This document shows positions 1-64,000 of a stretch of DNA of 64,000 nt, piece by piece. Location of the stretch: contig NC_091933.1 of the NCBI RefSeq assembly GCF_041260155.1, positions 20,613,599 to 20,677,598 of the forward strand, written 5' to 3'. This DNA is from Ptychodera flava. Its lineage: Eukaryota; Hemichordata; Enteropneusta; Ptychoderidae. The notes beneath the pieces are model-generated. The model searched no databases. It was not told where the DNA came from and saw only the letters and a list, made by a program, of their open reading frames with translations. Both the position numbers and the translations under genes were made by a program. Positions within the stretch are counted from its first letter, which is position 1; every line of letters begins with the position of its first letter.

Positions 1-839
1 GTATCGGTATCAAATATCAACGCAGTCTGTTCAGCAGTTTTTGACTTTTTGTCGTTTACGGAAATGGACGACATCAAACACCGGTTGAAACCACCTCTAT
101 ATCACAACTTCCAGTTGTGATAAAAAACAGCATATCTGTTAGGTTATAAAGAATCTTAAGCTGGTTATCTTTTAATATCAGTATTTTCATCCTATTAACC
201 AAGCACATTTTAACTTTCAAATTAACATTGTAAGTAAGTTCTGTTGAATAAATTGAGACTGTACGTACTCAGAGAAAGCACACTGAAGAGACAAATGTTT
301 GACACTTAAGAAGTTCAAGGTCATCAAAAGCATTATAAGGAATCATGTTACACTTTCATTGCACTGTTTACACAGATTGCATAATTGCTATAAATAGCAC
401 ATGAGGAATCTTACAGCCCAGCTTTACCATAAAAACCCTATCACTTTGACCACTCTTTTAATTGACCACTCTATTTTTTTCCTCAAAAAGTAATCTTATT
501 TTATCCTTACCAAGTCAACCATAAATGGAAATTAGAACTTTCTCTAATTCTATTTATTTGACCACCCTATCATGGCAAACTATTATGAGCAATTTCTTTT
601 GGATAACATAAATGGTGGTTCATAATATATCAAAGTTGGGATTCAGGAAAGTTGCCTTTACATGTTTTAATCCTCAATTCACTATGAACTGTCAAAAAAA
701 GTTGACCTTTCTGATAATTCCACACTAAAATATTTTGGCTTTGATGATTTCCTAATTAATTCAATTATTTAAAATCATATTAATTATTTTTTCTGGGTGA
801 ATTGATAGGGTTTATACAGTACAAGAATTACATACAATG
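1..839. other. Intergenic, no gene seen
   Basis: I see no coding exon here. The stretch is AT-rich, and a short motif, TTGACCACTCT or a near copy, recurs three times between about 440 and 570. The first 40 bases resemble the core repeat described at 840-1276, so a degraded copy may enter from the left edge. Confidence 0.4.
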
Positions 840-1276
840 TAAGTCAAACTTTGACCAAAAATAACAAAAAAATTCCTTAAAAATACACATTTGCATATTT
901 CATCACAATTTGAACAAATCTAAGTTGGGTTATCCCTAGGGACCTGTATACCAAATAACAAAGCTGTCTGACCAGCAGTTATGAAGAAGAAAATTTTTTA
1001 CCAAAAACACCTTTTTTGGCATTAATTTGCCTATTTTCAACAATATCAAAAAATCAAAAAAAAAAGTTTCTCAAAATCATATTTTTCATCTACACAACAA
1101 ATATCAAATCAGTAAGTACTGCGGTTCTCAAGATATTTGAGTGGACGGACGCCTCACAAACGGACATACATACATACATACATACATACATACATACATA
1201 CATACATACATACAGACTGACGCCGGACGGATACCCATCCCAATAGCTTCTATAGACTATAGTCTATAGTAGCTAA
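840..1276 (+). mobile_element. Helentron-like non-autonomous element, copy 1
   Basis: One core repeat carries the phrase CTGTATACCAAATA, shared with the copies at 17.4-19.2 kb and 33.8-34.7 kb. It is followed by a (CATA)n microsatellite at about 1166-1213, then a perfect 20-bp palindrome CTATAGACTATAGTCTATAG at 1250-1269, then CTAA at 1273-1276. Core repeat, then tetranucleotide microsatellite, then hairpin, then CTRR is the layout known for Helentron-associated elements (the pearl/HINE/DINE type). The assignment is inferred from this layout; no coding capacity is visible. The copy at 33759 has the same palindrome and end in the opposite orientation, which supports these as real element ends. 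Confidence 0.5.
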
Positions 1277-4200
1277 AAACAGTAGCACAGAGTCTTCTCT
1301 GATGAGACCACTAGAGACAGCACTTTGTCAGTTAGGTGTACCTCGAAATATGATAGCAAAGCCCTTTCTGAATACCATGAATTATTAATAACAGATGGAT
1401 AAGCATACGTATATGATAGAACAAGCAGAATTTGTTTGTTATCTCTTACTGTAAAAGCACAGTCACCTTTCAACAACACTGCAAGTTTGCGGTCGACTTT
1501 ACTGCACTTTTGTGAAACTGGGGGTTAAAAAAGTACCTTCACACTATTTATACCAAAAAACTTTACGGTATATTTTATTTGTTCCACCTACCAGGAGGTA
1601 AAAAGTACCATTTGACTCCACCATGCACAAGTCAAAAAAGAGAGAAAGTCTTTGATATTTGCACAAAGGTCCATACTTAGGCAGGTACAGGTAAAATATG
1701 GATGATACAAAATCCGTCTTGCATGGTGACACTCGAAACATCAATGAGAGTGGTTATTTTACAGAAATGGAGTTGAGAGAGAATTTTTGGTTTTTATAAA
1801 AAACATACATGAAAAGTGAAGATACAGCTGTTCTGTGTTCTCTTGCATGGACTTCACAAAGTAATCTTTTCCACGCAGTGATATCCTGCAGCTGTACTAC
1901 CTCAGTTTTGATCAGCGCCACCTAGTGGCCAATTCTTTTCCCCATTCACAGCATATGGAAGGGAAAGTCTCATAAAGTTGTGTCACTGGGCTTAATAACC
2001 TTTAAAGCAGCATTACTATCATAATTACATTTTCTCTTGATCTTTGGAAAAAAATATACATATTCAATAATGTTGGTATGCAAGGATCATCATTTACATT
2101 TAAAAACCTACCCTGAAGTTGATATCTCTGGCAGCTTACAAATTCTTAAAAAGAACAGTTCATGTATGTGCATATTTCTATCATCAAAGCAAAGCCGACT
2201 CACTCACTCAATCAGCTCTTCTAAATTTATGTTTCCATATGCATCATTTGAACACATCAATACGTTACAGCATGTGTCATGGGAGTCAAGCAAGGAGTCC
2301 CCAAATACTGCGTGAAAATATGTCTGCCAAAAAGGAGAAAAATATACTTGAAATAACTAAGAGTTGTTTACAGATCATGTCTATCACATGTATTCCGTTC
2401 TAAAATAATTGTCCAATAAAGGATGTCTTGCAAGATTTCTTTAAATTACACCATCTGTTTGTCAGCGTGTTGTGAAATGCCCTTCTAAAAGACACATTTG
2501 ATATAACCCAATGGAAAATAATGAATCTTTTAAGTACCAAGAGGTGTGGCCGAAAAAATATAATAATGTACTGGCAACACAATATAGTACCGATGAATGA
2601 ATAAATACAAAGGCATAAACTTAAGCTTAAAAATCAAACAGAAAGAATAATGAAGCATCGTACTTTTTCTCTATACAACAGGATTATTGAAACCCTGGGT
2701 TGATGCAAAAATGGCCTTCTCTTTGAAAATTGAAGGCAAGTTTGTGAATATTTGCATGTCAAAGTTCAACACCAAAGTTCGAAGGTTGCTTGGAATACAT
2801 CAAACCTAAAAGAGCCAGAAAAAAAAAAGTAAAATTTGCCTGAAACTGAAACAGCACTTTTATTATTAATTTTGTTCCAACGACAAAAGCAGCTTGTCTA
2901 GGCTTTCACTGGATGCATTTCCAGTCTTTTAAACATTAGCAGAGAAGTGATACTGACATACCAGAGTCTTGTACTAATATTCCCTTGGTTATGAGAGACT
3001 ATTGCAAAGGTTTTCGCTGATAGCTATAGCATCTGTTGCTTTTCTTTTGATGTGTTTGGTTTGTTTTTTAAACCACATTGCGTACTCTTTATCTTTCCCA
3101 TCACAGGGCAACCTCTTGACGCTGTCAGCATAGATACAAATTAATGTTCATTCACATCTGCTGGAAAGATGTCCATGTATCGCTCAGGACATGATCTTCT
3201 AATACCAAGAAATTGTGTCACATTTTTAATTAAGAAAACCAACTGTTTGTGACTTCTTGGAACTTGTGAAATTTATCTTTTGGACAAAGTTTCAAAATTC
3301 AAGCATAAGTGTCTATACACGAGTTGACATATAACTCAGTCAGCTATAAAGAGTGCTAATGAAAACGTGTTCAAATGATTGATACGTTACAAGTCACAAG
3401 TTAAGAAAACTGACTCGGTGTGTCTCCTTCTTCCATAAGTAACTTTTGAAAATTTGACTATTTTTGTTCTAATCACAAATTGAGATACACAGTATTCAGT
3501 TTGTTAATTCAGCCTGTACACGTGTAGACCACAATGTTATTGTTGACAAGTAAATTCTGGTCAAGACAAGAGTTCAAATGTAAATCATGAATGTGAATTT
3601 TACACTTACAGACACTGAGTTGACAAACTGAACACTGAGTATTGCAATTGACATACCAGTGCATAAAAATAGTCAAAATATTATCAAAATTTACAGCTCT
3701 TGGCCTTTTGATCTTGATTTGTACCAACTATGTGTGTAGAAATATTAATGCACTTACGTGATGAACACAGTGAAAATGAAAGTTTTCACAGATTTGCACA
3801 TACATGTACTTTGGATAGGAAAACTGAAGCCTGATCTCTATCAACAACATGCACAAACTCCCGGAATTGTCAAAATCTTTATCCTTATATGAATTCCTAG
3901 AAATTTTTACAAAATATTTGACAAGCAAGATGATATCAACCTCAATGTAGCTCCAATCCAGCCAGAAAACAAATTCTTGTTTTTCACAAAATGAGGTTAT
4001 GAAAAACATTTCCCTTTATCATTTTCCCCTAACCCTTCAACTGTTTAAAACTGTGTTGCTATCTGCAAAATACATGCAGACTAACACAGAACCGTACAAC
4101 ATTTTAATCATTCCGAATTCTGCCCCTTAAAAGCTCTAAGCACATTCTGAAACAGGTAAAGAACGCCCTTTGGAAATCAAATATTGCATTTAATGCCAAC

Positions 4201-4302
4201 ATTGCACATTGACTTCTATAGATTAGTGTGGCCCAACCCAAAATTGTTGATGATAATTATATACACTGGCAAGTGACCCTTCTCTGCCTTACGTATTATA
4301 TA
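1277..4302. other. Intergenic, no gene seen
   Basis: No reading frame here shows recognisable homology or splice-site support. The short open frames have the composition of random AT-rich sequence. No long repeat stands out. Confidence 0.35.
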
Positions 4303-4419
4303 TTATTGCCTGAATACATGGGTTTATGTGCCCGAGAGCAGGTGACAATTTGCCTGACACCAGGAGGGCAAATTGTCTCCTGCTGTGAGGGCAGATAAAC
4401 CCATGTATTCAGGCAATAA
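4303..4419. repeat. Imperfect hairpin of about 117 bp
   Basis: The left arm starts TTATTGCCTGAATACATGGG and the right arm is its reverse complement, ending at 4419. Pairing continues inward through GAGCAGGTGACAATTTGCC against GGCAAATTGTCTCCTGCT, leaving a loop of about a dozen bases. The two arms of about 50 bp have a few bulges. The hairpin could be a tiny foldback MITE or a structured RNA precursor. No target-site duplication is obvious. Confidence 0.6.
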
Positions 4420-4554
4420 CCTTGTTGTTACATGCCTTTCAAAGTTACTGCTTTATGGCACTTTATAGTTACATGTGTAATGACCAACATCAAACAGATT
4501 TTAACAAAAGTCAAAATAGCAGTGCATGAATTGATGTTTTACGTCTAGTGTTAA

Positions 4555-5229
4555 AGGGACAAAGTCGCCCATTTGTCATGAATTTTGTTTGATACAAGAC
4601 ACTGTTTATATTGTTTGGCATGTTGAAAGATACTGAATGAATGGGTGACCATGCATATAGTCGACCCCAGTTTTAGACACGATACATGAAACCAACGCGA
4701 GATTGAATATATGGTCATGACCATTAATCCTTTTTCACGATGGTGTCATTTAAAGGGACATAAGCTGTAACTTCTGGCAAGTTTTTCAATATTCTACTTC
4801 TGCATACCAACTGCCGTGTCTGACCCTAATCCGTTTGTCATGCTGAAATTTCGAGTATTCTTTTTGTCAACGCAGCTTGTATGTGTGTAGTGATCATTGT
4901 TTGTTTACATATATGAATTCTAGTCCGGACTTGAATACAATTTCAACAATAACAGTGGAGATTATACTCATATAGGTTGTGTTGATATGCTACATACTTG
5001 GCATGAAATTACAGTTTAGGGATTCAATGCAGAAAGTGTAGGGAAACCACAAAACAAAAGTTCTTAAAAAATCGCCAAAAGATACAGCTTATGGAGCTTT
5101 AATTTGTCTAAAGCTGGCGTCAAATATATGCATGGTCACCCATTCATTCAGTGCCTTTCAACATGTCAAACAATATAAATAGTATTTCGTATCAAACAAA
5201 ATTCATGAAAAATGGGCGACTTTGTCCCT
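4555..5229. mobile_element. TTAA-flanked (piggyBac-like) MITE, outer
   Basis: TIRs start AGGGACAAAGTCGCCCAT and extend for roughly 120 bp with indels; the right end reads ATGGGCGACTTTGTCCCT. TTAA abuts both ends (4551-4554 and 5230-5233), which is the piggyBac target-site duplication. Element length is about 675 bp, with no transposase frame. A second TTAA-flanked inverted pair lies inside it. The family assignment rests on the TTAA target and should be read as superfamily-like. Confidence 0.65.
4754..5098. mobile_element. Inner TTAA-flanked element nested in the 4555 MITE
   Basis: TTAA at 4750-4753 is followed by AGGGACATAAGCTGTA. The right end is TACAGCTTATGGAGCT followed by TTAA at 5099-5102. 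The two ends match at 13 of 16 positions. This is either a second element of the same superfamily nested in the first, or a subterminal repeat of the outer one. The perfect second TTAA pair favours nesting. Confidence 0.5.
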
Positions 5230-5233
5230 TTAA

Positions 5234-6914
5234 GCATCTACTTTGACGTCGAAAATGTAAAAGGGCTTCACCGGACCGGGTACATCGTTCACACACACGC
5301 TAATTCCCCGGATATTCCTATTCAAATCAATGCACTTATTTGCACTAACGTCGAGGCATGTAATAAAGACTACCCGGTATACAAGTACTAGACCCTCCAC
5401 ACACACTGTGTGGGGGACTGTGATTAAAGTAACATCTTGCCCTTTGGAAGGAATAGCGCCTGACATTAACACAATACTATTGATCTGAGTAGGACCTCTC
5501 ACTAGTTTTCAGAACTGTCCTTCAACGTCTGGAAGGTTGGAGTCTTGGCAGCTTTCATGATCCATGACCCCACATGCTGGTGTTTCAATCAATATGACTT
5601 ATCTTTATTTGAGCTCTCAGAGGCAGCCAATCACATCTCAACAAATTCTGGTGTTGTGAATACCCTCTTCCATGCTAAAATTTGCCTGTTTCAGTGTATC
5701 AACATACACTCTGAACCAGCATGTACAATGTAAGGTGCTTCTATATGGCTTATGACTACATTCAACTACATTAAACTGTCTTCAATGCAAACATTGAACG
5801 ACATGTTCTGAAAGGTGATTCAGTGAATTTCATGCATCCAAAAGGCAAGACCTTCCAAAGTTAAGTTTTGAAGATATAAACAAAATTGTGTGACAGGTGT
5901 ATAAAACTTATTACTGATATGGATGCACTACAGTATAGCATAAATAAAGTCAAAAAGTTTCTGAGAAAAGTATACCGGCAGAATCTCAAATAAAATAAAT
6001 ACACTAGCCATGTAGAAAAACGTCCCCTTAAAATCTACATCCGATTCAGTAAACAAAAATTAGAGTATAACTAAACACAAAAATAGTTTTTTTTTCTGGA
6101 AACCTGACAAAACTAAAATGTACTGAAAATTTTTTTTTAAGTTTGTTAATCTGACACACTGAAATTTGCCACGTTAAAGTTGGTGCCTTTAGCATTCCTG
6201 GTTTCTTTGTTGAATTTTCAGGAAAAAAGTTTGCAAGTGAAAATAAATGACCTGCATCCAGAAGATACAGTATGGGACACAAAATAGATTTTTCTGCCCA
6301 GTGCGCACAATGCAGCATATACGAAAATCAATTCTAAATGTTAAATTTGAGTTGTTGACAATTGAATTTCTATCTGACATAAATTCAGTTGTCAAAACAG
6401 TAGACTTAAAGGGAAGGGGTAGTTGAACTGCTTCTCTGCGACTTTCTTGTTTACAAAAAATGCATTTCATGCACTATATCTGGATGCATCCTGTCAACAT
6501 AGCTGCAACATTTAAATTTTACGATGTACATCATGACAAACATGTTTTAACTTTCATCTATCGCCAACGTACCTTGGATACAGTGTTTACATTGAATACG
6601 ATCTTTCAGTGCATTTCCAATTACCCTTCCCCAGAATCTCTGGGAATTTACAAGCTGAATACAATAAAAATTCCACATGCTTCAAGGATTAGACAATAAA
6701 TGATAGTTCTTACATGGAAACCAAAATCAGGCAGAAAATTATGTATAAAAAAAAAGGCAACAGAGCATAAGGCAAAAGCAATATAAGGAAGAAATATGAC
6801 AGAAAAGATAAGATTCATACTGTATATATAGATTTCTCCTCAGTTTCTTAAGTACAAATGCAAGATTCACCAAATATTGAGTAGGAGGCTTTTTTGTCGT
6901 TAGACCAATAAAGC
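5234..6914 (-). other. Downstream flank / probable 3' UTR of SLC35A2
   Basis: No further coding exon is visible after the SLC35A2 stop. On the minus strand a canonical AATAAA occurs at 5604-5609, a possible but distant polyadenylation signal. The transcript end cannot be placed with confidence. Confidence 0.3.
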
Positions 6915-9900
6915 CTATTTATCATCTTGGAAAGCCTTTTGAACTTCGTTCACGTAGTCCATGGACAGCTTCTTGTCAATGCTTTGCTGAGGAAGGCTCT
7001 GTATGCTGGCCCTGGGGCGACTGTATAAATAGACTGCCAGTATGACCAGGGCAGCTCCAAGAGTAAACTGAAAGTTGAGGCGGAAATCAAAGAAATATAC
7101 AGCGCATATCGTTGATATGATAATTGCAGCGGACGTTGCAAAACCTTTGAGGATGTTGTCGGCGTATTTAACGACAACTGCCACCATGAGTCCGCCGAAG
7201 GATTGCCAGCAGATGACAAACCAGACGAGGTTTGTATAGCCGAAAAAGAAACCCTTTTCCTGCACCTTCTCTCCGTCTTTCATCCACATTCCAATCAAGC
7301 CGATTATGGTGCCGTACAGGCCCAGCTGAATGTTCCTCAACCATATCGACGCCGACGAACCTTTGAGAATTTTTTCAAAGTACACACCGGCAAAGCCCGA
7401 CGACATGCAGGATAGAATCACTGCAAGGAGCCCCAGCAAAGGGTTTTGATGTAGGTGTTCGGTGCCTTTCTCCGTGTGTTGGCTTGCCGGGTCAGTTGGC
7501 TGCACTTGCACTAGAGCCACTCCACTAAAGAGTATACAGAGAGATATCCACTGCACCGCACTCAAACTCCGCCGCAGCATGATGACACTGAACAGGGCGG
7601 TGGTTAAAATCTTCAGTTGATAAGTCACCTGAGAAAAAAAAAAGAGAGAATTATACCGCAGAAGTTAACAAGTTATCATCTGTTTTATGGAGGCCAATAC
7701 CCATAAACAGTGCTACATTTGGGTTTTATACAGTGTGTCAACCTATGATCACAATAAAATTATTTGATAAACATACATCTCCAACAACCAACCTGGTGAT
7801 GCCAAAGTACAATGACAGTGAGAGTTCATCACACAACATGTATCAAAAGTAAAAAGGACATGTTCCCAGCACACTGAATTTTGATCCATGGTTCTTTTTC
7901 ATCTGGAGTCGCATTCTCTGCATGACGATGTGGACCACTGATACAGACACACAGATTATTGGGGAGATATAGAAATGAACACCGTGGTGATAGAACGATA
8001 CATGTATATTACTCAGATCACATTTCACAACTTACCTCACTCGAGGTTTTCATACATTGTGCATATAGATTCTGACAAACAAATTTTGTAATATGATAAT
8101 TTTCGTGGCCTTTCAAAGGATTCTGATCAAAGTGTTAGTCCTTTTATCTCCACTTGCAAGTAAGGTATACATGTCTACTGTAAGCATGATAAAGGTGGCG
8201 TTAAACTAAACCCAGAACGTCACCATTTTTGACCTGAATTTGAAAATAAATATGAAGTGTATTGACAGCAGCAACTGTGATTAGGCACAGACAATTTCTC
8301 CTTGTCTGTGAATTAGGGAAGAACCATTAGATATTATGGGTGGTCAGAAAACTAACATGCATTTGCTAAAATTTGCAGATTTAGCATTCAAAGCATATTA
8401 CCCCCCCAATATTCCTAGCTGTTTTTGCTAGTAGTTTCAAAAGAGCAATTAACATGGCTGTAATATTCAGTCTTCTGACATTTTCAATTTTTTGATCACT
8501 TCTCTTCAAAGCTTTGATAGTTGGTGTTATTAGCCTGAAACACTTTCAATTCTACATTGCATTGAATAGTTTGTTCATTTTCTCTGTCTCCCTGGTTTTT
8601 ATTTTTTGGGTAGGGGGAGGGGTATCATTTCAGTTTTACATACAGGTACCTCTGGGCAAAAAGCACATTTCTAGAAGCTTTTCAGCATGCAGATTTTATG
8701 TTATCCTATCACAGATTTGAAAATTCTTGAAAACGAGACAGCAAAATGATAGCCTCGTTTCAGAAATTTGTATCTCAGTGTCAAATTTTAGAAAATAAAA
8801 TCTTCATAGTTTATTAGCTAGATTATTACATAGGATGTGATGTAGTGGCTATTTGATACTTATCATGATGTAATTCCCATCGTGTTAAAAAACCCCACCT
8901 CATACATATGAACATGTAACATGTTCTTTTCCAAGAATGGCAAATCAAATGTTCACCTGCTTTCTCAATATACTAAAGTAACGTTATGGCTCCTTATTTC
9001 CCATTGGATTGCAATGGTTAAGGAAAGACTGGAAAAAGAACACTACTTCTTTCCACTCTCTCTCTTAAATTCCTGTGATATCTTATGAAGACCACTACCT
9101 TAGGTTTTTCAAAATCTTAGTACATGTAATAACACTATCTTTTCTTTTTTTTCTGCTTGAATTCTGTTGGACCACGTTGAGGTCATAGAATCCACTGCTG
9201 GTCAAGAAACTCATGGGTTCATCACAAGCTACAAACTCAACCTACTGGTCACAATTTGAAATCTTTGACGTTCTCACCAAGGCTACCATACCAACACCTG
9301 AAATTTGATATCTGAAACTCATGATTTTTTTTGTGTGTGGAAAAATTGATAAAAAAAAACATGCCGATGCACAAAGGATTTACAGTTTGATAGAGAAGAT
9401 ACAGTAAATATTTGATGAGACACCCTGCAAAATCAGTCGGGGTATCTCACTACAAAAAGCTACGGCCACAAATTCATTCTAAAATATAGTAAAAACACTG
9501 CATGATACTTATAAGTGCACCGCTAAGGCACTGGAGTACATGTTTGAAGCACATAACGTTGTCCAAACATGTAAACCCTACTACCGTTTATTAACAGATT
9601 TGAAACTCCTACATGGATGAAATATCTCTGAAATAACCAGTTATTTCAGTACCTTATTTCAGTAATGCTTTGAATTGAATTGGTCACTGTGGTACTAAAA
9701 TGGGTGATATGGCTGGCCTATCACCTACTTCCATGGCAACAGTTGCCTCTATAAGGTTGATGGGCCTCAGAGTTTTTATCACCAAAATTAATCAGGAAAG
9801 CTGAACAACCTTCTGGAGAAAATATCTCAAAACTGTATCATGGGTAATTGGATATGTGACCCTGAGCTTGAGAAGGTTGATGAGTATGTACATGTACATG

Positions 9901-12900
9901 TGTCAATGTGCTGATGCAATCCCCACCCAGCTTGGGGTGGTGTATGTACGTGTCTATTTACAGTTCTCAGTAGACAGCAGACCTTTTCGCTCCAGGGTAG
10001 TATTTTTTACATTCACGAGAGGGTTTTAGGAAATGAAATTTTATACACCCTCTAATGGCTAATTCTTTTCAGTTCAATACAAGTTGGACCCATTATCTTT
10101 GGAATTTGTGTTTTCGGAAAGGGAATGTAAATTTTTGCAGACCTCATCCCCCAAAAAACCAATAACATATGCATATTATAAAATTATTCATTTCATAGTA
10201 TAAATTCTTCACATTGATCGAAAAGTAACAGGAAGGCCAGCATGGACAAAAAGGATTAAAAAATCAGCCTAAAATAAAGCCAGTTACGAATTCTCACCTG
10301 GAAGGTTGCTGCACTCAGGTTTGATATTGCAATGTATAAGAGGTTGTTCTGGACTGTGTAAGCCAACGCTGGAATGGACAGCTTCAGGGTGTCTATCGGC
10401 TGGCCTATGATACTTTTGTAGAGAAATTCCACATAGTTCTTGAGATGGAAATGACATTGGTAGAAAATAATAAGCAGACAGGTGAGGAGCTTGAACAATT
10501 CTGTCATGACCACGGCCGTTGTAGAAAAGTACATATCCCCCTTGACAGTCCTCGTGTAGCGCATGACCAGAATGAGCGATGCATTTTGAACTACTAGTAT
10601 CACGAGGCTGATGTACTTCAAATTCGATGAACCTGTGACAAAAGGAGAAGAAAATGATGAAAAAATAGGCGACTTACATTGTTTTGGGACATCCAAATTT
10701 AAAAGAAAGCTAGTAGTAAATATAATAACTTACTCATAATTCAACGGATTAAAATCGTCCTGTGGTAACACCTGTACAAACTTCTCTCGGATTTCACAAA
10801 AAGAACATAAATGTGACTGCTAGTGCTGCCGTAATTATGTTTGACAATTGATTATAAAAGTTCCTATGACAAACTACATCAATTACCAACAGAGACACAT
10901 GTAATAGATATCAAAGGCAATTTACAAAGGGCTAGATCTATATTTAACCTACCGCAATACCAGTAATAGTTACGCCAGAAAAAGTGAGAACAATGCCCAT
11001 GTATCCATGGCAGACACAGTGTATTCCGAACCACCATTAGTACTGTACATGTGGCTTGGCCTATGTACATGTATATCCACACTGTATGGCAGACGGTATC
11101 ATCGGCTAATGGCCATATGGTTCCATTGTAGTAAAATTACACACTGTTTGTCAACAAATCCAACCATAATCATGATAATGTTCAGAGAGGGAGTGATAAA
11201 ATTTGCATATAGAGGACAGATACAGCTGCACAAATCAATAAGGTGACCTTCATTCACGGCAAATGTTTCTGCTACACAAGCAATCTGTTCTCAAATTTAA
11301 ACAGGTGACAATCTATCCACAGTTTTATGAAATATTTCACACGGAGCAACCTGTGTGCTTCAGAGTTTAAAACCAGCCACGAGTACAGGAAGTGAAGTGC
11401 CCCCTGCACAACTGGAGAGGTTTGTTTTCAGGTCAAAGGTCAGGGGATATGGAAGAGCCATCAATGGTACCTTGCTTTCATAACAATGGGCGTGTTATTC
11501 CTAATGCAGTCAATGAAATACCATTGTACATGTATCTGTCATCACAAGACCTTTGCTCCTGTCGTGTTATTCAAAGTAGCCCAGATAATACCTAAGAGTA
11601 GGCAGATGTCTAGACAGGGTGATAGACTTATCCTCATTCATGAAGAGATTTAGATTTTTACTAGACTCTGCTGAAATTCATCCCAAAGCATTATTTCCCT
11701 TTGAGAGATGTGAAAGATTACACTGTATTAAAGGTGTGTAAGTTTGTGCATTAACATGACAGTGGAAGAGGGGAGCATATGTGTGTGTGGATCATAACCA
11801 CTGAAATTAAGTAATTACAAGTGTTTTGACTCCATTGAAAATACTATCGAATAATGGAAAATACTTCAGAGTTAGCTTGTTTTTTTGAAAAATTCAAAAC
11901 AATTTCATTCGATTTATTATGAATTTACTTATTTTCATAACTGCCTGAACTTCAAAATAATCTTGCCCACTGCATTGTTTCCTAAAGTGTTGATGTCCTC
12001 AGCTTGCTACAGTCAATGGCCACTGTGGATTTCCTTTTCCCTATTCAGGTATTAAACCCTTCTTGCAATCCTGTTGAGCCACACAGTTCTGCTGCCATGC
12101 TGTAGTCATGCCAACAAAATAACGCAGCAGGTACACAATAATCTGCCAATAAACACCGTGACTGAACCACACTATATGAAAGTAGTGACATGCCTAGACT
12201 TGCCCATATAAAGGTAGAGTAAATTAAAGGAATCAAATTCCGCTGACTGCTGTGTTGGTAGGAGTGAGGTACATGTACTATACGTGATTGCAAAATTGAA
12301 TCAGTACCCTTTGTCTATAGGTGACAGGCTGTTGCATAGATCATAGGGAGAATGCGATGGCCTGATGTAAACTGCAGCTTTAACAGAAAAACCATGTGAC
12401 TGGGGCCAGTGTAAGGCATGCCATACTTGCACAAACACTGCAGCTCATGGTATACAGTCATTTCAGCAACAACACTACACTTTAGTGGTTCCAAACTCAG
12501 GTTTGTTCTGTATATTTGTACAATGCTGTACCGTATGTCTAGCAACCATATGGACTGTTGTACTGTAATTGAAAACTAACCGTATGTAGTCTGTACAAAG
12601 TCTAGAAACTCCATACACTATATATTATTGATATTCCAGTGTTGTCTGACAGATTTCACTTTCTATACAAAATAATCCGCTTTTTTCATTTAAACGTTAT
12701 GAACTAGAGAAGCATGTATGCTTTACCTGTTACTATGCCTACATAAACAAACTGTAAAGGAACATGTAGTTTGTTTGCTTATCACCAAATACACAAAATG
12801 AATAACTGCTTGATTCCAACCATGCAAATTTGATCAATATATGATTATTAAAATCAAAATAAAATACCCCATTAAAAAGCTGAAATCAATTTTACAGGTC

Positions 12901-15900
12901 ATTTGATACAAGATTTTTCACCCAAAATGATAAACTTTGCGAAAAGAAAATGTGTAAAACTAACTGCAATAAATAAATAGGACGGACTGGAACAAGGGTC
13001 TTTTGAAACATGAGATATAAAATTAATGAATCTAAACAAACAGTAGACAACTGAAAACCATTGATAAGCTCTGTTTTTTGCAGATCAAATTCAAAATATT
13101 CCTAGAGTTTTCCTATGATGATAATTTTATTAGAATGATTTGGAAATATTAAATTGAAAAGAGAATGATGGTGAAGCAATGTACCAATAATAATGGCAAA
13201 TGAAAAAAAACTTTGTTAGGTTTTAAAGGAAGAGTAATATGGTATACTCTCTCAAGTTGCATTTCACTTTTATGACAGCCAAAATGTACTTTTAGAATTT
13301 CTCTACATCATCTCACAGCCTAGCCATGATGGTTACTTGTTGAAATTACTCATTGTTGAAATACTTCCATTCAGATTTCATGGTATTTTCATGGAGAATT
13401 TGATGCAGCTGTTGAAATGGTTGCCATGATACCATTCCACATGTGACTGCATCTTTCTCTGCAACATCTGTCAGCAAAATAACAATTAATTGAAGAGTCT
13501 GTGGATTTCTGGGGTAAAGTCCAACTGTTCCCAGAGTTAGATTTGTCTCTCTACAGTCAGCTAAAAGCTGTACATACATGTAGCATTCATATGAGGAAAG
13601 AGGACACTTTTCCCTGATATTGAAAAGTGTAAGTTTTCCTCCAGGAGAAGTCAACAAACTGCTTTGATCACACCGGTGTATTTGTTGTGTTTTGTCAAAA
13701 GTTTCAATCTTTTCGACTGTCCGCTTTTCTCCTTGTATGTTTCAAGTAACAGCCAAGATTTGATCCCCCAATGCGTTAAAGTTTCAATGAGTAATTCACG
13801 TAAGAAATACAAATAGTAAGTAACTTTATTACACAACTGATACAGACATGAAATGCAACCAATTAAGGCATCATTATCACACAGATTTTATTTCATTAAA
13901 CAGACTATATAATGTATTGCAAGTAACGTTATCAACACAACGCTTTCATGGCCCCCGCGTTATGTCTATGATGATGATAAAAGAATATAATATGTAAGCA
14001 ACAAGATTTTTTTCTGGAACTTAAAAAGTCATCAGCACCTAAAACAAAATATAGACGTAACTGACACGAGTAGTATGTCTAGACTTTTTACTGGAAATAG
14101 AAAGTATTGTGCAAATTTCATCATCATTGGCAGGAAACAGAAAGCAATAAGCCCTAGGAAACTGTAAACTAAATTTGAAAGGTGTAGGACTAGCATTTAT
14201 GAAAGATACATGTACACATATGATGGTTTGACCAAAAAATTAAGGAAACTGTCCTAAAAATTTACACCTGCAAATTAAATAATAACTTTGACAAGTCCAA
14301 ATTGCATGAACCTATGAATAATCTTTGAAAGCTATTACACAGTAGTTCTGAAAAAATATGATGGTTTTGAGAAAACAATAACAAAGCTGGGCCCAAATAT
14401 TAGATATCCAAATTTCTTCACCATTTGGACATATGATAATAAGGTGGCCAAAACACAACAATCTTCTGATCACCTATCAACAAATACTTCATCACCAAAT
14501 TATATGCGCTTGACACTATTGTGATGAGAAATCTGATCATGGCGGAGGATTGTTTCTTTAGATCATCTTATCGTTAGCCATAAGCTTGTGGACAATGAAC
14601 CAATCTAGAGAGAAGACAACAAATGTAAACTGATAAGCTTGGGATCGGTGTTACAAAAACACGGGGTCATATTACTTTTTATTGGAAATTAAAAGTCCCT
14701 GCTTGATGTGGTACTGCTGGGATGTCATCTATAAGGCACCATTGGAAACAAATGATTCAAAATATGATATTAAAATAGTTACTTATCAAATATTACATTA
14801 CCATTTAAAATTTCAAACATTTGCTCGGTATTCTCATGAAAAGCAGCAGGTAGCTTGTGGTCTTGTTAAATTGCGAAAATGACCTTCAACCAAATTTCAC
14901 TGATGCTTCATCTTTAGGTTTCGAATTCATCAAACAAGGCCACAAATCAGCTTTCTCATACCCTGATATTGCAAGACATATTCCCACTCGCTGGTTTACA
15001 AGGGCACTTGGCAAGCATTCTGGTTTCAAATTAAGGTAGTATCTGTCATCGTGGCGATACGCCTCAGCCTTGATTGCATGTTCTTCTTAAAATATTTTGC
15101 TAAGTATGTTCGGTAAAATTTTGAAACTTGCTGTGTGCTTATACTGTAAATGTGTGGACACTGTGTACATCAAAGGGAACCCAGAAATCTGGTTGTTGTT
15201 GTTGCTGTTGTTTGTATTGTTGTTTATGCTTATATTAGTCGTATTATTGTTGTTGTTGGCCAGTAAAATTCGACAAACATAACTACTGTGTTGTTGTTGT
15301 TTCAAACATAATGTCACAAGTAACACTACAAGGATCCTATCATAATATTTGACCCAATGCCACTCTCTCCCAACATAAAGGAAGAGTGTATGTGGGAGAG
15401 AGTTGCATTGGGACAAAAATATTACTTGAAACAACAACAACACAGTAGTTATGATCATTCAATTTTATTGGTCCACAAGAACAAGAACAATAACAACAAA
15501 ACTAGTATAAACATAAACAACAATATAAACAACAGTAACACAACAACCAAATGTCTGGGTTCCCTATGTATACATGAGTGTACATGCATGCTAGGATTTC
15601 TGCAACTATAAATCTGTAGGAAAAAGCACATAATTACCTCTGGTACAGATATGCTGATGGAATATTTACAGAACAACTGGTACATGTACTCTGTGCCCAT
15701 AAACTGAATTTTATCAAAACGGTTTAATATGGATAACAAAACTCTAATAATTACACATATTTTTCCGAGACCAATTTCTATTATGCAAGCTGAATTTGGA
15801 GATGATGATGGTAATAAAAATAGATTATCTTAATTTACTACTGGACCGGCAGTTACATGTAATTCTTTCAAAGGTAATATGATTCTCATGTTATTGGTTC

Positions 15901-18900
15901 GATTCATGGGGTGATTATAGTATGCATAATCTTGTCTGCAATTTTAGATTTGGAATTTTTGTTAAACATTTCAACCTGCATTGAACATAGAGTTGCTAAA
16001 ACTGTGATGAAAGCAGGTCAACTACCGGCAGTTATTATTTGATCTCCATATGATATTCACACAGAGTCAAGTGCAAACACCAGAAGACATGAAAACGGGT
16101 ACCAGCAACTACTGGTAAAATATCATGGCTCTCTAACCAAATTTAACTTCACTGAGGTAAAGTTACTCCCGATAGTTTACTAAATTTAGCAATTACTGTA
16201 TTGATGATCAAGGAAACAGACTCTAACAAGTCATCGTTGATGACACAGTCCCCACTTGTTAATGGGTAGTACTTTGATTACAGGTCCGCAGAGAGGATAG
16301 AGTCCTCTTCATTAGGTCTGTGATAAAAATACTTTTGAATAAATTCGCTTGATACATGTCTGAGCTGTAGTTCAGGACATGAAAAAATTGTAATAAAATG
16401 GCCACATGGCGGCCTTATTGGATCGTATCACAGAACAAATCTATGTGCATATGTATGACAGACATCCAGCTCTATATGTTTGCTCAGAATTAGATATACA
16501 CATAATTAAAGAGGTACAGTATGAAGCATCATAAGGTCTCCCATCATACCATATATGAAGGGTGTACCACTTGTGGTTACTGAGTTATGGACAAATATGT
16601 ATATTTGAGGTCAAAGGTCATTGAGGTCACGTGACATTCTGTCCAGAAAATTGTAGTGCTAAGTTATCCCTATATACAAACAATCAGTCCTCTAGCTCTA
16701 TTGACTCACTCAAAATTAGATATGCACATAATTAATATAGTACAATATGTGGCGTAATAAGGTGTCCCATCATACCACATATGAAGGGTGTAGCACTTGT
16801 GGTTACTGAGTTATGGACAAATATGTATATTTGAGGTCAAAGGTCACAAAGGTCACATGACATTTTGTCAAAAAAATTAATGAGGTACAATTTGTGGCGT
16901 CATAAGGTGTCCCATCATACTATATATGAAGGGTGTAGCACTTGTGGTTACTGAGTTATGGACAAACATGTATATTTGAGGTCAAAGGTCACCGAGGTCA
17001 CATGACATTTTGTCAAAAAAATTGTAGTGCTAAGTTATCCCTATATACCAAAAATCAGACCTCTAGCTCTATTGGCTCGCTCAAAATTAGATATGTGCAT
17101 AACTGATGAGGTACATTATGTGGCGTCAAAGGTCACGAGGTCACATGACATTTTGTCAAAAAAATTGTAGTGCTAAGTTATCCCTATATACCAAAAAATC
17201 AGACCTCCAGCTCTATTGGCTCTCTCAAAATTAGAAATGTGCATAATTAATGATGTACAATATGTGGCATCATAGAGTGTCCCATCATACCATACATGAA
17301 GGTAGTAGTACTTGTGGTTACTGAGTTATGGACAAATATGTATATTTGAGGTCAAAGGTCACCGAGGTCACGTGACATTTTGTCCAAAAAATTGTACTGC
17401 TAAGTTATCCCTATATACCAAAAATAGTGACAATGTCACTGGTCGCTCCCATATAGTTATCAAAACAAGCTAAAATCAAGCTAAAAGATTTTTTTATCAC
17501 AAATAGAAACAATTCCCCCAATAAAATAAAATTATACAAATTTCACCAGAATTTGATCAAATCTTACTGACGTCACCCTTAAAAACCTCTACACTAAGTT
17601 TCAACTCAATCAGACGTGTGGTTTCAGAGTTAAAAAAAATTTTGATCAAAAATGAAAAAAATAGCCAAAAAATGCAAATATGCAAATTTCACCACGATTT
17701 GCCCAGATTTGAGAAAGGTCACTCCTATGCACTTCCATACCAAGTTTCAAATCAATCAGACTTGTGGTTTCAGAGAAGAAGATTTTTTGACCAAAAATGG
17801 GAGAAAATTACAAAAAATTCATGAAAAATAACAAGTCTATGATACTGACCCAAGATGTGCACAATCATTTCAGGTCAGCCCAAAGTACTTACATGCTAAT
17901 TTTTCATCTAATCTGCTCAGTGGCTATTGAGATTTTCAATAAATGTAAACTTGTAAACATATATACATATGGCTATGGGAGCTAACAAACGACCCAATGG
18001 TCGACAGAGCTCTGCTGTGTTATGAAGAGAGCAACGTTTTGTGACATATGTATTGATGAAGAAGGTTGAGATCTTTGATAGCTCATTTCAGGATGGCCTG
18101 ACCTAAAATGGCAAAATTAGCTGCAAAAATACAAAATTGATGATTTCATCATAATTATGTATAAAAATGTATACCAAATATCAAAGCTATCACATGAGTA
18201 ACTTTTGAAAAACAAATATTTTGACCAAAAACGGCAAAAACTGACCCAAAAATACAAAAATTGAAGATTTCATCAAATTTCACTATATCACACTAAGAGA
18301 ACCCCCAGGAACCTGTATACCAAATATCAAAGGCATCAGACAAGTAGTTTTTGAGAAACACATTTTTTGACCAAAAATGGCAAAAATTGCACCAAAAATA
18401 CAAAATTGCAGATTTCATCATATATTCTGTATATCATATTTAGTTTATCTGTAGGAACCTGTATACCAAATATCAAAGCTGTCAGACGAGCGGTTTTGAT
18501 GAAATAATTTTTGACCAAAAATGACAAAAAAATTCCTTAAAAATACAGATTTGCTTATTTCATCACAATTTGAACAAATCCAAGTTGGGCTATCCCTAGG
18601 GACCTGTATACCAAATATCAAAGCTGTCAGACGAGCGGTTTTGATGAAATAAATTTTTGACCAAAAATGACAAAAAATTCCTTAAAAATACAGATTGCTT
18701 ATTTCATTACAATTTGAACAAATCCACGTTGGGCTATCCCTAGGGACCTGTATACCAAATATTAAAGCTGTCAGACAAGCGGTTTTGATAAAATAAATTT
18801 TTGACCAAAAATGACAAAAAAATTCCTTAAAAATACAGATTTGCATATTTCATCACAATTTGAACAAATCCAAGTTGGGTTATCCCTAGGGACCTGTATA

Positions 18901-21900
18901 CCAAATATCAAAGCTGTCTGACCAGCGGTTATGAAGAAGGAGATTTTTTACCAAAAACGCCTTTTTTGGCACTAATTTGCATATTTTTGGCAATGACAAC
19001 TTCATTTGAACAAAATCTCATCTACAGCCCATCATCCATGTACACACCAAATATCAAGATGAAATGTGCAGCGGTTTTGGAGTTTTTGATGTTGACGGAC
19101 AGACATACAGACATACAGACATACAGACATACAGACATTTTCCTAGCCTATAAGAATAGCTTCCATTGCCATATATTCATATGGCTATGGGAGCTAAAAA
19201 TCAGACCTCTAGCTCTATTGGCTCGCTCAAAATTAGATATGTGCATAATTAATGAGGTACAATATGTGGCATCATAAGCTGTCCCATCATACCATATATG
19301 AAGGGTGTAGCACTTGTGGTTACTGAGTTATGGACATATATATATATATATATTATATATATATATATATAATATATATATATATACGGACGGACATGAC
19401 CCAATCTATAAGCCCCCTGGACTTCATCCGTGGGGACTAAAAACTGTCACTGCATCCTTTTTGCAATATGAATATGATGAGAAACTAAATTTTTATTTTT
19501 CTTGGCCTTATACACGGGAGTCTATGGACTGCCTTATACATGGGAGTCTATGGAGACTGCCTTAGGTACATGGGAGTCTATGGAGGTGAAAACTAAAAAG
19601 TCCTCTAACACGGCCAAATTTGATCCCATTGTGAAACAAATCGACGTGCATCTGTATGGGGTAAGGTTCTATCCTTGTGCAAAGTTTGAATGAAATCGCT
19701 CCAGGCATCTCTGAGATATCTGCGGAATGTTTCAACACAGTCCTTCATGGTTTCAGCAGGTCTGCCAATATGTATCAGTTCATGAACAATGACAAGAAAT
19801 GACTCCAGGTCAGTGGAGCAGCCTGTTTCAGTCACTGCCATGCCACCATTCCTGCACATTTGCAGGATTTCCCTTTTCTTACCTCATTTGCATATTTTTG
19901 ACACTGACATGTTAATTGGAACAACATCACATCTCAACCCCTGGGTCTACCTGTACACTAAATACTGTAATGGTAGGTGCGGCGGTTTGGGAGCCTTTGC
20001 GTGTGACGGATATACATCCGCACATACATACATGCATACAGACGCAACCGACCCACCATATAAGCTCTTTTTGGTATTTATATACATACCAAATATGAGC
20101 TAAAAATGAAGATGTACAGTGTAACATATAATAATCTACACGAGATATGATGCCAGCATGAACACATTAGTCCTTTGATCCAAGATATTACAAATTTATC
20201 CAACTGTCAACAACACCTGAGAGGCTGATTTACATTTATCACAACATGAGCAGACATGCTATCGGATATATCCATGGTGATACTAAGATTACGAACTGTG
20301 TTCAAAGGAGGTGCGGTGACATCACCGATCCATACATCACAGCGAGTTACCAGGCCAACACCTTTCCATTTAGATGAGAAATGTACAATTTCAGTCTTCC
20401 TGTCATTGAGAACCAGCATATTATCTCACATCCATCGTCAGATATCCTCCACCCAAGACTCGATTACGTCGATGGGAGCTGGATCGCCTTCACGAATGAT
20501 ATGAGATCGGGTGTGATCAGCATACATCATACATTTCAGCCCATATCTACCATAGTCACAATGTCATCTCGTGGTGCCATGTACATTATACTGAAAAGAA
20601 TCGGTCCAAGGATTGAACCTTGAGGGGCACCGCAATCCAGAAACTGTGCTTTTGACACAACTTACTAAACATAGACAGACTGCATGCGACCCAACAAATA
20701 CAAATTGAACCAATTGCACAGTTCCTGAAATATCAAAACATGTGGCGCACTCTATGGAACAAACTACAAAATGTATGGTCAATCGTGTTGAAGGCAGCAG
20801 ATAGATCAAGTAAAATCAGTATTGGTATACAATCTCTGCGTCTTCACCCTAGGAGAGCAGTTTCTGTACTCTACCCTGCTGGATATACTGATCGATGTTC
20901 CACAGACAGATTGTGATGACATAAGTATGCATTCAATTGTTCAGAAAGTCTGTGCTCCATGAGCTTTGAAAGAAATGAAAAATTTGACACAGGGCCATAC
21001 AAATTAAATTGTTCACAATGCTTGGATCCAGATTTGCCTTTTCAAGCAGTGGACGTACCATTTGATTTGCATGAATCTGGAAATTCACCAGAGAGAAACG
21101 ACCTGCCAATGATTTTACAAGTAACTCGAGCCATCAATTCATTACATTTAAGAGTTCTGTTGGAAATGGGTCCAACATAATACAAGCTTTGGGTGGCTAA
21201 TTAGCATTGACACATAATCAAGCTACATGTAAATATTTCATTTTGTGCATTGTGATCAGTTCATTGTCTCTGACTATAGAGTTAAATACAGTTGTAGATG
21301 GCAATTGTTCCAAGTTACACATAGTTGTCACCTCAACATTGGCAATTGGAGTTATAAATAGTCAGTATTTACATTTGGAAGTGGCAACTTTTAAGTGGCA
21401 AATCCAGGGGCAAATTTCTTCACAAAACTCGGTTGTTCGAAAGCAGGCAGAGGAAACACTGCTGAGTAGACTTATTGCATGAAACTGTCTGTCCAAAATT
21501 TGAAGTGTTTGACAAAAATCTCTTTGTGTCACACTATCAAATTTACCGGTATGAAAAATTGGCTATCAGTGAAAGGTGGAAAGATTTATGTAAAGTTACA
21601 TGGCAAAAGTTTTGCCTTTAAGCCAAATGTGGTTGGAAAGGCTAGAGCGTCAGTTATAAATTTCAACAAAACTATTAAAATATAAAAGTAGTCAACATTC
21701 TCTGTGGAATAAAAAAAACTAGACATTTGGGCACAAAGGCATCGCAGAGTTATAGCCTGTTAAAACTTCTGAAATGACCAAATAAGAAGAAGTTGGGGAG
21801 TCCTTAGTGTATTAACTATGGTAGAGGTCCCCTAGCTGTTAATAAAATGTTTGAAAAGGGAAAGTCATTATTTGCTGTTTTTCAGGAAAGTTTGACAAGG

Positions 21901-24900
21901 TGGTGCTGGCATTCAGAGTGAGTGACTGCTATTGTAAATGCATTTTTAGATTCTTTGAGTGTCAAAGAGGTGTCAAAAGTGAGATTAACCAAAAAAACTG
22001 CTCTATGACTTCAAAAGAGGGGTGCAAATATGGCTTGTTTTCAACATTTTTGACAGAATAACAGTTTTTCCTACATAATTGTATACCAATTTAATCCAAT
22101 TTTGAAATGAGATATGGACATGAAATTTTTACAGCCTATTAACAAGGTTACAGATAAGATTTGTACGGCACAATTTCCTGTATTTGAAGTAGTGTTTGAA
22201 AAATCACATTTTGAAATTTGAAAGAATTTTTAATAATTTTTTGATATATAAACCCATGTAAAATCTTAAAAACAAATTTTATTTACAAATCCTGCCGTAC
22301 AAATCTTACAATAAATAGTGTCAACATATTTATAACTAATTTGGTAATATTGATACTATCCAATTATTATTAAATACAAATATGTAAAAAAAATATGAAA
22401 AATTAAATTTTAATATTTACTGGTGTCATATTTCAAAATTATGGCTGCAAATATACAATTTTCATATTCTTTGGAGAGAATATTAACTAAGGGAGTTATC
22501 CTGAAAATTTGAACTACATATCTTGATTCTAACCTTTGAAACTTGACATTAACTCTGAGAAAAGAATTTGTGCAAAAATAGCCTTTCCAACCACCTTAAG
22601 CCAAATAAGATTGAGAAAGCACCTGTAAATTTGTAGGTAACTCACTGGTGGTCGATAACAAGGTAAAACTATGTACAAAAATTTGGTTTCAGGTGGCAAA
22701 AATAAACTTATAGGCAGTTACAAGTAGTGTATGAACACATCAAATTTGTGCAAAATGTCCCCAATATCACATTAACCTCATAATTTTCACAGCTAGTAAA
22801 TTTTAGCTGTCAGCAAGATATTTTTTTGCTGACTGCCGGCTATATAATTTTCTCCATCCTTGCCATAACCATAAATCAACATGTTGTCACCATAACCATG
22901 ACTACAAAAGTATAATGATAACCTAAATATCACTGTCCCTTCCAGCAACTCTAATCCCACTCAGATTTTAGCAAACTGCTGTTATATTGCATATATTGAA
23001 ATACTTAAATATGGCCAAACATTTCTACATAAATGTTGAACAGATAGCATATAAAGATACTAATTATGACCCTTTGGAACTGTAGAAGAAACTGCAGTCC
23101 AAAATTTTACGTTTTAGGACAAATTTTTCATTTACAGCTTTTTAGTGAACAGACACATCACTGTTTCAGAGATCATTGCAAACAGCATGACCAAAAATAA
23201 GGTGCCATGGTCTGAGGAGGTTGAAGTTCGATATCATTTACACCATTATTAAATTTGCCATGCATATCTGGTTCAACTTGACATGGCCTAATATACTCAT
23301 TACTGCCTCATGATTCATGATGTGTGCCTCCCCTGCTGCTAAACCAAATTAATGATTCCATATTGAGCTGCTTGTTGATCCAATGTGCATATTTGTATCC
23401 TGACAACCAACCAACGATGACTTGTCCTTGACTTACACATACAAGACGGAAAGTTACCAGGAATGTCTGACGCAGGGTAGCATTGAGAAGTGGCACAAAT
23501 CAGCCATTGATTGTTATGTCAGTTTAGAGAATTTGTGAAAAAACAATTACAAGACATTTGAGCAGGCAACTATGAGAACTTACCTTCTCTGTTACATTGA
23601 GTCAATCAATTTATAGGCAAAGTGGAAATTCTCTTAGTTTTGAGAAGGGCAGTAAGCTGACTTATGCTACACTTAGCCATGCTCCTTGGCCATTTTCTGA
23701 GCTCTGTACTTCATCTTGACCCTGACAATGATATAAGACTACAGCGAAAATGCCACCTTACCTTCTCTAGTCACTTTCCTAATGTTCTAAAACCATGCAA
23801 TTCTTTGTCTAAAGTGAGAATGAACAAAATATCCTACTTCTTTTTGCATCATGAATGAATAAAAAAACTGTGATGGATTGCAGTCATTATCCCTGTCAAT
23901 CTACTGTACTTGATCTTGTTAAAGGGGCAGTCCTAAATCTCTGGTTCTCTCATCAGTGGTTGTTGGCATTGACTGTTTAATGTGATTTTAGAAGCTGATA
24001 AAGACCCAGCCCCTTTAAGCACTATACCTCAAACTGAGTACCGGTATGTATATATAGCCTCATCTATCACTCAAAAAACACCTGAAAAGCATGCATGTGA
24101 ATTATAAAGTTGGGATGTGAATTAAAAAGTTGGGATTAAGAAGGAGACCTTGCAACAGTTTAATGTAAGGAATTAAAAAGGGAATTATGACGACAAATCA
24201 TTAGTATACAATACACAAAATATGAACTGTTGCAAGGTTATCATGAAACAACAAAACAACACATGCATTAGGAATTAGGATCAAAACTATGACTTGAGGT
24301 TTCAGAAACTTTATTGTACCAACCTTCTTGTTGAGCTGTGACCGAGGAGGTCACTGGGTCTTTCACATCATGGCCCAAGCTGATGGTTGCTGGTCATAGC
24401 AATGATGTTGTAAATTTGACAAGACAACAGAGATCATCACGAAGGGGTGGAAAACACACACACAAAAAAAAGAGAGAGAAAAACAGTGCATTAATTAGAT
24501 ATGGTTAATAAACATACAAGATTGGTTAATTGACGTGAACTTAAATAACAATACAGACACAAGGAGAGGTATAGAAAGAGAATGGAGTAATTACCAGGTG
24601 AGTACATGAGTACATGCAAATTAGTACAGTGTAGAATTTCATTGACATTAAAAGGTAAATTATGACTGAATTGAAATTTGTTCATGCTTTAATACGATTG
24701 AAACCGCAATTCTTCTCGAAATTTACAACATTCACTGATTTACTTATCCATTTCAGTTCACAACATAGGTTGCGAGCGACAACAATGGTTAAATTAACCG
24801 ACATATCTTTGAATATTTTGTATGTTTACAGGAAGATAGGTTGAACGAGACGATTGCCCCTCTGTATTTTCACCAGCTGTTCGATTTCCATTTTCTTTAG

Positions 24901-27900
24901 CATCATTTTGACTGTATAAGCACAGCGAACCTGATACTTTGGGGAGAATTAAGCCAGACATGGCTGCCTATACATATTTGAGAAGGTCACCTTAAGTTGC
25001 ACAAATGGGATCTCTAACACACAGGAGGTATACACACAGGCTGAGCAGAAGGAACTTTGGTATATTAAATTCAAACAGCGTTTGAATTTGGGCCAATATG
25101 AGCAGATCAGGCTGTTTTGATAAGCTGTTTGAACAGGTACGGATAATGTGGATGATTTTGCGTGGAAATTCTACCGTGATAGCAAGTCTCAAATATAGCA
25201 ATTACCATATCAAATATCCTATAAAAAACTTGCTGTAACAGAAACAAATGAGCTTCTTGGCAGATGTTGAAAAAACAAATGCCCAAATTCAGAAGTCTAA
25301 TTTGTAAATTATACAGGAAAATATATCGTCACTGTGTTTTGAAAGTTGAATAATCAATATCTCTGTTACTCAAAGAATGGAGTCCAAGGTGAATTGAAAC
25401 TATTGGCAAATTGGGGTAAATACAGTGTTTGGTTCCAAGATGCCGAGTCGTCTGACTTGGTATAACTTTATTGATAGACAGTAATGTTTACTTGGGTGAG
25501 ACAAATTTTTTGAGTTTCAATTTTTGTGATAAATATTATCGTAAAGAGTGTCCTTCGAAATCCATCATGTATCATGTACATGTACACTATCCATTTCAGA
25601 AGTTCAACTGACTGGTTCTGATTTTAATCATACATGTAGATAATAGTTTCTGTACTGTCTATGCTTTAATATACAAAACATATTTCCACTGTACAGCTAT
25701 TTTACCAGCCCATTCACATTAAACTCTGAGCATGTGAGTGTGTGTGTATGTTCACGTGATATAAATTGAACTATTAAAATGCTACTTCAAACAGTTTTTA
25801 CAGATGCATTAAAAGTGAAATTTTTTATTGAGACAGACCATTTCGATGAAAGTACTAAATGTACTGCACAGGTTGGTATGCTGTATATGAGCAAAATCCT
25901 AGATTACATATCATTTTAGCAGAATAATCCTCAGGCTGTGTGGCTAATATGTAACAGCATGTTGGCAACAGCTGTTTCTGCCAGTAATCCTTAATCTCCA
26001 CTCTCATGGAATTTAAGAACACTATCTACAGCAAAATGAAACAATTAGGTTAGGAGTGTTGGGTAAATCTACCTGCAGTTTGAAATCACAGTGCATCCTG
26101 GATTTAAAAAGTACATCATTGAAATGATAAGCTACTGAGTGCTATAATAAATTTGTTTAACTATGTCTCGAATGATGTATCAATGGCTGTTACAAATGGT
26201 ATGTTGGGACATGGCTACTACCTCCATGGTTGGGACTTCTGACTGAGAAATCAGTGTATTTACAAGGACGTCTCATGGTCACTGTTTTCATTTTCCCATT
26301 TGCCAGTATTTTTATTGCATTACGTAAACCAACCTTCTGTGTCCTAATAGTTCATAGGTTAATGAATACTCTTTTCAAGCTTGATCCGAGAGAAGAAAGG
26401 CTCACTGGAGCAAACGTCCACTATAGGGAAAAAGTGCGTGACTAGAGCGAGAAACTGACGCTTTCTCACAATCGGTGAGAATCTGTTCTTATTCTCACCG
26501 CTGTCGGTGAGAAAATTTTAATCTCCACTGGAGATTGGTGAGAAATGCACTCCTTGGCGAGAATCAAGTGTGAGAATAAATTCTCACTGGTGAGAATGGA
26601 AATTCTCACTAAGTACAGCGAGAATTGAAATTCACTGGCGAGAATCATCAAGACTCGCCTTTCAGAGTCTTTATGATTCTCGCCAATGAACGGCGAGTCT
26701 TGATGATTCTCGCGAGTGAATTTCAATTCTCGCTGTACTTAGTGAGAATTTCCATTCTCATCGGTGAGAATTTGTTCTCACACTTGATTCTCGCCAAGGA
26801 GTGCATTTCTCACCAATCTCCAGTGGAGATTAAAATTTTCTCACCGACAGCAGTGAGAATAAGAACAGATTCTCACCGATTGCGAGAAAGCGTCAGTTTC
26901 TCGCTCTAGTCAAGCACTTTTCCCCTATAGTGGTCTTTGTCTATCTGTGAGAATTCACGTATGATGAGTTTGTGGTTTTCTTCACTTCGATAATGATCCA
27001 CACCTAGCTCAGTTTACACTGGTGCATATGTTCATCTTTGCAAGGATGTAGTTCCCTCTTGCTACACCCTAGAGTCTATGTGGAGGGACTGTGGTCTCTG
27101 CCATAATATTGGTACTTCCACGTCCTCTGGAAACATCGGTCCATATCGTAGGTCACTGGTTGCCATAGCATTACCATTCGCACAATATAATTGGCAATAT
27201 CAAGGTCGGATTGGTAATAGAGACTCGGAGGGGTCACAATGTAAGGTAACCTTTGTTTCAGAGTGAAACAACTTGGCTATGTCGGTATCAAGAGAGTTGG
27301 GGAAAACTCGGAATTCTAAGGTATTTCATGTTGGCAAAGACTTTCATAGTCTCGATTTGTTTGACTCAGTACCGGTTTATTGAAAATAGACCTATGGTGT
27401 AACAATACGCCGCTACGCGTGTACATGGTTGTGTGTTCTGTTTGGGGTCCAGACACTTCGCACCAAACCAGTTCGCCCCACACAACTTCGTCCCAAAACC
27501 ATTTCGTACCAAAACCACCTCGTCCCAAGTACTACTTCGCCCAACCCCACTTCGCCCCAAGTACCACATCGTACTAAAACCACTTCGCCCAAAGTATAGT
27601 ACCGTCAACTCGTCCTGAAACAACGATGTTACGACGTATCATAAGGTTGTTTTTGCCAACAACTTGGAAGCATTAATGTATAGGACATTTGGCTACCACG
27701 AACCATTTATTGTTGCATGAAACCATAAACGATTGAATAAGAAAAAAGAAACACGCAAATGCTATAACTCAGGTGCCGTGCGCGGAATTGCTCGATGTCA
27801 ATTTCGCGAAATGCGTACACTTTCAAGATTTCAGTCCCAGGATGACAGGAAGGTGGTTATTTTCAGCTTTCAGTTAGCGATAAGTTTCGGGCAAAGTGGT

Positions 27901-28784
27901 TTGGGGGACATGACTTTTGGGGCGAAGTGGTTTTGGTACGAGGTTGTTTGGTGCGAAGTGGTTTTGGTGCGAAATGGTATGGGACGAGATGGTATGGTGC
28001 GAAGTGGTTTTGGTGCGAAGTGTCTGGGAACCTTCTGTTTTTTACATCCATGGTGTTATGGACGTGAGAAAACAGACTCATTGGACCTTAGTGCATAGTC
28101 GTACTCAAAATCGAGAAAAATGTTGGAACGCGCGGCTGAAGAGGATTTCTTCGATGTGGATAGATAACGTACGCGGACGTAAGAGCCGGAAAAAGTACGA
28201 TCCCTGGTGACAAAACTGTAGCTTCTCGCGCAGATTAATCCGTGTAAAACGAAAATACCATATATATTCGTGGAACCAAATACCGAAACTGTACCATGTA
28301 AACGATAATTAACACCTATAAAGATCAGTGCTAATTGGTTTGCACACATATCACTCACTGTTACACTGTACACACCCTTCATGCTTGTGTGTACACGTAC
28401 CGGGTCGGCCGTCGGCACACTTGCTCTGCGAAGAAAGTTGTATATGTTTGGGAGACTACATATTTGCAGTCTGATTGCGAAGGGGAAAAATTGCCCGGCT
28501 GACGAGTGCCAATGCAAAGCTATGCAATGCATTCTTGTAAACAGTGAACTATCCTACGATAGGCAGTTATTTCTACGTGTTCGCTTCAACCCTCTTCCGG
28601 ATCCAATGGATATCCGGCAACCATCATATTCTGTGTTCTACTTTGATGTTGGAAATCGGGCAAGAGATAGATATGCCTAGCTTACATTCCACCCATCAAC
28701 CATCAGGAGTGAAACCGCGGTGTTGAAGTAACCGTGCCTACCTGTAGACGTCGTTGAGGCTTCTGTCTTCGCTACACCAGCCAT
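6915..28784 (-). CDS. SLC35A2: UDP-galactose transporter SLC35A2 (3 coding exons)
   Basis: A Golgi membrane antiporter that imports UDP-galactose in exchange for UMP, feeding luminal galactosyltransferases. Coding exons (minus strand) are 28742-28784, 10298-10632 and 6915-7628. Both introns are phase-consistent (1, then 0) with CAG/GT donors and AG acceptors, and the join gives 363 aa; human SLC35A2 is 396 aa. The nucleotide-sugar-transporter fold fills the protein: [18 protein letters not shown] starts TM1, [20 protein letters not shown] and [19 protein letters not shown] lie in the middle, and [17 protein letters not shown] and [14 protein letters not shown] are in the C-terminal half. FFFGYT, LKGSS and VVVKYADN match SLC35A2 better than its sister SLC35A3. 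Exon 1 encodes [14 protein letters not shown]; two further in-frame ATGs lie upstream, so the N-terminus could be longer. CHCHD4 starts 234 bp away on the other strand, implying a shared promoter. Sure of the family, fairly sure of A2 over A3. Confidence 0.9.
7629..10297 (-). other. SLC35A2 intron 2
   Basis: The acceptor at 7629-7630 (minus strand) has a long poly-pyrimidine tract. The donor is CAG/GTGAG at 10298/10297. I found no clear mobile element inside; the sequence is AT-rich and unique-looking at the scale I can read. Confidence 0.7.
15165..15573. repeat. Long hairpin with GTT/AAC arms
   Basis: This is a nearly continuous inverted repeat of about 409 bp, centred near 15369. Outer ends: GTACATCAAAGGGAACCCAG against CTGGGTTCCCTATGTATAC. 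The middle is a GTT-rich left arm against an AAC-rich right arm. Inner ends: CCCAATGCCACTCTCTCCC against GGGAGAGAGTTGCATTGGG, leaving a loop of about 20 bp. The open frames here are simple-repeat artefacts. Confidence 0.75.
16470..17440 (+). repeat. Tandem array with DR1-like AGGTCA half-sites
   Basis: About five divergent units, each roughly 150-230 bp, share TCATACCATATATGAAGGGT, TGGTTACTGAGTTATGGAC and GAGGTCAAAGGTCA. The DR1-type motif AGGTCAAAGGTCA is perfect at 16608-16620, 16834-16846, 16979-16991 and 17349-17361, and decayed near 17126. Most are followed by a third AGGTCA and a CACGTGAC- or CACATGAC-like box. A further partial unit follows at about 19198-19330. No coding potential is seen. 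Confidence 0.7.
17441..19197 (+). mobile_element. Helentron-like element, copy 2 with tandem core repeats
   Basis: Several core units of roughly 115-150 bp each carry CTGTATACCAAATATCAAAG and TTTTTGACCAAAAATG, with the best copies at 18.3-18.95 kb. An ACAGACAT microsatellite follows at about 19101-19137. A hairpin then lies at 19163-19190 (12-bp stem, one mismatch, loop ATTC) and CTAA at 19194-19197. A similar hairpin plus GGAGCTAA occurs at about 17960-17985, so this block may be two elements in series. The layout matches Helentron-associated elements; that is inference from structure. Confidence 0.5.
19333..19386. repeat. (TA)n microsatellite
   Basis: A run of alternating T and A of about 50 bp with a few slips, interrupting a partial unit of the DR1-bearing tandem repeat. 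Confidence 0.9.
19400..20204. other. Repetitive mixture, no gene
   Basis: Short phrases recur here (for example GGGAGTCTATGGA three times at about 19517-19583). A microsatellite-like CATACATACATGCATACAGA lies at about 20021-20042. No coding exon is supported. Confidence 0.35.
20205..20870 (-). mobile_element. LINE reverse-transcriptase fragment (CR1/L2/Jockey-like)
   Basis: Minus-strand translation gives, in order from about 20830 down, [12 protein letters not shown] (RT catalytic block A, usually DLSAAFDTVDH), [15 protein letters not shown] near 20620-20570 (RT block GVPQGSxLGPxLF), and near 20410-20210 [12 protein letters not shown] then VRNLSITMD (usually LNxxKTExLxF and VRNLGVxxD). The pieces lie in different frames with stops and small indels, so this is a decayed copy lacking the 5' endonuclease region. 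The catalytic YADD box is not recognisable. The order and orientation of blocks make the LINE call secure; the clade is a guess. Confidence 0.8.
21629..22595. mobile_element. MITE with 11-bp target duplication (Mutator-like)
   Basis: TIRs GTGGTTGGAAAGGCTA (left) and TAGCCTTTCCAACCAC (right) bound a 967-bp AT-rich element. An 11-bp direct repeat TTAAGCCAAAT lies immediately outside at 21618-21628 and 22596-22606. A 9-11-bp duplication is typical of Mutator-like elements. Subterminal inverted motifs TTTGTACGGCA and TGCCGTACAAA lie inside. No transposase frame. Confidence 0.65.
23923..24014. mobile_element. Tiny TTAA-flanked MITE (92 bp)
   Basis: TTAA (23919-23922), then AGGGGCAGTC, and at the other end GACCCAGCCCCT, then TTAA (24015-24018). 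Size, TTAA duplication and AGGG-type ends match the larger elements at 4555 and 52335, so it probably belongs to the same group. Confidence 0.5.
26419..26932. mobile_element. CACTA-type foldback MITE (514 bp)
   Basis: An almost perfect palindrome: arms of about 240 bp with a short central loop near 26675. Termini are CACTATAGGG and CCCTATAGTG, flanked by a 3-bp duplication GTC (26416-26418, 26933-26935). CACTA termini plus a 3-bp duplication define CACTA/EnSpm elements. Both arms are dense in GTGAGAAT / GCGAGAAT motifs about every 20-30 bp, reminiscent of the subterminal transposase-binding repeats of that superfamily. No coding frame. Confidence 0.75.
27450..28026. mobile_element. TIR element with minisatellite ends
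   Basis: Left end CAGACACTTCGCACCAAA, right end TTTGGTGCGAAGTGTCTG. Each end continues for about 150 bp as a degenerate minisatellite of ACTTCG(C/T)(A/C)CCAAAACC on the left and its reverse complement on the right, so the arms are inverted copies made of short tandem units. A unique middle of about 270 bp (27620-27890) has no recognised gene. The target duplication is unclear. Confidence 0.55.
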
Positions 28785-29018
28785 GTTCACTCCTGGTCCT
28801 GCACGCATAGGCCTGGCGCCTGTCAACTGATGGTACGGTCTCGCTATATCATTGACACACAAAATTTTTCGCACGAGAATAAGCGAGATGTTGCTTTCAA
28901 TGACCTTTCACCTTCAGCTTACATCATGACTGAACGCGTGTAGTGGCCATGTGAGTATCTGAAACCGGCGCCCGCTGCATTATTTTCAAGCTCTCGACGT
29001 AAACTTTGCCGCTCGAAA
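28785..29018. promoter_or_regulatory. Probable bidirectional promoter SLC35A2 / CHCHD4
   Basis: The two start codons, on opposite strands, are separated by 234 bp. The interval and the flanking 28.1-29.0 kb are visibly richer in CpG (CGCG, CCGGCGCCC, GCTCGACG-like words) than the AT-rich surroundings, and no TATA box stands out. This suits a CpG-type shared promoter for two housekeeping genes. Transcription starts cannot be placed. Confidence 0.6.
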
Positions 29019-31508
29019 ATGTCATACTGTAGAGAAGAAGGTAATTATATAGTATGGATATTTTTATCAATGTTGATCATCTTCTTTCACAGCAAATATT
29101 TCACCAGTACGCAGTCATAGACTCTCTCAGCAGATTCAAAGCCCTGGCGTCGTCTGAAGGGGTTCGTATTTTGGTCTCCGTACAATTGACGACATCTGAA
29201 TTACTGGCCAATCCATGGACTAAAAGTTTTACTGCAATAGGACACGTGTCGTATTATTTAAGAAATAAAGGAGGCCAACCGTGGTCCTCTCGTTGCGTTT
29301 TGATTCCCCCACAGAAATTGAACCCTCAGCTCAGTTGCTAGTTTTAAGTTTTTAATGATAAATGAAAAGTAAATATCATAGTAAATACTCACAGAATAAC
29401 TTTTAGACACTGTTAACTGTAAGAATGATATGTGATAGTCACATGATAATCACAGTCTGGCATTGACTGTGTGCATTTTAGGGTCTATGCTGTCTGTCAT
29501 TACATGAGTTAAAATTTTGAGGTACAAATGAGACAAATGAGAGACAAAGATTTGTTTGCAGAATCGCGAAATGAATACAGTGTATTTGACAAGTACAAAA
29601 TATACTGCCTGGAAATGTGGCTCTTTCTTTCATCACATCCCCATGTGTCCAACTCTTTCTGAACAGGTAAAGACAAGATAATTTTTGTTACAAGAGAAGA
29701 TCATGAAGAGCCAAGCACTGCTGACATTGACTTTGAAGACGATGATGATGATGAACCAGGTACGACTTTTTCATTAAGCAATGTAGATGATATTTGTCAC
29801 TTCAGCTTGTAGTTTTTGCTACATGAACTGAGAAATGATAAACGGTGGAAGACCAATCACTTGTACTAAAGTTGATTATCTCTTCCTCTGGATATGATTG
29901 ACATCGAACTTTTAGTACTGATGTACATATGTCGCTTGTTTTGATGTGACTTTAGGTATACATAATATTATGGGCACTTTTCAGACTAGCCGACTGATTT
30001 ACTTTCAAGATCTTAAAGTTCACACAGCAATTTACGATCATATACATCTGATGCAAACTTGTGATTTATCATTTTCATTCAGTTATGATTATGACACATG
30101 TCACATGTGAACAGATTTTATTTCGAACCAAAGTTTAAAAACTTTGTTGTGTGTAAAGAACCAGTGGCTGTAACTTTTTATAGTATGTGTTGTACGTCAA
30201 TTGCTAGTTCTGGATTTACTCCCCAAAGCATGTTGAAACGGTATTTAACTAGTCAACATGTTGTCTATACATGTATAATGCATTATTATTGCTTACATTT
30301 AAGTTCTAGTCAATACCAAAATACACTTTTCAACAATATCAATGCAGTCTACACATAGTCTTTACCTTGCCAGACTTCACCGACAAGGCATTCATCTTCT
30401 GGATCCTTCTTCACTTATGCCCATTACAGTATCATCTCACTCTTCTTCCAAGGCATTCATCGACAAAGATGTATGTATTTTCTGCGGTACTCTGGTTCAG
30501 ATACTAATGATAAACATGCCCAGTGTTGGTCACCCTAGTCATTGCCATGGCTTATACCAATCTGGTTGAGGACCTTACGATTGCCAGTTGTCAAACAGTA
30601 GAGTCATGAAATGTGATGTGTTAATTATCAGAGCTGTTAAAGAAACAATTGTGATGAAGGTCATACCCATCAAAATCTGATGAGGCACCCAACTTCATTA
30701 TGAAATTTTTCTGATAAGAAATTGATTCAGTCGATAAACATTTCAACGGAGAACAAATGATTGCTAAAGTGGTAATGAACCCTTCATATCCACCATACAA
30801 GAAACAAATTGAAAAGGGGCTTTAACAAACTTCAATAATATTTTATCCGAATTTTAGCTCCCGTTTTCTGTCCTTTTTTTCTGCATAGCACAAGTAAAAC
30901 GTTACAATTGTCCAGTGTACATGTGTATCTTCATAAGTTTAACAAATTTCATTCTAAAGCTCAAGAAAAAGAATGATAAGTTGAAAATGATACTGTGAAT
31001 GGACTTGGAACTGTGGTTGGGATGTTCACTTAGTTTGCCAGTGTGTTTGAAACTCAGAAAAGATTGCCAAATGGAAACATTGTTCTCAGATTGTTCAGTC
31101 AAGTGGCAGGGCAAGAGCAAATTCAAGGAGAGGAACATTTCCATGGATTAAGAATTCCTAATTCAATTCCCTACTTCTTACCTTCCAGGATTAATCCTAC
31201 CAAATGGTGACATCAACTGGAATTGTCCCTGCCTGGGAGGGATGGCAACTGGTCCGTGTGGTGAGGAATTCAAAGAAGCCTTCTCCTGTTTTCACTACAG
31301 TGCAGCGGAAATCAAGGGATCAGACTGCATAGATCAATTCCGCACAATGCAGGAATGCATGAGGCAGTATCCAGAACTCTACCCGGAAAAAGACGACGAA
31401 GAGGAAGCAGAAAAGGGCCAGGGGGATACTGCTCCAAGTTCAGATGTACCCTCTAAGGAACAAAAAACTGAAGATGATACGTCCAAAACTCAAGAGACCA
31501 AAAGCTAG
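29019..31508 (+). CDS. CHCHD4: CHCHD4 / MIA40 intermembrane-space oxidoreductase (3 exons)
   Basis: The receptor of the mitochondrial disulfide relay: it oxidises CX3C and CX9C proteins in the intermembrane space and is re-oxidised by ALR/GFER. Exons 29019-29040, 29667-29759 and 31189-31508 join in phase 1 at both introns to give 144 aa (human CHCHD4: 142). The N-terminus [20 protein letters not shown] is nearly identical to the vertebrate one. The redox CPC motif is at residues 51-53 (NWNCPCLGG). The twin CX9C helices follow: [11 protein letters not shown] and [26 protein letters not shown] starts the acidic, disordered tail. No presequence, as expected for the animal protein. Start chosen because MSYC is the conserved beginning and an in-frame downstream ATG would lose it. 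An AATAAA lies 206 bp past the stop. Confidence 0.97.
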
Positions 31509-31713
31509 CATTTCACTTTTGTAAATTTACATGCAGGAACTCGCTGTATATTAGTGCCAGTTGGTATTCTGTCAGAGAATAGAAGTTTCTCATTTTTTTA
31601 CAGTTTTACAGTTACACATGTACCGGTATCATTTTGTTAACAGACAGGGAAGTGTGTGTGAGAGTAGAAAATGTTTGTGCATGCAGATGTGTGATAAATC
31701 TAGATTAGAAATG

Positions 31714-31719
31714 AATAAA
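31714..31719 (+). terminator. Polyadenylation signal of CHCHD4
   Basis: AATAAA about 206 bp after the CHCHD4 stop codon, the first canonical signal downstream; a plausible 3' end. Confidence 0.55.
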
Positions 31720-33758
31720 GTGACCATTGTATTTCTTGAATCCTCATTTGAAAGTATCCATTTGCAAGTAGTGGTCAGGCCATGGCCCATTACCCCAATG
31801 ATATAGTTTAAATCTCTTCCATCCTGCCATTAGCAGAATGACAGTGAGTATGAATTTATGAATTAAAATGGCTCTCTGTAGATGAAATCGCTGGTGTATA
31901 CAAATAGACATGTCGTGATACTGCTGATGGATGGAGCTTACAGTTTTTCCGGTTATAAGGATTTGGAGTTGTGATGATTGGATGTGTACCGTATTTCATA
32001 GCACGCCAATTATGGTCTTTCTTTGTAATGTGTATGTGTTGGTGTCATATAGTTGTACAACATAAGTATACAGATTTGAAACAATTCAATTGCTGTCAAT
32101 GCATCGTTGTACTAGTAATTTGTTGTACCGGTGTGGGCCAATGTTACATTACTGTAGAACACAGCACTTTTGCCTAGTAGATCCAAGCAAATATGGTTAG
32201 GATAATCAAAACTAGAATGAGCGGTTCATTATCTCACAATTATACTCGGCAGGTTGTCTCAACAGGGACAGATGATGCATTGATACAGCGGTCATCACTT
32301 TTTCAATCATCAAATATTTTGATTCATGTGATTTAATCCCCCAGGTGGAAATGTCAGCAGTACTTTGAGCCATGGCCTTTTGAACTCAGTCAACTTGCAA
32401 GATTTCCACTACAGCCAGCTCAATACTAACATATTAAACTTGAGAGAATTTTCAGCCATCTTTTCCAACCTCCCAGTATATTCTTACCTGTCCCTATAAG
32501 ACACAAATGATGTTGGACTTAGATCAGTTAATGCTGGAGGTAAAAAGAATTAATATCACAATGCCAGGTATGTGTAGAATGTGTAGATCTCCTGGTAGGA
32601 GAATGATGCAGCGTGTTTGAGGAGACCCTACTCTATGTCTTTATAGGTATGAAATATGTACCCTCACATTATACCAGTGTCATGAATCAGGCCAGGGACA
32701 TCTACTCGCCACACTTGGTACGCTAGCCTTTGATACCATTGAGGTGGAAGTGAGACCTCCCTTGTGATGTCATTATTAGTCATATTACTCGTACTTCAGA
32801 CAGATGTCAGTGGAGTTTGAGATTTGAGTCATGGTTTTGTCAGCAGAGCTATGGTCTTGTCAGTAGACCATGGTTTCGTCAGTGCACCCATGATTTCGTT
32901 TGATACTTTGATATTACCATGGTGACTTTGCTCACTCCCCATAAAACATTTTCGAGCACGGTATTTTTTTCTTTGTTGCTGTCATGAACATGTACAATAC
33001 ATGGGAACTTACAAAGCAATTTACCACTTTATAGGTGTTTGATTTCTTGAAAACTCTGCAATAAAAACCTTTGCAATTTTAAAATAGTGGGTTTGTGGCA
33101 GAGGTGTTTTTGCAACTTTTGTATGTAATATCTTTGTTGTTGGTTGCAACTGCCTGTTGCTATGTTCTAAAAACGTTCGCCTCCAACCCAGTAATGTTGC
33201 CTTCATTCCATCAAGAAAACCCATGCTGGTCCTCTCCCCCGCAACACAAATTCCCAAACCGCCCGCCAGGGGTCGACTTCGCTCTACCAGACCACAAAAA
33301 GTAACTGAGACCACGGATGTAAAAAAGCATCAATGCTTAGACCCACCTGTTGGTGAAACGAATGAAATTCCCTACCGACGTGTTGCAGTCAATGGCCAAG
33401 ACTGGTTACACCGTTGAGGGCGCACTTTAGCGCTGGCGGCATGGGCTGGAGGATCGAGGGAAAGTAACCATATCAAGTGATGTGGCGTGTCACGTCATTC
33501 CTGATTGCTGAACACTATTAACTTTTTTGCTTTTTCTTGCACTTTCTCTTTGGTTGACAATGTCAATAACGATGATTTTAGCTAATTTCTGCGATGTCAG
33601 GAGTGACAAAAACTATCCTCCGTGAGCGCGGGGAAGCACGTATTGGTCACAAGTTGCATCATCAGTGTTGCCATCAAATTCTCTCACGCAAAAGGTGAAA
33701 GTTGGCAAACTTGTTACAGGGCCTGTAGAGAATTATCAGGGGATGGGCTGGTGATTTT
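31720..33758. other. Intergenic, no gene seen
   Basis: No supported exon. A frame at about 33097-33303 begins with a hydrophobic stretch (LLYVISLLLVATACCYVL), but it has only a GTG start, no splice support and no family match. Confidence 0.35.
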
Positions 33759-34700
33759 TTAGCTACTATAGACTATAGTCTATAGAAGCTATTGGGATGG
33801 GTATTCGTCCGTCGTCTGTATGTATGTATGTATGTATGTATGTATGTATGTATGTATGTCCGTTTGTGAGGCGTCCGTCCACTCAAATATCTTGAGAACC
33901 GCAGTACATACTGATTTGATACAACTTTTCTTAATTTTTTGATATTGTTGAAAATATGCAAATTAGCGCCAAAAAGGCGTTTTTGGTAAAAAATCTTCTT
34001 CATAACCGCTGGTCAGACAGCTTTGTTATTTGGTATACAGGTCCCTAGGGATAACCCAACTTAGATTTGTTCAAATTGTGATGAAATATGCAAATCTGTA
34101 TTTTAAGGAATTTTTTTGTCATTTTTGGTCAAAACTTTATTTTATCAAAACCGCTCGTCTGACAGCTTTGATATTTGGTATACAGGTTCCTACAGATAAA
34201 CTAAATATGATATATTGAATATATGATGAAATCGGCAATTTTGTATTTTTGGTCCATTTTTTGCCATTTTGGTCCAAAAATGTGTTTCTCAAAAACTACT
34301 TGTCTGATGCCTTTGATCTTTGGTATACAGGTTCCTAGGGGTTGTCCTAGTGTGATATATTGAAATTTGATGAAATCTTCAATTTTTGTGTTTTTGGGTC
34401 AATTTTTGCCTTTTTTGGTCAAAATATTTGTTTCTCAAAAGTTACTCATCTGATAGCTTTGATATTTGGTATACAGGTTCCTTGGCTTTATCTTAATGTA
34501 ATATATGGAAATTATGATGAAATCTTCAATTTTGTATTTTTGCAGCCAATTTTGCCATTTTTTGGTCAGGTCATCCTGAAATGAGCTATCAAAGATATCC
34601 ACCTTCTTCATCAATACATGTGTCACTAAAAGTTATTCTCTACATAACACAGCAGAGCTCTGTCGACTGTTGGATCGCTTGTTTTATCAAAACCGCTTGG
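33759..34700 (-). mobile_element. Helentron-like element, copy 3
   Basis: Reverse orientation relative to copies 1 and 2. Reading the minus strand: tandem core units with CTGTATACCAAATATCAAAG, a (CATA)n microsatellite at about 33817-33860, the same 20-bp palindrome CTATAGACTATAGTCTATAG at 33766-33785, then CTAA at 33759-33762. The 5' side near 34620-34680 shares the AACACAGCAGAGCTCTGTCGA-like block with the copy at 18.0 kb. Confidence 0.5.
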
Positions 34701-35154
34701 TCCCAAGGATGACCTTAGTGAGATAATTTCATACAGTCAGGAAATACTTTATTTTGTATCCATGTCTATAGTAGCTTCAGGGACTTTGGCCCGATGTTTA
34801 AAAATGGATGCATGATACATGTGTCACATAAAAACTACGGTATTCATGTCCTTAGCATTGATGATAATGACGACGACGACGTCGCGACAACGGCGACGAT
34901 GATGATGAACACAACCGAAATACACCCCATGCCCGCTCATTGAGCTTTTTAAGTCGCACAATAAGCAAAGGACACTTTACCTGCCCGCTGATGAAAAGTT
35001 TTCAGCTCACCGGCCAAGAAATCGCTCGCAAACACCTTTTTTTCTCGAATAGCCTTGTCGGCTGCCCCAGTTATCAACACCTACTGTCATACCGTGCTTT
35101 GCTTGTTCACAACATGACAGATTATTTCGGCATGATAATAAAATAACACATTCG

Positions 35155-36560
35155 ATTTGATCAAAGTACACTGCGGATCAGCAGGCTTTGATAGAAGTAC
35201 CAATGATCTTTAGAATTGAAAAAAGTGTCATCCATCGCCAAAGTGTGATTGAGGTGTCAAACGCTTACCAAGCAAGAAATTAGAGGAGGAAAGTACCCCT
35301 CTACTGTTTATGTTAGAAGAAAGTGTCAACCGTTGACCATGCCTTGATCAAAGTGCTACCGCTCATTATGCCTTGATCAAAGAGGTGTAACCGATTATTA
35401 TCTTAAAGCCGAGTGTCAATCGACTACCATATATTGTTCAAGGCGGTATGAATCACTGCTTTGATAAATGTATCGCCGACCACTATGATTGATTAAATTG
35501 TCACGGATCACTAGGCCTTGATCAAAAAGTCACCGATCATATAGCTAAATCAAAGTGTCAATAGATAAGGCCGAACAAAAAAAAATTGTGCTATTCCGAT
35601 AACACGACCTACCTTTTTTTACCTGCCGACCCTAAACTTTTTAGAGCTATGTAAACACGGAAGTAAAAAAAAATAGAAAGAAAAAACCCGTAACATCACG
35701 CGTTCGTTACTCGGCATTTGAGTTTTGCTTGAACAAGGATGTCTTTATGTTTTTTTTCCTTTTATATGAACGATACATTTTTTTCTGGAAATGTTGTGGC
35801 CAGTGTTTGGCCCTGCACCCCTGCAAATGCATATTTAAAAATAAAAATATTTTGGAAAAAAATTCCTGCCGACCTGCCTACTCTATTTATGAAAACCATG
35901 TTGTCGGAACAGTACAATTTATTTTTTGGCCTAACCAGGCTTTGATCAAGGCGTTGTGGATCGCTATTTCGAGCAATGTGCCACCGACGACCATGGTTGA
36001 TTGAAATTGTCGTGTTCATATACAGCGCCTTCATCAAAGAGTCAACGACCATCGGGCTAAATTAATCAAACTGATCTTCGATCACGGCGTCGTAGACCAC
36101 TATTTTGATCAAAATGTCACCGGTGGCTGTGATTGGCCAAGTTGTCACCGGTCGCTAGGCCTTGATCAAAGAGTCAGAGATCGTACGATTAAGTGAAAGT
36201 GTTAACTGATCACCAGAATTTGATCAAAGTGTCACCGATTACAAGGCTATCACAGTCCCTCCACGAAGTGTCAAATGATCAAAGTGCTTCCGATCATATG
36301 GCTCTATCCAAGCGTCAACTGATCACCGGACTTTGATGAAGGTGTCACCGATTACAAAAGCTATCACGACCCCTTTACGACGTGTCAACTGATCACCGAG
36401 TTGTGATCAATCCATCACGGATTATTGTTTTCATCAAAGTTTCACCGATAACGAGGCTCGGATAATTGTGACGGTCATGTATTATTATGTTTTTATAAAG
36501 TGTTGCCGTGCTTCGATCAATACGTATTTTTCAATGGCATCCCCGTGGTCTGATTACCAG
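35155..36560. repeat. Degenerate satellite of TGATCAAAGTGTCACCGATCA units
   Basis: Some twenty-plus degenerate repeats of about 40-60 bp built around TTTGATCAAAGTGTCACC and GATCACxAGGC occur over 1.4 kb. They are split at 35569-35931 by a TIR element. GATC is very frequent. No frame runs through it. Confidence 0.65.
35569..35931. mobile_element. Harbinger-like MITE in the satellite
   Basis: Left TIR GGCCGAACAAAAAAAAATTG, right TIR its imperfect reverse complement ending TTTTTTGGCC; similarity runs about 38 bp, to TTCCGATAAC / GTTGTCGGAA. A 3-bp duplication TAA flanks both ends (35566-35568, 35932-35934), fitting the TWA target of PIF/Harbinger. 363 bp, no transposase. Confidence 0.6.
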
Positions 36561-36736
36561 TGTCACCACTGATTCGTGATATCCAGCACAATTATCTTTA
36601 CCAATGATCAACGTTCCTCCATTTTGTTCTGGTTCAAGCGATCAAAATCCCAGCGACCACGTGCACGTTTAGATGTGCATTGTAGAAAAAAACACCTGTA
36701 AGATTCGTTCCGTCTGCTTACTGAATTCACTGGTTA

Positions 36737-37048
36737 GGCCTCAAATAAGTAAATTCTTTGCTTACGTCTACTCAAAATTCCGAAAAGTAGGCGAGTAAGC
36801 AAACAACACACACCATAGACAGTCGAGAAAGCACACAACCACAAAATAAATTTCCCCTATATAACACTTTCCTCATACAACTGCTTTAAGGAAGTGTTTT
36901 GCTGTAATGCAAAAGTCGTAGCTGGGTTTAAATATCGCCATTGATTATTAATTCTGCAAAAAATTGTCTTATTCTTCGGAAAAAAATTCCTATGTAAACC
37001 TACGCGTGTGCGGACGCAAAAACAAAGAATTTACTTACTCAGGGCTTT
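36737..37048. mobile_element. Possible second small TIR element
   Basis: AAGTAAATTCTTTGC near 36747 and its reverse complement CAAAGAATTTACTT near 37024 face each other, with AGGCCTCA / AGGGCT just outside. It shares the phrase GGAAAAAAATTCCT with the 35569 element. Boundaries and duplication are not clear. Confidence 0.3.
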
Positions 37049-38033
37049 TTAGCATGGCCGAGAAAGAGGGAAGAGAGGGTTTTCGCCACCACCCCCGTTA
37101 CTTGGGGGTAGTTGAACCAGAGAAGATTAAAAGACAGAATGGTCTTGTCTCAGCAGGACTGCAACATCAGATCAATATTTGTTTGTTAGATCAAGACATG
37201 ATGCTGCGCCCATTGGTAAATAGAGATATTAATTACTTCTTCGGATAAAGGGGATATCTGGTACAAAAATAATGCAAGTAGCGCCACTTCTTCATTTCAT
37301 GAGAGTTTTAGAAACATACAGTTTGCCAAATGTTTCGCCAACAATCATGTCCGTTCTTAATTCCTTTGAGTGTTCATTGGAAATAGAATTTAAAATGTCG
37401 AACCTAGTGGCATGCGTGTCTACTGATATTAGGAAACTTCCATAACAGTAAACTGTTACTCTGAGACACAAACAACGTAGAGTACAGGTGCTTGTTGAAT
37501 CAGTTCGTGAAATGGAAAACGTGAATGATATGTTAGCGATGTAGTTATGAAATACTAGATTTACATGACTACTGGTAAATCTAATGGTGTAAGACTGGAA
37601 CCTATAGCTGTATTTGCTGCAATTTTTGTATGTATTTTTTAGCTTTTTGTTCCTTCTTAAATTCATATTACTTGTTCTTCTAATAATGGCATGTCGAATG
37701 GCCTTTGCAACGTTGAACGTTGTTGTCGACACGTGGAGTTTTGACTAGAATTCACTTGTCAACTTTAACTAAGCATATTTGCACATACTACGTTGGAGCT
37801 CCAAGGCTAACGCCTTGTATTTTAACATACTGTCAGGGAGTAGAAGAGCTAGCGATGTACTTAGTTTCGTCGGACGAAAATAATTAAGATTTCATATAAA
37901 GGCTATTGTCCCTTTCAATGAACTCCAGACCTTTATCGGCCTCTTAACAAAGAAGCTATTATAATATATAATTATATTCTCGTGTTGATGACCTGCTTAC
38001 CATATATGGAATTTTCGATTGCTCGTGGTTTTG

Positions 38034-38056
38034 ATTGGTCACTGACAACTATAAAA
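38034..38056 (+). promoter_or_regulatory. CCAAT-type and TATA boxes of the 38.1-kb unit
   Basis: GATTGGTC (inverted CCAAT) at about 38032-38039 and TATAAAA at 38050-38056, some 45 bp before ATG 38101. This compact arrangement is typical of replication-dependent histone promoters. Confidence 0.5.
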
Positions 38057-38100
38057 ATCTGACGCAGGTTTCAGTGAACTCAGAACACCGTTCCTTCGAC

Positions 38101-38370
38101 ATGGATGCCAACGCCAACTTTCCCAACGATTCCTGCATCGAATGTTACTATGCGTTCCTTGCACATCCTATCGTAAACCTGAAACCTCCACAGCCATGGA
38201 CCGGAGCTTTCATCTCCTGGGCTCGCCAGGTGCTCCAGGCTTTACCATCGGACGAGATTCTGCCGGCCCTCAACGATGGGATGTCCGCACCGCCGTCATT
38301 TTCTCCGCAATACGCACCTTGGGTGATAAGGGAAGTCATTCGACACCGACAAGGGCTCCGTCAGACTTGA
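38101..38370 (+). CDS. Unrecognised 89-aa ORF in a histone-like transcription unit
   Basis: I do not recognise the protein. From ATG 38101 it reads 89 aa starting MDANANFPNDSCIECYYAF, with a Pro/Trp-rich middle (LKPPQPWTGAFISWARQVLQ) and a basic end (REVIRHRQGLRQT). It is not Lys/Arg-rich and shows none of the H1, H2A, H2B, H3 or H4 signatures in any forward frame. The context is the surprise: CCAAT and TATA boxes just upstream, no sign of introns, and a histone-type 3' stem-loop 82 bp after the stop. It may be a real non-histone gene using histone 3' processing, a highly diverged variant, or a decayed histone gene where the frame is chance. The ATG is chosen for its distance from the TATA box. 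Confidence 0.4.
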   Translation: MDANANFPNDSCIECYYAFLAHPIVNLKPPQPWTGAFISWARQVLQALPSDEILPALNDGMSAPPSFSPQYAPWVIREVIRHRQGLRQT

Positions 38371-38451
38371 TCGGGCCTTTTTCAGACGAATGCATGGAGG
38401 TATAGTACTTACCTTCATGACGAACCCAAAACCCAAAACCCAAAACAAAAC

Positions 38452-38467
38452 GGCCCTTCTCAGGGCC
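38452..38467 (+). terminator. Histone mRNA 3' stem-loop
   Basis: GGCCCTTCTCAGGGCC: a 6-bp stem (GGCCCT/AGGGCC) with loop TCTC, fitting the SLBP consensus GGCYCUUYUNAGRGCC on the plus strand only. It is preceded by an A/C-rich leader (CCAAAACAAAAC), as in animal histone genes. About 12 bp downstream is AAAAGAGAA, resembling the purine-rich histone downstream element bound by U7 snRNA. Confidence 0.8.
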
Positions 38468-38479
38468 AGCAAATACTGA

Positions 38480-41400
38480 AAAGAGAACTACCGTACAAAT
38501 TATAACCCATGTTGAATCACTGAGGTAGAACTAATTCTTGTTTTAATCAATATCTTATTATACATAATCGAGGCTTCGTGAGTTTTACTCAGCTTTCAAC
38601 GACGATCTCAGTGTAGTCGTAGTCAAAACTCCAGAATCCCGAAGTTCGAAACGAATACTTTACATGTTAAGCAATGGTCGAATGTCCCGATTATATAATG
38701 CAAATAAAGGATATCGTTTTCAAGAATCTACGATGAAAATTTACACAAACTCCTTGATTTTCCTTTGGACTATAGACAATAACTGAGGTATACTACCATG
38801 TCACATTGCTGATCGTAACGTTGACGACCATTTGATTATCATCTCAACCAAATGAAAGTTATTGTTTTGCCAATCATTCTTAGAAGTTTACAAATCAGCG
38901 TTGTATATACACCGATACTACTAACCAGACCCCGACGAAACGACCTTTTCTACTAATCCTCCATTGTAGAACACATAGGGAAGGTCGTGAATTCTTACAT
39001 TAATCATACCTCACACACATCTCAGGAATTTAACCAAGTTTTTGCTGTTTTTTTTGGTGGATGGCATTAAATAAAAAAATTCCAAACCGTCATTCCCAAT
39101 ATCCTAAAAGTATGCTTACGGAAATAAACATTATTTGCAAACTTCTATAGCCAGCAGAAATCTTTGCGATCAGCAAAGGACAATAGGAACTTTTAACACT
39201 GTACGTTGATGTCATCGGAGTGTATGCTTGGTTTTCGGAAGCATTTAACACGATTGGAACTAATTTAGGATAATTGGCTTTTCTTATTTTGCAAATTTCT
39301 CAAAAGTGTTAGGTGCCATATAGCTGAATGTTGTAATATCGCAAATTACTCATAAATACAAGTGTGTAATATAAAAAGAAAAGCAGATATGAGATAACAT
39401 TTGTAGATTAAATCGACTTTACTTCACCATCCAATTATACCAAATTAATTCCAATCGTGTTATTTCCTCGTGACACGCATGAACACTTACATCTTTGTTC
39501 GTCTATTCTACTTGAGCACGAATAAAAGTACACAATTCTGCATTTTAGCGACACCAGAACCAGAAAGAACAACGGCTTCGCCACGAGCGTACACGGAGAG
39601 CTAGACTCGTGCCTTTATAAAATTAGTCAATCTTTAACAGTTTCGCTTTCCGAACGTGTTTTTTCATTTATGCCCAGTGAACATTATCAGTACGTCTGCT
39701 TTAGCGATTGCGCCATCCTTTGCCCGGAAGCCTGCATGAGCTGAGGACGACAGCCCTACGCGTATGTAGCACAGCACCCATTTGCAAAGGAGCTATATAA
39801 ACCTAGTTATATGCATGTACTCTGATATCCTGACGCAGTTAGAGATTTACGCAATGTTTCTGAAGCAATGTCTCGTGCCATGCAAATATCGACATGTAAG
39901 TCCGGTGGAAACGGAAATGGTGGATACAAACACTTTCGTCCGCGGGACGCTTACATTGAACAATATTGCCGACTTTACAAAAGATGAATTTCTATATACA
40001 TCATCAAAAGTTATTATGCTCTGTATGTTAATTATCATGGGCAGACAATGTATCTCGGTGTGGTTGTCACACATCTGTGACTTCACCTGTTTTACTTACG
40101 TGCACAGACTAGTGACACGCTCACCTGACTGGAATGTCTTCCACTGTGCAGTGCATTTCCTCATACCAGCATTTTGCTGGCCTTAATTCAATAAAAGCTG
40201 ATTGGAGTTATTCCAATAAACCACACAAACGTCATTAAACTGTCAAAAGAATACAATGAAAAGGATTAAGAACTATGCAACAGTTGCAGATATTAACTCT
40301 GTAGAAACATCACATCACAAATAGTCGCGGTTGTCATCATTCGTACGTGACAAAGAAATCAAATCCTAAGTTACGCCAGTTGACAGTAAGATAGGGTCCA
40401 AATCACGGGACTACAAATAGACCTGTTTGATCAAGGTCATTCCATGAATCTGCGAGGTGACCTTGGTTTGATATATATACAACTCATTGGCGCACATTGC
40501 ACCCTAAAATTCTTTCTTTCCGTAACAACTATTCGAATCGCGTGAACTTGAGTTGATTCTCTCCAGGGTAAATGTACTTTGATTCCAGGCTGACGTGGCA
40601 GCTACAAAAGTAGTAATGAATACAAGGGGCGCAGCAAACGGAGATGGCATGGGGTGAGACACAGACGTACAAAATGGACAGAACATAGACAGTAGAGCTG
40701 AACTTAGTAAGACTCTCTCAGCATGGACGGGACCGGCCAACGGAAAGAAAAAGCCGACGGCCAGAGAAACAGCGACTGCAGAGAGCGCAAGGAGAGGGAC
40801 GAACCATCCTGGACTTCCCCAACAAGTCTGTGGACATATAATATTTAATAACAAAGTAAACTGTAGGGAATAAACTTTAGCAAGGCACAAAATGAAAGCT
40901 TGCATAGACAAAAGTTATCGACAAATGGGCTAGTCTAGGGCCATCTCGATAAGACAAAGTAGTGGACAAAGTAGTGGACTTTTGAAGATGAAAACGTGTG
41001 CATTCAAATTTTTGCTATCTTCATTTTTGAATGTATGCAATTGGTGACTGTCCAGTGCCGGGAGACTCGAGAAAATCCCAACTCTCTACAATTTTGCCAT
41101 CATGTCCAAGTTTAGCTCACTTGTATTTTGATAATACTTAGATGAAATGAGAGACCGGAATGGTCTCCGAGTGCAATGTCAGCCATGAGGCGACAAGAAG
41201 AAAAAAGGGTAATGTTTTAAAATGCATATCGCAGAAACGTCACGATGAGTATTGCCTATATTTGAATTGTTTCAATTAAAACTCGGATAGGCATGTGACA
41301 AGTCAAAAAAGGTGACGCTGGAAGGTAGCATGGAAAAGTAATTAATGCCATACTATGGTATGGGATTTGACATGGTGTGATTTACCATAATCGCGACGCG

Positions 41401-42110
41401 AGACTGTCCAGATACAATTACTTTTTGACCAACATTTGCAACTAGAGATATATATCCAGAATCGACAAAACCTGAGACAGATGATGATCCCTCCTTACCT
41501 GTACGATAGCTTGGAAGCAAAATTTATTCTCATGAGGACCTAGACACTCTCATGCCAATTACATGTAATGGAAAACATGCATTCGTCCTTTACCTTGATA
41601 TCAAAAAACTACTGTGTTAATTTTGATGACGCAAACACAGAAATACAGTCTGTACAAAACTGGGTGGCAGGCAGGGACTGACAGGTCAATCGATCATTCT
41701 GTAACATTATAATTACTATTCGGACTTATTTACAGTGTTATCTTCTGACAAGATAACATGGCGCACTGTCTTCCGACCAAACCACGTTGTTGTTTATCTG
41801 AGTTTACCGCAGCAACGGATCAGCCAGCTTACTATTCTTAAAGGTGCGTCGTCCCTGTTTTTAAAGACGCCAGCCAGTTTTGATGGCCTAGGGTGCACTC
41901 TGAGAAAGACGCTACTGGTCAGTTTCGCAGATAACACCAAATAAGGGAACGAATATAATATAGCTCCGTCGTTCTCAATAATTTACAATGTTTTACAATA
42001 TTTGCATTGATCCATCCAGGTCAAACGTTCAAAGCGGAGATACCAGTTATGGACAAACAATCTTTTATCCGCCACAGAGATTGACAATTTTATGGATGCT
42101 GCTTCCAAGT
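38480..42110. other. Intergenic, no firm gene
   Basis: Two longer frames are noted without support: a plus-strand one at 39782-40186 (134 codons) and a minus-strand one at 40504-40911, which ends in hydrophobic stretches (WFVPLLALSAVAVSLAVGFF) after a possible acceptor TATGTCCACAG. Neither matches a known family. No clear repeats. Confidence 0.3.
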
Positions 42111-42117
42111 TATAAAG
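42111..42117 (+). promoter_or_regulatory. Possible TATA box of BRICHOS gene A
   Basis: TATAAAG lies 134 bp before the ATG at 42251. It is the only TATA-like word in suitable range; not otherwise supported. Confidence 0.25.
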
Positions 42118-42250
42118 ATCAAGCTCTGTAACGAAGTTAGAGTATTTGGCTGGTTACTTGTCCCTGCAGTTCACCAGGCTTTGGCTGTCCCACGAACTGT
42201 GACAAGCTGTAGTCCATCTCACACTTGGAGCGTTGTCGGCCTTTAACGCA

Positions 42251-45200
42251 ATGGAAAGAGACTCTGCAAATTCATACCGCGTCGGTCAAAGCATGGATCC
42301 ACTAAATACGGTAATTGAGTCGAGTAATTCTGAATCAACAGCAATCCGTAAACTGTAAAAGCTAAATTGTTATAAAAGAGGCGACAAACATCTCATTTCG
42401 ATAAGTTTGGCCACAGCGAGATTTGTGGAAGACGAGATTTCCTACCTCTTCGATGTAGTTTCTTGTGACTTCTGCTTTCATCTGTGTATTATTCAAGGTC
42501 CAAGGTCAGCTGTATATTATACAAGGTCGTATACAAAGAATCATTAATCCTTAATTTTGTCTGGCAAACTTGCAGTTTGTTGTGATTTTGAAGTCCGCAT
42601 AAATGGACACTCGGCATAAATATATCACCATGCTCAGTTACTAATTCTTGGTCTTCTCCCTAATGCACTGAAATACTCGGTATTCGGAGTGGCAGTCAAG
42701 TCTGTGATGTGTAAGGTGTTGATGGCGATGGTATCAGTTGTATTTCCATCATGACAAGGATTTACATGTCACCAATAACGACAAATGCTGCCTGGACGTC
42801 GATAGGCTCGCAATCGTAACAAAAACAATGAAAATATTGTCATAGCCATATTCATATGGCTATGACATATGTTATTTGATATTTGCTTTCAGTTAATTAC
42901 AATCGAGAACAATAACCTTTATTGTTATTGTTATTTCCTGTTAGGAGAAGAGAGCGTCTTCTACCAGCTGCAATCGTATATTTGCGATCATACTAGCAGG
43001 CTGCGTCGTCGTGATCGTTTTCCTTGTCATTGCGCTCTGTGTTGTTGCCACACGACCGGTGAATGAAGAACATGACTACGGGGTACGAAAGATGAATTTT
43101 ACTCGCCATTGTCATCATCCATGCAACTTTTATGTAGAACACATTACAAGTAGACATGCATACTCATCAGCCTTCTTGAATAGCGTTGAGTTAGTTCTGT
43201 GCGTTCATCGGTTTTTCTGTTTTTGCCACTGCTAATACACCATAGGAAACCAGTGGCGACACTAGCTAGATGCGTTACCACATTATCGATTTTTGCCTTG
43301 CCGAGACAGCGGAAATACAGTCCTGACTCACGACAGTGCTGGTTCTAACACCTGTAATGTTCTTTTACAGTATATATAACGCACTTTACAAAAGAGTAAA
43401 CAGGGGGCTTGTTGACACTCTGGGCAACTTCTAGCTTTCCAAATACCTCACGAATGGTAGACCCCTTTCTCTTCTATGTTCGACCAATGTAAATATTACC
43501 GTCAAGACCAAATTTCTTGGGTGTTTTTACTTTTTTTGTTTTCAGTAACCATCCATTCACATTTTACCGAAACGCTCTTCTTCTTCAGGTCAGCACTTAC
43601 ACCATACCTGTCAGAGACGAGAGGGGGAACCTGCATTTCTCGGCAATACGCGTCAACATCATGAAAGGAGAGGAAGTCTTCTACGATGTACACAGCAGTG
43701 GGGATGGCGACACCGTGAGAGCGACAAAGACTGACTTGGTTGTCAATGAGACATTCTATGAGGTTCGGGATGTCAACAAGGTGAGGTCATCTTGCCCCTC
43801 ACTGCAATGCGCATCTTATTGACAAAACGACCGAATAACACAGCGGTTACTCATAGAGACAGATCAAATTAACCAATACAAGACAAGGACTGTTGATGCA
43901 TTGGTACATGGAGCTTAAAGCTCCATGGTTGGTATGTAGATATACATACCTACCAAAAGAAAGAGAGACAGACAATATCTTACGAATGCCATCTGTAAAA
44001 CCTCAAACTTTCCCAAGTGTAATCTGAGTGTATTATTTATCACCAAATTATGAACTTATTGACTACATCATCAATTGATTATTTTCGTTGAATTATGACA
44101 AGCTAACAAACTAAGATAAACATAAATCGAATGATATTTGCTTTTGAATGATGCAATATTCATATATTGTGAAGGGAAATCTTTTTCAATGACAATTCTT
44201 ACATTAATTAATTAAAGGAATTCAGTTTATGAAGCAAATCAACGACTTTCGGTTTAGGGCCTTGCGCAGTACGCCGACAACTTAGTGCTGCTAATTTCCC
44301 ATAGCTACTAAACATGGCTGACGCTGACCTGTGTAACCATATATGGATATATGCAAATTACTGGTGAACGAATACCTTTAAGACTTGGTCACCGAATGTG
44401 AGTGAAAATGCTCCTCTCTTACAACAATGTTCTCTTCCTTTCAAAAGAAACTGGATGCAACAGTGGAAGTTTTGGAATCTCTGTGTTACCTGTCTCCATA
44501 CAACGCCAATGACGAAGTGAGTCCCGTTGAATTGGACGCAGTTCTGGCCGCCAGCTCCCCGGTAAGTGAAACCGTCATCGGGCTATGTTATCAAACAGTT
44601 GCAATTTCGTCGAAGGAAAAGCAGCGTCCGTGAATTATAAAAACTACAGAAAGATGAAAAGAAAGAAAGGAAGGACCGACCAATGAACTTTTCAAAATGA
44701 ACTCCTAAAATCCAAATTCTGAATCTTTTTAAATTGCCCATTACCAAAATCCCCAGAATGATTTCATTCTATTCACATCGACAATTTACGCGCTGTAACC
44801 TGCGTTAGCATTGATATGAAATAGACGAAATTATTGTCAAAAGAAGTCATATTATTCTCTCGCCAATATGAAACACAGGAAGACGTTGAATTCACCGATG
44901 AACTGACTGTGTATGACATGTATGTCGACGACGTTCCCATTGAAGACGTTTCTGAGATCAGTGATATCATCGCTGATCACTGTTCAGATAAAACATCGTA
45001 CTGGGAAATACCGGTGAACGTGACTACAACGTGTGGGGGAAATCCATGTGAAGACGATGACTTCATGCCTCTTGAAATCCCCTTCCTAGGTACGTAAGAC
45101 ATAATGTCATCCTTCGCGGTCTGTCCTTGTAGCCCGTCCGTCCGTCCGTCCGTTTGTTGGTCTAGCAGTTTCTATATGGATGTGTCACAGTCCCTCCACC

Positions 45201-45723
45201 CATGTGGATGGAGGGACGGTGGATGTGTGCATGCTTGTTTACCTGTCTGTCTCTATAAGCTTTCCCGCTGTTTTAATTTATGTGTCCGGCTATAGCTACC
45301 TGCCCGACTCTGACTAAATCTCCAAGATCGTTGTTTGTCGTATTTTTCCTTGTTTACCATCAATGTAGAGACATCCTTCACAATTTGCCTACCATTTGTC
45401 TGCCTTTATGTCTGCCTCACCGTTCATGTGTTGGTCTCTGCGACTGTACAAATCGCTCGGACATCTACCATAGCAATCGCCGAGACGGTCTGCCCAAATT
45501 TTCCGCGTTTGTCTTAGTGTAAAGATACACGTTCTTTGAAAATGCGACGTTTATATGATTCATTACAGGGCAATCAAACCAAGAGATGGCGATCGATTGT
45601 AAACTACGAACTCGTGTCTGCAAGGTGGTCACCAAAAGAGATTGCAGGCGAAGACGACCACGTCGAAAGTTGGTCTGTTCGCTGAGTTCCAAATTGAGCT
45701 GTAAATGGGTGTGCGACGACTGA
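42251..45723 (+). CDS. BRICHOS precursor A with C-terminal cationic Cys-rich peptide
   Basis: Six exons (42251-42310, 42945-43082, 43589-43780, 44448-44561, 44879-45089, 45569-45723) join with GT/AG sites in phases 0,0,0,0,1 to 289 aa. Type II membrane protein: cytosolic tail 1-31, anchor about 32-55 (FAIILAGCVVVIVFLVIALC), stalk, then a BRICHOS domain. RDVNKKLDATVEVLESLCYL (126-145) aligns with HDFNKKL...DKCYV of human ITM2B, and C203 in DHCSDKTSYW aligns with LCHDKETYKL; C143 and C203 should form the domain disulfide. An acidic linker (CEDDD, 225-229) leads to the last exon: residues 249-289 hold six Cys and RRRRPRRK, net charge about +12, Cys spacing x6,x7,x10,x7,x3. BRICHOS domains chaperone beta-prone C-terminal peptides; by analogy with arenicin-type precursors this peptide is likely an antimicrobial hairpin. 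That function is inferred. Paralogous to gene B 5.3 kb downstream. Confidence 0.85.
42839..42866. repeat. Perfect 12-bp-stem hairpin before gene A exon 2
   Basis: GTCATAGCCATA, loop TTCA, then TATGGCTATGAC. The stem is nearly the same as the terminal hairpin of the Helentron-like element ending at 19197, so this is probably an isolated element end in intron 1. Confidence 0.5.
45569..45723 (+). other. Exon encoding cationic Cys-rich peptide of gene A
   Basis: A separate last exon (acceptor CATTACAG, phase 1) that codes for the peptide and stop. Core: VCKVVTKRDC, then RRRRPRRKLV, then CSLSSKLSCKWVCDD. The four central Cys are mirror-symmetric about RRRRPRRK: C-x7-C-x10-C-x7-C. That fits a two-stranded hairpin with two ladder disulfides and a very basic Pro turn. 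Two more Cys (C249 before, C287 after) could add a third bridge. Upstream KLRTR is a possible but non-consensus processing site. Confidence 0.75.
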
Positions 45724-45949
45724 TTGATGGTACAACCACGTCGAAATATCGAGTGATTTGAATATGTATCTCTGAGAGACAGAATCATACATTTATCAGA
45801 AGTATACTCGGAGCCACTGCATAACATTGGAATACTTTACAATATTTATCCTTCAATTTGATCTTCAATTACGGTGACATTGAGATTTCCAACGGTTTAT
45901 TGATCATCATGAGTTTGATATTATATTCAATGAGAATCACTTCACGGTG

Positions 45950-45955
45950 AATAAA
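45950..45955 (+). terminator. Polyadenylation signal of BRICHOS gene A
   Basis: AATAAA 227 bp after the gene A stop, the first canonical signal. Confidence 0.5.
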
Positions 45956-45959
45956 ACAA

Positions 45960-48740
45960 TATATTTTGTGTTACCGTTCAAAGTGGAAATTTATAAACCA
46001 ACTCACATGAACACTCTTCCGCTAATAAAACTATCGGAGCATACTCTGTCACATTACATTTGTCCTCTTCCGTTTTCACCACATTTTACGGAAGTGATGT
46101 ATAGAGAATAACATACAAGGAAAAACAACCAAGATCGAGTAACAACTCAGTTATTGATGGCATTTTCACCACTCTGCCGTAGAGACGTCGTTTTTCATCT
46201 AATGGGACATTTCCTCGCGGGGACAGATACTGGGTCTAAAGATCTGAGTGTATCCGATCCCAGAAGATTCTAACTAAAATTTAACGGAATAATTTTGATG
46301 AAGGTACAAATATGTATTGACCATTGGTAATAAAATCGTAATTATAAATAACATAGCATTCAGACCATTAAAAAAACCTCGTAGGGTTGTTTCAGCATTT
46401 GTCATAGTCCATCATCCGTCACCAAAATCAGGATGGACTAACGGCTATGGAACAGTCACACATAGCGTACAATAGCGTACCGCAACCTGTACTCACTCTG
46501 TCACGATGGTCGTGGCTGGCGAAGAGCGACAATCCAGACAATCTGATAACGCCTTCGTTATTAATTAGACGCTGCTATCCCTTCAATAATGTATTTGTCA
46601 AAGGAGGGCATTTGTACAATAAGGAATAGCGACAGATTTATTGATATTGATGGTATGATAGATTAGATTTCATGCAGGGCTGTTGTACTTTATATATGAA
46701 TTCCTTTCAATCTATGCCGTCTCCATAACAAAACTTCAATAACACCCGAGACTTTGCATCAGGGAACTCTTGTTATGTTGAAATATGTATAGAACTGCGG
46801 CGACGACAACTTAGCGTTATTCTCAATGCGATGGTAACAAACATGAATGTAAAAAAATAGACGTCATGGTAACAAACTATGAATTTGTACCAGGCGCCCT
46901 CTGTCTAATTGCAGCCAAGTCTTCTTCTCTTGTCACCACTTCACCTGTGTCATTACGCAAAGTGTAGGAGTCCTCATCTTCAGTCATCTATAAGGATATC
47001 ATTGTTGACGAGCGGACGAATAACCATATCATCTGCCTCCGCGGTATCTGCCTTTAGTACTTAATGCCCTGCGTGAATGGAGGGAGAGCAGCCATACTTG
47101 TATCAGATGATATTAATAAGCAATTTGGTAGTGAAATCGGTTATAGAACTTTTCAATTACGGATTGTTTTGCCGATAAGTAAACTCCTTTTAAAAAGCTG
47201 TTTTACAATCTGGTGCGCAGTGCACTGCCATTAAATATGGCCATCCAGCGCATAAACAAAGGAAGCTTGGCATTTTACGATCCTCACACAGCGTGAGTAA
47301 TAGGAGCTATGCCTATATTGGCATGTGACCATCTCCAGTGAAGCAGATAACCGCTACTTTCAAATAAGTCAGTCATCGCAGCGTACTGTGCTTTTTTCCG
47401 TGTCCTAGAACTGCTGATTTCATTTAACTTTTGCAGTCGACACTTTAGTTAATACAGATGAAAATAAGTACATGTGTTGAATTTGTTTTATATTTACTGG
47501 ACATGCTTGTAATGAAAAATTTCTTAAAAACTGTACATTTGCCACCTAACTTTTGAGGTCTCAACAAAACAGACACTCAAATTACTTGCCTCGCAAGAGG
47601 GCGCCGTCTATAACGTTCTGCTTTTCAGAGATGCGGTCATGCAGGGTCTATGGTGAAGACAATTATGTTTTTCTGAATTTGTTTATGAGAATGATTTGAA
47701 ATTTGATCTGAGGAAGCATCTTGCAAACATAATTTGATCATTACCTTGGCCATGCTTCTGGTAGTAAACGTAATATTCATAACTTTGTTCGTTTGTGTAA
47801 TTGATGATTCGAAAAGTCAGTGGAAAGGAAAGTCTTTCAAACTATGGATTAATTAGATGGTGTTGGACGAGTAATTCATTCCTTCCCAAGACATGTAGCG
47901 CTGACCTTGAGTTTGACACTTGCAGTAATGCTTCCCTGGCTTTGGCTTCCACATGTCACATTGTTTAGAGACATGATTGTCTAGATCTGCCATAAAGATG
48001 GCGTCAGCACTCCGCGGTTTTAAACGGCCAACTATATATGGATCATAGCAATAGGGATGGATTTCTCCAAAATTATCACTGGAGGCGCTATTTTCAACTG
48101 GACATGCCCATCACTCGAGTTACATTGTTCTAACGCCTGTCAAGGGGATCTGTGCCACTGAATGATTGGTCAATGGGAAATTAATTACAGGTCATGGGCC
48201 AGATAATCACATGTATAGAAAAAACATATCGGCTTTTTTAGCATTGTTAACGAAAGACAAGGAGATTGAAAACACTAATTCTTCACTGAAGTAATAATGA
48301 AAACTTAATTCTAAATGTTAATTAAATATGACGTCGCAAATAATTTGTTCTTTGTCTGTGATTCTATTTGTGCAATAGATCTGTTGTTTGAAATCCCATG
48401 CCCAGACTATCTCGTTTCAGGCAAGGAAATGAATAAATTTACCGTGGAAAAATCAATATGCTTCTGATGAAATTTTGTAGAAAGCAAGAAGACAACGCTT
48501 TACAAGTTTAGAGATTTATGTCTCCGTGTGTGAAGTTTTTATAGCAAAAAAGCCCATACACATTGGCCCGCCTGTCTAATCCAAGCATCACATTCGGCTC
48601 TTCTCGAGAATGATTCACGGGCCACCGAAGTGGTCGATATTCTCTTCATCATTGATACCACCTAGTGAGACCAGTTTATTCAGCCGCAGTCCAGCTAGAG
48701 AAGATTATGGATTCTAAAGGACAGAAAAAGAAGGGGAAAA

Positions 48741-48775
<35 letters not shown>

Positions 48776-51036
48776 AAACTGAAAGAAAAATAAACCAAGA
48801 GCGACAGGTGGTCGAATTTATGTTTTCCGAATTGTGATTTTCGCGACTTCTGTAGGTGTGAGTGACGTCATGGTTTCGAGGGCACGACTTCACATCGCAT
48901 TTCGCAAGCAAATCAACGTTGAGTAGTAACTGAGTCGACCGCTAAAGAGGTAACAAACGGTCATAATCTGCAGCAAACTACAGATCAATTTTAGCAAGTC
49001 TGAATTGATACATGTATTTGTATACGCAGACGTTGGTGAAACGATAATTGCAGCCTTTTCTTTAGTTTGACCGTTCGCGGAGTGGACTCGAATGTAAAGT
49101 CATTGAACTTTTGTTTTGTTTTGTTTTGTTGTGTTTTGTTTGTTTTCTGTTTTGAAGAGCTGGTTGAGTCATCCTTAGTTTTAGTGTCACGTCATTTGGC
49201 CTCAGCCGTTACCGAAATATAGCAAGGAAAAATACGTGATCCTATGCTCTCTTAATATAAGCACTGTTGTTGAATCAGCTATTACAATAACAAACTCTTC
49301 ATCAGTTTTCAGAGTTGTCATATATTTTTGTCCCCGTTGTGAATAACAGACCCCTTTTCAATAACTGCAGGGTACTTTACCACCAAGACTGTGATGTCCA
49401 GTTGACCCGAGGAACGGGAATACAACGGTGACTTGAACTAAAACAAATTTAAATGTTGGCTGTCACAAATCTGGTTTTTATCCCAGGTAAACAGCTGTGG
49501 TACTGCAAGAAATTTAGTATAGGAATGGTCAAAGTGCAACTTGCCCAACCGAATCGTATTTACTTCAACCAACCAACCAGCATCGTCCCCATGGAGTAAT
49601 AGGCATGCGAATCACTACAGCCTAGTACAGGGGTCGATGACACTGTCTTCTTCGCAGCGCTACATCGGAATACTAGCCCGTGTGTATGGTACACATGCTT
49701 AGCCAGGACGACCTTGACCTGACAAGGGTAATCTCACTTAAAACCGAGTGACACAATTTTAATTTATAATTATGATTCAATTCACTATTGCCCGTATGTG
49801 GCAGTGTGAGGGGCATATGGAATTACAACGCGCAGACTTAAATTGCAGTTCGCGCATGAAAACGATGAATCATCGTTGTCTTGCAGATGATATTGTTATA
49901 CATTGACCAATGGCTAAATCGTAACCGACCGATCCACACGAAAAGTTTGCATTGGAGTCCAGAGTACAATCGGTGAACGATCGGTGTTTCTGAAGTCTCC
50001 TTGGGAACAGACAAATGACGCAAAACTTCAACGCCGGACATATGATGTCCTATTTCCTGTTATTGGCATGAACGATGTAAATAAAAAAAAATGAAGCTGC
50101 ACACAAAATACAGGTAAATACTAAAGAGAAGCACTCATTTAGTGTTTTCGTGCGAAAATTTACAATTTTTGGTTCTTATATTCAGATGATATTTAATTGT
50201 TGTTTCTGCTCTTTGAGTATAAATGCGAATGTAAAGTCTGTCATTCATTACTTCTCCCTGAAGGATGTAACAGGTTTCACAGAGTTAGTGAAAGTGAAAG
50301 TTCCTCTCAGACATTGCATTTTTTGCGTAGTATAATGGACCCTGATTAATACAAAGATGCAAGAAGTCCGGAAAAATAGTTTAAGTGGTTCTGGTACATG
50401 CATTAAATGGCATGACTTAAAGGCTCTCCCTCACTCCTCTGTTGTGGCATTTGATATAGTGGATGTGTGAAATGATTGGTAACAGTTTGAAATATTTTAT
50501 TCTCCACTGAAACTTTTATAAACTAAATGAATTTCCTATTACATAAATCCGATACCATATGTGGGGCCTTTACAAGCGAAATTCAGTTTTTCTCGTTCTG
50601 ATAGCATTTTTTCATAAACGTTGTTAATGCTGTAATATGGTTCGAAACTGATACATTGACACAGCTGAAATAATGAGGCAACCTGACAAAGATGACAGTC
50701 ATATGTCCTTAACCTCGGTCTGACCCGAATGACGTCATGATGATGTAATGTCAAAGTTCTTCAACACGACAAAAGTGTGTACTAACGGTCACCATGTCAT
50801 TTGTTTTGAAGTGGTGGATAACTTGCTGATAAAACAACATCCTTTCCTAAACGTCCTTGATCTGATTTTCTTTGTAGCATGTTAACAAACTATCATGGAC
50901 AGAGAGCATAAAAGCTTTGATCAGAGGTGTACTCGGACAAAATCTGCACACTCTGCTCTCGATGCATCACAACCGCTGTAAGAGCACAAGACCACCTTAA
51001 ACGCACATCTATTGCGACGACCGTCTGTAATTGATT
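45960..51036. other. Spacer between BRICHOS genes A and B
   Basis: About 5 kb with no third BRICHOS exon: I looked for the DVNKKLD, SHC/DHC...SYW and Cys-peptide signatures on the plus strand and saw none. It contains (CAGA)n at about 48743-48776 and a GTTTT-rich run at about 49110-49150. Confidence 0.45.
48743..48776. repeat. (CAGA)n microsatellite
   Basis: About eight CAGA tetranucleotide units in the spacer between the two BRICHOS genes. Confidence 0.9.
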
Positions 51037-54000
51037 ATGGCCGATACCATGGAAACGGGTTCCTTTGGCAAGAGTCAGAGTATTGCTCCTTTGACACCTG
51101 TAAGTATTTTTTTGATTCCGAGAAATGTTTCGGGTTTTCGGTTTTGAAAATACTCGAGATCTCACGAAGAGTATAAAACACATAAATTAAACTCAAGTCT
51201 TGATGTGAAATACCCTACATCATAGGCATACTATATGTAAAGAAGGCCCGATATTTGTTCAAATTTCTTGATAAGAGGTTCAACGATTTGAGGGCTGTCA
51301 CTGAATGGTGAACCCCAGAAACCAAAATCTGCAATGTTTTGATATGATAAATCACACATTAGATACGTTATATCATGTCGATAAATCATCTTCCTTTCAC
51401 TTTTATTCTCATTTTCATTTTCTAACCTAACTGTAGGAAGACGTAGGGACCTCCAGAAACGGCAAATCATGCTGCTGCTGCTCTTCCGTGAAGACCCTTG
51501 TCCTTGTCAGCGTCTTAATGGTCGTAATCTTTGTTGCTGTTGGCTGTCTTACTTACATACTGGGATTTCTCAGACCATGGCAATTTCATTCGAACTACCA
51601 GCAGGTGAGGCTTTGAGAGGAAATATTTCAACGTGTAATACGATAACCAGGAAAGGTAGAAGATGATTAAGATACCGACCTTTGTATGTACATGTATATG
51701 AAAGATATTTCCCTTACATATCAAGTCATTAGTCGATTTCAGAGCTCATTTAATTATGCATGTACGTCTACAACTATTTGTTTAATTCACTTTAGTCGTC
51801 CCGTCATTTTAGCTGCTCGACTGTAAAAGATTAATCGATTTCAGGAACACGTTGTCGGCGTCAAAGATATCAACGGACAACCATACTCCGCGACGATCGA
51901 AGTCAATGTTGCCACAGGTGAAGAAATATACAGAAATGGATACAGTGACACGGCCATTGGCGTGAAGAAAATGGCAGTAGAGGAAGATGAAAGTGACATG
52001 TACCTGGTTAGAGATGTAAACAAGGTCAGGTGTACGTCCGTTTCTATAACAACAAGTGCTAAGTAACAGAAACTCTAATTTGTATTTCCCATATGCATGG
52101 GTACTTCCTTCTTTAATTTGAGTAAGACGCAGTTGCTTTGATTTCTCCAAAGCCCATCTTTTCAGATGAATATGAGATAATTAATCCTCTCAGAAGTACA
52201 CAAAACATCCTAGTTTTTGACAGATATTATTGTTCACACCGCATGTGCAAAGATGATGTTTTAATCTTCCACCAAAGTGTAAAATCGTGTAAACGAGTGA
52301 CATTATTCATACAAACTGTGTCAAGTAATGTTAAAGGGATACAGTCGTCAGAACTGCGCTCAAAGGTCGTATGGGACCCATACGACCAATGGAAACACTG
52401 TATCCCAGGTACGATGGTGATTGATGACAGTTAAAACATGTCTGTCATAATCTACATCGTATAATTTAAATGTTGCAGCTATGATGATGAGGTGAATCTA
52501 GATATCGTGCACGAAATACATTGTTTGTAAACAAGAAACTTGCACAGGCGCAGTTCCGACGACTGTTTCCCTTTAAGGAAAACCCACAGTGACAATCAAC
52601 TACTTTTCCATTGCTATAGGAATGATGCACTTTCTTCAAACTATTCGATAAGGACTCCTACAACTTACTCGATAATCGATCGTAAGCGACATCCGAAAAA
52701 AAAACCCACCAAAAAACAAATCGACGTCGATGAGGATTTTGCAATGTTTTACTTTCCCTTACAGAAATTAGACGCCTTAGTTGTGGAAGCTGATTCGGTC
52801 TGCTTGTTGTCTGCTTACGATGCTAACGATGAAGTCAGTCCAGTGGAACTCGTTGACTTCCTAGATTCCTACTCGGTAAGTTGAGAATCCTGAGTAGAGA
52901 CCTAGAGTCTTTAATTATGAAGAAAACAACGAATAACATATGATTAATTATGGTTAGTTCCACTTTTTGTACAACGTGTATTATCTCTTATAAACAAGCG
53001 TTTTTCAACACATTTTCAGTTCACAATTTACCAATATCCGGCTGATGGTGTACTGACTCGGATGACAGAATGGGCCGACAATCCAAAGCTTACTCTTAAC
53101 CTTTAAAGGGAAAAACAATATAAGCCACTTTGTATAATAATTTATTTCCTTTATCCCATAAAACAAGTATCTTTTCTTATTCCTCGCCCTGATTTATGTA
53201 ATCTGAAGTGTTAGCCAGGCAAAACAACGCATAATGTACAATCTGCATTGTAATTGCTGACATATGAATTCTGGTCCAAACTAAAAGGCATTAATAATAT
53301 CGGACATCACACATATAAAGTCTGGTAATTTTTAACAAATTAAACACCGGATATTTCAACATGATATTTTGCACCCGGGTGCAAAACAATGACTTTATTC
53401 TTACAAACAAAATACCGGAGACAGAGCTATAAATTATCGGGTCGTTCCAACCCAGAACGGCTAATTTCCTAGCCCATGTCGGACAATACTACTTATGGCG
53501 GTAGAGATGCATTTTGCTATGTTCAATGCAAACAGACCTCCTATAGGATAAACGCTGAATTGTCATACAGTTTTTAGTTCAGAAGTACGACATTTTGTGG
53601 CAACTTATCCCCTCGCCATAGATAAACCCAAAATTGTGGCGAATGACTGGTCAAGCATGTATTTGACAAAATCTTTACCCTCCCATATTAGGCTGACACC
53701 GATTTCTCTAACGAAGTGACAATTCATGAAATGGACATTACCGACACCCCTATTCCGGACATCAGGCTAGTAAGTGACGTCATTGCCTCTCACTGTGCTG
53801 ACATGACGTCATACTGGTCAGTGATCATTAATACAACCACTACCTGTGACGGGCAGGGTTGTGAAGACGACGACGAGGATAGGGATGACGACGGGAATGG
53901 AGATAACTCGTTAATAGCACAGCATACAGCAGGTAAAAAAGACAAGACTTTTTGATATTGTTTCTTTGAATGGTGAAATAATCGTGATATTGTAGGTCAC

Positions 54001-55028
54001 GGTCTCATTCATATCCCCCTCAATGGTTATTTTAGCAACAATGTAATTCTCTGTGTCAATACCAATAATTTGAATTTCAAAGACGTTTGCTGCCTTCACA
54101 CTTAAATAACTACGTATTTCAATGCTCGAAGTCTGGCAAATCATAATATAGCTTGTAGTATAATTAATACAGAATATATATATATATATATATATAAAGT
54201 TACAACAAAATTATTGAATATTTCACAATCATACTAAGACTGATTCACTGAATTAAGTTAAAGTTAATGATTAACTGAAATACCCATCAGCAACAACGCT
54301 AATCTTGAAAAATATAAATGAACCGTTGCTGGTTTTACAACGAATATAACACGATAAACATTTACAACATTGAAAGAGGTATCATATGTGACAATGAAAC
54401 CATATCTTCAGTAGGCAATACGTGAAAGTATGTTACTCTTACAATAGAGAAGCAGAAAATAATATGAGACATTAAACGCAACGAAGTAGTTATTCTGAAT
54501 GTAATTGAAAATTAAAAAAAGAGAAAATTGATAATCGTCCAGAAAGTTAAGCAACTTTTCGTTCGGACAAAATGAATAGAGCCAAAACATAGTCGTGATT
54601 ACAGGGTGCATTGCATTGCGTCCATGGTGAGTGATCGGCAGTAGGAATGCTTGATTTAAATCTCTCTTTCCCATACTAATGTAAGAGCTACTGCATCTCT
54701 TGATTCAAAGCAACTGTTGAGAAATTTACGTCGGAACTTGGAGTCTTACATATCGAAAAGTTACTGTAACATTTGATTTTCAACTGGTAATTATTCACGA
54801 CATTCAAACGGATCTTTATTTTTTTCAGAGGTAAAAGCTGTCGGGAGAAAGCGGCGTGGGAGAGTTTGCCGTAAAGTGTTGAAAACTGTCTGCAGGCTGT
54901 CCCGGCGAATTATTGTCAGATTAATATGCAATGTGGTTTCCAAACTAGTTTGTAAATTGGTGGACAATGAGTCATCGCCGACCGACAATGGGCCATGGCA
55001 CGGGCTTCGTCCAGTGCCAAGGCCTTGA
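51037..55028 (+). CDS. BRICHOS precursor B with C-terminal cationic Cys-rich peptide
   Basis: Six exons (51037-51099, 51437-51604, 51845-52024, 52765-52875, 53692-53932, 54829-55028) join in phases 0,0,0,0,1 to 320 aa. All donors are GT; exon 3 uses the weaker GTCAGG. The cytosolic tail (1-41) carries a CCCC cluster (33-36), a likely palmitoylation site beside the anchor (about 42-64). BRICHOS domain: VRDVNKKLDALVVEADSVCLL with C150, DANDEVSPVEL identical to gene A at 10 of 11, then SHC(209)ADMTSYW. N221 in NTTTT is a possible N-glycosylation site. An acidic linker (EDDDEDRDDDGNGD, 232-245) precedes the last exon, where RKRR (261-264) is a furin-type site. The released peptide holds C268-x7-C276-x11-C288-x7-C296, net charge about +9, and a neutral Pro-rich end. 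Predicted secreted cationic hairpin with antimicrobial potential; the domain call is strong, the activity inferred. Confidence 0.87.
52335..52572. mobile_element. TTAA-flanked MITE in intron 3 of BRICHOS gene B
   Basis: TTAA (52331-52334), AGGGATACAGTCGTCAGAAC on the left, and the near reverse complement ending GACGACTGTTTCCCT on the right, then TTAA (52573-52576). TIRs match at 22 of 25 positions. A central palindrome GGTCGTATGGGACCCATACG sits inside. 238 bp, intronic, no effect on the exons. Confidence 0.65.
54171..54197. repeat. (TA)n microsatellite in gene B intron 5
   Basis: Run of about 12-13 TA units between exons 5 and 6. Confidence 0.9.
54829..55028 (+). other. Exon encoding cationic Cys-rich peptide of gene B
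   Basis: Last exon, entered in phase 1 as in gene A. Starts EVKAVGRKRRGR (furin-type RKRR), then VCRKVLKTVC, RLSRRIIVRLI, CNVVSKLVCKLVD, then NESSPTDNGPWHGLRPVPRP. Cys spacing x7, x11, x7 mirrors gene A, but the residues differ greatly while the preceding exons align well. Strands alternate basic and hydrophobic residues, as in amphipathic beta-hairpin peptides. Confidence 0.78.
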
Positions 55029-56228
55029 TCATCAGCAAAACAAACCCGATAGGCTTTCCAAGCGTCCAGTTTTATACCTTTTTTAATCCTGCTCTGTATT
55101 TGTACCTGGGACCACCAGTTCTGAAGAACACCACCTCAACTACCTTGGGATAATGACGTGATGTAAAAAGCGTTAGTTTGTGAGAATACTCATGGCGTAG
55201 AATAACGCTATATCAGACACTATAGTACCATTTTCATCCAAATATAGATTAGAAAAAAACAAGAGAAAATTAAACACGTAGATTTCCTCCGTCTTTTATA
55301 GCCGTTCAATTTTTCCAATTTTTCCAGTGATTTCAATCGTGTGGAAGCTAGAAGTCCTATGTACCTCAAAGCTTGTGTTCCATCTCATGTAAAATTGACA
55401 TATAGCATTGTTAGATGTTCCTATACATTGATAAGAGGAGTGTTATACGATTTCTTTTGTAAAAGATATTTACGTTATTGGGTATTTTCACATCAGGTAA
55501 AATATTGCGTGCTAGATTTCGCTTTGATTCCCTCTGTTATAGTCGTACTCGCCGGTCTGTGGAGCGTACTCACTGCTGAGAGGTACTTCGAGATCTTTGA
55601 CAGAGTAGAGACTCACAGAGTTGTTGGATATCAATCGATGGTGGTTTATTACCTGAAGTGTAAAGTTTACACATCAGATGCCCAGCTATCTCCGACTGAA
55701 AATAGTGGGTGATCATCCCTTTTTAAAAAGAATTCTAACATATTAATTAGATTAAAAGAGTCAATCCTCCAATCACTAATCAACTAATATTTCTTGATTG
55801 GCTATTGATCATATAAAATCATACATAATCTGCATAAGTGACATCATCGTTATACAACATTTCCCTTACGTAATCGTCCCAGGGTCCTGTCTGGAATTTA
55901 GATATTGATGGTAAGAATTCACTTTACTGCCTTGACACTAGATGTCACTAATACAAGTTTCTATCTTTATCCTTGATACTTAGGTATCAATGACGCAAAT
56001 ACATTGAATGTCCCTGACAACGGAGTTTTAACCAAGATGAAGGAAAATTCGTAATGATCATTAACCCTTACACAGACTTGGAAAGTTCAGCCGTCTCGTT
56101 CATTGACCCTTGTACAGATTCCGAAATTACAAAAACAATATCAATAAGCCAAAGAAAATTTAGTCTGTAACACCTCCTTAGAAGAAATCGTCACTAAATA
56201 TTAAGATTTCCGTATTATGGTCCATTTC
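55029..56228 (+). other. Downstream of BRICHOS gene B
   Basis: Probable 3' UTR and spacer. ATTAAA at 55269-55274, a common variant polyadenylation signal, is the first candidate. A 123-codon frame at 55341-55712 has no recognised features and may be chance. Confidence 0.35.
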
Positions 56229-58199
56229 ATCTCAAAATACAATGTGGAGAACTACCAAAATTTGAAAAGAGTCATAATTTTTCTTGCTGCATGTATCGTA
56301 TTTAGAAGTCCGTAGACAAGAAAAAGCAGTGTTGCCGATCGTTTCTTTAGAAATGTAATTTTACAAATACATCCCAAACGATTTTATGCAACTACTCATT
56401 TACTTTGTAGCAAATTTTAACCACCATAGAAACAGGAATATAAGATTGAAGGATCAATGTAGACTCCGAGTAACATAAGTAATATCTTTATTAAATTGAT
56501 CAAAAAGTGTTCTGTTCCAATTATATTTTCAGTGACATATATCACAACAATTTATAATATAATAGCTTGGCAGCTACACATCGAGGTTGAGTTTAAATAC
56601 AGTTAATGCGTCTCAGTATTTATCGAAAGTCAAGAACAGAAAGCATTTTCTAACATTCCTGTTTGAGTAGGCTACAACTTAAAAAAAAGTTTTTATGCTA
56701 TTCATTTTTCTCTGAGATCCCTGGTACAAAGGAGTTAGATGGTGTATACTGAAGATTTAACGATAGCAGTTTTCTGCACAGTGTAATGTCATTTCATGTT
56801 GAAACTGACGTGAACATTTTCTGATAGGGACATTGTCCAGCTGCAGGCTTTCGACAAAAAGTGCTTGAATTAGAGATATTTGGAGATCCGGTCAATGCGA
56901 GGGCGCCCTTCTGAGTAAAGCTGGACATGTACTTTGTACTCGATCATATATGAAGTTATTTTGTTGTTACAAGAAGGCTGAATACAGTATCAACAATTTG
57001 CCAAGAAGGTAAATGTCAATAGTAATGCTTACATATAACTTCAGGTAGAATGCGCCTTGGAGACAGATATTCGGACTCTCAAATTTTTACAATACTTTTG
57101 TAGTCTATCGCTCGTTGGGGATCATTTTGAAGTTCTTGGATAATAAACGTTTTACCGTCATATTTTTGTGCACATCGAAATTTTGTCTTTCCAAATAGAG
57201 TTAACAAAGCTTGAAAACACCATAGTTACTAAAAAACTGTATACTAATCAATCGATCGATCACGACAGGCTGCGGTGCGAGATAAAAGACAGGGCCATGA
57301 ATGCGACACTTGGAGACTGAGGTGTTTTAAAATAGCTTCGGTCATTGACCGGTTTTATGATACAAGCCATTAGATAATCACTCAACGTAAAATGAAGCAT
57401 GAATTAAGTAAAAAATGTTCCGAACTTTTTCCTTTTTTTGTTTCATCTTTGTTTTTCTCCTTCGGTTTTGTATTCTTTATGCTGGCCTGCTGCCGTTGTT
57501 TTATTGCTTATTTCTTTAATAAATTAATAAATAGATAAAAAGATAAGAGAATTAAGTCAAAGCTTCCATTATTTTTACTTTTAGTAGCTTATATTATCAA
57601 AGTCATTTCGAGACAAAACACTGTGAATTAAGCATTTTGCTTCCGAAAAACTGCGGTTTGCTGTCCGCTTCCTGGCGTATGTTCCGAAAACTGACATTCT
57701 GGCAAAATCGATCGAACATGCATAACAATATATGTACATTGTAATAATGATAAAATGAAAGTCAATATTTATATTCACTTTTAAGATACTTTAATGCATG
57801 CATGCATTGCCAATTTGCGAGATTCGACATTTAGGACGACAATCTTGAGGGCGCAATTCAGTGGTTGACCCCTTGCATTTCAGTATCAGAATAAGGGAAT
57901 AAAGTGATCCATTTGAATAGGGTTGAATTCATCTTTTCGACTATTTTGTGAACTATGGTTTTACGAACCAAGGTAGACTGACTTGACAGAGGGCACTTCA
58001 CGTTTAGGGACCATTCAGTTTTTACGGCCTGGGGGGGGGGCGGCAAAATCTTGTCGCTGGTGTTCAAAAAAATATAGATCCCCCCCCTGCATTTTTCGCG
58101 AAAAAATGATGACCCCCCCTTTGTCAGACGAAAATAATTGATGACCCCCCCCCCCCCCCGCTGAAAAATAACCAAAACCCACATGTCAAATTTACCCGC

Positions 58200-58282
58200 A
58201 CGGTTTGGATTTGAACTCCGGTACGCGGCGCACTTTATTCGTGTAGCAGAGATACCAGTGCACAAACTTCTCAGCCACATCC
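58200..58282 (-). other. tRNA-like stretch (possible SINE head)
   Basis: On the minus strand TGGCTGAGAAG resembles a pol III A box, and GAGTTCAAATCC, about 55 bp on, resembles a B box (GGTTCRANTCC). I could not fold a convincing cloverleaf, so a working tRNA is unlikely; a tRNA-derived SINE remnant inside the element is possible. Confidence 0.3.
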
Positions 58283-58372
58283 ATGCAAACGTCTGTTACT
58301 TAAGGACGACTGTAAGGCAATTTTTAACTTCATTTCCATAGACAACTTATGTCCATGGACATTGTATAAAAT

Positions 58373-58800
58373 AAACTTTATTGGAGTGGTTCGCCAAAGG
58401 CAGCGCTCCGGTTAAGAGGGTCATGGGCCATTACGTAAATCAACTTTATCTAGTGGGCAACCGAAGGTGGCCGCTGGTAAAAAGAGGGTCGATCGTGGCC
58501 ATTGCACGAAGTAAACTTTACTGAACAGGGCCGCTGAAGGCGTCCGGCCGTTAAGATGCTCATGGGGGTATTACAATAAAGTCAATTTATTGTAGTGGGC
58601 CGCCGCAGGCGGCCCGCCGGTAAAGAGGGTTGATCATGGCCATTGTATGAAGTAAACCTAATTGGAGTGGGCCGCCAAAGGCGTCTGCCCGTTAAGAGGG
58701 TCATGGGTAATACATAAAGTATATTTATTGTAGTGGGCCGCCGAAGGCGGCCCGCCGGTAAAGAGGGTCGATCATGCCCATGGCATAAAGTGAACTTTAT
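58373..58800. repeat. Tandem array, about six 70-bp units
   Basis: The phrase AAACTTTATT.GAGTGGGCCGCC or a near copy recurs at about 58373, 58443, 58513, 58583, 58654, 58722 and 58793 (periods of 68-71 bp). Each unit includes GGCCGCCGAAGGCGGCC-like palindromes and TAAAGAGGGTCGATCATGG. Confidence 0.8.
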
Positions 58801-60133
58801 TGTAGGTATTATGTTTTTGAAAATGTGGTGACCCCCCTTTCCTACCAGTGAAAAAGTGATGACCCCCCCTTTGCGGATTCCAAAATTATGATGACCCCCC
58901 CTGGATTTTGCCGGCCCCCCCCGGCCGTAAAAACTGAACGGTCCCTTAGCGAGTTTGGAAGCTATATTGACAATTCTTTGAATATTCTTTGAATATTGAA
59001 TATTGTGTTTCCGTAAAGATGACAAATTTGAACTTAGTTCTCCGCCAAGTACGTACGGTTATGCAAGTCGAGGAATGATATCAAACGTTAAGGCGGCGTA
59101 CAACATCACTTTTCTGCAAAAATATAATTCTATTTTTCAGTATTTTGTTGGCCCCTTATTGACATATTAGTAAGGTTTGCTTTCTTGTATGACAAGCAGT
59201 TGTAAACTGGGTGAGTAAGAAGAATATGCAAATTTATGCAAATGAATAGATTCCTTGGCTTACCCTTATTTTGAACATTTCAAAAGAGAAAATATTTCGA
59301 TAAAGTTCGGAACATTTTTACTTAATTCATGCTCATTTACGTTGAGTGATTATCTAATGGCTTGTATCATAAAACCGGTCAATGACCGAAGCTATTTTAA
59401 AACACCTCAGTCTCCAAGTGTCGCATTCATGGCCCTGTCTTTTATCTCGCACCGCAGCCTGTCATGATCGATCGATTGATTAGTATACAGTTTTGTAGTA
59501 ACTATGGTGTTTTCAAGCTTTGTTAACTCTATTTGGAAAGATAAAACTTCGTGCACAAAAATATGAAGGTGAAACATTTATTATCCAAGAGCTTCAAAAT
59601 GATCCCCAACGAGCGATAGACTACAAAAGTATTGTAAAAATTTGAGAGTCCGAATATCTGTCTCCAAGGCGCATTCTACCTGAAGTTATATGTAAGCATT
59701 ACTATTGACATTTACCTTCTTGGCAAATTGTTGATACTGTATTCAGCCTTCTTGTAACAACAAAATAGCTTCATATATGATCGAGTACAAAGTACGGTGG
59801 TTTTGAAGTATAGCACATGTCCAGCTTTACTCAGAAGGGCGCCCTCGCATTGACCGGATCTCCAAATATCTCTAATTCAAGCACTATTTTGTCGAAAGCC
59901 TGCAGCTGGACAATGTCCCTATCAGAAAATGTTCATGTCAGTTTCAACATGAAATGACATTACACTGTGCAGAAAACTGCTATCGTTAAATCTTCAGTAT
60001 ACATCATCTAACTCCTTTGTACCAGGGATCTCAGAGAAAAATGAATAGCATAAAAACTTTTTTTTAAGTTGTAGCCTACTCAAACAGGAATGTTAGAAAA
60101 TGCTTTCTGTTCTTGACTTTCGATAAATACTGA

Positions 60134-61433
60134 CGCAAGTGAGTTAAGGCAGGGGTCCAGACTGAATTTCGAGCTGAATTTCATTTCTCAAAAACTACTG
60201 GTCATATTTTGATGAAATTTGGTACACATACGTAGTTTTGATAGCTCTTTCAGTTTATGTCATTTAAATTTGCATAAAAGGTGTCACGTGATCTTTACCC
60301 CGATATTTACCCGCCAAAATCGACTATATTATGTATCAGCATATTTCATCTTGTAAACAACGTTTAAACTTTATTTTTTCGGCAAATGATATTAGAGTAG
60401 AGTCAAGTCAATCGACTAATATACTTCACCAAGGAAATTTCGGAGTTAATCCCCTGATATTTCTGCCAATATGTATGATTTGTAGGAAAACATCAATTCT
60501 TGTTTGAATTCGCTAATTTTTTAAAGGAAACGTTACCAAATCATACATGAAAGATCTTTTAAGCCTTAGTTTGAGGATAGCAAAATTTCTGAAAAATAGA
60601 GCGCTCTACAAGTTGAAATTTTCGAAAGAAATTTGGTCGCTGTGTACGCGATCGGGCCATCTCGCAAGCCACCCAAAAGGTCATGACCCCGTCGCCTTCT
60701 CGCAGCCTACCGAAACGATTTGTAATTGTAGACATGAAAGTGGCCTCACACATCATTCCGCTTGTCTTGTATGTGCTTTACTGTGTTTTGTGTCTATGTT
60801 GGGTAAGGTTGTTAGTGTGAAAATTGAATAATTGGGTTGTTAATTTAAAATAAGCATGGCGAGACGTGGAAGTGTGTCTCAGATCACCTTGACCTTTTGA
60901 CCCAACGTTTCGTAACCGGTTCGGTCCTCAGTCGCTCATAGAAACATGGAGGTACCAACTGTCTCTCCATGATATATATCTTTCTTAATTTTATATAGTA
61001 TATATGTTGTTGATCTTTTGATCTCTAGAATACTTATGTTTGGATCGTTTTGTGTCCGACTCTGTTCGTTAACGTTTGTGTCGCCTTGTTTCTTATGCCG
61101 TGGACTTTGGCCTTTATCAGTATATCGCTGATGTTAAGATTTCTTTTGTATGCGATGGTCGGTTATTTTGGGAATAAATTCGAAAATGTTTCGTCCTTTT
61201 CTGTGTGTTCCAATTTTCCACAAAGTGCTTATAGACTATATTTTGTTGTGAACACTGGTGAGTGCTTTATGAATTCGTTTGCTCACTGGTGTTCTAGTTG
61301 CGAACTTCATTTGTGATGTGATGTAGCTTTCCTGTTGTTATCTCACGTATGCACAGTGTTGTTTTATAAATATTCATGAGCCCTAATGCATATTCATGAT
61401 AACGTTTGACGCCCATGCCTTAACCTACTTGCG
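60134..61433. mobile_element. TIR element inserted in right arm of inverted repeat
   Basis: Ends CGCAAGTGAGTTAAGGCA and TGCCTTAACCTACTTGCG (16 of 18 matching), 1300 bp. The left arm of the large repeat provides the empty site: ATACTGAGACGC there, versus ATACTGA + element + GAGACGC here, so a 2-bp GA is duplicated. The frame at 60547-60831 (94 codons) has no transposase motif. Superfamily unknown: a GA duplication fits neither TA (Tc1/mariner) nor TTAA elements. Confidence 0.7.
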
Positions 61434-61818
61434 GAGACGCATTAACTGTATTTAAACTCAACCTCGATGTGTAGCTGCCAAGCTATTTATTATAAATTGT
61501 TGTGATATATGTCACTGAAAATATAATTGGAACAGAAACACTTTTTGATCAATTAATAAAGATATTACTTATGTTACTCGGAGTCTACATTGATCCTTGC
61601 AATCTTATATTCCTGTTTCTATGGTGGTTAAAATTTGCTACAAAGTAAATGAGTAGTTGCATAAATCGTTTGGGATGTATTTGTAAAATTACATTTCTAA
61701 AGAAACGATCGGCAACACTGCTTTTTCTTGTCTACGGACTTCTAAATACGATACATGCAGCAAGAAAAACTATGACTCTTTTCAAATTTTGGTAGTTCTC
61801 CACATTGTATTTTGAGAT

Positions 61819-62161
61819 CAGATTGTGGAAAACACGTACAGAATTACAGTGTTGTGCAGATGCTTTTGGTCATTATGTTCTTGATGATATGTTTTGTAAG
61901 TTTTCAGAAGTTAACATACAACTTTCTCAGGTTACGCAACTTCATATAATGTAGTTGTAGAAATTTCTCTTATAGCACCTAATGGGTAACTGTAAACATC
62001 AGATAATTTCATTTCACAAAGGGGAGTGGAACACATCATCGAGGACAGATATAATGATCTTTCATTTTGTTTCGATATCCTATAATTATATATGGCGCAT
62101 TATAGTGCTCAAAATGCATTGTGTTTCATTTTCAAATGTGACATCTATGATTCCTTTGCAG
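61819..62161 (+). other. Upstream of lectin exon; possible signal-peptide exon
   Basis: At about 61859-61894, MLLVIMFLMICF followed by GTAAGT looks like a short signal-peptide exon. It would end in phase 0, whereas the lectin exon needs phase 1, so I do not join it. Confidence 0.3.
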
Positions 62162-63263
62162 AATCATTCTGTTTCTGTAAGAGGTACGAGGTGCATTGTG
62201 AAATGCCTGCAGATGCCAACTCTGACGGGGTGACCAACATTGAGTATGCTGAAAGTCAATGTGATGCACAAGGAGGTACCCTTGCTAACTTAGTTGATGC
62301 ACAAATCGACTCTTTGGTAAGGAACTTCATATCCAGTCGTCGTCTCGATCGCCCTCCTTGCATCAACAAGCCATCATTTGGATTCTTTAGTGGTCTCGGC
62401 GATGCTAAGAAAGAAAATAAATTTGTATGGAGTAATGGAACTCCGATATGTCGCAGAGGTTTCACAAACTGGGCTCCGAAGGAACCCAACAACAACAGGA
62501 ATAGAGATAAAGAGGGGCAAGACTGTGTCCAGCTTTGGTAAGTCGTCTATCTACAGTATTCATAATATCCAGTTAAACGTTTGTATATTGTCAATGAAAT
62601 ATATAATCGCGAAATCAAAGGCATTCAAATGCCTGAACACAGTTAATGAATTTACTACATGTAGTCAGGTAAGTTTTTCTTTGTGGATTTTACAGTTTAG
62701 AACAAAAAATGTCAACAATTCACAGCATATCGCACATGAATCAAGTTAAACCCTTTAAGGACTCTTAATGTTTTTCAAGGACACATTACAGAATCCGACT
62801 TTGGGTATTCCGGAGGCGTTAGAATCAGCGCATTGATATTTCAGTGTCTATTCATTTTGAAGACCACCTAGGATGTATGTTCATATTTAACATTTCCTAC
62901 AGTAAATGCCATAAGGGATCTCGGATTTTTTTATCATGATAGTTTAAATATATTCTTTATAAGGATATTTATATGCTTTTAAAATTCTTTATTCCATTAT
63001 TGGTTTGTTGATTTCAGGTACAGATTTGGACATAATGGAAAATGGGATGATGAATACTGCAATGTTCGGCCAAAGGGATTCATCTGTGAGATTCCTAGTA
63101 AGTTTAGTCGTTGCCTGACAAAATCAAAGCCTGTTAAGAAAACAAAGATACATAGATATCAAGTAAACTGTCCTGATTCCGTGGTTAATAATCCTATAAT
63201 TCTGGTGTCTGATATTGTCCAATATTGTCTTTTGCAGGCCACTGTTGTTGCGATAGTCCTTAG
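62162..63263 (+). CDS. C-type lectin domain protein (5' exon(s) missing)
   Basis: Three exons (62162-62537, 63018-63097, 63238-63263) splice in phases 2 and 1, and the first must receive a phase-1 exon from upstream that I could not find. The product is a C-type lectin-like domain: FCFCKRYEVHCEMPADANSD (start), ESQCDAQGGTLANLVDAQID (the usual helix-1 region), FTNWAPKEPNNN with the EPN motif of mannose-type Ca2+ sites, DCVQLW, then NGKWDDEYCNVRPKGFICE, where WDD replaces the usual WND. The domain Cys are present. The tail after the domain is only IPSHCCCDSP, from a 26-nt micro-exon. Probably a secreted sugar-binding, possibly immune, protein; ligand preference is inferred from EPN only. Confidence 0.85.
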
Positions 63264-63450
63264 GACTTCTTCCAAACATGAACTGCACTCTGGACAAAGC
63301 TTCGACCGATCATTATGTTTTTGGGACATCTAAACCGACTTTTTAGTTATACTTAGTTTGACCTGTATAAGAGAATTAAGTTACGTAAAATTAAAATACA
63401 GTCATAATATAGAGAATGTGGTATTAACTTTGTGTATTTGGTGGTCGATG

Positions 63451-63456
63451 AATAAA
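63451..63456 (+). terminator. Polyadenylation signal of the lectin gene
   Basis: AATAAA 188 bp after the stop of the lectin gene. Confidence 0.55.
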
Positions 63457-64000
63457 ATCACATACGTGAGGTTGTAAAGCGTCGTCTGAGTGGGCAATCC
63501 TTCAGTGCAACCTATGGCCATGGCATTTTAAATCCTGCTGGTAATATACTAAGTTAGATGAACCAAAGGTAACTTGCTGGCACTTTATGATAAACTGTTA
63601 TCGAAAGGTACTTTATTCTAGCTGCTATTATATCTTTTTTTTGGAAATGCGCTACGACAGTGCAAGTTTTTATACATTTTTGTTGTAAAAGTAATGAGAC
63701 AGAAAGAGAACGCAAAAGTCCATGAGATCTTCTGTACATAATCTCTGGTAATATTCGACTCACAATCGGATGACATAATTTCTAGGAATCCTGAGATGTA
63801 ACACCTTTCAAGCTGAACAAATCAGATACTATTCTGAATAAAAGTGGTGTGTAGAATTTTCTGACTGCAAAGTGTGGCATTGCGAATCTGTTTCCCAACT
63901 TAACGAACAAGGGTATTTAAGTATATATGTTTTTTAGCAAAAATAAATTGCCTTTTGATTTTTCATTTGGTACTCAGCACTTGAGATAAAGAAAATGTTG
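63457..64000. other. Right edge, no gene seen
   Basis: No exon is supported. Another AATAAA occurs near 63837, possibly an alternative lectin 3' end. Confidence 0.35.

Follow-up and report, generated by a model that had tools for sequence, protein, structure and literature searches.

Tandem predicted membrane-anchored BRICHOS proproteins with cationic, cysteine-rich C-terminal tails

The gene pair and its exon structure

The stretch of DNA analyzed here (the window, 64 kb in full) carries two genes on the + strand, gene 1 at 42251-45723 and gene 2 at 51037-55028. Splicing of the window sequence yields six exons for each and products of 289 and 320 aa, respectively. All 10 introns are bounded by GT and AG, and the intron phases (0,0,0,0,1) are identical in the two genes, which bears out the first-pass annotation of this DNA as holding two six-exon genes with matching phases. 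The introns fall at protein alignment columns 21/21, 76/78, 142/142, 180/179, and 255/260 (gene 1/gene 2), and the two proteins are 39% identical across 262 aa (E 1e-46). Judged by this comparison, the two genes are paralogues. A third copy was not detected in the window: a tblastn search with the two proteins, taken to E 10, has matches below E 1 at these two genes only.

In gene 1, exon 1 (42251..42310, like all features below on the + strand) encodes the predicted cytosolic N terminus and is defined by splicing, with weak support from the paralogue; exon 2 (42945..43082), defined by splicing and paralogue comparison, encodes the membrane anchor. Exon 3 (43589..43780) covers the linker and the start of the BRICHOS domain with its conserved Asp, and exon 4 (44448..44561) the first conserved Cys of the domain, both on the basis of splicing and Pfam. 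Exon 5 (44879..45089) contributes the second conserved Cys and an acidic spacer with a Cys pair, and exon 6 (45569..45723) a cationic six-Cys tail and the stop codon. Gene 2 follows the same plan: the predicted cytosolic N terminus in exon 1 (51037..51099), a juxtamembrane CCCC and the anchor in exon 2 (51437..51604), the linker and BRICHOS start with the conserved Asp in exon 3 (51845..52024; splicing, Pfam), the first conserved Cys in exon 4 (52765..52875; splicing, Pfam), the second conserved Cys and the acidic spacer with a Cys pair in exon 5 (53692..53932), and a cationic four-Cys tail with the stop codon in exon 6 (54829..55028). The first two exons are the weakest points of the gene models, with 120 of 5000 shuffles at least equaling the observed paralogue score for exon 1 and 32 of 5000 for exon 2.

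Membrane anchor and BRICHOS domain

A single strongly hydrophobic segment lies close to the N terminus of each protein, at residues 32-55 in gene 1 (42978..43049; best KD19 3.45) and residues 41-65 in gene 2 (51494..51568; best KD19 2.96). Anchor and cleaved signal were distinguished by the roughly 30-40 residues that precede the segment, and both proteins are predicted to possess a type II-like membrane anchor, in agreement with the initial reading. An N-terminal transmembrane helix or signal peptide is among the features given for the BRICHOS superfamily (PMC9714404), and both proteins display it.

The first-pass annotation had also proposed a BRICHOS domain resembling that of ITM2B. Profile searches do recover it in gene 1 (E 6.3e-5, 23.6 bits) and gene 2 (E 0.14, 12.8 bits), both times below the curated Pfam cut-off of 25. 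For gene 2, SP_C-Propep (E 0.024, a weak match under the cut-off) ranked above BRICHOS; this match was set aside as a resemblance to the hydrophobic, Cys-rich anchor. The likeness to ITM2B emerges from profile comparison: hhalign of the gene 1 and gene 2 pair against Bri2 gives E 4.8e-6, compared with 0.2 for the reversed-sequence control, and in searches of PDB sequences taken to E 10 Bri2 (8rnu) is the sole match, at E 0.87 by gene 1 alone and at E 0.03 by the two-sequence profile. Moreover, gene 2 retains Asp 127, Cys 143, and Cys 203 of gene 1, and these residues align with Bri2; sequence similarity together with a conserved Asp and two Cys is how the superfamily is described (PMC9714404). 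From these alignments we conclude that the BRICHOS domain in both proteins is real but divergent, that of gene 2 being assigned because of its paralogy to gene 1. Between the two genes, dN amounts to 0.33 for the BRICHOS domain and 0.57 for the tail; synonymous sites are saturated in both regions.

Searches for relatives returned 92 pattern matches in viral contigs and 40 in prokaryote genomes, none of them confirmed, a result that is uninformative on animals. Nothing in Rfam reached the gathering threshold.

The cationic tails: charge, cysteines, and processing sites

The two proteins share a pronounced split in predicted net charge, which is -19/-15 in the BRICHOS domain (gene 1/gene 2), -6/-10 in the spacer, and +10/+13 in the tail. 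BRICHOS antimicrobial precursors have an acidic proregion, also described for nicomicin, ahead of a cationic C-terminal peptide that the last exon encodes, and both genes show this arrangement; we class the pair as built like such precursors rather than as a member. The tails are 43% identical and share the Cys pattern C-X7-C-X10/11-C-X7-C, the four Cys of gene 2 aligning with four of the six in gene 1. Their conservation exceeds composition, with none of 5000 shuffles reaching the observed score and 7 of 5000 doing so when Cys are masked. The net charges, the shuffle test, and the splicing of exon 6 together uphold the acidic linker and basic, Cys-rich last exon noticed at first pass. In a six-frame scan of the 64 kb in stop-free 50-aa windows (step 10), 3 of 1078 windows had at least four Cys and a net charge of at least +9, thresholds that were chosen after seeing the tails; all three lie within these two tails, and two of them overlap.

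With respect to release of the tails, a convertase site before the mature peptide, listed for the superfamily (PMC9714404), is present in gene 2 and not at that place in gene 1. In gene 2, a furin-type RKRR motif stands directly before the Cys core (54846..54857), and a putative cut there would leave a 56-aa peptide, beginning with Gly 265, with a net charge of +9. In gene 1, neither motif scanning nor reading of the sequence revealed an RX[KR]R or dibasic site immediately ahead of the tail core; the two RX[KR]R sites of this gene both lie inside the core, including the convertase-like RPRR in the Cys 264-Cys 275 loop (45655..45666). Furin release, suggested earlier, is not supported as a step common to both genes.

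The earlier expectation of beta-hairpin tails fared less well: the best AlphaFold2 models show two helices and no beta-hairpin in each tail, although the cysteines are spaced in a way that would suit a nested hairpin ladder. These models were built from two sequences, and two of the five gene 1 models have mean pLDDT values of 44 and 39. In favor of helices, the hydrophobic moment is larger for a helix (100 degrees) than for a strand (160-180) in three of the four tail arms, the exception being the second arm of gene 1. The midpoint of the shared four Cys, which are symmetrically placed, falls at tail residue 30.5 in gene 1 and 27 in gene 2, whereas the modeled turns center on residues 28 and 24.5, so that in the helical model paired Cys would be offset by about five residues. 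The Cys symmetry fits the helical model poorly, although a helical hairpin may yet be the fold. Of the two antiparallel beta-strands with nested Cys described for the superfamily (PMC9714404), the Cys could be nested here, and the strands are helices in the best models. Most published BRICHOS antimicrobial peptides are beta-hairpins; nicomicin and HfBRI-28 are helical examples.

Relation to known BRICHOS precursors and likely function

The anchored layout, taken at first pass to be undescribed, has published counterparts, and the accompanying statement that BRICHOS antimicrobial precursors start with a signal peptide does not hold generally. In the published account of Heteromastus filiformis, 5 of 13 BRICHOS-peptide precursors (HfBRI-20, -23, -25, -28, and -54) are transmembrane, with an N-terminal piece, a membrane helix, the BRICHOS domain, and a C-terminal cationic peptide, as in the present pair; two-disulfide hairpins are described there for HfBRI-25 and, in its N-terminal part, HfBRI-54 (PMC10745061). 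By the same account, a dibasic site precedes the peptide in all 13 precursors, unlike in gene 1, and the Cys spacing of HfBRI-54 is C-X4-C-X4-C-X4-C rather than C-X7-C-X10/11-C-X7-C, the H. filiformis set having been compared by description (PMC10745061). The preproalvinellacin genes of Alvinella, as reported, likewise make up a family in which some copies are arranged in tandem, with five introns and BRICHOS ahead of a last-exon peptide; they differ in encoding a signal peptide instead of an anchor and a 22-aa beta-hairpin peptide that is identical among paralogues, unlike the divergent tails here (PMC5431198).

The best explanation, to which we give about even credence, is that the two genes encode tandem type II anchored BRICHOS proproteins whose tail is most likely a host-defence peptide of the kind known from marine worms. 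In the secretory pathway, BRICHOS and the spacer, both acidic, would shield the basic, presumably disulfide-rich C-terminal peptide and assist its folding; a furin-like convertase could then free the gene 2 peptide after RKRR, and shedding or another protease could free that of gene 1. By analogy with the marine-worm BRICHOS peptides, the released product may act in membrane-active host defence.

A tenable but somewhat doubtful alternative is that these are regulators akin to ITM2 or chondromodulin, in which a basic domain rich in Cys, with a signaling or matrix-binding role and not an antibiotic one, is released from the anchored BRICHOS protein. Bri2 is, after all, the sole PDB sequence match, backed by hhalign; as described, ITM2B/Bri2 is a transmembrane BRICHOS precursor that releases a 23-aa C-terminal peptide by furin cleavage, and rat Itm2b has six exons, as do both genes here, yet the mature Bri2 peptide has one disulfide and no strongly cationic multi-Cys tail, unlike the tails with four and six Cys (PMC9714404; PMC8429969). 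Chondromodulin is reported as a type II membrane glycoprotein with a furin site and BRICHOS (chondromodulin/tenomodulin) (PMC6841647). Also on record is a divergent group of echinoderm/amphioxus BRICHOS proteins, which splits off ahead of group A; group A in turn is close to the ITM2 families. The C-terminal domain of chondromodulin/tenomodulin is Cys-rich and larger than the tails here, and is not known to be antimicrobial. The charge of the tails combined with an acidic proregion fits published BRICHOS antimicrobial precursors better than such regulators.

The restriction of the pre-core furin-type site to gene 2, with the gene 1 sites inside the Cys core, would also be compatible with a gene 1 tail that is not released and works as a surface module, either tethered or shed, gene 2 alone being a peptide precursor. 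We regard this as improbable: four Cys are shared in the alignment of the tails, suggesting one common use, and a cut within a disulfide loop could still yield a two-chain peptide. Scarcely credible, even for models made from genomic sequence, is the notion that each last exon is a chance reading frame mistakenly attached to a BRICHOS gene, given that the tails match between paralogues beyond all 5000 shuffles, follow the same phase 1 intron, and have a dN of 0.57 with synonymous sites saturated. Observations that run against the host-defence explanation itself are the helical AlphaFold2 models, the hydrophobic moments that favor a helix in three of the four tail arms, the gene 1 tail without a pre-core site, and the sub-cut-off Pfam scores.

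A 2019 review places BRICHOS antimicrobial peptides in polychaetes only (PMC6780910). Among the literature matches listed, no title or abstract start mentioned such peptides outside annelids, and a search for BRICHOS literature on hemichordates found no match. A bolder reading, which we consider rather unlikely, is that the host is not an annelid and that the pair represents a new defence-peptide class outside marine annelids, in which an anchored BRICHOS domain chaperones a cationic peptide whose nested C-X7-C-X10/11-C-X7-C core forms a long hairpin that may be alpha-helical. The two gene models described here have Cys spaced differently from what is quoted for capitellacin, tachyplesin, and HfBRI-54 (PMC10745061). 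Furthermore, because a furin-type site precedes the peptide in one tandem copy but not in the other, the pair offers a natural test of the way in which anchored BRICHOS precursors release their peptides. A host from outside the annelids would overturn the reported restriction of BRICHOS antimicrobial peptides to polychaetes.

Gene models and the BRICHOS domain

The two six-exon genes of the first-pass annotation, with products of 289 and 320 aa and matching phases, could be reconstructed directly from the DNA: gene 1 (42251-45723, forward strand) encodes 289 aa and gene 2 (51037-55028, forward strand) 320 aa, all 10 introns have GT/AG borders, and the intron phases are 0,0,0,0,1 in both. Over 262 aa, the two products share 39% identity; introns 1 and 3 occupy identical alignment columns, and introns 2, 4 and 5 are offset by at most two, one and five columns, respectively. 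When the exons were scored separately, the match between the paralogues, the sole comparison from which conservation was judged, exceeded all 5000 shuffles for each of exons 3, 4, 5 and 6, and the observed score was reached by 32 of 5000 shuffles for exon 2 and 120 of 5000 for exon 1. The models are thus least secure at the start codon and in exon 1.

BRICHOS is the only Pfam match of gene 1 (E 6.3e-5, 23.6 bits, slightly below the curated 25). The BRICHOS match of gene 2 (E 0.14, 12.8 bits) ranks below a weak, sub-threshold match of residues 21-86 to the surfactant protein C propeptide model (SP_C-Propep, E 0.024), and by itself would not be convincing. In both proteins, the BRICHOS score falls under the curated cut-off. 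In a PDB search at E up to 10, Bri2 (ITM2B; 8rnu) was the sole match, with E 0.87 for gene 1 alone and 0.03 for a two-sequence profile. Moreover, the likeness to ITM2B claimed from the initial reading is borne out by direct hhalign comparison with Bri2 (E 4.8e-6 over 84 columns; 0.2 for the reversed Bri2 segment), and the Asp and two Cys given as invariant across the superfamily (PMC2751770) are found in both proteins. Taken together, these sequence comparisons indicate that both genes carry a genuine, though divergent, BRICHOS domain.

Anchor, charge and the cysteine-rich tail

Each protein has a single strongly hydrophobic stretch that starts only after roughly 30-40 residues and hence is more in keeping with a putative signal anchor than with a cleavable signal peptide. 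In gene 2, a CCCC motif (51470-51481, forward strand; residues 33-36), which precedes the membrane segment by a few residues and is predicted to face the cytosol, is a possible palmitoylation site. The acidic linker and basic Cys-rich tail described earlier are both recovered: net charges in genes 1 and 2, respectively, are -19 and -15 for BRICHOS, -6 and -10 for the spacer, and +10 and +13 for the exon 6 tail. In a sample of 1078 stop-free 50-aa windows from the 64 kb, three have at least four Cys and a net charge of +9 or more, thresholds picked once the tails had been seen, and all three lie in the tails.

Four tail cysteines align, as C-X7-C-X10-C-X7-C in gene 1, where one additional Cys flanks this core on either side, and as C-X7-C-X11-C-X7-C in gene 2. 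With cysteines masked, the tail match failed to beat only 7 of 5000 shuffles. Different codons are used at 65 of the 111 identical aligned residues. Synonymous substitution is saturated for the full-length protein and for each region apart from the acidic spacer (dS 1.85), against dN of 0.33 for BRICHOS, 0.57 for the tail and 0.59 overall; therefore, both tails are very likely translated and kept, apparently less strictly than BRICHOS.

With respect to the fold, the tail could be a helical hairpin or, like the majority of known BRICHOS peptides, a nested beta-hairpin. The best AlphaFold2 models, from a two-sequence input, have two helices (mean pLDDT 83.0 for gene 1, two of whose five models average 44 and 39, and 66.2 for gene 2), and the hydrophobic moment is greater as helix than as strand in three of the four tail arms. 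Relative to the modelled turn, the cysteine symmetry is shifted by about five residues, which counts against the helical models.

Neighboring features

A long inverted repeat, recovered as seven pieces (66-247 nt; complementarity 91-100%), pairs 56211-57391 with 59336-60133 and 61488-61836, about 1.35 kb separating the two parts of its right arm. It resembles either a fold-back element or a mobile element bounded by long inverted repeats. A C-type lectin domain exon (62086-62538, forward strand; Pfam Lectin_C, E 5.3e-8) lies about 7 kb downstream of the gene pair. Nucleotide-sugar transporter exons are present on the reverse strand at 6918-7664 and 10259-10729 (Pfam Nuc_sug_transp, E 1.1e-88 and 3.6e-40), together with a forward-strand CHCH-domain exon (31152-31505, E 2.6e-8), presumably resembling that of the mitochondrial import protein CHCHD4/MIA40. 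Tandem arrays with units of about 138-146 bp include, among the matches listed, 16740-17268, 18168-18957, 34112-34568 and 58354-58802.

Precursor layout and proposed function

The precursor layout can be read directly from the two sequences; with respect to peptide release and activity, we infer the following as most likely. The anchored acidic BRICHOS proprotein would fold and shield the basic Cys-rich peptide, which would be freed outside the cell or in granules and would damage microbial membranes. The furin release initially envisaged fits one gene of the two: gene 2 has RKRR directly ahead of the tail core, where a cut by a furin-like protease would give a 56-aa peptide of net +9, and gene 1 has no such site directly ahead of its core, with two RX[KR]R motifs inside it, so that its peptide might be freed by another cut or by shedding.

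The main rival, itself plausible, is an ITM2- or chondromodulin-like regulatory peptide; rat Itm2b, like genes 1 and 2, has six exons (PMC8429969). For an antimicrobial precursor, the parallels lie in preproalvinellacin, described as a gene family with some tandem copies, in which five introns interrupt the gene and the last exon encodes the peptide (PMC5431198), and in nicomicin precursors, with BRICHOS inside an acidic proregion (PMC6265681). According to one review, BRICHOS proproteins are generally type II transmembrane or secretory (PMC10182729). Furthermore, in Heteromastus filiformis, Panteleev and colleagues report 13 precursors of BRICHOS-related peptides, of which five are transmembrane and laid out as in genes 1 and 2, and cite two Cys-rich BRICHOS-related Arenicola marina peptides named integral membrane proteins (PMC10745061). 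Since these published precursors share the layout, the first-pass belief that anchored precursors were undescribed was mistaken, and any novelty would lie in the peptide pair of genes 1 and 2 itself.
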